Part shown: positions 1-64,000 of the stretch, one piece after another
How the letters are laid out: every line of letters begins with the position of its first letter
Numbering within the stretch: the stretch's first letter is position 1
DNA from: Gordius sp. MW1
Lineage: Eukaryota > Nematomorpha > Gordioida > Gordea > Gordiidae
DNA: 64,000 nucleotides
Assembly (NCBI GenBank): GCA_964036665.1
Contig: OZ038533.1
Span: forward strand, 2,094,001-2,158,000
Direction of reading: 5' to 3'
Translations under genes and position numbers: made by a program
The notes under the pieces: model-generated
The model's database searches: none
What the model saw: the letters and a program-made list of their open reading frames with translations, nothing else
Told to the model about the DNA's origin: nothing

Positions 1-1245
1 CGAATAACGTGCTGGAATGGAACGTTGACGGGGAAGAGGATCGAGATCGCACAAATGCTAAAAAGAAGAAAGGTACACATCGCCTGCCTACAAGAGACGA
101 GGTGGAAAGGAAATAAAGCCCGGGAGTTAGGAGAAAGATACAAACTATTCTACAGTAGGTCACCAAATTGTAGAAACGGTGTGGGTATCGTTCTAAGCGA
201 ATCGTTCAAGGACAAGGTGGTGGAAGTCAAGCGTTGTTCAGACAGGCTAATGTGGGTGAAGGTTGCAGATGAAGGGGGCCTCCTAACCGTTATGTGCGCG
301 TATGCTCCCCAAATTTGGTGTATGGAATCAGAAAAGAACATATTCTTTGATTCATTAGAAAAGGAAACACAAGGAATCGGACAGGAAGAAAGGCTAATTA
401 TTTGGACGGATTTCAATGCTCACGCAAGAAAAGATCACCTCGAGTATGAACGCAATCATGGAGGCTATGGGCATGGTCTGAAGAACAAAGAAGGGGAAAA
501 ACTTTTCCAAGTATCCCAAGCATACAACATGACGATCGTTAACACCTATTTTCAAAAACGCGAAGTTCATATTGTGACTTATAGAAGTGGGATGCATTTT
601 AATCAAATTAACTATCTGCTCATACGGCGAAAGGACTTATGGAGTATCAAGGATTGCAAAGTAATACCGGGAAAATCGCCAGGCAACATCGTCCCCTTGT
701 TATGGATCTTGACAGAGAAGTATTTCCCGAAAGAAGAAAGGTCAATGAACCTCGAATTCGATACCATCGAAAAGCCTCCTCACTCTTGGGTGCGAGGAAG
801 TTGCAAAGGGACGTAGACGACGATTGGGAGACGCTATCTAAGGGCATTAAGGAAACAGCGATTCATGTTCTAGGACAGACCAAAGGAGGCAAAGCTATAA
901 ATAGGAAACTAAGGTAATGGGATCAATCGGTTAAAGATTTCATCGAAAGAAAGAAAAATCTATATAGACGGTGGCATAAATCAAAAAGGTCGGAGGATTA
1001 TCATGAATATAGGGACGCAAAGAGGGCCGCAAAAAAGGCCGTTGCAATAGCGAAGAATGCCGCCTACACCGAGATGGCAAACAAACTGGATCATAAAGGG
1101 GGCGATAGCATTATGTACAAATTGGCCAAGATAAGGGAGAAGAAAAGTCGCGATGTCGGAGTTCTTAAAATAGTCAAAAACGAGAAGGGTCAAACCTTAT
1201 TCAAGCCGAAGGAAGTGATGGAAAGGTGGAAAGGATTTTCTAAAA
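1..1245 (+). mobile_element. RTE-type LINE, 5' fragment (endonuclease domain)
   Basis: Decayed copy of the non-LTR retrotransposon that is more complete at 55486-59244. The frame 25-816 encodes the apurinic endonuclease domain, with CLQETRW and a DFNAH-type motif (here TDFNAH). The usual second catalytic Asp in the QIDYLLIRR stretch reads Asn (QINYLLIRR). The reading moves to another frame near 640-910 and a further piece lies at 1074-1259. Similarity stops at about 1245, before reverse transcriptase, and the left end runs off the window. RTE proteins cut target DNA and copy RNA into the nick; this copy cannot do so. Confidence 0.9.
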
Positions 1246-1950
1246 AACTTAATTATTAAGTTTCTCAAATGACTATAGAAAATTATTTCTAATCGCTATT
1301 GATCCCTCCTCACCGATGTAGAACTTGAGTCTGGCACTCCAAAGGAAAAAATCTTAGCTACGCCACTGGTTTCTAATCATACATAGCTTCATTAATATAA
1401 CATCTTAAAGAGATTTTAAAATAAATACAATATGAAAAGTTGGACGATGAAAAAATTTAATAGGTGGCAATATGATAACCCCTTTAATCATGTAAATGAC
1501 AAAAAAATATTTTTCCAATGCAAAAACCCTTAAAAATTAAAAAAATTATGTTTTGCCCCCCCCCCCCTAATTGAACTTAAACATTTTCGCCCCCCCCCCT
1601 AATCCAAAACCTGGCTATGCCCATGCCTTTAATCTGTTTTCACATAAAAGATATGGACAAATGTTGTTATTAAACTTTTCCATGGACTTGGTTGTTGAAC
1701 AATATTTACCATAAACATATAAAATCAAATTAAATCTTTAAGCTATGCCTGATTTATGACGTGTAATATTACGCCATTGAATAATTTAAAAAAATTAATC
1801 ATTTAGTATTATACATTATTTATCTTTTTTAGGTTATTTTGCGTATTGTTAATGTTAACGATCGTTTTTACCTAATGCTTTGTCTCGATTAAATTTGCAA
1901 TGGATTATTTTGTTTTTGTCTTCACTTTCTTTAATTAAACGGAACATAAA
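1246..1950. other. Intergenic, upstream of the BTB-BACK gene
   Basis: AT-rich. It holds one truncated repeat (1500-1625) and the presumed promoter and 5' leader of the next gene. I see no further coding sequence. Confidence 0.5.
1500..1625 (-). repeat. GGCGTAGCC-ended small repeat, copy 1 (left end lost)
   Basis: Two C-runs separated by AT-rich spacers, then the terminal motif CCTGGCTATGCCCATG. It aligns by eye with 45894-46082, which has both ends. Probable short non-autonomous DNA element. Confidence 0.65.
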
Positions 1951-4390
1951 ATGAATGATTCAACGGATCAAAGTAATGCTGGGCATCACGAGAGAATCGC
2001 GGAGTTTATATCACAAGCACTTTGGTGCAATGGTAAAGTCAAATGTGCGGACGTTATAATATCCCTACCTTGTGGTCAATTTCCAGCCCATAAGCTAGTG
2101 ATCGGGGCGCATAGTAGAATTTTTAGCGACATTTATTTGAAAGAACCGGATTTATCGTTTTATGACCTGAGAAGTCCTCAGTACAAATACATAACTACTA
2201 AGGCCTTTAACCAAATCCTCAAATATATGTATACAGGAAACAGAGATTTTCTAGGATGTGATGGTCAAGAAATATCTAAAATCATTTACGATTTTTCCAT
2301 TCTATGCCTGTTGACGAAAGAAAATGAGGCCGAACAATATGAACCATTGGATTTGAAACCTCAGCTGCGCGAAATAGCTAGGCCCAGAGATTTATTTCAA
2401 AGCTCTATTCCAATGTGCGTTAAGCCCGTAGCTAATAATTTTAATTCGCCCTGTTGTGGTCCGCCTCAAGGGTTTAAACCTTCCATGGCGCCCAATAGCC
2501 AACTTCAAATGTAAAATTATTTCCAATTTTTAATGCATATATCATAAGCCCTAACAACTAGGAACTAATATTTATAACTTCAAAATCATTAACAGATTTA
2601 TCCAGAGATGTTAAATGCGTTTTCAGTCTAATAGTCCTTGTCCTAAAGTTATCGCAATAATTAAATTAGCTGTTAGGGCTTACAGTCAATCCTATTCCTC
2701 GGACGAGTCTTTAACACTTTATAGTTCCAACAATTTTTGAAATTATTACAGTTATTTTTGTAACCACAAAATATATGTTTATTTAGATGTCAAACGTGTT
2801 CGGCACCTTTCGACGCAGTTAGTAATAGATTTGAATCAATAAAAATCAGTCCATCCATTTTGTCACCGGCTATTGGTCCGTCCACTGTGTTGTCCCAAAA
2901 TCAGAGATATAACCCTTGTCAACAGCCTCAGCCCAATTTCATTCAAGCCCGCCCCGTCCCTACTCAACAAGTTATGCCTGTGATGATGCCACCCTCTTAT
3001 AACTATAATCGCCTTTCTGCTAAACCGATACCTCAATATTCCATCATGGAAGCGCCAAAAGCTAATATGGGACAGTATCCAGTAAGTCAAAATATCATGG
3101 CACCACCACCCTTCCAAGTGACACCCCATAGACTAGGTGCGTTCAAATATTCCGTTCAAACGAATTACACTGAAAGTCCTATCGTCATTCCACCTCCACC
3201 TTTACCTATGCCTCCACAACCAAAGGTTACTTTTTGGTTTTATTTTTAAAATTCATTTAAATATTAAGAAATATTTATGCAACGTAAGATAAATATTGCA
3301 TCATTAGTTTTGTCATTGTGTAAATATTTTAAATGTTTCGAGGTACACTATAGGAATGTTTTATTTTAGGGTCTTGCTTTAGCTACTATACTATTAGTTC
3401 ATCGCAATTAATATAAATCAACTTAAAATTTGACTTTTATACCAATTTTTCGACAAATATTACGTCATTTTCATAAAATAGATATGTTGCTCTCCGATCT
3501 TACCTGCTCTTCCAATGTCTAATCAACCTGCGTCTGGTATGTTTTTAAAAAGCCCTGTCAACATTCCAATACAAGGTAATTATAATAATAATTCAACTTA
3601 TAAAACATAATAAACTATCAGAATTTAATTAATTATATCAAAATTATTTATGAAGTTGATTGACCGACCGCCATGTATAAAAACTTAACTTCTATACAAT
3701 TAAGTGCTATATGAAAAGACATACAAATTCAGTCTCAAGGGCGTAGTCAAGATTGGAACGAGGGGGGGGCACTTATGATTTAGTAAAGGGCAAAATGACA
3801 TTTTCTGGAAATTTAATCCATAATTATATAAAAATTTAAAAAATTTATGGATTTGCCTTCACCTGACTATGCCCATGTTCAGTCTTATAATTAGACGACA
3901 AATTTATGGCGTTATAACTACATTATAAATTTGTTTGATTAAATACCTCTATTTATATTATGGAATATACTACATAGTTGTGGATAAAAAGATGATGTCT
4001 CCAAACATTCAGCAATCACAACCCCAACCCCAATTCCAACGACAACCTGCTGCGTTTAATCAAGCCAAACCTGTCAAAGACGGACCAGTTAAACTGGTCG
4101 ATAAAAGACTCTATCAGTATTTGAGCACTGAACGGTTCTTGAACTTATCACTGCGTGAAGTAATTCTAGTGTTAGAAGATGATTCGCTAGCTTGTGAAAA
4201 TGAGGTTGAAGCATTCATAGCTGCCTGGCGTTGGATTTATCACGATAGATGGAATAGATGGTCTAACATTAGGGATTTAATGGTTTGCATCCGATTTCCA
4301 CTCATGACCGTTAGACAACTGCTAATGGTGGGCAAAGAGATGGAATACATGCCAGAAGTTCATGATTTAATACTAAACGCAAGCTGGTAA
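1951..4390 (+). CDS. BTB-BACK domain protein without Kelch repeats (4 exons, 501 aa)
   Basis: Exons 1951-2510, 2787-3225, 3482-3575 and 3978-4390 join in frame through GT-AG sites. The single-ORF reading stops at 2514, inside the first donor site. Residues about 25-110 are a BTB/POZ domain, with the ADVIISLPCGQFPAHKLVI stretch and a YMYTG helix end. The middle third (about 190-400) is Pro/Gln-rich and probably disordered. Residues about 405-480 match a BACK domain (FLNLSLREVILVLEDDSL, WRWIYHD). BTB-BACK proteins usually dimerise and recruit Cullin-3, with C-terminal Kelch repeats binding substrate; here the protein ends right after BACK. A small repeat sits in intron 3. The start is the first ATG of the long exon. 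Family is firm; partners are unknown. Confidence 0.87.
3737..3877 (+). repeat. GGCGTAGCC-ended small repeat, copy 2
   Basis: Lies in intron 3 of the BTB-BACK gene. Starts AAGGGCGTAGTCAAG with a G-run and ends CTGACTATGCCCATG, so the termini are imperfect inverted repeats. Confidence 0.65.
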
Positions 4391-4463
4391 ACGATCTTAA
4401 AATTATAGCCTAATAATACATTAGACTCGTGAACAGTTGATAATTATTAAGTATGGGTGCAGG

Positions 4464-4633
4464 CATTGGCGTAGCCAGCATTGGAATTAAAGGAGGCAAT
4501 AATAATTTAGGGAGGGACAAAATTAACATCTTTCGAAATTTTAGCCCTAATTTTAATAAATTTCAAGAAATTTTTGCATTTAGAGGGGGAGCGGCTCCTC
4601 CCTGCACCCCCCCCCCTCTTGGCTACGCCCATG
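4464..4633 (+). repeat. GGCGTAGCC-ended small repeat, copy 3
   Basis: Starts CATTGGCGTAGCCAGC and ends TTGGCTACGCCCATG. The interior has the AATAATTTAGGGAGGG stretch also seen at 40820 and 63370. It lies 70 bp past the BTB-BACK stop. Confidence 0.7.
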
Positions 4634-5459
4634 ATTACACACTAATAATATCTAACTCGTACAGCTGTGGGTGCAGGCGGCCATGTTTGAGGCATAATTG
4701 AGAACGCTATTTGAATTTTTAAAATGTATGGAAAATGATATTTTGATCTATTTATTCTTTAATCTAAAAGTTTTGCAACTTGACACGGTTCTGGGCGCAT
4801 CATGAAAAAGCCTCACCCAAGATGGCTATATTTTTTAGTTTCATGTGCATGCAAAATAGATTTTAGTTGGTTCGATTGTTCGGGCAAAAATCCCTTAATT
4901 TTGATAAGCTTAAAGTTATTTCAGAGTTAAAATACTTTTTTGACTAAAATTTCTTGGAATTAAATTGATTTAAATAAGAGAAAATGATATTTTTGTAATT
5001 CAACTATAGCTACGTTAATTAATTAAATTTCTCAATTTAAAAGAGAGATTTAGCTAATTCCGTTTTTTTCATATTTTTGCTTATATACCATATATGGACT
5101 TTGATTTTCAAACTTATTGGAACTATTTATTAAACTCATAATTTTGAGCAAGGCTTCATTGTGGTATTATAAAATCTAAACTATACAGGGTTGAATAAAA
5201 ATATTTAATTTTATTTATTATACCATTATTTGTACATTTATAAGCTTATTAATCGGTATGGGTTGTCAGTTGGAAATTTCAAAAGTATAATAGACAATTT
5301 TTAAATAATTTTAACTCAAGAACGCTTTTTTTATTTAAGATTCTTGGTTTTTTGTAAAATATTAATTATAAAAAGAAGAATTTTGATTCATGTTTAGTTT
5401 ATGAAGATTGATAAAATATTAAATAATTTTTAAATAGGTATCACACTTGCTTACAATTA
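4634..5459. other. Intergenic, no gene seen
   Basis: Strongly AT-rich, with only short chance frames. Presumed promoter of the next gene. Confidence 0.5.
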
Positions 5460-8099
5460 ATGGATATGGACAAAATGTTTTATACCATTCCAAAACCACG
5501 AATTTTTTATGGACTCAAAAAAGTTGATCCTTTTTCAATATATTCATACCAACCTGACCAAAGAACAAGTAAAACTTACTGTTAATTTTGGAAATTATAA
5601 GGGATAAAACATTCAGATAAAACATTCACAATAGGTTGAATATTTTATTAATGATGCATAAAATTTATTTAAAAATTGTTTTAAAAATACTCGCATAAAT
5701 ATATTGAATTAGTGAGCAGACATAGAGTCATTAATGGCATTAGTAAAGAATTTTACAATTTTCGAAGTGATTTTCTGTTTAATTTAAAAACATTCTTTGA
5801 GGTCGTATTTGATTGCAAGGAGGATAAGTTTTGATCTTTGTTTATGTAATTGTTACCCTTGGTTCCTTAAAATTGTTAGATTTAGCTAAATAAAATTTTA
5901 AAAAAATTAAATGAAATAATATCTAAATTTATTGAAATTTTTTCCTTAAGTTCCGCCATTAGTTGATTGGAGAAAATTTGAAACTCAAAGAATACCTATA
6001 GCAGCTACCTTGATAGGTAATGACGATGAAAGTGTTATTGAGGATATAATGTCAAATATGAAAAAAAATATTGACAAACAGAAACCTGAAGTAACTAAAT
6101 TTAAACTCAAAAATAAATAAAATTAATTTCCTTTTTTCTATTTAAACTAAATTTGAACATAAAATGGATTTATTTATATCTAGGACTGTATTCAACGAGC
6201 TTATGAAACTTACACCGAAATTGTAAAGGGGAAATCTTATTACGAAGTTAGATTTTAACAACATTAACTTTTTATTTAATTTATTAATTGATTTAATCAA
6301 TAAACTTTTCCATTTTAAAATCATAAAAATAAATTTTTGAGTTGAAATAAGTATTTAAGATTGATTAGATAAGAACTAATGTTGAATCAATATGGGCCAA
6401 TTATGTTGAATCTTGTTTAGTTTTAATTTTTATTAACTTGTCCAAAATATGTTTCTCAAAACCAAATTTATCAACAATTAAGTTTGTTAACCATAGTTAA
6501 AGTGTTATTAAAATCTAAAAATAAAATATTTAAAATAAAATTAAAGTAAATATAAAATAATTACAAAAAATATTCTATTATATCAGAAATCAAATCCACT
6601 GAGTATAGAAGATGCCTTGGAACAATTAAAAGCGAGCGTCAATGATTTGAAAAAATTGTCAAAGCGCCTCGACACTGATACCAGATCTTCAATGTCCCGA
6701 TTGAGAACAAAGCCGAAAAAAAATTCTAAAGAAGTAAAAAATTATTTTATTTTATATAAAAATATAATAATTTATATTATTTTAAAAACTAAATTTAGAA
6801 GTTAGATGGTACGGGTGATTACAGAAAATACATAAGCCCCTTAAAATCTATTGAGGAAGAATCGACAGTTCCAGGTATATTAATATAATGTTTGATCTTA
6901 ATTTTCATTATTATCCAATATCGGGCAAATGGGGAAATTTTCAAATTTTTGACCTAAACTCTATTTAAAAAATATAGGATAAATTTGCGATCTAAATTAG
7001 TTTCTACAATTTAAGTTTGTTTTGACGACTTTCTTCCATCTTGATCGGTAAGTGCCATGTATTGATTAATCTCTTTTGTTTTCATAACTTTGTCCACGTG
7101 CTTTTTCCACGTGACACGGGGTCGTCCTCTTCCTCTCTTCCCCGGTACCTCCGTGTCGAATACTTTTTGATTTAGGTCATTCGTGTCCCTTCTTAGTATA
7201 TGCTCATACGACCTTAGCCGATTTTCGTTAATCATGTCCGCCATAGATTGAATACCCATTTTTGTCATGAAAAAGTCATTCGCCATATGGCTCTATTAAA
7301 AAATAATTTTATATAACATGGCCTAAAATAAATTAATTTATTATATATAATATAATGCTTTAGTGATTCTCTACGCAATGTTAAAAATATCTGGTTATAT
7401 GAACGTAGTCAGGATTTAAATTAAGACAAAAGATTATTAATATCATTCTTTATATGAATATTGTTAAATTTTTGGAATCCTAGAAAAGCATACCTCGCCC
7501 TGACTAGGCCCATTATAAGTTCTATGATTATTTTAAACTAATTGGAATCAAATATTAAATTCAAAACATTATATATATATATATATGGACAAAATCTAGT
7601 TTTTTAAAATAGTTTAGATATTACAATTTTATAATGAAATAGGTAGGTTTTTTAGACGTGAACTAGAGACGATCTTATTGCAACATTTTTAAAAATTGTT
7701 ACCATGGGCGTAGCCAAGGAGGGGCGGAAAGGGACGGCTGCCCTTTCTAAATCTAATTTTTTTTGAAATTTAGTATAAGTATGACTAAAATCTCAAAAAA
7801 TGATCATTTTGACCCTCCCTAAATCATTATTGTCCCCCTCTAATTCAAATCATGGCTACGCCGATGATTGTTGCATTTATTAATTTATAAATACTCCTAA
7901 TACCATTATAATATTTTGCTAGATTCGGTGCTCAAGAATCCAGTTGTGAAGGTAAATGTTTAATTAATATCAAAATCTAACTTAGTTTATATATAATATT
8001 TATGATTTGCAGAAGTCTAGTAATAAAAACAAAGAAAAATCTTCCAAAAAAAAGAAAACTTCGAAAAGCAAAATTGGACAGGGTGATTTCGTCAATTAA
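5460..8099 (+). CDS. Uncharacterised 7-exon protein, about 207 aa
   Basis: I do not recognise this protein. Exons 5460-5568, 5951-6090, 6184-6222 (39 nt), 6587-6733, 6802-6874, 7923-7951 (29 nt) and 8013-8099 join through GT-AG sites with compatible phases to one 624-nt frame ending in TAA, which chance would rarely give. The N-terminus is hydrophilic and proline-containing (FYTIPKPRIFYGLKKVDPF), followed by VDWRKFETQRIPIAATLIG and an acidic stretch. Exon 4 looks helical or coiled-coil (LEQLKASVNDLKKLSKRLD). The last exon is a Lys/Ser tail (KSSNKNKEKSSKKKKTSKSK) that could be a nuclear or nucleolar signal. No signal peptide or membrane segment is seen. Intron 5 carries an RTE fragment and a small repeat. 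Exon 5 could use a neighbouring acceptor. Confidence 0.65.
7018..7290 (-). mobile_element. RTE-type LINE 3' fragment in intron 5
   Basis: The minus-strand frame 7286-7011 matches the C-terminal tail of the RTE polyprotein (RSYEHILRRDTND, GKRGRGRPRVTWKKHVDKV) and aligns with 55540-55780. It is a 5'-truncated insertion against the direction of the host gene. Confidence 0.85.
7703..7866 (+). repeat. GGCGTAGCC-ended small repeat, copy 4
   Basis: CATGGGCGTAGCCAAGG at the left and CATGGCTACGCCGATG at the right, in intron 5 of the uncharacterised gene. Confidence 0.75.
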
Positions 8100-8565
8100 A
8101 AGACTAAAAAGCTGCATGAAATCAAAAAATTTATAATTATTGATTTTCTCCGATGCGAAAAACTAAAGCTCAAGATCTAAATCAAATTGTACAAATATGA
8201 ATCCCGACTTTAATTTATCAAAATATATCCTTAACACTAGACCTTATTGTAATTATCATTAAATAAACACTCTACTTATTCAATACCATTTATTGTTTGT
8301 ATTATAAGGTTTACTGAGAGATTTTATAAAATTTATATATAGGTTTCTTCAAACAACAATTATTAAATCTTTTTAAGTGTTAAAATGATTTTATTAGGTA
8401 AAATTGATACATGAAATATACAGTAAACGCGAATAAAATAAATTATTCATCCGATTCGTCAATAGCCAACACGGGCCATGTGATACATAAAGATTTGTAA
8501 TTATATTCAGCTATTAAAATGCCGATTTAAATTACTAATTTTAGCTTAAAATCATATAATAAATA

Positions 8566-9100
8566 TCAGAGGGCAAATTTGTTAAAAACTTTCTGCCTGA
8601 ACCCGGCCCGGTCTCGGGCCCGCCCTAACAATTTCAAATGTCCGCCCGGCCATGCCTGAATTATTAAAGCCACCCAAACTGCCTAGCCCAAAATGATGTT
8701 TTTGGGTTGTTAACAGCAGTAAGACCGTTGTATTTTGTACAAAAATTTATGTTCCTTATTTTTGGATAAGAACTAGGCAGTAGGCATAACAAAAGTGACA
8801 AAATAATACTCGAAAACAATGTAATACATTATTTAGAAAAATTATTGAGCCCGAATCGCCCGAATCTTGTTTTAGTGCCCGGCCCGGTTAAATATAGATA
8901 AGTTGGCAAAAGAAATTTATATATAAGGGTAATCAGTCGGGCACAAAACCCAAAATGGAATTCGAGCTCGGGCGAGGTTGAAAAAATTAAAGCCAACCAG
9001 CGGTCATTAAATAGTCTATATGCGAAAGCAAAATAAAAGTCCTTTACGGAAGCATAATCCACAGCCATTAAAACCCCGTATATGTTTCCACGGCAATTAT
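8566..9100 (+). repeat. Truncated hAT-type end with GGGCC-rich subterminal repeats (copy A)
   Basis: Begins CAGAGGGCAAATTTGTTA, like the terminal repeat of the intact element at 42480-43182 (inverse of its right end), followed by CCCGGCCCGG-type repeats. No opposite end is found, so it is a relic that predates the duplication. Confidence 0.6.
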
Positions 9101-9379
9101 TAAAAAATTAGGGCTCGTCTTAATATACGATTCAACTTCGAAGCGCCATATTTTTGTTTGTCTAACTATGCGATATACATGTCGTGGAATCAACAATTTT
9201 AGTTTAGGTACCATATGAATATGCATTAATAAGCGTAATTAAAGGATAAATATTTGTTTTATGAGTAAAAACACAAAAACAGAACGAAAATGAGGTGACG
9301 CTCGTATAAAGACGCGGCTATGTTTTAACATGCATCCGCTTTTTTAATCTAGATTCAAAATCGCGTATTAAGACGCAAA

Positions 9380-9426
9380 GTTGAAGAAAACGCGGACAAC
9401 CAAAAGTGAGCCCATAAATTGCATAG
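9380..9426 (+). repeat. 3' end relic of the hairpin-capped element
   Basis: GGACAACCAAAAGTGAGCC followed by the stem-loop AATTGCATAGCAATT, the same as the 3' ends of the elements ending at 19512 and 37989. Confidence 0.6.
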
Positions 9427-9574
9427 CAATTAAAAGGCATTTTTTGTATATAAAATTATGTGTTTATAATATACTAACGTAATTAATATATATCATTATT
9501 ACCTCAAAACGCGTGAATAATATAAATTCAAGATAAGTTTAAGATAAATTATGCGCCATAAAATACTTGGAAAT

Positions 9575-9765
9575 AATTTGGCCTTCGATTAGGTTCAAAT
9601 ATAAAAACTTCCTATCTTAGTGGCTTAGTGAAATTTAACCCATAAAACACTTTTCCTGGTGTTATTGAGGAAATTCGGTATAAAAGTCAAGGAGAAACAT
9701 ATTTTAAAATTAAAAAAGAAATTACCAGGAAGAAAAATTAATTTTGTGTCAAGGATCTTAATTTA
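9575..9765 (+). promoter_or_regulatory. Invariant upstream block of micro-exon gene A
   Basis: 191 bp that match 20352-20542 with no difference or indel that I can see, whereas flanking DNA, introns and even coding exons of the two copies differ. It ends about 155 bp before the start codon. A conserved control region or recent gene conversion would explain it. Confidence 0.7.
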
Positions 9766-9820
9766 TTGATAAATATGAGATGACCTTACCCAATAATGGG
9801 TTAAGAGGCTGTTATAACCT

Positions 9821-9828
9821 TATAAAAA
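9821..9828 (+). promoter_or_regulatory. TATA box of micro-exon gene A
   Basis: TATAAAAA lies 93 bp before the ATG at 9921 and is conserved at the equivalent place in copy B (20613-20620), consistent with a transcript start near 9850. Confidence 0.6.
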
Positions 9829-9920
9829 CTAAAAGATTAACGTTAAATTTACACATCAAATCTTTAAAATACTTTTATTTAATTCCAAAGTTATAATAAC
9901 CCTCTAATCTTTTCAAAAAA

Positions 9921-11093
9921 ATGCTTTACGTTTATTCTTTGTTAATACTTTCCATCATTTGCATCGCCGAAAGTAAGCACATAAATTTTATGAACAAAAA
10001 TTTTTTTGTAAATATTTTACCATAATTTTTCTAATTTTAGGCGGATATATCCAACAAAGTATGATTTTGACTATTATTTCACCTTAAATAGTTTTACTTT
10101 GCATTTCAATTTTTTGATTTAAATTCTATATTTTAATTATAAATCACTATAATTAGAGTGGCAACCACCACCTAAAAAGTACCAACCGCCTCAGAAAAAA
10201 TATCAACCTCCCCCCAAAAAATATCAGCCACCCCAGAAAAAATATCAACCACCGCCCAAAAAATATCAGCCACCACAAAAGAAAAGTATAAATAACGAAT
10301 TTATTTTTATGATAAATATTATATTTTAACAGGATAATCTAAATGAAATATATTTTATTTTAAATAGTTGTTGTTGTTCAACAAAACTATGGTAAGTTTC
10401 ACCTATTTACGTTTTTAAAAAGAAAAAATTTACTTTTTAAATATTTTTTAATTTTTTTTGCTTTAATAGGCAAAAAGGGCAATTGGGGTATATTAATATA
10501 TTTTAATTGATAAGCTTTAAATATAATATTTACAGCAATTATATTACTTTAATATTTTGTAGGTTTCAAGAGAGAAGGTATTTATAGCTAACATTATTCT
10601 AAAATACATACCCTATAATATGTTCTATCTTTTCCTAGACCTTCCAGCATATCCTATCTACCCCGTAGTTGATTCAAAAGGTAATTCATATCATTGAAAA
10701 TACTATTATAAATGATAAATATATAAGCAAATATCAAATAAAAATAGGATCGACTTAAATTTTTATTTGTTTATTATTAAAGATAAGACATTAGTTGAAA
10801 GAGTTGAATGTTCCGAAGGAGTTTGCCCAACAGGTTATGAAGCCTACACCGACTTTGTTGGATGCGTTTGTAAGTTTAAAAAAAAATAATTTTTATTTCG
10901 TAATTTTGCTTTTCAAAAATGTAAATTTATATTTCCCCTAGGCCGAATCGACTTAAAGTCAAGGTCAGAGGTAAAGCTAAAAACAATTGAACTTTAATAA
11001 CAAACATCTTAGGATTCAAAAATTAAAAAGGACGAAGAATCAACCAATTTTAAAGAAGATGCAATAGAATTAAAAGAAGAGAAAAAAGCATAA
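9921..11093 (+). CDS. Secreted micro-exon protein, copy A (10 exons, 164 aa)
   Basis: Exons: 9921-9972, 10041-10058 (18 nt), 10157-10285 (129), 10368-10391 (24), 10470-10487 (18), 10563-10577 (15), 10639-10680 (42), 10783-10869 (87), 10942-10970, 11013-11093. All internal exons from 2 to 8 are phase 1-1 and multiples of three, so any can be skipped without a frameshift. The protein starts with a signal peptide (MLYVYSLLILSIICIAES). Exon 3 encodes a Pro/Lys/Tyr/Gln repeat (YQPPPKKYQPPQKK units). Exon 8 has two cysteines plus a third near its end, and exon 9 opens with a fourth: C-x4-C, then C-V-C. The tail is charged (Lys/Glu). A secreted structural, adhesive or effector protein is plausible; no family is recognised. 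The architecture resembles schistosome MEGs and aphid bicycle genes, but sequence homology to them is not claimed. Confidence 0.85.
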
Positions 11094-11821
11094 AAAACAT
11101 TATAAAATCCGTCCGTTGTCAAACTCCTATGTAGTATTAATATATATTATTAATATAAGGGTTGACCTAATAAAATATTATTACTACTAGCTTCGGTTGT
11201 TTACAAATTTTACATGAATAATGTGATATACATATAAGTAACCTATTTATATAATAATTTTAAAGTATGACAAATTTTTGGTTGCAAGTGATTAAAATTA
11301 TTTACATTGTTTTAAAAAATAAATGAAAATGGATTGTAAATGGAAATTTAATATTTTAAATCGATAGAAGACTCTTGTTAACAAAAGCTAATTAACAAGG
11401 CTTCCTTAATCAAAACGTAGTGGCAATGCAACTTATAACTAATAAAAACAGATAACCTGTTTCGCTTATAATTATTAAAGAATGGAATGACCCTATTGTT
11501 GTAATGAGCGGTAAAAAATTCAGATTTATCAGGTCACATAGGTCCATATTCAACAATCACATCATCATTAACGAGCTACACATATATGTGACTGTAGATT
11601 ACTATATTTATTAATTAGCCAAATAAGATATCATTTAAAGTTGTAAATAACAATAACTCCCTTCTGAAAAAAAACTAGCAAATTGTTAGTATTTAAGCCT
11701 ACTAGTGATTGTAAACTCTTTTGCTCTTATTATGTTGAACACTATTTTGAATAACATTCCCCCTTCCCTATTATCAAAATACCTCTACCCCTACCCTCTT
11801 TGCTGTAGAATTTAAGATGTC
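11094..11821. other. 3' flank of micro-exon gene A
   Basis: AT-rich non-coding DNA alignable with 21898-22538 of copy B. No gene seen. Confidence 0.6.
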
Positions 11822-11826
11822 AAATG

Positions 11827-11919
11827 TGTAGTAATTATATTGTCATGTATTGTAACGCATATTATACATACTTCATGTTATTAAAACATAACAAATGGCT
11901 TAGTTATTAACACTTAACA
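11827..11919 (+). repeat. 5' LTR of the Gypsy element
   Basis: 93 bp, TGT...ACA. Just after it, TGGTAAGAGGATCC is a possible primer-binding site, but I cannot assign a tRNA. Confidence 0.85.
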
Positions 11920-12339
11920 AATGGTAAGAGGATCCAAATTAAATTCCAATAATGACAAGGTAAAACATCAAACCAGATATAAATAGTTTAGCCGACTTAT
12001 CAAAAATTATTTTAAATGCATATACATACAGAGGATGTGGATATTGAGGATTACATGAAAAATAGAAATTTATGATAAAGGTTAAAGGTATAAATACTTT
12101 AAATGATTTGTTAAAACTAGAGTTGCTAACTTGATTCAACTCCAAACGTGAGCACGCACACGGTTGCCTAATATGCGCGTTAACACAATATGTGCTCGCT
12201 GTTCGGTGCACTAGGCAGAACAGTAGTATATAAAAATGCTCGAGGGTCGAGCAGAAACTCGAGCTTAGCAATTTAACAACTCTAGTTAAAACAAATATAT
12301 AAAAATCTTTTACTTGCATATTTTGGAATTAAAAATGTT

Positions 12340-15300
12340 AAGGAGATTAAAAATTCCTTACAAAATCCCGAGATGGGGCATAGTGGGATGAATTAATTAA
12401 AGCCTGCCTAGCCTTATTTAAGCCAATGGAGACAGTATTTACGTCCAGGTCAAAGCTAATTCAAATGAAACGGTTAGAAGGAGAATCAATAATGGTATTT
12501 GCTCAAAAATTGAAATAATTGGCTAGAATATCCATCTTTAAAGGTAATAAAGACGAAAGGCTCAGAGACCAATTTATCGTTGGCTGTCAATTAACAAAGT
12601 TGGATATAAAATTACGTATGCATTACCCACTACAATGAATCCAGATGGTACAAGTATAATTTTCAAACAAGTCGTACTTAGCAATGGCTTGGAAATGGCC
12701 GAATAGGAGGTAAACCATGGTATTAACAAAGTACCAAACAACTACAAGGGATGGGAAGGTCACACTTATATGAAAATTGTCCAGCAAAGCCACATGTTAT
12801 AAATGCAAGAAATCAGGACATTTTGCTGGGCCTTTTTAAAGGTAAACCTATTCATAATACCCAGGGTGGAGATGGATATGGAAGTTCAGATGACAATCTA
12901 ATCAATCAAGCTAGATGAGTAGGGTTCAATAGAGAAGCTATAATGGCACGTTGGAATGTTATTCCATATTGTTTTGAATTGTGACACGGGGGCGCAATGA
13001 GTCATTAACAAGAAGATATGGAACCAAGTGGGCAATCCAAACTTAAAACGACTAACAATTTCACCGTGTATGGTCAAAAGACGCTAGATGTTAATGGAGA
13101 AGTGACTTGGAAGTTGGAGAAAAGGTTAAGGATTGACATGCAATTGTCACTAATAGCATGGACGTACCGTTGTTTGGGTTACCTTGGATTTTAAAATTTG
13201 ATTTGAGGATTCAGAAATGTGTAAGGATTAACAAAGTCTGCAAAGAGGCCATCACAATTCGTGGAAAGTTAAATAATTTTATTAAAGAATTTGCAGAGTT
13301 TTTGATAACAGTCATGGAGAAATCAATAGCAATCCAGTTCATCTAAATGTCAAAAGAGATGCACCAGGTACAGTGTTCCCTTTCCCTTAAGAAAACCGAT
13401 TGAAATGGAGCTTGAAAGGTTGGTTGCGGCTAACATAATTGAAAAGGTGGACCCTACTAAAACAGGGATTGAATGGGCTACACCAACTCTAAATGTGAGA
13501 CAAAACAATGGTTGTATTAGAATTTGTGGAGATTTCAAAAATACTTTAAATCCTTTCTTAATAAAGGACTACCATATATTGCCTACCTTTGAAGATATTG
13601 CTTTGAAATTGGTTAATAGACAAAGATTTACGACAATTGATCTTAAGGACGCATATCTTCAAATGAAGAATGACGAAAATTCCCAAAAATATCTTATCAT
13701 AAACACACTTGTGGGTAATTTTCAGTATAAACGAATGTCGTTTGGGGTGGCTTCGCCACCCATAATATTCCAAAGATATATGGATAATTTGCTAATTGAT
13801 TGTAAAAAGACCGGAGGATATTTAGATGATGTAACAATAACGGGTGATGATGATCACGAACATTTACGCAATTTGACCGCCGTCTTAAGAAAATTTGAGA
13901 CTGTGGGATTAAGAGCTAATCTGGACAAAGTTAAATTTTTAGAAGAATCAGTACAGTTCTTAAGATATAGATAGATGAATATGGAATACTCCCGACGCAG
14001 ATAAAGTAAAAGCAATTAGAGAAGCGCCAACGCCAAAACACATTCATGAATTACGAGCATTTCCGTAATTTTTAAATTATCATGAAAAATTTATAGCGAG
14101 TCTTCATGGTTTGTGTTCACCTTTACATCGCTTAACTAGTTCAAAATGTCACTGTACTTATCTTTGTTAAAACAAGCAGTATTTGATAAAATAAAAAGAA
14201 TATTGTCACGAGAAGATATTCTGACAACTTATTCACATAACCTATCAATTATTTGAGAATGTGATGCTTCAAATAAATGGTTAGGAATAGCTTTATTACA
14301 CAAACTTTCTAATGATTACGAAAAACCCAATGCATATGCCTCAAAAACACTTTTGGATGCCGAAAAAATTATGCGGCCATTGACAGGGAGGCAAGAGCCT
14401 TAATATTTAGAGTCTAAGATTTCATCCTTACATATTGGGAAGGAAGTTTATTTTGCGTACCGATCACAAGGCATTAGAAAGGTTGTTTGGGGAATTCATA
14501 ACATATCCCACATCTAACAATCTATTAATTAGATGGGCGTGGAAATTGTCACCCCACGGTTATAATTTAGAATACAAATCGGGTAAAGATAATCAAATGG
14601 CCGATGCGTTACTAAAATTATCAGTACCAGAAACAGGAACATCCAACGACGAAGATGATGAAAATGTTGCGTGTTTAAGATCCATAACTTTAAAAAATTT
14701 AAAGATTACGGAACAATGTTAGCTAATGAAACTCGTAAAAATTTAACTCTTAAAAAACTTTTAGTATAACTTGAACAAGGTTGGAGTGTAAACAGGAACG
14801 CTTTCACAATGAATTAATTCCGTAATAAAATGAGAAAGAGGAATTATCGATGGACGAGGATATTTTACAATGGTAAGGACGTATCGTTGGTCTTCTTCGC
14901 ATAACCATGCTGAAATATTACACAAGGAACATCCGGGCAAATATGCAATGAAATTCATATGTCGATATTATGTATGGTGGCCCAACATGGATCATGATAT
15001 CGACACTTTCGTTAAACAATGTGTTAGCTGCCAACGTCATCGGGTGAATATTGCTGAAGTACCCTTATATTATAATAGAAATTAGTTAATAAATTGCGGG
15101 TTTACGATAATAATCCAAAGATAATAATAACAGGGATATATATAGTTCAAATTAGTCTCTAATTAAAATTGCCTATGGATGGCGCTAATTAGAGGATACT
15201 TTTAATTTAATTGCGGCACTCCTGAAAGAAGTTATTATTATCTTCTTACCCTTATATTCTTGGAATGTTGATACTCATTGGGAAAGGTTACACATTGATT

Positions 15301-15340
15301 GGCTGGCATGATTGATGGTCGTAACTGGTTGGTTGGGGTG
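12340..15340 (+). pseudogene. Gypsy gag-pol pseudogene
   Basis: A Gag-like stretch near 12420-12620 is followed by a zinc knuckle CYKCKKSGHFAG (about 12793) lacking the final Cys, then the protease motif DTGA (about 12980). RT is the open frame 13405-13974, with the active site YLDD and FGVASPP. RNase H is 14435-14650 (RTDHKALERLFG, DNQMADALLKLS). The integrase HHCC finger is at 14870-15060 (HNHAE, CVSCQRH). The integrase core starts (WERLHIDWLA) but breaks off at about 15310. Several in-frame stops separate these pieces. Confidence 0.88.
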
Positions 15341-15872
15341 GATACGCTGGGTAGACGAAACCGAACCCTGTTGGATTGGACTAGACCAAACCGTAGAACT
15401 AATCTAGAGACCGGTAGAGAAGAGCAAGATTATCATGACGATACGGTTTAAGTCCAAAAGAATTTTCAAATAACCAGCCAGTGTGGGTAAAAAACGAAAT
15501 TAAACCTGGTTGGAGGGGGCACGGTATTACAACGAAATGGAATATAGTCATAGATAGTGGAAAGTCTAGGAAAACAAATAAGGAAACACGCAGACCAACT
15601 GAGAAAATGAATTACCAAATTAAATACAGATGAGAGATTAATTTTACCAAATAGAATATACAAGTCCAAGACCAAAATGTGGAAGAAGAGGACGAAAAAA
15701 CCGTTAAAAATAGTACAGAAAAATCAAAAGAAGTTGATAGAGAGTTCATCGTCGCCGGATGTGAATATACCAGGAGAGATTGAAACACCGCCGAAAAGAG
15801 AAAGCAGTTTACGCAGGGCGCTACTTAGATTATTCGAGTAAATGTAATATTTTTCAACGAATGGGGGACAAA

Positions 15873-15964
15873 TGTAGTAATATATTGTCATGTATAGTAG
15901 CGCATACTATAAATACATGCACAAATCTTATTTGGAATAAAAACTTAGTTATCAACACATAACA
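15873..15964 (+). repeat. 3' LTR of the Gypsy element
   Basis: 92 bp, same ends as the 5' LTR but clearly diverged. Preceded by a purine stretch (AATGGGGGA), a likely polypurine tract. Confidence 0.85.
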
Positions 15965-15969
15965 AAATG

Positions 15970-16290
15970 ACCCACAAGTATATAGTAGATTATTCCTGCT
16001 TCCGGGACTATAAAAGGATTCTTTCAAACGTTTCTGAAAAAAGCCTAGCTGGTTCTTTTATGGAACGGCTAATGCAAATCATATAGTTTTTTCCAGTTTT
16101 AAATAAAATTCTAAACCTGGTCCACCTCGAATATATTTAGTTCAATTACAAATATATATTTATATGCGGATTGTAGTCATAAAGTCGAGAGTTGATATCA
16201 GTTTAAAATGATATTTGATTTTATATTTGCTTTTTTGGCCACAACCTTTTTCAATTAAAATTCTGAATCCGCTCCAAAATAACGACAATT
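15970..16290 (+). repeat. Duplicated upstream flank of LYAR without the gene
   Basis: Matches 22544-22860, including CTTTTTTGGCCACAAC, and loses similarity just before the LYAR start codon. It may be an orphan promoter. Confidence 0.8.
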
Positions 16291-16360
16291 GATAATAACG
16301 CCAACTGTAACAAATTCGAAATAAAATCTAAAATTTAAATAGCAAAAAATATACATGGAC

Positions 16361-16480
16361 CATGGGCGTAGCCAGGGGGGGGGGGGAGAAACCCTAAAAA
16401 TTAAAAAATATCTGTTTTGCCCCCCCCCCACTAAATAAACTTTAAAAAATTCCCCCCCCCCTAATTTAAAACCTGGCTAC
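16361..16480 (+). repeat. GGCGTAGCC-ended small repeat, copy 5
   Basis: CATGGGCGTAGCCAGGG at the left and AAAACCTGGCTACC at the right, with G- and C-runs between. Confidence 0.75.
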
Positions 16481-16584
16481 CAAAATAATATGAACATATG
16501 TTAAAACAAATATATGTGTATCATTAAATATAAAGAATAATATATAACAATTTATACATGTTTAATCTATATGTATTAAGTAAA

Positions 16585-17195
16585 GTCTATGTATGTGTGT
16601 ATGTATGTGGATAAGGGCTAAATTCTGAAACTACCGGCCCGATTCGTGCGAAAATTTAGCCATAGATGCCCAGGGCGGCCAGGGGTAAAATAGTTTTTTC
16701 AGAATCCTAAAATTCCTTTTAGTTTTAAAAATATCGGACATTTCCCGGCCAGTTTCATTTATAACATCATACACAATAATGACGTCATACATATTAGATA
16801 TTTAAAAGTATAATAAAAATGTTATGTATGTAAAAGCTTAATTCTGAAACTACCGGCCCGATTCGCGCGAAAATTTAGCCGTAGATGCCCAGGGCGGCCA
16901 GGGGTAAAATAGCTTTTTCAGAATCCTAAAATTCATTTTAGTTTCAAAAATATCGGACATTACGTTTTAAAAAAGGGCTAAACTCTGAAACTACCGGCCC
17001 GATTCGCGCTAAAATTTAGACATAGATGCCCAGGGCAGCCAGGGGTAAAATGGCTTTTTCAGAATCCTAAAATTCCTTTTAGTTTTAAAAATATCGGACA
17101 ATAATGACGTCATACATACAAGGCTAAAGTTTTCTCGAATTTTATTATAAAGAAAATTGTATTTTTAGCAAAACAACGTTTGCCGAATCAGCTAT
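16585..17195 (+). mobile_element. Non-autonomous Helitron relic
   Basis: Begins near a TATG-rich stretch and ends ACAACGTTTGCCGAATCAGC, very like the end of the Helitron at 50257 (ACAACGTTTGCCGGGTCAAC). It holds three ~130-bp direct repeats and no coding sequence. Confidence 0.6.
16612..17102 (+). repeat. Three ~130-bp direct repeats
   Basis: Units at about 16612-16741, 16832-16962 and 16971-17100 share CTGAAACTACCGGCCCGATT, the CCCAGGGCGGCCAGGGG core and AAAATATCGGACA. Unit 1 is separated from unit 2 by about 90 bp. Confidence 0.85.
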
Positions 17196-17824
17196 ATATT
17201 ATATTAAGCACTAATTATATAAATTAATGAAATACATGTTAGGTTGGTATAGAGTAGTATTTAAATATACAATATATAAGTATTATATAAAGGTTTATAT
17301 TAATAAACAAATAGATATCATTCGATTGCCTCGTTAAATCATAGACTAGATAAACTGCTCATCAACGCACAAAATGTGACCCTTTTTCCACCATTTTAAT
17401 GATAACATGGTAAAGTAGTGATTATATAATAGATATTAGTAACTTTTCCAAATTAAATAATATTAAAAAGGTTAAAAAAAAAATACTGAATTGGTTAGAT
17501 ATCAAAAACAGCATTCTAAAATAAATATCATTTGCACAATACATATAAACTAAAATGTAAAAACTGTGATGAAAGAGCGTGATTTGTATTTTGAATAATA
17601 TTTATTTATTGACGTTCTTTCAAATTTATAAACTTGTGAGGAAGGTAAATTGACTGTTATAGCGCAAAATGACATGATTGAAATACACCAGTTTTGGAGA
17701 AAAATTTGACACACAATTTGCCATATGGAACATATGGCATGAGCAGTCTATCTAGTATATGCTTATAACTTTAGATTCATGTTTACAAGTTGTATAATTG
17801 AATATTTAAAACGTTAATTAATAA
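17196..17824. other. AT-rich spacer, no gene seen
   Basis: No coding frame or recognisable element between the Helitron relic and the hairpin-capped element. Confidence 0.5.
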
Positions 17825-19512
17825 CCAGGGGCTTCGCCCCTGGTGGGAGGAAAGAAAAAAAGGGGGGAGAGGGGGGGGGGGACAGGAGGGAAGGGGCGAG
17901 AGTCCGACTTGAAGTTCGTTTTTTCGTTTTGGTACATTTGCCTATTTTAGGGTAGTGTTTTTTACGAAACTCATCTATACTCCGTATAAACGTAGCACAT
18001 TTGCTATGCAATTTATGGGCGATTAAGGTGGTAAGAGGCGAGAATGCCTATGGGGGGGCAAGGGTCAATCAGGAAGCCAGATAATACACGTACAATGTTA
18101 TAATTGTTTTTTAAATATACTATTTTCATAAAGTATATATGTTTTATATCAGTTTTTACAAAAATTTCAATTTTTAAATATTTGTTGCAAAAAAAAATAA
18201 GTTATCATTTTGCATTTTATATTTTATTGTGAGATAGGTTTTCTTTCATTCATTCCTATTTATCGAATTCGAAATTAATCAAAATGGCGAAGGGAACGCA
18301 AATAGAGGGTATGACCTTGGAAAAGCCAATAGTCATCCTTCCAAAACGTGTAACTTTCAATTTAGAGTTTTTTGATACTGTATAAAATTTAAACAATTTG
18401 GGGCGACGAATTATGACTATAGACTCTTTTCAAACATGCGCATATGTATGGTAAACAAGATAAAAAAAAAATTTCCAATCAGACTTTGGCCATAATCATT
18501 TTTTCCACAGCCAAATAGCCTATAATTATAATATAGAGAAAAAAATGCGATATACACTTTAGCCAGTGGTCATTTTTCAAATGGTTAGCAGACAGCCAAA
18601 TAACTAGCCTATAATTATAATTTAGAGAAAAAAATTTGATTTTAATCTCACTTTGGCCAGCGGTCATTTTTTTTTATTTGTCAGTAGCCAGAAAACGGCC
18701 AAATAGCCTATATTAATAATATAGAAAAAAAAATTGATACACTTTGGCCAATTGTCATTTTTTTCCATTGGTCAGCAGCCAGGAGACGGTCAAAAAGGAT
18801 CTAAATTCATAAGAGACAAAAAAACGAAAAAAAAAATTTCGATTCACACTTTGGCCAATGTTCACATTTTCTATTGGTTAGCAGCCAGCGGACGGCCAAA
18901 AAGCCAATATTATTAATGTTAGTAACAAGAACAATATATTATTATTAATTAAAAAAAAAAATTTTGCCCTCGCCGAGTTTCGAACCCACATCCGTGGAGG
19001 CATAGGCCTTTGTAGGGGGGGGGACACAGGGAGCCATATCAGTAGAGGCATAGGCCCTTGTAGGGTAGGGCACAGGGTAATTATCAATGTTAACCAAATA
19101 TAGCAATTTGAAAAACGAAAGAAAATTTCGATTTACATTTTGGCCAATGTTCATTCTTTTATTGGTCAGTAGCCAGGAGACGGTCAAAAAGCCATATTAT
19201 CAATGGTATTAGCAGAACAATGTATTAATTATTAATTTAAAATTTTTTTGCCCTCGTCGAGATTCGAACCCAGATCATTAAAAGCATAGGCCTTTGTAGG
19301 GGGGGGGGCACAGGAACCCATATCAGTAGAGGCATAGGCCCTTGTAGGGGGGGCAAAGGGTAATTATCAATGTTCACCAAATAACAAATAATAAATTAAT
19401 TTAAAAAAATTGCCCTCCCCGATATTCGAACCCACATCTGTAGATACAAGTTGGACAACGGACGGACAACGGACGGACAACGAAAAGCGAGCCCATGAAT
19501 TGCATAGCATTT
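17825..19512 (+). mobile_element. Hairpin-capped repeat element H1
   Basis: Opens with the perfect stem-loop CCAGGGGCTTCGCCCCTGG, then a purine-rich tract, then GCTATGCAATTTATGGGCGA. The body contains repeats built from TTTGGCCA...GGTCA...GCAGCCAG and three TTCGAACCCA-containing units. It ends with GGACAACGGACGGACAAC and GAGCCCATGAATTGCATAGC. The same plan recurs at 36082-37989 and 53356-55105. No coding capacity. Terminal hairpins suggest a rolling-circle (Helitron/Helentron-like) element; that is inference. Confidence 0.65.
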
Positions 19513-19676
19513 AACACCCTACTTATTCAAACCCATTTATAGTTTGAATTATTACTATAAATTAGAGTTATGTTGAGATTTTATAAAATTATACATACGT
19601 CTCTTCAAAACGTTTCTTTAAAGAACTGTTAGGTTAATTAAATTCCTAATTTTTGCTTACAATCATATAATAAGAT

Positions 19677-20250
19677 CAGAGGTCAGATTTGTTAAAATTT
19701 TCTCCCCAAACCCGGCCCGGTCCAATTTAATAACAAAACTGCCCACCCGAGCCCATCCGAACTCTTCCAAGTGTCCGCCCGGACATGCCCGTTATTATAG
19801 CTGCCCGAACTGCCCGGCCTTAAATGATGTATTTTAAAATTGTTCGAGATAGGTATATTTTGTAAAAAATTTAAGTTAATTTCCATTTTTTTATAAGATA
19901 GGCTTAACAACAATTATACACTCGAATAAAAAAGTGACCAAATAATACTCGAAAACAATCTAATCCATTATTTAAAAAAATCAATGAGCCCAAATTACCC
20001 GAATCTTGCTATAGTGCCCGGCCCGACCCGCATCGGCCCGACCCACAGGATTAAATATAGACAAGTTGGCAAAACAAATTTAAATATAAAGGTAATCAGT
20101 CAGGCTAAAAATCAAAAATGGAATTTGAACTCGGACGAGGTTGAAAAAATTAAGGCTAACCAGTGGTCATAAGGTGTCTATATGCAAGCAAAATAAAAGT
20201 CTTTTACAGAAGCATAATCCACAGCCATTAAAAAGCCCTATATTTTTCCA
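19677..20250 (+). repeat. Truncated hAT-type end with GGGCC-rich repeats (copy B)
   Basis: Starts CAGAGGTCAGATTTGTTA, identical in its first 11 bases to the terminal repeat at 42480. Duplicated partner of 8566-9100. Confidence 0.65.
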
Positions 20251-20279
20251 CAGCAAAGATTGAAAAATTATAAGTTGGA

Positions 20280-20335
20280 CAGGACAGACCGATAGGATGG
20301 ACAACCATAAACGAGCTTATAAATTGCATATAAAT
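20280..20335 (+). repeat. 3' end relic of the hairpin-capped element (copy B)
   Basis: GGATGGACAACC followed by CTTATAAATTGCATA with a degraded stem. Partner of 9380-9426. Confidence 0.5.
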
Positions 20336-20351
20336 TAGGCCATAAAATATA

Positions 20352-20542
20352 AATTTGGCCTTCGATTAGGTTCAAATATAAAAACTTCCTATCTTAGTGG
20401 CTTAGTGAAATTTAACCCATAAAACACTTTTCCTGGTGTTATTGAGGAAATTCGGTATAAAAGTCAAGGAGAAACATATTTTAAAATTAAAAAAGAAATT
20501 ACCAGGAAGAAAAATTAATTTTGTGTCAAGGATCTTAATTTA
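20352..20542 (+). promoter_or_regulatory. Invariant upstream block of micro-exon gene B
   Basis: 191 bp equal by eye to 9575-9765. It lies about 175 bp before the ATG. Confidence 0.7.
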
Positions 20543-20612
20543 ATTAGATAATTGATATTGATAAATTTGAAATGACCTTACCCAATAATGGGTTAAGAGG
20601 CTGTTATAACCT

Positions 20613-20620
20613 TATAAAAA
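20613..20620 (+). promoter_or_regulatory. TATA box of micro-exon gene B
   Basis: TATAAAAA, 97 bp before the ATG, within a conserved core-promoter stretch. Confidence 0.6.
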
Positions 20621-20716
20621 CTAAAAAATTAACGTTAAATTTACACATCAAATCTTTAAAATACTTTTATTTAATATTGAAGTTATTATAAGAACCCTCT
20701 AATTTTTCCAAGAAGA

Positions 20717-21897
20717 ATGCTTTACGTTTATTCTTTGTTAATACTTTCCATCATTTGCATCGCTGAAAGTAAGCACATAAAATTTATGAACAAAAAAAAT
20801 TTTCAAAATATTTTTCACTCATAATTTTTCTAATTTTAGGTGGATATATTCAACAAAGTATGATTATGACTATTAATTCCTCTTAAAAAGTTTTACTTTG
20901 CATTTCAATTTTCTGATTTAAATTCTATATTTTAATTATAAATCATTATAATTAGAGTGGCAACCACCACCTAAAAAGTACCAACCGCCCCAGAAAAAAT
21001 ATCAACCTCCCCCCAAAAAATATCAGCCACCCCAGAAAAAATATATACCACCTCCCAAGAAATACCAACCACCACAAAAGAAAAGTGAATAAAATAAAAT
21101 ACTTTAATGATAAATATTATATTTTAACAATATAATCTAATTGAAATATATTTTATTTTAAATAGTTGTTGTTGTTCAACAAAACTATGGTAAGTAAAAG
21201 TATTACCTATTTACGTTTTTAATAAGAAAAAATTTACTTTTTAAATATTTTTTAATTTTTTTGCTTTAATAGGCAAAAAGGGCAATTGGGGTAAATTTAG
21301 TATAATTTATTTATTCAGCTTTATTTATTATTTGTACAACAATTATATTACTTTAATATTTTACAGGCTTCAAGAGAGAAGGTATATATAGCTAACATTA
21401 TTTTAAAATATATACCATATATATTTTATTTTTTACCTAGACCTTCCCGCATATCCTATTTACCCCGTAGTTGATTCGAAAGGTATTTCATATCATTGAA
21501 ACTACTATTATAAGTGAAAAATTTATAAAGCAAATATCAAATGAAAATTTGATCTTCTTAAATTTTTATTTGTTTATTATTAAAGATAAGACATTAGTTG
21601 AAAGAGTTGAATGTTCCGAAGGAGTTTGCCCAGCAGGATATGAAGCCTACACCGACTTTGTTGGATGCGTTTGTAAGTTTTTGCAAAATATAATTTCATT
21701 TTCGTAATTTTGCTTTTCAAAAATTTAAATTCATATTTCGCCTAGGCCGAATCGACTTGAAGTCAAGGTCACAGGTAAAGCTAAAAACAATTAAACTTTA
21801 ATAATTATTATCTTAGGATTCAAAAATTGAAAATGAAGAAGAATCAACCAATTTAAAAGAAGAAGAAATAGAATTAAAAGAAGAGAAACAAGCATAA
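20717..21897 (+). CDS. Secreted micro-exon protein, copy B (10 exons, 164 aa)
   Basis: Paralogue of 9921-11093. Exons 20717-20768, 20840-20857, 20956-21084, 21166-21189, 21273-21290, 21367-21381, 21441-21482, 21586-21672, 21746-21774 and 21817-21897 have the same lengths as in copy A, so the 495-nt frame is kept in both. The signal peptide, the IVVVQQNY and GKKGNW micro-exon peptides and the four cysteines are identical. Changes are one Gln-to-Ile in the Pro/Lys repeat, Thr-to-Ala after the second Cys, Glu-to-Gln at the end of exon 9, and several changes in the acidic tail. Both copies look intact. Proximity to LYAR is positional only. Confidence 0.85.
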
Positions 21898-22862
21898 AAA
21901 ACATTTAAAAACCTCTGCTGTCAAATTCCTATATGTACTATTTATATATATTATTAATATTAAGGGTTAACTTAATAAAATATTATCTTCGGCAGTTCTT
22001 ACATGAATAATGTGACATGCATTAAAATAACTATTTATATAATGATTTTAAAGTGAAGATTTTTTGGTTGCAATTGTTTCAAAAAATATTGGTATATTTA
22101 ATGTAACTGAAAATTTTATATCTTAAATCGATAGACGACTTTTGTTATAAAAGCTTTAACTAGGCTTCCTTAATAAAAAATAATAGCGATGCAACTTATA
22201 ATAAGAAAAACAAATTAAAACAAATAACATGTATTGCTTGTAATTATTAATGAATGGCAATGTTTGATTGTTGGAAAAATTCAGTATATCCAATCACATA
22301 AGTGTATATTCACAACCACATCATCATTAAGCTAGAAATATAAGCGACTGTAGATTCCTATATTATTATTTAGCCAAATAAGATATCACTTAAAGTTAAC
22401 GATTACTCCCTCCTGGAAAAACTAGCAATTTGTTAGTATTTAAGCCTACTCTTTTGCTAGATTATGTCGAATAATATTTTGAATAACACTCCTCGGTTAT
22501 CAAAATACTACCCACTTTGATATTGCATTTTAAATGTCAAATGACTCACATGTATATAGTAGTTTATTTATGCTTCATAAAAGGATTTCCAACGTTTCCA
22601 AAAACATCTTAGCTGGTTGTTATATGGAACGGCTAACATATAGTTTTTGCCAATTGTAAATAAAATTTTAACACCAACCCACTTTACCTACATATTAAAA
22701 TGCAGCCAATATCGAATCTTAAATGTTTTAGTTCAATTACAAACATATACCTAGAAACGGATTGCAATCATAACGTGACGAGTTGATATCAGTTTAAAAA
22801 TGATATTTCGAGTTACATTTGCTTTTTTGGCCACAACTATATTAAATTTTAATTTCATTTCC

Positions 22863-24807
22863 ATGGTATTTTTTGCTTGTGAAAATTGTGGAGAAAATGT
22901 CAAGAAGCAACAAGTTGACAAACATTTAATGAGATACAAATGCAAACTTGTTAGTAAAGTATCTTGTTTAGATTGTGGAAAAGTCTTGTAAGTGCTGCTT
23001 ATATAAATATGTTATGTTTGAACTAGTGGTTTAGATTATGTTGGCCACACAAAATGTATCAGCGAAGAAGAAAAATATTCAGGAAAACTATATGACCCTA
23101 GTAAAAACGTAAATAAGGGTGAAGTTAAGCAAGAAATTTGGATTCAAGTAATTCTTCTTTTTTTTATTATTTATTTTGCCTAATATGTTATATACCTTAA
23201 TATTAATATAACTGTAAAATGGTTTGGTGCGATATCATAATTGTAATATTTTTGAACGTTTAGCAATTAAATGTTATTAACTTTAATAATAGCATTTAAA
23301 AGTTGATGTTCTACTAAAATTAGAATATTACTATTTATTTTTAAAGAATAACAAATCAGGAAGGGTATTCTCCCTTCTTATTTTTCCCATATGTGCAATC
23401 AAACTTATCCATTTTTTAGTCAGTTGTTTTTAATTTAACCTTTGCTCCTCTTATCTTTCTCCGATGTATGTTATAAGCTTTATAAAATATTAAATTTTTT
23501 TCATAATTGTTACCTTGATAGATAAATTAATATAAAAGCAATATAGATAAATCTTCTTTATTAATTGCTTTGCAAACACTGAAAAAATTTTATAGTTGGC
23601 ATTGACTTAAAAAGAATGAATTTTAATTTTTTAAATAAATCTTAATATAAATTTAATAACAATAAAAATACAGCTTTTATAGTTATATTATAACACATTG
23701 TGACATGTTTTTACAAATTATTAAAATATATAAGGTTATACCATGATTAAAAATTTGAAGGGGTTTTAGATACACTTATAAAATTTAATACATAGCATCA
23801 AATAAGTAAAGAGCAATAATATTTAACCTTAACCTATTATTGACAATGAACTTTAGGGTTATTAAAAATTATTTTTAATTTTTGAACTTCCCTTTAATCC
23901 TACTATTTTTATCAACTAACATTAACTCATTATTATACATTAACCAAACTTAGAAAATTCAGTCACAGTTGTCAAGTGCTAATATAGATGGAAATTGTAG
24001 ACAGATTTTAACGTCGATGCTCAACTATCCTAATATACCCAGAAAAGTTGCAAAATTTGAGGTAAATTAAGATCTAATCAACTAATTTACCCACTTCTCT
24101 ATTAGAAATTCATGCAAAATAGCTTAAACGTTAAAGACCCAGAGACAATTAAAAAAATTTGGGGTTACATGACAAAAGAAGAAACTCCAACAATAGCAGT
24201 AATTTAACAATGTAATATAACTAAATGACAAAATAATATAGCCAAAGAAAGAAACCAAATCTACATATGAATCATCTAATAAAAGGTCACTCGAAACTGA
24301 TACAAATAACAATGCTCCAGCAATTCAAAACAAAAAGTTAAAAAAATTAAAGACTCCCATTGATATCAAAGAAACTAATGGCCATCACAGCGAATCTCAG
24401 ACTAAAGACCATGATGAAAACAAGGAAAATTTAATTGATGGTAAATTTATAATATTTTAAAATCAATTTTATGCATGTGATTTATTGACTCGTCTAGAAG
24501 ATAATTTGAAATTTAATGTGGAAGAACACTTGGAAAAGCTTTTAGAAGTCAAACAGTCAGAGCCCTGCTCTCTAAATTCCACACATAAAAAGGTATGCAA
24601 TTCAGAATTTCTTTTGTGTTAAATGATAAATTTTTCAAATATTAGCTCGTGAAAAGGTATAGAAAACATTGCACTTCCCACCAACTCGGTGTGTTGTGGA
24701 CGGAAGAACAACTTTTAAAGAAAATTAGGAAGAAAATCAAAAAATTAGGCAAATACACAATCGACGGCGACTGTATCAAGCTAGTAGCGATAACTAACGG
24801 CGATTGA
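22863..24807 (+). CDS. LYAR: LYAR, cell growth-regulating nucleolar protein (7 exons, 300 aa)
   Basis: Exons 22863-22987, 23027-23147, 23954-24061, 24106-24198, 24242-24440, 24498-24592 and 24646-24807 join in frame to 903 nt. The start MVFFACENCGENVKK matches the family signature. Two N-terminal C2HC-type fingers follow (CENC...H...C; CLDC...H-x2-C), then HTKCISEEEKYSG and GEVKQEIWIQ, typical of LYAR. In the first finger the His-to-Cys spacing is five residues instead of the three in human LYAR. The middle is charged and low-complexity; the end (KIRKKIKKLGKYTIDGDCIK) is the conserved LYAR C-terminal domain. LYAR acts in the nucleolus in rRNA synthesis and processing. An upstream in-frame ATG at 22800 would add a hydrophobic leader, unlikely for this family. 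The gene is convergent with the minus-strand RRM gene. Confidence 0.93.
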
Positions 24808-25639
24808 AAAAACACGAAATCGTTGAATCGTTTTTATTTTTTGTATATTATCATGTGTTTTATACTTGACCGCCCCCAACAAACATATATAAATGTGGGG
24901 GTGGTGGACTATGAATGTTATATTGCATGGCATTTTTTTAACATAAATCGCCCAAACCTACAGGCATATAACGTAAAATATTGGGAGAGCGTTAACAAAA
25001 ACATGTTATATATGCATGCGTATGTGGGTATCTAAGTTTTTAACTATAAACATAAACTATCCGTTTAACGATGAGACTTTGGCGATAAAAGCATATAAAA
25101 AATCATTTGAAATTTACAAAACAAAAAGAGTTGCGATTGTAATTACAACGCCTATTTAACATTTATATTTTAAACTAATTGATTTAAGTGGTTGGAAGTG
25201 AGGGATTGCAAAAGACTTATTAGCTAGCCAAGTTAATTAGCAACGTGTTCATCGACCGCACCAATTTTCACTGATTCTGACAGCTCACCACCGGTTTGAG
25301 ATTCGCAGAAAAGCTTATACGTTGCATCATCAAGTTTTCCCAAGCCCGTTTTCAAGGAGTCCTAGTGAAAAATTCAATATTTATTTTCAAAACTATAGTT
25401 CATGTTATGAACGATAAATTGAGACTTACAACGTTTTTCTTTACGTTTGAACATTATTCAAAAATCATCATTTTAAATTTAGGCCACGTTGTTTTATCAA
25501 AAAATTTGGCAAAAAGGGGCAAAGTCAAATGCAAGAGTGGCGAAACATTTCTCTTCCAAGCGCTTTGATTGATCACCTTTTTCTCTCCTAATTCGCGGGA
25601 GGGCGTTCAAAGAAAAACGCTGTATCTAGCCTGCTGGTA
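24808..25639. other. Intergenic region between convergent genes
   Basis: No supported coding sequence or repeat. It must hold the 3' UTRs and polyadenylation sites of LYAR and the RRM gene. Confidence 0.5.
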
Positions 25640-28600
25640 TTATTGGTAAATGATTATTACATGGCTAGCGGTTGTTAATTCGGTCGGTTCTTCTTGATTG
25701 TCCTCGCCGTCGTCACTAGCGTATTCGCAAATCGTTCTGATGCTGGGCGTAATTTTGGAAGGAATCAAGAGATCTGCTGCAGGTGCTGGAATTGGGATTT
25801 CATCGAAGTTTGAATATGGCGAGGGAGAGCTATTGTTGTTGCCGACACTGGGTAGTACGAAAGGAAAATCGGATGGGAGATGGGCGTAAGCTTGCTCCAA
25901 AACCATATCCTTTAAAATGTTAAAAAAGACAGGTTATATAATATTTTAGAAGATTTTTATCCTCATAATCAATGTTCTTCATAGATTTATTATCGGGAAT
26001 GATAGAGGGTGTTAAAAACAGATTATAACATTTCGTCTTCATAAAAGACATCTTCACCCTCTATCATTCCCGATAGTAAATCTATGAAGGTTATATAACG
26101 TTAAAATAATAATTTACCACTGCCTCGCTTGATTCCTTGTAGGAGGGGGGAATAACAGCGGGTTCAATGACGACCTAATAAAAAAAATGCGTAGTACAAA
26201 AAGTAAAATGGACTTTTTATTTAATACGGGTATAAAGTTGTTTTAACGAAACTCACTTGTTCGACATTTAATGGTTCTGTTACATCGATCAAACGATCGT
26301 GGATCTAAATTAATGAGAGAAAGCGTTAAAATTCATTTAAAACCTAGGCATAAAATAGTAGAAAGTACTTTACTTTGAAAAACTAGGGATTAATAGAACA
26401 AAAAGAAAAATTAGATATGACATGAGTTTATTATAATAAATTTATAAGATAGGTTTTGATAAAATACAAGGCACGCTAAGTTTTATTTAAAAACTAAATC
26501 ACAGGTTAGGTAGCATTAAAACATTTTATCGTAGATGGTAGAATAAAGGAGGTAAATCATGCGTATATGAAGTCAATTAATAACAACGAGGTAGTAAAAG
26601 ATGCAATGATAATTTCTATAGATTGAAAATGATTTCATATAAAATTTCACAAAGGTTCGACTAAGGTAGAATAGAAGTAGGATCACCATACCCCGTTTTC
26701 GAAGGTAGCAGCGTATTGAGTTTGCTGAGCTCCGTCATTATTCACCTGCAAAAAAATACATCACAAAAAATATTAAAGGAATTGTTCTATAAGGTTAAGT
26801 ATAAAATTTAATCAATATAAAATTAGTTAAAGTATTCTATTTCTTAGTTAAATGCCTTGTATGATGTTTTGCATTCGTCACAAATAAAAAATTTATACTT
26901 TTACATCAAAAAATATATATTACAATAACGTTACCTCAGCGTTAAGCATCCCAGAAGTTTCGGGTATTTTTTCATTGTCCCACATGTTTGCGGTCTAATA
27001 ACATAGAAGATTGTTAATTACAGTTTATTAGCTATTTTTTATTACCTCATAGTATTGCTCGTTGTTATTCACAGGTGTTTTTTCATTCTCCGCCATATTT
27101 ATTGCCTATGAGTAAGATTACACTGAACCAAAATACTATATAATACCTCAGGTTCTTGATTAGCAATGGTCGTTGTTTCTTCTTTATCCTCCTCCCGTTG
27201 GTTTGATGCCTGAATTACAATAAAATAACATTTTATATCCTTTATTTTTAAATGGCATCATTATAAAGTAACACTTTTTCATAATAAAACTTTTTTTTAA
27301 AGTTATAAGCCAAGTTACCTCAAGTTGTTTTGGCATATTATTGATATTATCTGCTGGAGTCTCATTCTTGTCCCATATGCTTGCAGCCTTATCATAGGTG
27401 CAAAGATTAAAAGAGTTAACATCAATGTCACAAAATATGAAGGTTAAATAAGGGTATCCATAAAATGTTATTAAAACCTCGGGTTGTGAAGGCTCGCTAG
27501 GGGTTACTATCTCTTCCCACCCATTATTCTAACATAAAATAGTTAAGGGTATATTTTAGGTGGTTATTTATTGCGAATAAAATTTTCCTTCTAATATTTA
27601 AAAATACAACTGACCTCGGGGGGTGGATTATCAACGAAACCAGACGTTTCATTATTCCATTCTTCTTTTCTCTAATAAAACGTCCAAAATATAGATAATG
27701 ATCAAATAAATAGTTAATGTGAATGCAAACCAAGCAAACTTAATTAATTTATTACCTCGTCAAGTTCAGAAGTATGATTGCTGGGCTGAATTACTTCCTC
27801 CGTATTCCAATCATTCTGGCAGCAAATAGATAACAAAAGGATTGTTGAAATTTAGCAACGACATTATAATGAGTAAAACAACTTGCCATAACTCACATAT
27901 TCCGGAATTTTACAAATTTTATATAAGATTTATTGAAAACATGATTGTGCAACTTTTGCACTAATATAAAGCCATACTATGGGCTATTAAAGCAGACTCA
28001 TGACACATGCTTATTTTAAAGATTTTTTTTCATTAGATGACTAGTGATTAGCTTAGCAAAAATGATAAGCTGTCATCTCATTTTAGCCGAATCTTAGCCC
28101 CTAAATTTGCGAACTGCTCATGATCTCAATTCAATTACCAAGGGTTAAAAATACTTAAGCAAGCTGACACCACCCACGCAAAGAGAGAGAGCCAACCTGT
28201 TCGCCAGAAGCCACTTGAGTTTGAGGAGGGATGATTCCAAACTCGGCCGAGGCCTGAAACTTATCCGATTGCTCGAGCACGAATTGACTCAACCCTTCTT
28301 CGGCGCCCCCTTCAAACTTCGAGCCCTCATTTTTGGCCTCGCCACTAGGCACTACTACGGGTTCGTCATCCTTCCAAGAAGTGTCCTCGTTGGTGGGAGG
28401 CTTTTTGCCCTTACCGTGAAAATCGTCGAATGTTTCTACCAAATCGTCGCCACCCCATTTAGGAGAAGTTGCCGTGGCGGTTGCTGCCGTCGTAGACCAA
28501 CCACATTCCATCTCTTCGAACGCGGCCCCCTGCGAAGAAAGTGGTTAATTAAATTTACAGCTTGGTAAAAGGGGAAGCAAAAGCATTTTCTAAACGGATA

Positions 28601-31600
28601 TACGCAATCCGTCCCCCTTAAGGTCTTACAAAACGTTTGAAATATAATTTCAAGGTCATTTTAACTGAGATCCATGAAAAATATAATAATGCATTCAACC
28701 GACTGAAAACCTGACCACCTAGCTGATGGGCAAGTTGGGTAAGGTGGCTACACAAATTTAAAAATTTGGTAAACTCACCCAGGCTTTGATTGAACATCGA
28801 CTATACTATTTTAATGTAAGGGGATGTGTTTAAAAAACCGCATCTTAATGAAGATGTTATGGAAAATTATAGTTAGTCAAGTTTAACAGTTATTTATGAC
28901 CAAGTTGTAATTTTCAAGTTCAAACGGTATTTTGGGTGCTTGATCAGTGTAGCAATTAACTTAAATAAGCCAACCTAATGCCTTATAACGAATGAGAGCT
29001 TAATGGGGATACTAAATCCATACGTTATTAATGAGCGAAATCTCGGGGTTAGCTTTCAGATCGGCGTATTTGTCGACACGATGCAATTTTGTGGACCCAG
29101 ATGCAGAAGCGCTTGATTCGTTAGATTTATTTGCGTCGCCCCACCCACCTCCAAAACTATTGGAGGAGGCGGCGGGAGTTGGTTTGGCCTGGCCCCAGCC
29201 ACAATCATCGAAAGCATTAGATCCTTGGTTGGTCGAGGGAGATTCGTATGTTGACGTTTCGTTCGAATTTCCTAAAACGCAAACGTTAGCTTAGCGTTGG
29301 AATCAAAATTTTTGATATTTTAAGGAATATACGAATGTAAAGAGGAGACCTTAAAAAACGTTTTCGTTAAAAACGTTCTAAATCATTTTCTAATAAGAAG
29401 AAAGCTTCTTCCAATGTTTGTGCAAAAACCTACAAGGTGTATTTAGCAAGAATTCCTATTATTCGTTTTAGTCAATCTTCATTAAGAACAACGATAATTG
29501 CTGATTTAAACAAAATATACAAACTTTATAACGCTTAATAAGCTCAACACATACCTAGATTCAAACAAACACCAGATTAAACTAAACTTAGGAGTAATAC
29601 CAGAAGTAGGCACTACAAAAAGCTCGTCCCTGAGTTAGTAATAAAAAAAACCAAAAGCCTTCAAGCATCAAAAACATCAAAGTACTATACCTGCCCTATT
29701 GTAGCTGCTGCTGCCACCACCACTACTACCCCAGGTATCTCCACCGCTTTCGTTGTTAAAACCTCGATTGCTATTGCTGCCTGAGTATGATCCACCTCCT
29801 CCCCGACTGCCTCCTCTATAACCACCGAAACCACCACTGCCAGAACCCCTAGAGCCTCTGGGAAATCTTGCACCCCCACCACCAAAACCTCCTCTATCAC
29901 CTCCACGGTTTCCTCGATTGCCACCATAAGATGGAAATGGACCATCGGGAACGTCGTCTCCATTATCCCCCCCGTCCTGTGATCAATATACAAATAATGT
30001 GTGGGTTAGGATAGAAAGAAAATGGGCGCGACTGAGGAGAAACTTGGCGCAAAGTAATTATTGGATTTATATCATTTTAATTGAAATAAACATTAGACTG
30101 CTGTAGTCTAAAGCTTATGAAGAATCCCACATCAAATAAATAAAAATAAGTATGTCCATATAAAAAAGCACCTAGTACTGGGTAAGAAAGAGGTTGGGGG
30201 AGGGTGGTGAAAATGAAATAAAAGCCGGGGGGTTAAAGCATCAAGGTATACTAATCATTTACTTTTTTATGTTGGTACATTTGTTTAAAAGGTCTAAGGA
30301 TGAAATTAGTAATAATGACTACGTGTAGAAAGCTCTCGCGATAGGCTCTTATGGTCAATTTCATACGTGCATCCTTATCAAACTAATCAATAAATCAGAT
30401 CTCTCTAGGTTTGCTAGCCATCATGAATAGTGGTAGTGCTTAAAATAGTGGTAAAACGCCTAAAAAATATAGTACTCACCCGAGCGCTTTCGTCCTGCTG
30501 ATTGTATCTGCCGTAAGAACTTTTGTAAGGCCGCGTAGATGCGCCGTAGAAGGAGTCGTTATCCTTCTTCCTACCCCCGTCGTAGCTATTGTCATCGCGG
30601 TTGTTCGAATCTCGCGATCTATCATCGCTACCGCGCCCGAAGCCTAGAATATGTGTAAATAGTTATTTGCCATTTAATGATATTATACCGGGCGGTGGCG
30701 CCGCGCTAAATGTTATTTTTTCAAATTTCATTAAACCTATCATATTTGGGTACTAGTGTTGTAAAACAACTGGGGTTTGTTTGGTCAACCTTTGGTTTTA
30801 GTCGACTTAACGCAAACAGGCCAAATGTTTGACCAATCAAAACCATTGGTCGTCTGTTTATGCGACTGAAACAAACAGACCTAAAAAAACCTAGGGCTTA
30901 TTTATGTTTAGACGACAAGAACCAAAAGTCGACCAAACAAAAACCAGTCCTTTTTGCAACACTAATATGTCTACAATAAAAATTGATTTTTTAGCATCGT
31001 GTCATCATCATACACTTTTCCCTATTTTTGATAATAACCCTTATAGAAAAACAAGGTAATATTGCTAACTTTAGCATACTATTGGCTTTAAAAATTTAAA
31101 GATTTAATATTAGGTGGTTTGAGGCGAGAATTTGTATGAAACGGATGTCGAGCCTATAAAGTAGTGCTGTAAAAACGGCTGGGTTTTGTTTGGTCGACCG
31201 TCGACTAAACAAAACCCAGCCGTTTTTACAACACTACTATAAAGCTAAGGTAAGTAGCGCAAACGCGTCGAGAAAATTTAAGATAGACAAAAAACAACTA
31301 ATAGATATCAGCAATAAATAACGTCGTTTTAAAAGAATAAGCAATAGATAACTTAAACCTATTTGTAATATTAATCGGCTCGCTACATTATATGCCAGGT
31401 AGAGTGTGAAAAATAGAATAGTACGGGCAAAAGAAACGAAAATTAGTAAAAGTTTATAAAGAAAACGTTAAGAAGCCTACCAAAACTACGTGGAGCGGGC
31501 GTTTTGTAAGATTGATAATCCTGGCGCTGATCTTTGTCGTCGTAAGCAGCAGAAGCAGGAGCAGCGGGTTGAGGTCTGTTGTAGCTGTACCCATCTCGAT

Positions 31601-34600
31601 CGTTGTTTTGAACGGTGCTATTCGGCTGATTAAAACGTCCTTCGTTTAATGGCACTCCCGAAGACGGAAGCTATAACATATACACCACAAACACAAATTA
31701 CAATTTTTTAAAAATTATTAAAAGCGCCTGCATACGCAGAAATATGAGAAGCGATATATATTTGCTTAAACTGCTATTGTCTCTCTTATCTTATACTAAG
31801 CCTAAATCATGGATTCAAAAAAGGCATCCCAAAAACGACTGTTATATCATTTAGTCATTGATAAAACAAGAATCGTCAAGGTATTATGGAAGGTACTCAG
31901 TTAGAAGTACGGCGCGTCACTTAAGACCTGGGCTGTTAAAAGGAGTAAACAGACTTAATGATGCGCTTCCCTGATTTAAGGTCCCTTTTACACTGATTCC
32001 CTTTCTCCCCTATGGTCCTAAATCTTAAATAAAATTATTATGGGGCGAGCGTTTTTAATATTATATTTTCTTGCAGATCACACAGCGTGTTGTTGACAAT
32101 AACAACTAGCTACCACCTAGTAAGCATATATCAAATGGCATCCGAGTAACTAGTGTTGTAAAAAACGACTGGGTATTGTTTGCTCGATTTTTGATCTTAG
32201 TCGACTAAACATACACAAATCATCGGTTTTTTGTCTGTTTTTCCTGGTGGCATAAACAGACCAAAGATTTTGGTCAAATTGGTGAAACCTTTGGCCTGTT
32301 GTGTTTAGGCGACTTAAACCAATGGGCGACCAAACAAAACCCGGCCGTTTTTACAACGCTAGAGTAAGTATGACAATCATCACTAGTTAGAAGGCACATA
32401 TTTGTAAAAAAATTCAGTAGACGCAAATCTAAAAGCGTTTAATATTACTTCAACGATGTTGTGACCGGGTTTGGTTATAGCTGGTATCTGGGACTGGTTG
32501 TAAAATGATGATGGATCGACGACATTCGACATGTGATTAAAGGCGTTGGTAACGTCAATGACTTGATTACTTCTATTGCCTAGTCCATCCATAAGCCCAC
32601 CATTTTTAGCCCTGCAGAAAGTGGAGGGTTTATAGAAATACAAAATTATATAGCGCGCGCCACAGTGTTTGTTGTCAATTAATTTTTTAACTTTTATATG
32701 AAGGGAGTTTACTAGTGCCGTTTTGATATTAGTACTCCCAAATCTCGTTATAAAAGTGAGCTTTCTACTAAATAAATGTTATCCCCACCCCGTGCCACAT
32801 TCCATATTATAAAAGATATCTCACATAAATTTTTCAACAAAACTCAATTAAAGAATCTTCTATCATAGCAACACATGGCATACATCTAGATAGGTGAAAA
32901 ATTGTTTTTCAAATATGCTTAAAAAATAGAAGATAAAAGTCATGGGGGGGGGGGCGTGTTTTACTCTGGCATGCTGTTGGGGCAAAAACGTCTGTGCCTG
33001 GTCCAATCGGAGTTGACGCAGCATTCGCTGCAGTAGAGCGCTTGATTGCAGCACGAGGCCGTGAAAAAGGCTAAAGGAAGCAATAGTAACACTTCATTAA
33101 TTATATGTATATATCTTACTTTTTGTTGCAAATGTGACCAAATATAAAACTTAGAAAATAAATAATACTCAATTAAAACCCAGTGTTATTTAAAGACACA
33201 TGGGACGCCTTTACTTTGAGACATGAACAAAAAGGTTCATGGACGTAGCAGGGGGGGGGGAGGTACGGCCTTTTAAATCCAAAATCTGTCGACATTAATT
33301 AAGATTATGGCTAAAATTTCAAAAAATGTTCATTTTGCCCCTCCCGAAATCATTATTGCCCCCCCCCCGTAATTCGAATGCTGGGTACGCCCATGAAAAG
33401 ATTAATTGTGGCCGAATCTTATGGCATAAATGAATAAAAGCTAATCTTAAAAGACAATTAACTAAAAAAGGTCCTATTTTGATCTAGAGGCCCACAAAAT
33501 TCAAATAATTATAAGGGGAAATAGTAGATAATGTATGATATTACCCGGTTTAGAGCAGTAGAAACAATTGTTAACGTTTAAAGTTGGTGGTGGGACAGCG
33601 CGTTGACTTTGCCCGTTCATAAGCATGGCATTCAAGGGATTAGCGACGATCCCTGATCTCGCCTGCGTAAGCGCATGTACCAAAAACATTTTTCAGATAT
33701 TTAAGGCAAACAAATTTTATTCTAATTATTGACGGATTTTAGAGACTACAACAATCATCTAAATCAAAAAGGCAAGGGGAAAAAGAAACGCATAAGGAAA
33801 AACTATTAATTTTAGAGTATAGTATGCTCAGTTATTAATTGATTTAATGTTGTTTAGATGGCTACTATATAAAATGCAAAAAAAAATTCAATTAATTTAA
33901 ACTAGATTTTTTGATGTCTGCATATGTGTATGGGTGGGTGTGTTAAAAATAATTACCATGTACTCGGGTGGTGATAGCAACACTACAGAATCGTTGGGGC
34001 CTTGGGGAACGGCAGACATACCATTAGCTTGTTGTCCATAATTTACTAAGTGAATAATTAAAAAAAAAACAGTATAATGTATTTAATCAAATAATTAACA
34101 GATTTTATAAACATTAATCACACTTTTACATCAAAGTCCTCCAATCTAGGTATAATCAAGGTTGAGCACTTCATTAACCTCTCTCTACCCAAGCTATTTA
34201 TGATCTAATTATGATTACATAAAGCTCCTCATGCTGGTACAACTAGACCAAATAAATTCTTACGCTCAAACGGTTCAAAGCCGTTCAGCTCGAAATCTTA
34301 GGGTTTTAGTCGACTATCCATAAACACAGCCCAATGGTTTTTTGGTTTGTTTTACTTGGTCGAACTTTAGGCTTAGTCGAAGTTTGAAAAAACAGCTCAG
34401 AGTCACCGTTAGAAATAGATACACCAAATGTCGACATACAAAACCCAGCCGTTTTTACAACACTAGTTAGACGTAAGGATCAAAAGGTGATACATTTAAT
34501 ATGCTATTTAGCAGCCTGGTGATCTTATATATTATATTACAGCGTCAAGTTATAAATTTTTATTTTAGCCTCTAATCAGGCAAAAATTCATGAATCGGGG

Positions 34601-37600
34601 GCGAGAGAGGGTCGTATAATTGAAAAAATATTTTACGAACCTCCCATATTGAAGGTGGGTTGTTGTTGAGGGGTCTGTTGTTGGAAGGCGTTGCCGAAGG
34701 TATCGCCATTACCATAATTCCCGGGCGTGATTTGTTTGAATTGATGGTTCAACTAGGCACGAGGAAAAACAAAAAAATTGTGAATTAGTCAATACTATTT
34801 AAAATAATATATTGATAAATTATCTTTTATAAAAACTTTTTTTATTTGTTATTAATTTTTGTGTAATTATGTAATTGATTGAAACGTTTCTTACGTTGAG
34901 ATTTTGCAGGGCCTCCCACGGATTCTTGGCACCTAGAAAAATTTGGTAAAAAATTATAAAACATAATAGTAATTAATATGGAAAATGTCGAATTTAATAT
35001 ATTGTACAATTAGGAAATACAGCTTACTTCCGTAATAGAAAACTTTGGTTTCCGACCTATGTATGTAGTATGGAATAATACGGTATATAAATTAACACAA
35101 ATATTTTGCGGGAATAAAAAGTAAAAAGGAGATACAGTACTTGTTGGTGATGCAGGAGAGTTTTTTATCGGCAGGGCTTGTTTGATTCTATTGGGATGCG
35201 AAACAACACGGTTGCATTAATTTGATATGAATCTATGTATGTCTTTACTACAAGTTAGTGTTGTAAAAAGACATGGGTTTGTTTGCTCAGGGGCCATTCC
35301 AGGACAAATCAAAACGGTTTCGACCGACCATTTCAGATTAGGATAATTTTTGGTGAGGGTGTAGGTCTCATTTATTAGATTAATTTCTGAAAGTTTTAGC
35401 CATTTTAGGCCAATACTTTTTAAGTTATGGACGTTTAAAGGTCCAAAATCACGTTCGGGAGCGTTTTATGGATTTTACTATTTTTGTCATATTTTTGAAA
35501 GTAATTGCGTTATTCACTCAGATTTTGGTGCATTTTGTTTTCAAAAAAATTCTCTATCGAAATAGTTTAACCAAAAACCTCAAACTTTTGCGGTTAATTT
35601 TTTGTGGTACAATTAGTGAAAAATCATAAAAACATATTTCTCCGGTATATGAAATCACCAATTTCACAATGTGAATTCCTTTATGACCCATTATCATATT
35701 TCAATCATAAAAAATTTGGGCGCGGCTACGAGATGGTCAAAAATTCAAAAAATTGCATTTTCAACAAAAATATTTATAGATGGCGGTATAATCAATTATC
35801 ACAAGAACATATTATGGTGTTTATTTTTTATCAAGTTGCAAATTTATAAAGAATATATGGTAAATAAATAATATTGGAATAAAAATAAACTTAAATTTGA
35901 TTTTTTTTCTGCGCAATTGGCAATTATCCGAGTTTGAAATTAGATTTTGAATTTTAACTTAAATGATATAGGGGTATGCTAAAATTAATATGAGGTTGAA
36001 AAAATAAATAAATACTAATATGATGGCAAAATTGCTCATATATTTTTATTTTTATACTGATAATCCATGCTAAAAATAAACTCGGGCCTTCGGCCCTCGT
36101 GGGAAGGGGGAGAAGGGAAGGGAAGAGGGGAAGGGAAGGGGGGACGACTCATCTGTACTTCGTATAAATGTATCATATTTGCTATGCAATTTATGGGCGA
36201 GAAAGGTGGGAAGGGGCGAGAATGCCTATAGGGGGGTATTAAATGCCTAATGATTAATTAATTATTTAACAAATTTTCCATTATAGGCAAAATGTAATAA
36301 AGGCAAAATGTAATATAGGCCAAGGGTTAGGGTTAGATTTAGTGTTTGCATCTAGTTGCGTATTACATTAGTTTTTATGGCCTTTAGTGATTATGGGTCT
36401 AACAAACATTATATTATAAAACAACACAATGTTAAGAATTTGCAGAATTGTTGGGAGAAATTTTTTGTTGAATTTGAACAATTTTTAATTAAAAAAATCA
36501 AAATTTGGCCAATGGTCACTTTTTCTCTATTGGTCAGTACCAACAGATACTCTATAAGTCAATGATAGCCAAAAAAACGGAAAAAAAGTTTTGATGCTCA
36601 CTTTGGCCAATGGTCATTTTATTTCATTGGTCAGCAGCCAGCACACGGTAAAATGGATATAAATTCATAAGAGTAAAAAAAACGAAAAAAAAATTTTCGA
36701 ATCACATTTTGGCCAATGGTCATTTTTTTCCATTGGTCAGCAGCCAGGACACGGTAAAAGTGGATATAAATTCATAATAGTAAAAAAAAACGAAAAAAAA
36801 AGTTTTCGAATCACATTTTGGCCAATGGTCATTTTATTCCATTAGTCAGCAGCCAGCGGACGGCCAAAAAGTCATAATAGCAATGGTAGGAACAGGAACA
36901 ATCATAATAGTCAAAAAAAACGAAAAAAATAATCTCGATTCACATTTTGGCCAATGGTCATTTTTTCCATCGGTCAGGAGCCAGCGGACGGCCAAAAAGT
37001 CATAATAGCAATGGTAGTAACAAGAACAATCATAATAGTCAAAAAAAACGAAAAAATAAACTCGGATTCACATTCCAATGGTCATTTTTTTCATTGGTCA
37101 GCAGCCAACGGACGGCCAAAAAGTCTTATTATCAATGATAGTAACAAGAACAATCATAAGAGTCAAAAAAAACTCCGGGATTCTAACCCAAAAACTAGTT
37201 AAATTGCATAGCAATTAAAAGTAAACAACTTTTATTTATGTTTATTATATAACATTGGTCAGCAGCCAGCGGACGGCCAAAAAGTCATAATAGCAATGGT
37301 AGAAACAGGAATAATCATAATAGTCAAAAAAAACGAAAAAAATAATTTCGATTCACATTTTGGCCAATGGTCATTTTTTTCATTGGTCAGCAGCCAGCGG
37401 ACGGCCATAAATTCTTATTATCAATGATAGTAACAAGAACAATCATAAGAGTCAAAAAAACTCCGGGATTCTAACCCCAAAACTAGTTAAATTGCACAGC
37501 AATTAAAAAGTAAACAACTTTTATTTATGTTTATTATATAACTAGTTAAATTGCATAGCATTAAAAGTAAACAACTTTTATCTATGTTTATTATATAACA

Positions 37601-40600
37601 AAAACTAGTTAAATTGCATAGCAATTAGAAGTAAACAACTTTTATTTATGTTTATTATATAACTAGTGCATAGCAATTAAAAGTAAACAACTTTTATTTA
37701 TGTTTATTATATAATAGATAATTTAACAAATCTTATATTATAACACACCGAGGGAGATAGAGATGAGGGGTGGGGCACCTCTTATGCATTAATTTAAAAA
37801 ATAACACAGCGAGGGAGATAGAGATGAGGGGTGGGGCAACTCTTTCTCATGCATTAATTTAAAAAAGCGATAACCTAATATACCCAATGCAAATAGATAG
37901 GGAGGGTAACGGACGACGGACGGACGGACGACGGACGGACGGACGACGGACACCAAAAAACGAGCCCATAAATTGCATAGCAATTAAAAATTTATGCAGG
38001 ATGAAAGGTATTTTAAAAAAAAATTCTTGCTAGTTGTGACCATTTTTTATCTTAATTAAACCTAAAGTTATTTTCAAACTCGGTTACTTGCCCACCGCGT
38101 AGATAAAAGTTCAAAATTTAAGTTGATTTTTAATCCAATATTATTTATTTACCATGTATTTTTTAAAAATTTGAAATTTGATAAAAAGCAAACACCATAA
38201 TATGTTCTTGTGATAATTTATTATACCGCCATCTATAAATATTTTTGTTGAAAATGCAATTTTTCGAATTTTTGACCATCTCGTAGCCGCGCCCAAACCT
38301 TTTATGATTAAAATATGACAATGGGTCATAAAGGAGTTCACATTGTGAAATTGGTGATTTCATATATCGGGGAAATATGTTTTTATAAATTTTCACTAAT
38401 TTTACCACAAAAGATTAACCGCAAAAGTTTGAGGTTTTTGGTTAAATTATTTCGATAGAGAATTTTTTTAGGAACAAACCAAAATCTGAGTGAATAACGC
38501 AATTACTTTCAAAAATATGACAAAAATAGTAAAATTCATAAAACGCTCCCGAACGTGATTTTGGCCCTTTAAACGTCCATAACTTAAAAAGTGTTGGCCC
38601 AAAATGGCTAAAACTTTCAGAAATTAATCTAATAAATGAGGCCTACACCCTCACCAAAAATTATCCTGATCTAAAATGGTCGGTCGAAAATCCTCTTTTT
38701 TTTGACGAATCGACATGGAATGGCCCTCAGATCTTTTTTTAAAAATTACTAAGCCTAGACACCAAAAACCGTTGGTCTGTTTGTGTTTAGTCGATTTAAA
38801 ACAAGGGTCGACCAAACTAAACCCAGGTCTTTTCACAAAATTACTCCAATTCTTAAAAATAAATTTAAATGCTCTTCCCTATAATAATTCAATATTAAAT
38901 ATTTATTAAAACAGTTGTATTGCCGAATAAAAAATTAAATCAAGGTAAGATAATAATGGAGCAATAAATCTCTAAGTTTCTTCCATCAAAAAATTACTAA
39001 ATAATTAACCATGGTCCTCATATCTAAAGAGACCAAAATATTAAGTATTTAATGTAAAAAACGACCAGATTTATGCTTAAATTAATGTGAAATCGTGAAG
39101 AAAATGATAAAAAATCCAGCCACGCGTCATCTCTAGTAGTAAATGTTTTAAATAAGTTGGTAGACTTTTTAAACCCAAAACTCAAATTTTTTCGAAACTC
39201 TGTTATCAAGTGAATCTTTAAAAATCTTTATAACTAGAAACAAACAATTTTCAAAACAATATAAATTTAAAAATACATTAGTCAAAAGATTAATTTTATA
39301 AATATCCGCATTTGAAAGTCAAAAATTTGTTGATTTAACACCTAATGGCCAAATAAAAAAATAAAGGGTAAGAATGGTAAAAAAAACTTTTAAAATATTT
39401 AAAAAATCGAATTTAATTTAACAAACCCCGTATCGTTGGTGCTGTTTGTAATCGCCGTCCAAGTCGGTGGCAGGACCGCCGCCATCTTGGCAACCGGAAG
39501 TATCACTCCGCCGCGACATTAAAGCTCCTCCTTTGTCCCCATTCCCCGTCTCGCCCGCGTTGTATTCGTCCGCGCCTCCGGCAGCGGAGTAATAATTAAC
39601 GTTTCCGGCGGATGTTCGACTTCCGCCAAAATTTCGATCCCCACCCTCACCGCTAGCGCCGCCATTAAAAGGTTTGGCACCACCCGTTTTGGAAAATGAA
39701 ACCGACAGGGTGGGGTAAGGGTCTAGGCTGGCTTCCCTATCGTTAAATCTCCTAATAGCTTCTTTTCCTTCCTCCAGGGTGTCGTACCCGACGAAACTAT
39801 CGAATTATTGATATTATTTTTTTTAATAAGCTTATTTGTTGAATACAAATTTATCGGTGTTACTCTATGGAAGTGAAACACATGGGCATTAAACACTACG
39901 GAGGAAAAGTTATTAAAAGTCAGAGATGAGAATCATGCGGTGGAGCTAGCTTGGGGTATACTAAGCTCGACCATATGACGAATGACTTTCACATGACAAA
40001 AATGGGTATTTCACCTATGGCGGGGACATGATTATTGAAAATCTTCTAAGGTGGTATGATGGGCATATACTAAGAAGGGAGACGAATGACGTAAATCGAA
40101 AAGTACTAGACATAAAGGTACCGGGCGCCTCGTGTCACGTGGAAGAGGCAAGTGGACAACGTTATGAAAACAAAAGAGATAAGTCAAGCCATGGCACTCA
40201 CCCGGTCAAAACTGTGGGACCAAATAATTGATAAACAAGAAGAATATTTGTGCATTAGAAAAATATTTAAAAACGTTAATTTGGATGGAAGACTTAATGC
40301 CAGTTGCGTCTTGGTACCAACTTAATTTGAATAACTGTTTAAACGGTAAAATGGCTGATATAAATAATGTTTTGAATTTTCGAACTAAAAATCGTTACAA
40401 AAAAGGATCCGTATAAATAAATTTTAAAATTTCTATATTTATAATTAAATATTGAATTCAGTCGCCAAGACGGAACATCGTAATTATTATATTATTTCGC
40501 AACATTACAACAACAAACTTTAAATCGTCCTCAGTTTTTTGTCAATTATACTTCTTGTTTATATCTCGCCCAAGTCATTGCAATAACTCCACTTTGAAAT

Positions 40601-43600
40601 TTTAAAGCATTATTTCAACCGTTTCGCCCCACCCTCTCACAAATGCATGAGCGTGGTCAGTATTTGAATAGGGAAAAGGAAAGAGGCTGACAGAATGTTT
40701 ATTGTTAAGGGTGAGGCAAAATAATAATTTTTCAACATAAACCAAAAAATATAGTAAAAACATTTCAGATTTTTAGTATCAATTTTTAAATTACAAGTTT
40801 TAAGACATAAAACCATGTAGTAATAATAATGTAGGGAGGGGAAAATGAATAATTTTTGCCATTATTTTAATAAATTTCAACAAATTTATTGATTTTGAGG
40901 GGGGCAGCCGCCCTCCCCCCCCAACTACGCCCATGCATAAAGTAACATTATAGTTGTAATCGTAAATAAATTACCCAAAAGCTTGATCTCCACTTTTGGA
41001 GGGAATCACGCGTACGTAGTTCACGCGCCCGACCGTGGAAAACATCTTTTGTAAGTGGCTCTGGTTATTGATAAAATGCGAATTTATATAATGAATAATA
41101 TCGACTAGTTTCGCGGAAATGCCCCGAATTTATTAAAATTGATAATTCGACACGGAATGAGAAGAGATTGTGAAGTTAGTTTGGACTTTTTGTGTTATCA
41201 AATTTAAAAAATAATCAACAAAATTGACCCCAGCTAGGGAACAGATGGAGTTTTAACATGGGGTCGATAAAAATGTTCCACAAAGTGGTTTAAGTCTGGG
41301 GAAGGTTACTAAACATATTCAAGATCCAAATGTGAAATTAAAAATCTGAGATAAAAAATAAGTTACCGCGTTTAATTTAATTTGGAATTTTAATGAGGAT
41401 TCAAAATAAAAGTTATATTTTGTACATAACTAGTGAAAATAAAAATCAAATTGCGATAATAAAATTAAAGACTAGTGGATAAACAAACGGCCGGGTTTTG
41501 TTTAGTCGACTTCTAGGCTTTGTCGAAATTTGAACAACAGTCCAGAGGGGACTGGTTAGTCTTAGCCAAAGGTGGACCATACAAAACCCAGCCGCTTTTA
41601 CAACACTACTAAACGGTTCGGGTATAAGCGTCCGACACTTTTGAGACCGGTTTTCACGCATATTCATACGCATGTAATATGTACAATTAAAACAAAATAA
41701 GTTATATCAAAATATATAATATCTATTTTATAAATAAATACATATTATCAAATAAATACCTAAATATAACCCTAACCCTGGCCTATATATTACATTTTAC
41801 ATATTACATTTTGCGCAGAGTTATTTTACCTCTCATTTTGATTGGGTTATCTTAGAAAGTGTCGGACGGATGCCTAAAAACCCTACTAAACACTCCTTCC
41901 TAGATAGACTGACTTCGCCCCTTTGGGGAATGTAGCGTAAAACCAAAATTAAATCCTAAAATATTTAGGTGATTTATGCCTTTACCCCCCTCACCCCTAA
42001 AACCTTTTTTAATTATTCATACTATGTTTTTATTTTTTTTTTTTGATTTTGCATTGTTTTCCTTATTTTTATTTGTATTTGCCTACGATCGCTTTTTCAA
42101 AATAAGTCTACTTCGTCTGAGATCAAAAAAAGTAATAAAAAAACCCATAAATTGCATAGCAATCAAAAATTCCGAGCAATAATTTCGAGTTCAAGTATTG
42201 GCAAAACATCGCGAAAGTGGGTAATTTTATTTCACATCACATCTCAGCTACTAATCATAAATAAGACATTATGGTATCATTAAGGTTTTTAAAAAGAAAA
42301 GACAAGACATAATTCCTTGGAAAAATTGTCTTATAAATTGCTATGCAATTTATTTCCTTTGACTACAAACCGCTTTGAAACATATGTTATAAAAAAGCAC
42401 AAGGGGCACTTGCCCCCCCCCATTAAATTATAATTTTACTTCCAATAGCAAACATAAGGTAAAACTTTGTTATTGGCACCAGAGGTCAGAAATGCCCGAC
42501 CCGGCCCGCTGCCCGGCCCGGCCCGTGCAACTGTCTTAAGTTTTACTTTTCGGACGGGCCCGGGCGGGCACGCTGATAAGATTCGGGCAATTCGGGCATG
42601 CCAAAAATTTTATCAAATTGATTTTCCTCGAAAAAAGAAAAATTCGCTTATAAACAATTTTGGGCCATAATAAATTTGACTAGATTTTTTTCTATCGCTT
42701 AAATCCTTATCGTACGTTTATATAATGTCCTAAATCCTAATTTTAACTTCTTCAGAATTAAATTTTATTTTATTTCGAATAAATTAGTTTAACTGGTTTA
42801 TCATCAAAAATTTATAATTTTCATATTATATTATAAAAGAATAAAATGACGTATCTTTTATTAATAAGGCCGGGCAGCTCTAATGGTTTGGGCATGGCTG
42901 AGCGGACACTTAGAAGGGTTCAGGCGAGGAATTTAGTTAAAAATTTAGACCGGGCCGGGTTTGGGCAGAAAAATTTCAACAAATCCGACCTCTGTTTGCG
43001 ACCTCACAGATTCGGGACTAACGGGCAAATTTAATATTTCGGGCCGGGCAATTCGGGCAGCTTTAACGATTCGGGCGGGCCCGGGCGGACACTTAGATGG
43101 GTTCGGGCGGGCTCGGGCGGGCAGATTAATTATAAAATCGGGCCGGGTTCGGGCTGAAAAATTCTAACAAATCTGACCTCTGATTGGCACCATAATAAAT
43201 TAATAATAATACTTCAGGCCTCCAACCCCATGCGTTCAAAAGCAATAAATAATGTGGGGGGGGGGGGGGTGCATATTGCCGACTCATGTTAATTTCGAAA
43301 GGGAAAAGAGGAAATGAAACATTGATGTAGGTAGACATTTATGTTAATCATTTGGTTTGTAAAAAAAATAATATAAAAGTGCATATAACATAGGTTTTAT
43401 TTAATAATATTCTATGATTTATAACGATATTTCTGAGTTTTATGGGCACTTTTTAATAACTATGTCCTTAAAATGATGGTTATATAAAAAAAAATATTCA
43501 TTTTTTTCTTATTAAGCACATTTCTATAGTCAAAAATAGTCTTAAATAAAATTGCCTTATATTTTTTTTTAACTAATAGTGATAATTTTCAATAAAAATC

Positions 43601-44254
43601 TAATTAAGGTACTTGAGATTAACTTAGACATATGAAAAACAAATTTATAAAATTATGATGAAGCTCAGATACTTACCTTTCAAAGTTTTAAATAAAGTGA
43701 ATACAATAAATAATACATATTAAATATATTAACAATCTAGCTACATTTCATAGAATAATGCTAAGAGTTTTGATAATGAGTCATAAATTGGAAACAAAAA
43801 CTTTAAAAAATATGTCAATAATAATAAAAATTATGTAATAACATTTGATGCTAAGGAAGTTTTTATACATTCAAATAAAATAAAGGCTCAAACATGTTTA
43901 ACAAAATTATCCTTTATAATTGAATCTTAATAGTTTATAAAATTAACTAAGGACATTGAACATTATTAATACAAAGAGAACTTTAAAATCATATTAATTG
44001 ATACATAATGCATACAATTATATAAATACAACTATCAATAAAAATCCATATTTTACCTCCTGCCACTCAAGTGGAATTCTATTTATAAAAAGTTGTGGTA
44101 TGTTGGACCTATATTTTTTAAATAAAGATAAAACTATATAAAATAACCTCTCAGGTTTAGGTTTGTAATTTATGTATGAAGTAGAATTATTAGTTTGAAA
44201 GGTTTCTGTTGCAGCCGCGTCGTCATCACGACTCCAACCAAAATTTTTAGTCAT
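25640..44254 (-). CDS. RRM-MYND-RGG-GW protein, 28 exons, about 1128 aa (Vreteno-like N-terminal half)
   Basis: Exons 5' to 3' (plus coordinates): 44148-44254, 44057-44108, 40975-41060, 39427-39796, 35141-35187, 35028-35056, 34895-34932, 34641-34752, 33957-34045, 33545-33662, 32965-33070, 32449-32611, 31481-31670, 30480-30643, 29691-29976, 29024-29271, 28197-28529, 27756-27815, 27615-27671, 27478-27528, 27319-27387, 27147-27209, 27046-27105, 26935-26994, 26692-26745, 26257-26304, 26118-26174, 25640-25909. All phases fit (3387 nt). Residues 42-118 are an RRM (LFINRIPLEW as RNP2, AFGFVGY as RNP1). About 343-380 is a MYND finger (CFYCSKPG, YCSECC, DWTRHRRFC) with one expected Cys unclear. About 557-652 is an RGG box. 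GW/WG motifs occur at 6, about 640-760 and 890. Residues 847-1039 come from ten phase-0 mini-exons. A TAG just precedes the ATG. RRM plus MYND recalls Vreteno (piRNA pathway, cytoplasmic granules), but Tudor domains are not seen. The function is inferred. Confidence 0.85.
25977..26089. repeat. Palindromic MITE in the last intron
   Basis: Arms 25977-26011 and 26055-26089 are nearly perfect inverted repeats (ATCGGGAATGATAGAGGGTG) around a 43-bp loop. It lies between exons 27 and 28 of the RRM gene. Confidence 0.8.
30754..30964. repeat. hAT-type MITE, T family copy 1
   Basis: 211 bp, TAGTGTTGTAAAACAAC...GTCCTTTTTGCAACACTA, inverted repeats over most of its length with GGTCAACC/GTCGACC blocks. 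In intron 14/13 of the RRM gene. Confidence 0.75.
31162..31236. repeat. hAT-type MITE, T family copy 2, near-perfect 75-bp palindrome
   Basis: TAGTGCTGTAAAAACGGC...GCCGTTTTTACAACACTA with almost no loop. Flanked by the perfect 8-bp duplication CTATAAAG (31154-31161, 31237-31244), which assigns the family to hAT. Confidence 0.88.
32151..32361. repeat. hAT-type MITE, T family copy 3
   Basis: TAGTGTTGTAAAAAACGAC at the left and CGGCCGTTTTTACAACGCTA at the right. GAGTAA occurs on both sides, a partial target duplication. Intron between exons 12 and 13. Confidence 0.75.
33238..33395 (+). repeat. GGCGTAGCC-ended small repeat, copy 6
   Basis: CATGGACGTAGCAGGGG at the left, CTGGGTACGCCCATG at the right. 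In the intron that splits the MYND finger. Confidence 0.7.
34265..34465. repeat. hAT-type MITE, T family copy 4 (left end degraded)
   Basis: Right end AAAACCCAGCCGTTTTTACA followed by ACACTA is clear; GTCGAC-type internal blocks are present. Intron between exons 8 and 9. Confidence 0.6.
35288..38729. mobile_element. Foldback element with ~0.75-kb inverted arms
   Basis: Left arm 35288-36070 and right arm about 37990-38729 are long inverted repeats, with GGGCCATTCCA at the outer ends. Both arms contain the same short open frame (left plus 35604-35849, right minus 38408-38163, sharing SPISQCE and FGRGYEMVKNSKNCIFNKN), probably a by-product of the repeat. The centre is occupied by element H2. 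It lies in intron 4 of the RRM gene. Confidence 0.75.
36082..37989 (+). mobile_element. Hairpin-capped repeat element H2
   Basis: Opens with CTCGGGCCTTCGGCCCTCG, then a purine-rich tract and a GGGTTAGGGTTAGA stretch. The body is an array of about eight ~100-bp units. Each has TTTGGCCAATGGTCA facing CCATTGGTCAGCAGCCAG and GGACGGCCAAA, so each unit can fold. Then come five ~65-bp units around AAATTGCATAGCAATTAAAA, a GGACGGAC satellite and the 3' stem-loop AATTGCATAGCAATT. No protein is encoded. Confidence 0.7.
39853..40235 (+). mobile_element. RTE-type LINE 3' fragment in intron 3
   Basis: Plus-strand match to the inverse of 55560-55905 (CGGTGTTACTCTATGGAAGT; ACGAATGACTTTCACATGAC), interrupted by indels. 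It is antisense to the host gene. Confidence 0.8.
40820..40935 (-). repeat. GGCGTAGCC-ended small repeat, copy 7 (partial)
   Basis: TAATGTAGGGAGGGG stretch and the end CCAACTACGCCCATG; the left terminus is missing. Confidence 0.6.
41473..41607. repeat. hAT-type MITE, T family copy 6 (internally deleted)
   Basis: TAGTGGATAAACAAACGGCC at the left and CAGCCGCTTTTACAACACTA at the right, in intron 2 of the RRM gene. Confidence 0.7.
41910..42168 (+). repeat. Short hairpin-capped element, H-like
   Basis: TTCGCCCCTTTGGGGAA hairpin at the left and CCCATAAATTGCATAGCAAT at the right, without the internal arrays. Confidence 0.45.
42480..43182. mobile_element. Non-autonomous hAT element with GGGCC-rich ends
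   Basis: 703 bp. Terminal repeats CAGAGGTCAGA / TCTGACCTCTG and a perfect 8-bp target duplication ATTGGCAC (42472-42479, 43183-43190). Subterminal regions are degenerate CCCGGCCCGG repeats. Short frames inside are not genes. Lies in intron 2 of the RRM gene. Confidence 0.9.
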
Positions 44255-45893
44255 CTAATGTTGATTGAATATATTATTAAAATCAACCTAGAACAAAGTA
44301 TTACCCTAATTAAACTTTATGGAAATTGCGAGGCTAGAAATTTTAAATTCTATTAGGCGACCAATTGGAAAGAAAAATTGCGAGTTTAGTATATCCACAA
44401 AAAAAGTAGAACTCGAAGGCCACGCCAGTATTTACTATTAATGATATTTCGCGTATTACCGATTAACTTATACTTTATGAAATAAACATTTGATAATTAT
44501 TTAAATTTTATAATCTGTATAAAAATTATTAACATGGCTATAAAAGTATTTATGTTGATATAACATAAATAGACCAAATTCTCACGGTGTCGTGTGCTGC
44601 TCTATTTGAATATGCACAAAATATGATTATAGAAATTGTAGATGCCCTAATGGTTGTGTTACTCTGAAGTTTTTCACTGTTCTAATTAACTTTTTTGATC
44701 ATTAGGTAAGTCATGGGCTAAAAAGTGTGTCCGATAATTTAAATCTGCTACCATGTAAAATAGTTATAAGTTGTTGCTATAATAATATATATACATCAAG
44801 TACTTATTAAAGTCCTCCAAGATAAAAAAAAAATATATCTTTTTAGTAAGTTTTCAAGGAATATAAACATTCATGACCTAGATCATCGAGGCTCTGCGTT
44901 ATATATTTTTATTATGTTATCGGCCGAAACATAATTATTTAGAGCTTATAAAGATAGTTTAAGTGATGTTACCTTAACATCCCAAATATCAATTTCTACA
45001 TGGCTCTTTGTCCCCTAATCAATCTTTAAACCATTATTATCCATCAATCTTAATATGTGTACATTTAGTTATATAAGCAATTTAAGGACTTTATTTTCCA
45101 CTTTAGTGTGGGGTTTATTCAATTCGGTGTCTCATATGTTATAGTCATCTTCCCGTCTTCTAACAAATTCATACCATAAACTTCTATATTTCTAGATTTG
45201 TGTTATTTCTTTCTTACCCTCGACATCCATATTACAGCCAAAATCTTATAAGTGATAACCGGATAAATGTTAATGTATTTAAATGATAAGTAATTACCCT
45301 TAAAATGTAATTTACCGGATAATTAGTTTGAATTCAAGTAAAATTTATAATTTTTATATGATTTTTTTGGTCCTTAAGTGGTAAAATTTATTATTATTAC
45401 TTATTATTATATATGAGTTTTACTTGATTAATACTTTAAAATATATAGAAAAACCCCCTCTTGAAATAAGCATAAAAATTTAGAGTTTCAATTAAATAAA
45501 AAATGTAGTTTACTATAGTGCCCTTATACCTTCTGTCTTAACAAAAAGAAAGTTGTTTGTAATTCCACTAATTATTTTATTTAGAACAAAACACGAGAAC
45601 TAACTAGCTTTATTTAAAATGGGTTGCAGAAAGAACTTCAAAAAGATGTGCATTAAATAATCCAATAAGACAAACCAATTTTTTTAAGCTTTTAACGAGT
45701 AATAAATTATGGTTTTAATATAAATTTCACATTGTATCAAACAATTACGTTAATTATTTGTTGATTTTTTGAATTGTGTATCTGTTATAATTATATTGAT
45801 TTCTAATAATATTCTAAACATTATAGATGCCGGGTGGGTACATAGATTTTTTAACAGGAACAACATTAGTTATTAGACCATTAGCAATGAAAT
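44255..45893. other. 5' flank of the RRM gene, no gene seen
   Basis: Very AT-rich with no supported coding sequence. It should contain the promoter of the minus-strand gene; I cannot point to a core element with confidence. Confidence 0.5.
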
Positions 45894-46082
45894 GCATAGG
45901 CGTAGCCAGGGGGGCAGGGGGGGCGGCGGCGGCCACCCTCCCCCCCCCCCCCCCTAAATGCCGAAAAAAAATTTCAATGCAAAAAGCCTTAAAAATTAAA
46001 AAATTTATGTTATGCCACCCCCCTAATTAAACTTTTGAACGTTTTGCCCCCCCCCCTAATCCAAAACCTGGCTACGCCCATG
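45894..46082 (+). repeat. GGCGTAGCC-ended small repeat, copy 8 (most complete)
   Basis: GCATAGGCGTAGCCAGGGG at the left and AACCTGGCTACGCCCATG at the right, with three G/C-runs and the CAAAAAGCCTTAAAAATTAA spacer shared with copies 1 and 5. Confidence 0.8.
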
Positions 46083-47682
46083 ATGAAATGAGTAACACTT
46101 ATTTTATGATAGCTGCATAGACTTTAAAATGATACTATTTTAAAATCAAACCTTTCAAATAACTTTTATAATTGCGATATATCCGGATTCTTTATTAAAA
46201 TTGTATGCAAAAGCACCTTTGCATTTAATAATGGGTTGCCTAGAGAAAGAATAATATCGTTTTTTACAATCCAAACAGGCACTGACTAAGAATCTTTGTA
46301 TTAGAAATCATACTTTGCCTTTAAACATATAATTCAAAAATTATGGTTGACATTAATTTTATTTAAAAGCTATAAGACATAAGCTAAATGTGAGCTGTTG
46401 TCAGCTGAGTATATATTACTCCATATAGGTGCATATAGGATCATTGGCTTTAGATTTTTCAATCTATATACTTTGTAAAAAACTTACCTACATTACCTAT
46501 CTTCAATAATATAAAAATTTGTTTTTAGAAGCTTATGGAAGTCGTATATGTGAATGAGAAGTTTCGGGTGAAGGAGACGTTTAAAACTAGCCAGAAGATG
46601 TGGAAATATAATAACAAGATGGCTAGACGATGACAGTCGATTGACAAAGAGAATCGAAAAAATGACATTAACATAGAGGGCGTGAGTGAGGGATAACAAC
46701 TGTACCGAGGAGAAAAAGAACAGCAGAGAAGATTATGAGAAAAACAGATTATTATTATTATTAAAGTAATATGTTTTTGTAAAAGACTTACATTATACCT
46801 AGTTTGTATAACTAAAATTACGTATGGATAATTAACATACATAACATAGATGTAATTGATAGTTACCAAAAATTATTTATATTAGTTAGAATTTAATTGT
46901 GTAAGTGTTGAAAATCGCTTAAATAACTATTTTTTCTAAACTCAAAGCCCACCGATTATCACTTAAGCGATTTTGACTATACTCTATGCAGTGTTCTTAC
47001 CGTATAGTTATTACTCCTAGCAATATAGCATTGCTAGGTATAATTGAAGCATAGTCTACTCTTTATTTGTTAATATTTATTGGTGACACTCAACTCTTGT
47101 TTATCTCATCTTTAAGACTACATGGAATATCTTCCTTTCATTTGCCAACTAAGAAGTAATACATCCCTCATTTTTAAATAGTTTTTTTAATTTACCTTTA
47201 ATGTACTCTCTTTTACTATTTATTTTATCTATATACGGTATTTACCAATTATCTGCAAACATCTTTGGACATTCCTCTTTTTGTCAAGAATTATTATAAA
47301 AAAAAGGGATTAAGGGCTGCACCTTGATGAACTATAATTATGTATTTCTTTATTACCCTCACCCTTATTATGACAAGCTTCCCTTCTGCTTTGTACCTAT
47401 CTTCTCTCAAAAATACTTTTGCACCTTATTTTCTCCATACATTTTTAAGATAAAATTTTATTCACTTTGTTCAAAAAAATAATAAAATTTACTAGTCATA
47501 TATTTGTCTTAATTTTTCTACAAATCTTTGACGCTGTTCAAGGCACCTTTCCAGCACATATTCGAAGGTGCCCCGAATAAACATCACATCTCTTTTCCGT
47601 TTTCCAACCATTTATTCTTTGCTATTTTATAGGTAATACAATTCCCAATATCTGGTTTAATCTTGTACATAGTTATCCCCAT
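46083..47682. other. AT-rich region, no gene seen
   Basis: Only short frames without family features. A small inverted repeat (AAAATCGCTTAA... at 46911 with its partner near 46962) is present. Confidence 0.5.
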
Positions 47683-48114
47683 CAGGGGTTTGTCCCGAAC
47701 CCCTGAACCCGAACCGGGTAAAACCCGATGTTTTACTGAACCCGAACCCATTTTTAAAAGTATTCTTAAAACCCGAACCCGATGAATACAAATAAGGGTT
47801 CGGGTTCGGGCTTTTATTTCAAAAATATATTGTGAATTGGATATCTCAGTTTTCTCTAACATGACAATGTAACGAAAACCATACGATTGTAATTTCAATA
47901 TTTTTATGTTTCCGGCATTTTTCATTCATTAATCGATACTAATTATCTCAAGAATTATTTGTAAGTATTATATATAATTGATATAATATAATTTCTTGAA
48001 CCCGAACCTGTACCCGAACCCGAACCCCTTAAACCCAAACACGAACCCGATTTCAAAATTTATGCCAAACCCGAACACGAACCCGATTTTATTTTGGGCG
48101 GGTTTAAACCCCTG
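47683..48114. mobile_element. Non-autonomous hAT element with CCCGAA repeats
   Basis: 432 bp, terminal repeats CAGGGGTTT / AAACCCCTG and a perfect 8-bp target duplication ATCCCCAT (47675-47682, 48115-48122). The interior is made of degenerate AACCCGAACCCGA runs near both ends. Confidence 0.88.
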
Positions 48115-48784
48115 ATCCCCATTCGATGACAGTATACCCCATGAACCGAGTAGTTGGTACTTTGTAGGCTGCACATCAGCCATTTGTATTATCCCCGGAG
48201 GGATACAGAATAACCTTGCAAATTAAGCGACCTCACCAGTTTTACACATAAAAGATAATAATGCTTAAACCTCTTATGACAAAGATACACAAATCTACAT
48301 AAAAAGCTCGTGGCTTGGATAAATGGCGATTTCATTTAATCAATTTTAATGTATAGCTGTACATTAATCGACTCAATTTGTACTCTGTCACTTTTTAGTA
48401 TCTATAGGTAGTTGTTCAAATGTTACTTCCGTTTCATTGAATCAATTATATAAGTTAATAAAAATTATATATAAATTTTTTTTTACAAATGTCCTTAATT
48501 GATATCCATCAGATCACTAGACTCCTAGGTGTATGCGTGTAAAAAAATAAAATAAATAATTTGTATCATTCAAAAATGAATTTTACAATAAGCTCTCTTT
48601 ATATTTTTAGAGAGTTATTAGTAATCCCTCGAGTGATATTTAAATTACCGGAACAAGATGCGAAGATTGTATATAAAACATCATATAATGTGGGTAAAGT
48701 TATATGAAGTTAATGTATACACAACACACACAGTAATTGTTTATGGATTAATTGAATATATATCATCGCAAGATCTAGTGTCTT
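48115..48784. other. AT-rich spacer, no gene seen
   Basis: No coding sequence recognised. Confidence 0.5.
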
Positions 48785-49091
48785 CTTCTTTACAGTTATT
48801 AAGCCCCACGGCCATGGGGTTTGTTTAAATGGTTTCTTCCATCTTGACCGGGTCAGTGCCACTTGACTAATCTCTTTTTTTCATTATTGATTTGCACTTT
48901 ACACGTGAAACGAGATCGTCCTCTTCCTGTCTTCCCCGGTACCTCCATGAGTACTTCTCGATTTATCATTCGTTTCCCTTCTTAGTATATGCCTATACTA
49001 ACTTAGCCGATATTCGTTAATCATGTCCGCCATAGGTTGAATACCCAATTTTGTCATGAGAAAGTCATTCGTCATGTGGTCGAGCTTAGTG
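48785..49091 (-). mobile_element. RTE-type LINE 3' fragment
   Basis: CTTCTTCTTT start and TTTCTTCCATCTTGACCGGG align with 55486-55800. Joined directly to Helitron sequence at about 49091. Confidence 0.8.
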
Positions 49092-50257
49092 GCACTCTGT
49101 TACTCCTTTCAGGTGATTTCAGACAAACACTTCTCGTCATTCCACGTTCAACGTAGGCTGATGAGATCAACGTTTGCTTAAAATCATCGTCATTGTGGCG
49201 TAATGTTGAAAAATTAGAACTCAAATGAAACATGCGCGTTTATATGCTTAAAGATCTATCCGCTGAAGCCTTCTCAAAACAACTGTTAGATATTGGTGAT
49301 GGAAAAGTTTTTTTTATGAAAATACTGGATGCATAAAATTACCGTCAGATTTTTGCATAATCGTCGACTCGCAAAATGCTCTCATCGACCACATATTTCC
49401 AGATCTATATACACAGTACAAAAATTTTGCCTGGATGTCCGAAAGAGCAATATTGTCAGCAAAGAATGTAGATGTCAATAATTAAAATTACAAGATACAA
49501 CAGTTGTTGCCAGGTGACTTAGTGTCATACAAATCTGTCGTACAGTTTGCGATGCTAACGATGCTGTAAATTATCCAATTGAGTTTTTGAATTCATTGGA
49601 TTTGTTAGGCATGCCACCGCACCTTTTAAAATTGAAGGTTGAATCTCAGGTAATTTAAACCCACCACGGCTGTGCAATGGCACAAGATTAGTCATTAAAA
49701 AATGTATGAAAAAGGTTCTCGAAGTCACGATTTTGAATGGCAAGTTCCGAGGTGAAAATGTAATGCTGCCACGAATCCCTATGATTCCCACAGATGTGCC
49801 GATTGAATTCAAATGTATTCAATTTCTAATTCGATTGGCATTCGCAATGAAAATTAAAAAGGCTCAAGGTCAAACGTTGTCTATTTGTGGCTTAGATTTG
49901 GGCACATCATGCTTTTCCCAGGGACAGCTATAAGTGCCATGTTCTCGCGTGGGTAAATCTTCCCGTTTGTTTGTGTTGGCTAAAGATGGACTAACCAAAA
50001 ACATTGTATACTCCATCGCACTTAGAGATTGATGATGAATTATTTTTTAATTTTCATAATTTGATGTATATATAGGTATCAAAAATTATTTAATAAAGTA
50101 TAATAATGAAATTAATAAATGACGAGTGTATTTTCATTTTATAGGCCAACATTGTCACACGCTCCATTTATATTTCATTCATAACCACATACCCATACAC
50201 TTATAGTATTTTTTATAAATAACATATATAGAAAACAACGTTTGCCGGGTCAACTAG
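49092..50257 (+). mobile_element. Helitron 3' part with RepHel helicase pseudogene
   Basis: The plus strand encodes the C-terminal part of a Pif1-type Helitron helicase in several frames: LLSGDFRQTLLVIPRS near 49108, LWRNVEKLELK near 49194, then the open frame 49706-49933 (RIPMIPTDVPIEFK, AFAMKIKKAQGQT, DLGTSCFSQGQL) and VPCSRVGKSSRLFV after a stop. The 3' end is GTTTGCCGGGTCAACTAG followed by T, the CTRR-T end typical of Helitrons. The Rep endonuclease and 5' end are absent. Confidence 0.9.
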
Positions 50258-50324
50258 TATATTTATATGATTGCCTGACTTTTAAGTACCTTTGCAATTT
50301 ATCGTTTATATAATCTCTGGTCCG

Positions 50325-50527
50325 TTCAAGCCCATTTATAAAACGTCAGGCCCGTTCAAGCCCGTTAAAAAAATCTAAAGCCCGCCCGAGCCCGTTCCAT
50401 CAATTGTTACACCCGCCCGGGCCCGGCCCGTTAAACTTTTATATGATACAAAGCCGGTCCGTACCCGCCCGCGGGCCGGGCTTTTAGGCCCATCCGCTGG
50501 TCGGGCCTGCCCGTGCAGATCTCTAGT
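50325..50527. repeat. GGGCC-rich repeat, hAT-end-like
   Basis: Degenerate AGCCCGCCCGAGCCCG runs ending CCCGTGCAGATCTCTAG. Resembles the subterminal part of the hAT elements at 42480 and 47683, but no paired end is found. Confidence 0.55.
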
Positions 50528-50529
50528 GA

Positions 50530-51474
50530 AGCCCATGGATTAAACCTACTTATTAAGGATATCTGTTCAAAAAAAGAAGATATACATCATTTTAATATAG
50601 CCAAAAGTATTATCAAATATGTAAAGCGCAATACTATTCTTACATCGATTATGAAAGAAATACAAATGCTTAAAAGAAAATAAATTTCATTAAAAGTTCC
50701 AAGCCCTACGAGATGGGGTGGGGTTGTTATAATGCTTGAGAGCTTAATTTCTAATAAAGATGTTCTTCAAGAAATAGCAATCGGGGATAGTTGTGAATTT
50801 AAGGACAAAAGAAAAATTTTGTTCGATAACGAAAACTTTTAGAACTTTATTTAAACTATTTTGCCCCTCCTAAGCCTTATATATTCTAAAATACTGCAGG
50901 TAGAGGTAGGACAGAGCATTTCTGTCCGATGTAGTTGAAGCATTTTATATGATAAACACATCGGTGGACGAAGGCTCTTCGTGGTACAAAAGCAATAATA
51001 TAAAACATCTAATTAAAAAAGGCATATTTTTGTTGTCAAGATCTTGAATTGGTCGCATATCTTCTGGATCCACGTTTTTGTGGGAAAAATTTGAGTGACA
51101 AGGATTTGGACAAGGCCATAAATGAATTCCGTGCAATAGAAGGAATCTGAGCGAAGTTTGCGGTATGGGCTAATATTGATTATACGACGCCTTTAGTTTA
51201 GTGGAAAGGAATATGCTCTACCCAAGCAATTCCTGCACTTGCAGTCGGAATACTGCCGCCATCTAGTGCGGCCTCAGAAAGAATATGGTCCACGTTTGGA
51301 AACATATACAGTAAACTCAGAAACAAGTTAGGTAATAACAAGATACGGAAAATCGTGACCATAAGACACAATTTACATCTGGTTAACCAAGTAAATCCGC
51401 CCGATTATTATGCTATGTCATCCTCAGATTTAACAGATGAAGGCCTAGAAAAAATTGAATCAGATGCCGAATAA
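50530..51474 (+). pseudogene. hAT transposase pseudogene, C-terminal half
   Basis: Broken frames read HGLNLLIKDIC, SPTRWGGVVIMLESLI, then NLSDKDLDKAINEFRAIEG, and a final open stretch with the hAT dimerisation domain (LPPSSAASERIWSTFGNIYS, TIRHNLHLVNQVN) that ends at a TAA at 51474. hAT enzymes cut and paste DNA with 8-bp target duplications. Stops and frameshifts make this copy inactive. Confidence 0.88.
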
Positions 51475-52054
51475 CGCTGATTTGTTTATATTCTTAAAAA
51501 ACATAAACTTTCTATATGCATTTATCAAATTATTTAACAATTTGTTATAAATTTCTCAATAAATCTTTTAAAATCGAGGTTAAATGAGTTGCTTTTAGTG
51601 TTTATGTTATTTTTTGTGTTGTTAATTTATCCTACATAGGCCTATTTTAAAATTTCCCGTATTTTCCCATTCCCTTATTTTCTCATAAATTCCCATATTT
51701 TCCCAGTATTTTATTAATTTCCCATGGGAAATTTTCCCAACGTTTGCTTTGGGGAAAATATGACATCTCTAATACGTACCAAATTCAATTTTTTAACCAA
51801 CGCGCGAAAAGTACAAAATGATTTGTATCTTATTTTCGTTTACTTTTTGCCGCGGGCGAAAATAATCATCTGCGGTTTCACTATGAACGCCTCCTATTTA
51901 CAATTGTTATTTTCGTGATATATGATAAATTTCACGATGAATATAAATATAGTAAGAAAAAGAATGAAGAGTTTGATAAATTAGCCCAAAAATTCACTTC
52001 GCTTTTTTTCGCCGCGCGTCATCACGAAAGCCCCGTACGTATTTGACCAGTTTA
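51475..52054. other. AT-rich spacer, no gene seen
   Basis: Contains repeats of TTTCCCATA-like motifs near 51655-51740 that may be the decayed right end of the hAT element. Confidence 0.4.
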
Positions 52055-52500
52055 CGGCTTCTTAGAATACTCCCTCCTTTGACTCCTTGCAATATACTAT
52101 CGGCATATAGCAATGCCCTTAGCTTCTATGGTTTGCTTTATAACCAAGGCGATCTTTCCTTATGTGAGAATTATAATCGCCCCATAATTAACTTTTCTTC
52201 ATGTCCTATTTTTGTATTTTCTTTTCCAAAGAATCGAAGAATATGTCTTTCAATACCCAAATTGAGGAGCTTATGCGCACTGAACGGTTAGAAACCCCCT
52301 TGATCTGCAATCTTCACCCACATTAACCTGTCTGAGCATAGCTTGACTTCCACCACCTTGTCCTTAAAGATTCGGGCAGAACGTTACCAACCGCGTTACT
52401 ACAATTTGGTAGAATAATATGTCTCCCTTATCTTAGCTTCCGAGCTTTGGTTCCGTTACACCTGGTCTCCTGTAGGCAAGCAAATCTACTTAAACCTTGT
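52055..52500 (-). mobile_element. RTE-type LINE fragment, internally deleted
   Basis: A short RT piece (about 52060-52115, with ATCGGCATATAGCA, the site used by the hAT at 56250) is joined to the endonuclease region (52150-52500), aligning with 58560-58920. Confidence 0.75.
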
Positions 52501-53355
52501 TAAGTTATATTTGTTATTTCTTCCCCTATGGATTAACATGAACACACACCATTGATTTTTATACACAACGTTTTGTATCGAGAGTTGTGTGATTTTATTC
52601 ATTCAATATTAATTATAATTATAACTTTTATACGTAGTGTTGATGAAATAAATTATGTAGTTAAAATAATACCGATAACTATTCCCTTTGGGAAGGACAA
52701 GGAATCGCATCCTGTAAAGCTCTAAATTCTTAATTTAAATGCCTTATGATCGCCCCAACATATCCCCCTATCCTTATTCCTCAATTCTCCCAATACTCCT
52801 TAATTCTCCATTCAAACCTTTTTTTTAGTTTAAATCGTGTTCCCCCACCTCGCAGGAACACGATAGTAATATATACAACGGATCGTTTTTAGGAGGTCGA
52901 CCCGCCCATTCTCGTTTCGAAAGATTTCAAGCCCGCCCGTGCCCGTAGCTTTTTTTGTGCCTTAAGGCCCCTTCATACCCCTTTGGAAAACTTTCAGCCC
53001 CACCCGAGCTCGTCCTTAATATCTTCCACACTTCAGGCCCGCCTTTCTACCAAGATAGGTCCGTCAGGCGCGGCCTTTAATAACCCTTAAATTTATGCAA
53101 CATTTATTACGATTTTACATGTATTATAAGATATCCATGGGTAATTTGATAGGTGGATATTTTTAACATCACAATCCACACCTTGATCATAAGAAATGTT
53201 AAAAAATACAATTTTTTGATAATAACTCCAAATATTAAAAAAAAATCTGAAAGCTCTTTGTGGCTAGCTGTAATTTAATATAAATGCCAGGATTGTTTAC
53301 ATAAATTTAGACCTGTTCTAGCCAATTATGAAACTTATATGGCCCGCCCGAGCCC
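52501..53355. other. Non-coding, with a degenerate CCCGCCC-rich stretch
   Basis: 52890-53075 has scattered AAGCCCGCCCGTGCCCG motifs like the hAT subterminal repeats. No gene. Confidence 0.45.
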
Positions 53356-55105
53356 TTTTAATTGCTATGCAATTTATGGGCTCGTTTTTTGGTTGTCCGT
53401 CCGTTGTCCGTTGTCCGTTACCCTCCCTATCTATTTGCATTGGGTATATTAGGTTATCGATTTTTAAATTAATGCATGAGAAAGAGGTGCCCCACCCCTC
53501 ATCTCTATCTCCCTCGCTGTGTTATTTTTTAAATTAATGCATAAGAGGTGCCCCACCCCTCATCTCTATCTCCCTCGGTTTGTTATATATAAGATTTGTT
53601 AAATTATCTATTATATAATAAACATAGATAAAAGTTGTTTACTTTTAATGCTATGCAATTTAACTAGTTATATAATAAACATAAATAAAAGTTGTTTACT
53701 TTTTAATTGCTATGCAATTTAACTAGTTTTGGGGTTAGAATCCCGGAGTTTTTTTGACTCTTATGATTGTTCTTGTTACTATCATTGATAATAAGAATTT
53801 TTGGCCGTCCGCTGGGCTGACCAATGAAAAAAATGACCATTGGCCAAAATGTGAATCGAAATTATTTTTTTCGTTTTTTTTGACTATTATGATTGTTCCT
53901 GTTTCTACCATTGCTATTATGACTTTTTGGCCGTCCGCTGGCTGCTGACCAATGTTATATAATAAACATAAATAAAAGTTGTTTACTTTTAATTGCTATG
54001 CAATTTAACTAGTTTTTGGGTTAGAATCCCGGGTTTTTTTGACTCTTATGATTGTTCTTGTTACTATCATTGATAATAAGACTTTTTGGCCGTCCGTTGG
54101 CTGCTGACCACTGAAAAAAATGACCATTGGCCAAAATGTGAATCCGAGTTTATTTTTTCGTTTTTTTTGACTATTTTGATTGTTCCTGTTACTACCATTG
54201 CTATTATGACTTTTTGGCCGTCCGCTGGCTCCTGACCGAAGGAAAAAATGACCATTGGCCAAAATGTGAATCGAAAATATTTTTTTCGTTTTTTTATGAC
54301 TATTATGATTGTTCCTGTTCCCACCATTGCTATTATCACTTTTTGGCCGTCCGCTGGCTGCTGACCAATGGAATAAAATGACCATTGGCCAAAATGTGAT
54401 TCGAAAACTTTTTTTTCGTTTTTTTTGACTATTATGAATTTATATCCACTTTTACCGTGTCCTGGCTGCTGACCAATGGAAAAAAATGACCATTGGCCAA
54501 AATGTGATTTGAAAATTTTTTTTCGTTTTTTTTTATATCTACTTTTACCGTGTCCTGGCTGCTGACCAATGGAAAAAAATGACCATTGGCCAAAGTGAGC
54601 ATCAAAATTTTTTTTTCCATTTTTTTGGCTATCATTGACTTATAGAGTATCTGTTGGTACTGACCAATAGAGAAAAAGTGACCATTGGCCAAATTTTTGA
54701 TTTTTTTAATTAAAAATTGTTCAAATTCAACAAAACATTTCTCCCAACAATTCTGCAAATTCTTAACATTGTGTTGTTTTATAATAGAATGTTTGTTAGA
54801 CCCATAATCAATAAAAATTAATGTAATACGCAACTAGATGCAAACACTAAATCTAACCCTAACCCTTGCCTATATTACATTTTGCCTATATCATTTTGCC
54901 TATAATGGAAAATTTGTATAAATAATTAATTAATCATTAGGCATTTAATACCCCCCTATAGGCATTCTCGCCCCTTCCCACCTTTCTCGCCCTTAAATTG
55001 CATAGCAAATACGATACATTTATACGAAGTACAGATGAGTCGTCCCCCCTTCCCTTCCCCTCTTCCCTTCCCTTCTCCCCCTTCCTACGAGGGCCTAAGG
55101 CCCGA
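53356..55105 (-). mobile_element. Hairpin-capped repeat element H3 (inverted relative to H2)
   Basis: Reverse complement of the H2 plan: AATTGCTATGCAATTTATGG and GTCCGTCCGTTGTCCGTTG at its left, then the ~65-bp and ~100-bp unit arrays, AACCCTAACCCTTGCC, the purine tract as pyrimidines, and CGAGGGCCTAAGGCCCGA at its right. Very similar to H2 along most of its length. No protein encoded. Confidence 0.7.
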
Positions 55106-55470
55106 ATTTTTAATAAACTTGTTTGTCCCTACCCGACTTGAGAGGCAAGTTGTTTTTATAGCGTTTTCACAGTGAAGGCAAAGTTCAAAGTGTATTTTAT
55201 TTAAATTAATTACTTTTAACCCATTTGGTCCGTTTATAATTATTAAAATTTCCAGAACCGTTAACGCCCGTCTGAGGTTTTTGAAATTGTCTTGCACGCT
55301 CAAGCCTTAAGATTTTTAGATATCATATCCCATCATACGAGCTAGCGGACTGGGCTACACTTCCAGGTCTTTAATCAAATTACACACCCCACCCTTGAAA
55401 GGTTATAGACCCATGATATTGCAAGCTAAATTAAATTAGCGATATTCATGCTCGGCCACGGGTGGTGCAA
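55106..55470. other. Spacer, no gene seen
   Basis: No recognisable feature up to the LINE target duplication. Confidence 0.5.
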
Positions 55471-55485
55471 TGGTCGATGGCTACT

Positions 55486-58400
55486 TCTTCTTCTTCTTTA
55501 TCAGTTATTTGGTCCCACATTCGTGGTTTGTTTTGATAATTTTCTTCCATCTTGACCAAGTGAGTGCCATGTCTTGAGTAATCTCTTTAGTTTGCACAAC
55601 TTTATCTACTTGCCCTTTACACGTGACACGGGGTCGTCCTCTTCCTCTCTTCCCCGGTACCTTCATATCCAGTACTTTTCGATTTAAGTCATCCGTGTCC
55701 CTTCTTATAGCCGATTTTCGGTAATCATGTACGCTAAAGGTTGAATACCCATTTTTGTCATGAAAAAGTCATTCATCATATGGTCGAGCTTAGTATACCC
55801 CAAGCTCCACCGTATCTTTCTATCTCTGTGGCTTGTAATAGCTTTCCTTCCGTGGTGTTTAATGCCCATGTTTCACTTATGTAGAGTAACACCGGTCTTA
55901 CGATGGATTTGTAAGCTTTGCTCTTCAGCCATATTGACATTTTCTTGTCGCACACTACACCGGATATACTTCGCCATTTAAGCCATCCTTATTAAATCCG
56001 GGCATTGACTTCTGTTGCGCAACCTCCCTCTTGATGTAGCATCGAGCCGAGGTATGTAAACCTGTCTACTTTTGGGTACTTTAGATAGTCATCCAGCGAT
56101 GGGGTGCTTGTACCGTTCATTTCCATGTATACCGTTTTTCGATCGTTGATCTTTAAACCATATCCAGCTAAGCGCTTTTACCACTTTTCGGCTTCTTCAA
56201 ATACTTTCTCCCTTGTTTCCTCGCATAGTACTATATCATCGGCATATAGCAGTGATTCTTAACCTGGGGGTCGCGACCCCCTAGGGGGTCGCGAGAAGTT
56301 TGCCGGGGGGTCGCCAAATTTTTTTTAGAATAAAATAAAAATATTCAGAGAAGCTTAGAAAAAATACTCACCAGGGGATTCGAACTCGTTGTCTTAAGAT
56401 TCATTATTAGAATTAATAAATGATTGTAATTTAAAGTCTTTGTTTAAAACTAAAAGTTTGCCGCAATTTTGGTTACAAATTCGTGCAGAATATCCTCCAT
56501 TATTTTTAGCAGCAATTCAAAATTTGCTGCCGCTAGTACATATTTGTGTGGAAAAGGCTTCTCAACTATAGTGGATATAAAAACTAAAAAACGCAATCGA
56601 TTGCAACTAGATTCCTGCACGAGGTAGCATTACAATCAATTGAACCAAGAATTAACAAATTGGCTGAAGATGTTCAGCAGCAGAAATCTCATTAAGTTAT
56701 TTCCGAATGCATATATTTTTTATTTTAAACATTCTTTTTATGTTTAATTATGAAGTTTTTATGTTATTATTATTTCATTATCTATTTACATTTTAAATAG
56801 ATAATGAAATAATAAAGTTGTGTTTTATGTTTATTATATAATAAAATGAAAAAATAATAGAGAATCAATATATTATAGATAATATAACAAATATAAATTA
56901 TTATGAAAAAAATGGGGGGGGGGGCCGCAAACAGATTATAAAATATTTGGGGGGTCGCGTGTTTAAAAAGGTTAAGAACCACTGGCATATAGCATACATC
57001 ATGGCGATGGCTTTTGAATGTCCCTCCTTATTGTCTATAATTATATTAAATAAAAAGGGACTAACAGATCCTTGATGTAATCCAATTTTAACCCAAAAAG
57101 ATTTAGAGTCTCCAACTGTCGTCCTAACGCAAGAGTTTGAGGCTTCATAAATATTTTTCATAAGCCGTATATATGCGTCAGGGATATTTTGTTTTCTCAA
57201 GCACCACCAAAATAAATCGCGGAAGACCGTGTAATAAGCTTTCTCCAAGTCGATGAAGACCCATCATTTGTCTTAGTGCGAAGTTTGGGTCGATTGTGGA
57301 TTTGCCGGCCACAAATCCGAATTGAATAGCCGATATTTCCACCTCGTTTTTAAGCCTTGTTACTAAGATCCTTTCCATAAGTTTCAAGGAGTGGCAAGTT
57401 AGCTTGATACCTCTGATATTGCTACAGTCTTGAGGGTCTCCTTTGCCTTTAAATAAGGGTATAATCTGCTTGCTCTCCATTGATTAGGAATTCGCTTTTC
57501 TACCAATATCTTGTTAAGGAGGTTCGTCATGGTGGTGACTCCTTCTTCACGACATCCGAGCAATGCTTCCATAGGTATTCCATCTGGGCCATTTGCTTTT
57601 TATTTTTGCATCTAGTTCATTTGTGTCCTAACTTCATCCTCCTGAAAGAGTTCGACCATACTTATATTTGGCTCAATTTTGGGAAGGGAATCCTCGTCAT
57701 TTGCAATATTCATAATTTTCTTATACTATCCTTTCCACCTCTCCATCACTTCTTTCGGCTTGAATAAGGTTTGACCCTTCGCGTTTTTGACTATTTTAAG
57801 AAATCCGACATCGCGACTTTTCTTCTCCCTTATCTAGGCCAATTTGTACATAAGCCTAGCGCCCCCTTTATGATCCAGTTTGTTTGCCATCTAGGTGTAG
57901 GTGGCATTCTTGGCTATTGCAACGGCCTTTTTGCGTCCCTCTTTGCGTCCCTATACTCTCGATAATCCTCCGACTTTTTTGATTTATGCCATCGTCTATA
58001 TAGATTTTTCTTTCTTTCGAGAAATCCCTAATCGATTGATCCCACCACCATAGATCCCTATTCATAGCTTTGCCTCCTTTGGTCTGTCCTAGAACATGAA
58101 TCGCTGTTTCCTTAATGTCCTTAGATAGCGTCTCCCCGCCGTCTACGTCCCTTTGCAACATCCTTGCACCCAAGAGTGAGGAGGCTTTTTGATGGTATTC
58201 TTCGTTCGTCGACGTATCCTTTAGCTTTTCGTTTCGAATCGAGGTTCATATACCTTTCTTCTTTCGGGAAATACTCTTCTGTCAAGATCCATAACAAGGG
58301 AACGAGGTTGCCTGGCGATTCTTCTCCCGGTATTACTTTGCAATCCTTGATACTCCATAAGTCCTTTCGCCGTATAAGCAAATAGTCATTTTGACTAAAA

Positions 58401-59244
58401 TGCTTTCCACTTCTAAAGATCACAATATGATCTTCGCGCTTTTGAAAATAGGTGTTAACGATCGCCATGTTATATGCATGGGATACTTGGAGAAGTTTTT
58501 CCCCTTCTTTGTTCTTCAGACCATGCCCATAGCCTCCATGATTGCGTTCATACCCTAGGCAATCTTTCCCTACGTGAGCGTTGAAATTTGCCTCAATAAT
58601 TAGCCTTTCTTCCTGTCCTATTACTTGTATTTCCTTTTCCAATGAATCAAAGAATATGTCTTTCTCTGATTTCAAACACCCAATTTGGGGCGCATACGCT
58701 CACATAACGATTAGGAGGCTCCCTTGATCTGCAATCTTTACCCACATTATCCTGTCGGAACAACGCTTGACTTCCACCACTTTTCCTTAAACGATTCACT
58801 ATGAACAATACCGACCCCGTTTCTACGATTTGGTGACCCACTGTAGAAAAGCTTGTATCCTTCTCCTAATTCCCGAACTTTCGTTCCGTTCCACCTCGTC
58901 TCTTGTAGGCAGGCGATGTGTACCTTTCTTCTTTTTAGCATTTGTGCGACCTCGATGCTCTTCCCCGTCAACGTTCCCAAATTCCAACACGTTATTCGCA
59001 TTCTTTCAACAACTAATTTCCTTAACCGCCTTCGTTGTGAGTTGGGCAGTGACCCTAGTGTTATTTTCACATTGCACGGGCGGGGTATGCAGTGCGCGTC
59101 GTTCGTGGAGGACGCCCTAGCCTTTTCTTGTAAAATCTTGTTTAAAACTATCATAATTTTGGAGTTGGTTTTTATAGCCTGTTTGCGACCTGACGCCAAC
59201 CCTCCACTTTTTGCACACGGACTTGGGACCATCGTAAGTAGTGT
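55486..59244 (-). mobile_element. Nearly full-length RTE-type LINE
   Basis: Flanked by the perfect 15-bp duplication TGGTCGATGGCTACT (55471-55485, 59245-59259). The 3' end is a short GAA microsatellite (TTC on the plus strand), as in RTE elements. Without the nested hAT it is about 3.0 kb. Minus-strand order: endonuclease (about 59000-58230; CLQETRW, NFNAH), linker, RT (57480-56900; PLFKGKGDPQDCSN, QFGFVAGKST, GLHQGSVSPFLFN), then after the hAT the ADDIVLCEET region and the C-terminal tail. Frameshifts and stops are present, so it is inactive. The family is the one often labelled craniofacial development protein 2-like in animal annotations. Confidence 0.95.
56250..56984. mobile_element. hAT element nested in the LINE RT domain
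   Basis: Terminal repeats CAGTGATTCTTAACCT / AGGTTAAGAACCACTG (with two mismatches) and the perfect 8-bp duplication GCATATAG (56242-56249, 56985-56992). It carries a transposase remnant on the plus strand near 56460-56640: FWLQIRAEYPPLFLAAIQNL, then KTKKRNRLQLDSC, which is the hAT-C dimerisation region of ZBED/Buster-like transposases. GC-rich GGGGTCGCG ends are typical of this group. Confidence 0.93.
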
Positions 59245-59259
59245 TGGTCGATGGCTACT

Positions 59260-60480
59260 ATTGGAATTATATTATTAAAGAAAATATAAAAACAAATTAA
59301 GTTAATATTTAATCAATAATCTTATTTATCGCCAATCAATTATTTTATTCCTAATTAATACACAATAACATTTTATGATCCTACCTTATATTATTCTAAT
59401 TTAGTATATCTTAATATATCAATATATTTTATCCTAATATTTAGTTCAAAAATTCCGCGTATTCGCGCGAAGAAGCATGTATAGGTGCGCGAATAATAAT
59501 ATATTCCGAGTTTTTACATATATCGGAAAAATGAACTGTGTATTAAAGTACAATGATCTTATTATTTAAGCTTGACTTGCCAGCGCAGCTGGCGTATAAC
59601 AAAGCGAGGGGGGAGATGAGCATGGTAGCCTGCGCATGGTAGGCTGCGCATAGGAAACTTGGCTTTGGCTGCGCTAAAACAGAAGAATCTTTAACTGTTT
59701 TTTATTAATCTCGAAAATTGAGTTGTGAGGTTGTTATGGGATTGCTTAAGACGCAGTGGTTCACTTGAAATTTAAAGTTAACCATGAACAAAATGTAAAA
59801 CAAAGTGTAACAAAAAGATTCAGCCATGTAGTAGTGCATCAATGATCCGCTGTGAGTTCATTGCTCTTTATGACAAGAACGAATTGGTAAAACTAACCTC
59901 CTATCCGAAATTCCATCAACAATTTTACGGGGTTATTTAATCTGCTCAGTATCTATGAATGAAATCTCAAGTAAAACTATGGATGGATCGGATCAAATGC
60001 AATGGTCTTATAAACAACCAGGATAAAACTAAGTATGTATACTAGGAAGGAAATGAATGCAAAACTTATCTACTAACCCATGACTTATCTTTATAAGAAG
60101 GATTATAAATAACTTGGTTTTAGGATGCAATGTAACGGCGATGTAGGAAGACGGCTTAAGTTATCGAGCCAACACCAACGAATGGACCAGAAATATTAAC
60201 AACTAAGTCAAAAGAAGAGCTAAATTTGGATACGAGAAATAATCAAAGATAGGAATAAATGCTAATATGTTTCCTAAGGAGACAAACCTAGATTTTAAAA
60301 GATTAATATGGTCTGGCCGAAAAACAGAAAGAAATTTATCGGGAAGTAAATACCAAAGAATAAAGTAATGTATACTTTATTAAATATCCAATTAAAGTCA
60401 AACGTTTGCGAGAAAAGTAAGTAAGTAAGTGGTGAAGAAGTGTTTTAAACGCCTTTATATAATCGCGAATTAATTGAATA
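59260..60480. other. Spacer with a possible decayed LINE RT piece
   Basis: Near 59990-60150 the plus strand reads fragments such as CNGLINNQDKTKYV and FRMQCNGDVGRRLK, which resemble the post-catalytic part of non-LTR reverse transcriptases. Otherwise nothing is seen. Confidence 0.35.
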
Positions 60481-60879
60481 AATCAATTACATTTAGTGGT
60501 GAATCCGCGAGGTATATGTGATTGGTCAATTAACGTCTCGAAGTAGTAAGGTAATGTAAATGAATCAATTAAGTTTCAAGACATAAGTAATATGCCGCGA
60601 TCAAATTAGGAATTGACGCAACAAATATTCCGCTGGTTAAAAACGAAGTTCATACGAAATTAACAAATTTTTTGGGGCAATGAACTTGTCGACCAGACTT
60701 GGTAATGGTTGGGTTAGGAAGTGGTGCGCTAGGTTTTGTAGAAGAAACAATGGTAGGTTGGTTTAAAATTTTGTTCGGTGGGGATTGTTTGGTTTGGGTG
60801 AATTTGGGTCAACTGATGAATTCGGGTTATCAACCTTAGGCTCGAGGAAAGCTGGCTTTAATCGATCAATCTATAATAA

Positions 60880-63300
60880 AAAATTTAGTATGATTTTTAA
60901 TCACTTTGAAAGGTCCTTCATAGGGGGGGGAATCAAAGCTTTGCGTAGCCGATCAGTTCTTATAAAAACATGGGTGGATGAAAATAAATTGTCGGAAATT
61001 TGTGGTTTGATGTTCGATGGTCTGGAAGGTGTAAATCGGACATCATCGAACTGCTGTCGAAGGCGTTCTATGTAATCAGCAGCGTTAATGTCGCAATTCG
61101 ACGGTTGTAAAAAATCTCCTGGGAGTCGTAAAGAAGTATCGTATACCAGCTCAGCGCTTGAACAGGCGAGGTCTTCCTTGACGGTGTTGCGCCTAGGAGT
61201 ACTAGGGGAATTAGGTCGGACCAACGGGTAACGTCACCTTTTATCATGATTGAACTTTTGAGCTGTCGGTGAAATCGCTCTACCATCCCATTGGCTTGTG
61301 GATGAGTAATATGGTGATAACTTAGTAAAATAGGTAATTGTTTAGAAAGGGTTGATTGGAATTGCGGTCCCGGTCCGTGGTTAATGTCGCTGGAAAACCA
61401 AAGTTGGCTATCTAGTTTGTCAAAAATGTGCGTGCAACGGTTTCGGCTGTTGCCTCATTAATGGGAATTGCAATCGGCCATCGGGTGAAACGATCAATGG
61501 CAGTAAAAAGTAAATGTGGCCGTTAGAAGGTGGTAAGGGTTTGACGAGACCTACAGTGGCTAAATCTTGCGTCTGGTTCAGCGAACATGCCTGGGGTTGA
61601 TATTACGTGTCTGTTTACCTTGCATTTTTGACATGCAATGCATTGCTTTGTCCAATCGCGTACATCTTTGTACATTCCCGGCCAGACGAAACGTTGGGCG
61701 ATTAATTTTAGTGATGGGCGTAAAGCTGGGTGAGAAAGACCATATAGCTGATTAAAAACGATGCGTCGAAGCGTTCTAGGTACTAAAGGTCTCGATGTTG
61801 ATGTAGATGTATCGCACGTAATAGTTAAATTTGTACCTGGAATTAAGCGTTGTTCCAGTTTAAGGCTTTCGAGCTCTTCTAGTTGGTATTGCTCTTGTTT
61901 TTGTGTCATGGCAATTCTTTCTGTGAGTGATGTTTGGTTGTTGAATGGAGTTTGGTTGTTGTATGGCGATATCGATTCAGGACAAAGTGTCTGCTACTAT
62001 ATTCGCCTTACCTTAAATAAACTGTATGTCTGAAGTAAATTGTGAGATATAGTCTAATTGTCGTATTTCGCGCGGCTAGTATTTATCGAATTTAGAAGTG
62101 AGAGCGTAAGTTAACGGTTTGTGATCAGTAAAAATTGTAAAGTCGCGACCTTCTAAAATGTGTCGGTAATGTTTAATTGAAAGATAAATTGCTGGCAGTT
62201 CTCTCCAGAATGTACTATATCGAGTTTGTGTTTTGCTCAATTTAAGGGAGAAAAAGGATAAAGGATTGATTTCCCCTTTTACGATCTGATGTAAAACGGC
62301 TCCAATGGCAAAGTTTGACGCGTCGGTTGTAAAAGAGATGTTAGCACCATCCACTAAATGATTAAAATGGTCAAGATTTCATCGAGCATTATTTAACTGC
62401 GTCATGTCCAATGGCCCTTTTGTGTCGGTGAGGAGATCAGTCAGTGGTTGTAGAAGAGTGCACAGTTGGGTATAAAACGCCTGTAAAAATTTACCATTCC
62501 CACGAAACGACGTAGTTGTGTCATAGAGGTCGGGGTGGCAAAATTCTTGATGGCCGAGATCTTCTCCGGTATAGGCGTTAAACCTTGTGGAGAAACTTGA
62601 TGTCCTAGAAATTCCAGAGAAGAACATCCCTATTGGCACTTGTCCAGGTTAATTTTCATATCAAAATCTCTAAATCGTTTAAAAACCTGACGTAAGTGGT
62701 CTAAATGTTCACTAGTTGATGAACTTGCGATTAAAATATCGTACAAATATGCGAAGGTGAAATTGAGACCACGGAGAGCTTGGTCAATGAAGCGTTGGAA
62801 TGTTTGAGCAGCATTCGCAAAAATTCATAAAGACCGAAAGGTGTAGTTATTGCAGTCTTTGCGATGTCTTCCAAGGCTACGGGTATTTGATGGTATGCCC
62901 TGACTAGATCTATTTTTGTATAGATAATTGTACCGGCTAGGTTGAGCGAGAAATCGTGTAGATGTGGTAAAGGGTAACGATCCGGTATCGTTATAACGTT
63001 AAGTGCTCGGTAATCTCCACACGGTCGCCAATCTTCTGGAGTTTTTTTCGGAACCATATGCAGTGGAGAACTCCAGGGGCTTTCTGAGGGTTAAATTATG
63101 CCGAGTTCGAGCATGTGTGCAAACTCTTGTTTGGCAATCTTTAGCTTAACAGGGTCTAAGCGTCTAGGTCTGGCACAAACGGGTGGTCTTTGTGTACTTA
63201 TGTGGTGGACTACTTGATGGCTTACGCGTGACCTGTAATTTGGAGGGGCATATATATCGGGGAACTCTTTCAACACATTTAAAAAATACGGTGAATCGAT
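60880..63300 (-). pseudogene. Gypsy-type pol pseudogene, second family
   Basis: Minus-strand pieces in order: RT start (63276-63094, MLKEFPDIYAPP), RT core (63057-62731, [21 protein letters not shown]) with a frameshift after TTPFGLYEF. The catalytic box reads YLYD where YLDD is expected. Then the thumb (62639-62379), RNase H (62354-62076, TDASNFAIGAVLHQ, TDHKPLTYALT), integrase zinc finger (about 61700-61600, CIACQKCKVNRH) and integrase C-terminal part (61286-60901). It differs from the 11827 Gypsy in sequence. I could not find LTRs. Confidence 0.88.
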
Positions 63301-63331
63301 TTTTATTGCGAGTTTTAAATTAGACTTTAAC

Positions 63332-63459
63332 CATGGGCGTAGCCAGCATTGATTAGAGGGGGCAATAATAATGTAGGGAGGTGCAAAATAATCATTCTGT
63401 GAATTTCCCCTCCCTACCCCCCCCCCCCCACCCCCCTTCCCCCATTGACTCTGCCCACG
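63332..63459 (+). repeat. GGCGTAGCC-ended small repeat, copy 9
   Basis: CATGGGCGTAGCCAGC at the left, TTGACTCTGCCCACG at the right. It lies just outside the Gypsy RT start, so it probably inserted into that element. Confidence 0.7.
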
Positions 63460-64000
63460 TTTAAGAATAACTAGGTTATGATCTCACCTCACTAAACTAC
63501 GCAATTTTTTGAATTCCTAGTCAGACCTATTTCAATATTATAACCCAATGTTACAGAGGCAAACGTTGATTTATTTATTACATATCTTATATAACGGATA
63601 AAAATATAATTTTCCTTTATAAAATAAAAAAAAATATATTGTTGTTAGCACTGATAAGCCGAGGGGTAGTTAGAGAATACTATAGTATTGAATAGTATTG
63701 ACTTTATCTACCACTCATTAATAGATATTACTAAAAAAATTCTCCCTTCTAGAGCTATTAAAGTTATTTTTCTACAGCAATTAGTTAAGTTATAATAAAC
63801 TTCAAAAATATACAACTAATTACGGATACAGTAACTTTTATTTAAAAGTTTGAATACAGTTCCAGTTACTTATCTACAGGAATAAGTTACATATAATCAA
63901 GGCCGTACAAGACTTCATTTAGGGGAAGAGGGGGGGGGGGGGGCGGTTAACAATTTTTCTTCCAATATTTAATAAATTTCATATGCAGTCAAAATAAAAT
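63460..64000. other. AT-rich end of window, no gene seen
   Basis: A G-run with flanking sequence at 63899-63945 may be a degraded tenth copy of the small repeat. Confidence 0.4.

Follow-up and report, generated by a model that had tools for sequence, protein, structure and literature searches.

Two tandemly duplicated ten-exon genes

The window, meaning the whole 64,000-nt stretch of the Gordius sp. MW1 genome analysed here, carries two paralogous genes on the forward strand, gene A (9921–11093) and gene B (20717–21897). Each lies in a tandem-duplication unit on the same strand, and the unit of gene A (9533–11826) is 84% identical to that of gene B (20319–22543). The initial annotation described a duplicated micro-exon gene, and rebuilding both models at these coordinates confirmed ten exons in each, with a coding sequence (CDS) of 495 nt and a product of 164 amino acids reconstructed for both paralogues. 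From first to last, the exons measure 52, 18, 129, 24, 18, 15, 42, 87, 29, and 81 nt in A and B alike. All 18 introns of the pair have GT...AG borders, and intron lengths in the family genes range from 42 to 103 nt.

In the gene models, and by hydropathy in A, exon 1 (A, 9921–9972; B, 20717–20768) encodes a predicted signal peptide. It is followed by exon 2 (10041–10058; 20840–20857) and by exon 3 (10157–10285; 20956–21084), which carries a heptad repeat, with six PP[PQ]KK[YI] heptads in A. Next come exon 4 (10368–10391; 21166–21189), exon 5 (10470–10487; 21273–21290), exon 6 (10563–10577, holding a dibasic KR in A; 21367–21381), and exon 7 (10639–10680, LPAYPIYPVVDSK in A; 21441–21482). Exon 8 (10783–10869; 21586–21672) encodes a cysteine module, and exon 9 (10942–10970; 21746–21774) leads into exon 10 (11013–11093; 21817–21897), which contains an acidic tail (charged and mostly acidic in A) and the stop codon. 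A candidate poly(A) signal, AATAAA, is present at 11169–11174 and 21974–21979. Upstream, a promoter alignment of four gene copies, the two in the window and two described below (C and D), revealed a block common to all of them, ATGGGTTAA (9796–9804; 20588–20596). It also revealed a TATA-box-like TATAAAA (9821–9827; 20613–20619), a putative core promoter about 100 nt 5' of the ATG in A, and, 3' of this box, an ACACATC block (9851–9857; 20643–20649) that is kept in A–D and may mark the start-site region. All of these features lie on the forward strand.

As initially annotated, exons 2–8 of both genes have lengths divisible by three and phase 1-1 boundaries; exon 9 runs from phase 1 to phase 0 and is asymmetric. 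If exon lengths are assumed to be random in phase, the chance of seven symmetric exons in seven is about 5e-4. The proposal that any subset of these exons could be skipped in frame held up: frame arithmetic for A, B, and the intact copy C shows that 128 of 128 subsets of exons 2–8 stay in frame and create no new stop. The reported five internal exons of 15–42 nt are in fact six (exons 2, 4, 5, 6, 7, and 9), five of which are symmetric.

Four copies in a hairworm genome

Another contig of the genome carries two further copies with the same ten exons, the intact copy C and copy D, in which the frame is lost in exon 1. The family comprises four copies, three of them intact (A, B, and C). Protein C is 66% identical to protein A, exons 1 and 5–9 have exactly the same lengths in C as in A, and the repeat exon of D is 21 nt (one heptad unit) shorter than that of C. 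We found no further paralogues: the copy C protein and the exon 7–8 piece of A, used as queries, matched the same four loci only, and the promoter plus exon 1 of A, used as a DNA query, matched A and B only. The paralogue search also returned one extra chance row at E 2.0.

The genome is that of a gordioid hairworm (Nematomorpha), neither fluke nor aphid. Its EF-1alpha is 92% identical to that of Gordionus sp., and contig ends carry TTAGGG telomere repeats. Mitochondrial inverted-repeat pairs of at least 20 nt number 13 in L023 and 27 in the overlapping L025. Many are 100% complementary, the longest among the matches listed (25 of the 27 in L025) is 108 nt, and many lie inside coding genes, with some before cox1 or elsewhere. 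Long inverted repeats within mitochondrial coding genes are a nematomorph trait according to PMC6649704, which also notes shorter ones in several other organisms. The order of the mitochondrial protein genes, labelled by eye from translations and considered apart from rRNA and tRNA genes, matches the gordioid order given in excerpts of PMC10380579, in which nad2 and nad1 lie on the opposite strand and nad6 stays beside cytb. The same excerpts describe molecular data for hairworms as still scarce. An insect origin, which the AT-rich sequence with its short introns might suggest, is rejected on the TTAGGG telomeres and the hairworm mitochondrion, and a bryozoan origin, considered on genome size and telomere repeat, is set aside in view of the mitochondrial inverted repeats.

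Purifying selection on the coding sequence

The exons of A and B are identical at 470 of 495 positions with no gap, and their introns at 597 of 673 with 18 gap positions. In micro-exons 2 and 4–7, third codon positions differ between A and B in 6 of 39 cases, whereas the 78 other positions are all identical. Because the A–B differences fall mainly at third codon positions, the micro-exons are real coding sequence. Copies C and D, compared over their equal-length exons (2 and 4–9, with exons 1, 3, and 10 set aside), show the same pattern, with changes at 8 of 79 third positions and 0 of 157 elsewhere. The A–B dN/dS over the whole CDS is 0.18; between A and C, exons 5–9 have a dN of 0.11 and a near-saturated dS of 2.5. 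Purifying selection acts on the coding sequence of these genes, and each of the four copies retains the full set of seven cassette exons. That the genes are unreal, either pseudogenes or chance open frames, is highly improbable: the lost frame of D would fit such a reading, but the third-position bias, the absence of exon indels between A and B, and the recurrence of the layout in a diverged copy all speak against it.

Exon 10 differs from the other exons. Between A and B it has seven nonsynonymous and no synonymous changes, against 4 and 14 in the rest of the CDS (Fisher p 0.0007, for a comparison picked post hoc with the counts already seen). Such a fast exon could fit a protein at a host interface.

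A predicted secreted, Pro/Lys/Tyr-rich orphan protein

The N-terminus is hydrophobic, with a mean Kyte-Doolittle value of 2.1–2.2 over residues 1–17, and the chain past residue 17 is 12–13% Pro, 14–18% Lys, and about 7.5% Tyr. The heptad repeat is basic (pI about 10.3), and the repeat region is short, with five or six PP[PQ]KKY-type units. The repeats and the hydrophobic start uphold, as a prediction, the initial description of a secreted Pro/Lys/Tyr-repeat protein.

Mussel foot proteins and plant extensins are structural proteins built of Pro/Lys/Tyr repeats. The hairworm protein resembles them in its tandem Pro-rich units with regularly placed Lys and Tyr, its basic character, and its potential for cross-linking, but it differs in its unit (PP[PQ]KKY), its short repeat, its cysteine module, and its charged tail. 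Protein searches found no homologue: against 5.8 billion proteins, Gordionus entries included, they recovered no relative. Pfam gave no match over its curated cut-off (best E 0.036, below cut-off), and neither NCBIfam (best E 0.18) nor PDB (best E 0.25) gave a significant one. A separate search for the CAP family returned five matches. Protein pieces used as words in a literature search matched no paper, and among the 10 of 170 papers listed by a non-exhaustive search, none joins micro-exons with Nematomorpha. This is an orphan gene family with no relative in the protein databases searched, and the first impression of a sequence unlike any known was borne out.

The product is likely a predicted secreted, basic Pro/Lys/Tyr-heptad protein that serves as a matrix or cross-linked secretion; the signal peptide, the cross-linking, and the matrix role are all read from composition. 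Exon 1 would supply the signal peptide, the KKY-PP heptads would give an extended chain, cross-linked extracellularly through its Tyr and Lys, the exon 8 module ECSEGVCPTGYEAYTDFVGCVC may fold as a small disulphide knot, and the variable C-terminal tail would supply charge. The likeliest use would be in secretions that set outside the worm, e.g., an egg-string matrix, a larval cyst wall, or cuticle.

Resemblance to other genes with short symmetric exons

Extracellular proteins made of phase 1-1 modules arise by exon shuffling, and the classical modules are whole domains. The hairworm genes are laid out similarly, with a signal-peptide exon that ends in phase 1 followed by symmetric 1-1 exons, but several of their modules have just 5–8 residues.

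The initial annotation also drew a parallel in design with schistosome micro-exon genes (MEGs) and aphid bicycle genes. Like MEGs, the family comes from a parasitic worm, has predicted secreted products and short symmetric exons whose loss leaves the frame intact, and yields no homologue outside its lineage. MEG products carry a signal peptide and are secreted or membrane-anchored. Passages of PMC5825161 place about 80% of MEG CDS in symmetric exons of 6–36 bp and report MEG protein variants confirmed by proteomics. In the hairworm family, such exons (6–36 nt) hold 75 of 495 nt in A (15%) and 78 of 525 in C (15%), the organism belongs to another phylum and is not a schistosome, and the family is known from its genes alone, whereas MEG variants have been seen as proteins.

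With bicycle genes, the family shares many small exons of one phase, an N-terminal signal sequence (predicted in the hairworm genes), and an orphan protein with cysteines. Bicycle genes, as described in parts of PMC9168663, have about 17 exons each, the internal ones almost all in phase 2, and CYC motifs in many members; one aphid has 476 of them, and the motif is missing also in some divergent homologues. The hairworm genes instead have phase 1 exons, ten per gene, three intact copies, and purifying selection; neither CYC nor C-x(0-2)-YC occurs in A, B, or C, and the lineage is not that of aphids, phylloxerans, or scale insects, in which bicycle genes occur with enrichment in salivary glands. 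The family belongs to neither class, and both resemblances are analogies only.

Another reading makes the protein an effector, produced as a single constitutive isoform and secreted against the arthropod host (acting, e.g., on behaviour or immunity). Such a role would suit an orphan, predicted secreted protein with a cysteine module and a tandem duplication. We consider it unlikely, as the heptad composition looks structural and the purifying selection and few copies differ from the raised non-synonymous ratios given for bicycle genes in the cited parts of PMC9168663.

Splicing of the micro-exons and its implications

The micro-exons and uniform intron phase may be ordinary in this genome and carry no information on gene function, a reading to which we give somewhat less than an even chance. 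The control set is small, comprising EF-1alpha, the BTB gene in the window, and one hand model. All four internal exons of EF-1alpha are symmetric and in phase 0, and the hand model of the neighbouring gene at 5951–8099 has exons of 39 and 29 nt, as this reading would expect; but EF-1alpha has exons of 129–408 nt and no micro-exon, the BTB gene model has mixed phases and likewise no micro-exon, and the family genes, which pack five symmetric micro-exons and a further exon of 29 nt into a CDS of 495 nt, are far denser in them. Micro-exons are therefore not universal here, and neither uniform phase nor single micro-exons are unique to the family. This reading is compatible with that of a constitutively spliced structural protein, and both can hold.

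Under intron definition, tiny exons between short introns can be spliced without regulation. Because the family introns are 42–103 nt long, its micro-exons can be spliced in this way. Divergence between A and B is 11% across aligned intron bases and 14% at synonymous sites, which leaves little conserved splicing control beyond the splice sites. Identity reaches 93% in intron 2 and 96% in intron 4, above the intron mean, although heterogeneity among introns is weak (p 0.10).

The initial annotation went further and proposed that the gene generates a family of secreted variants, as would be expected if an arthropod-parasitic hairworm skipped its micro-exons variously, in the manner of MEGs, and secreted many variants at the host interface. 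The in-frame exon 2–8 subsets (128 of 128), the hydrophobic N-terminus consistent with secretion, the parasitic lineage, and the fast exon 10 would fit, and several donors adjoining micro-exons have no G at +5, a feature that would leave room for regulated splicing. Against this, the short introns favour intron definition and are hardly more conserved than synonymous sites, the micro-exons are under purifying selection and none is missing from any of the four copies, and only three intact genes were found. The variant family is not supported so far; the sequence evidence weighs against a generator of variants, the exons are probably not recombined to yield them, and we judge MEG-like skipping unlikely. 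A still fainter prospect is that hairworms, worms that drive their insect hosts into water, independently evolved a third micro-exon system, in which three intact genes with seven phase-1 exons would each yield up to 128 secreted Pro/Lys/Tyr proteins at the worm–host or worm–water interface.

Our preferred reading, which we rate at about an even chance, is an orphan ten-exon family with five symmetric micro-exons that encodes a secreted, cross-linked structural or adhesive product and is mostly constitutively spliced. The micro-exons, set between introns of 42–103 nt, would be joined by intron definition, and the phase-1 layout would then be a record of how the gene was built and not a machine for making variants. 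The family is a precise, testable one from a phylum known for host steering. It belongs to a class of genes that automatic annotation may overlook, and it raises the question of whether the micro-exon genes of parasites are variant generators or an ordinary by-product of tiny introns.

A family of tandem and dispersed genes with short symmetric exons

Two gene copies on the forward strand, gene A (9921-11093) and gene B (20717-21897), were rebuilt from the sequence with ten exons each, as the initial annotation had proposed. Their exon lengths are the same (52, 18, 129, 24, 18, 15, 42, 87, 29, and 81 nt), the introns are canonical GT-AG, and the 495-nt CDS encodes 164 aa, with 94% identity between the two proteins. 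Both lie within a tandem duplication (9533-11826 versus 20319-22543, 84% identity). Every exon from 2 to 8 is symmetric (phase 1-1) in A and B, and the 29-nt exon 9 leads from phase 1 to phase 0. The claim that any subset of exons can be skipped in frame holds for exons 2-8, where the frame survives in 128 of 128 subsets, in A and B as well as in a third copy, C.

Contig C6 carries two more copies, C and D, at positions 22.42 and 18.81 Mb. Copy C, an intact gene for 174 aa (66% identity to A), repeats the ten exons and phases of A and matches it exactly in the lengths of exons 1 and 5-9. Copy D has the same exon set, but its exon 1 (L016:4224-4280, on the assembly stretch carrying this copy) has 57 nt instead of 52 nt, so that the frame is lost, and its exon 10 ends earlier. 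The loss may be very recent or polymorphic, or it may come from misassembly. Despite the lost frame, D has no first- or second-position change relative to C in exons 2 and 4-9. The promoter block ATGGGTTAA is common to all four copies, as are a TATA-like box and ACACATC.

Purifying selection on the micro-exons

The micro-exons are genuine coding sequence, as differences by codon position show. The exons of A and B align without a gap and are identical at 470 of 495 bases, versus 597 of 673 in introns (18 gap positions) and 270 of 281 in the 300 bases upstream (38 gap positions). A-B differences in micro-exons 2 and 4-7 fall at 6/39 third positions and at 0/78 others, and the equal-length exons 2 and 4-9 of C and D differ at 8/79 third positions and 0/157 others; exons 1, 3, and 10, which are of unequal length, were left out of this C-D count (50/52, 95/102, and 83/96 aligned bases identical). 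A and C differ at 17/81 first, 8/81 second, and 40/81 third positions in their equal-length exons 1 and 5-9. The A-B dN/dS is 0.18; for A-C exons 5-9, dN is 0.11 and dS a near-saturated 2.5. Exon 10 (11013-11093 and 21817-21897) is the exception to the constraint elsewhere in the gene, with seven nonsynonymous and no synonymous A-B changes, whereas the other exons together have 4 and 14 (Fisher p 0.0007, for a comparison picked after the counts were seen).

A predicted secreted repeat protein with no detected relatives

The Pro/Lys/Tyr repeat of the initial annotation was found in the proteins, and their secretion is predicted from a hydrophobic start in exon 1 (mean Kyte-Doolittle 2.1-2.2 over residues 1-17), taken as a putative signal peptide. 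Pro makes up 12-13% of the chain beyond residue 17, Lys 14-18%, and Tyr about 7.5%. A and B each have six heptads of the form xPP[PQ]KK[YI], and C has five; the repeat they form has a pI of about 10.3; exon 3 has 123 nt in C versus 102 nt in D, one 21-nt unit apart. Downstream of the repeat, exon 6 contributes a dibasic KR, exon 7 the conserved LPAYPIYPVVD, exon 8 a module with four cysteines, and exon 10 a charged tail.

The sequence was also described as unlike any known, and the searches agree. Among 5.8 billion proteins, neither a single-protein search (840 candidates) nor a three-sequence search (4,240 candidates) returned a match with an E-value of 1 or below; matches in Pfam, PDB, and NCBIfam were at chance level only, and exon 8 searched alone matched no Pfam family. 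This lack of relatives carries some weight because the searched set includes Gordionus entries (at least two EF-1alpha rows), a weight lessened because the protein search requires 5-residue words in common and because annotation often gets small micro-exons wrong, as shown for plants (PMC8831610).

Regulated skipping or constitutive splicing

The likeness to schistosome micro-exon genes (MEGs) and aphid bicycle effector genes extends to some of the design and not to membership. About 80% of the CDS of a schistosome MEG lies in symmetric 6-36-nt exons, versus 15% in the hairworm gene, and the phyla differ; bicycle genes are phase 2, whereas the hairworm genes are phase 1 and have no CYC. The hairworm family is thus neither a schistosome MEG nor a bicycle gene. 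The hairworm genes could function as those two kinds do only if splicing variants were shown. Several donors adjoining micro-exons lack G at +5, which fits regulated skipping. However, intron definition is a splicing mode able to handle small exons without help, and the short introns of A and B (42-103 nt) and of C and D (49-91 nt) suit it. A-B introns diverge only a little less than synonymous sites (11% of aligned bases versus 14%; 14/98.7, dS 0.157); identity peaks in introns 2 (93%) and 4 (96%), with only weak heterogeneity among the introns (p 0.10), which gives no clear sign of conserved regulatory sequence. None of the four copies lacks any of the seven cassette exons. An intron left in the transcript would introduce a stop in 24 of the 27 cases across A, B, and C.

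Control genes and neighbours

Exon structure was compared with EF-1alpha, a BTB gene, and one hand model. EF-1alpha of the same genome has six exons (129-408 nt) separated by phase-0 introns of 36-66 nt; its four internal exons are all symmetric and none is micro. The BTB-BACK domain protein gene (1951-4390, forward strand; both Pfam domains above cut-off, proline-rich middle) mixes phases 2, 0, and 1 and lacks micro-exons in a model whose last acceptor was selected by open frame. A putative gene at 5951-8099 (forward strand; no Pfam match above cut-off), hand-modeled without second-copy support, includes 39- and 29-nt exons. From the EF-1alpha and 5951-8099 models, uniform phase and occasional micro-exons therefore occur elsewhere in the genome; what is unusual in the A/B family is micro-exon density within one short predicted secreted protein.

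The window also contains inverted copies of a repeat-rich block (36078-37865 and 53461-55109; 92-99% in the colinear pieces listed), which are about 16 kb apart and built from units of roughly 105-130 nt in tandem. At 19-1251 and 57713-58977 lie inverted copies (89-94%) of an element, LINE/RTE-like by eye, whose ORF is endonuclease-like, and Gypsy-like pieces were recognized by eye at 13405-13974 (forward) and 61523-61909 (reverse).

Telomeres and mitochondrial genome

The 64-kb window belongs to contig C7, one of 12 contigs in an assembly of 211.8 Mb. TTAGGG arrays occur at six of the ten contig ends examined (both ends of C2 and C6, right end of C7, left end of C8) and are absent at four (left end of C7 and left ends of the smaller contigs C9, C10, and C11). 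Because nematodes have TTAGGC and arthropods TTAGG, TTAGGG in hairworms may be the ancestral telomere, kept. The nuclear EF-1alpha shares 92% identity with its counterpart in Gordionus sp. Contig C12 (14,798 bases) is the mitochondrial genome, with the protein-gene order cox1-cox2-atp6-cox3-nad3-nad4l-nad4-nad5-nad2(-)-nad6-cytb ... nad1(-), labeled by eye from translations; PMC10380579 gives this order for Gordionus, Gordius, and Parachordodes but not for Chordodes. Its coding genes hold many inverted repeats, the long ones mostly perfect or nearly so (longest 108 nt, 100% complementary). These are nematomorph coding palindromes, a feature whose long form is called exclusive to Nematomorpha in PMC10380579; PMC6649704 also describes these long palindromes and mentions shorter ones from several other organisms.

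Possible role of the protein

We favour a secreted, cross-linked protein with a structural or adhesive role, in which the heptads would place Tyr and Lys at regular spacing within a stiff Pro-rich chain. Such a material is preferred over an arms-race effector because copy number is low and selection is purifying. According to PMC5523353, gordioids produce egg strings and cysts, and their larvae have a pseudointestine gland; each of these could use such a protein.
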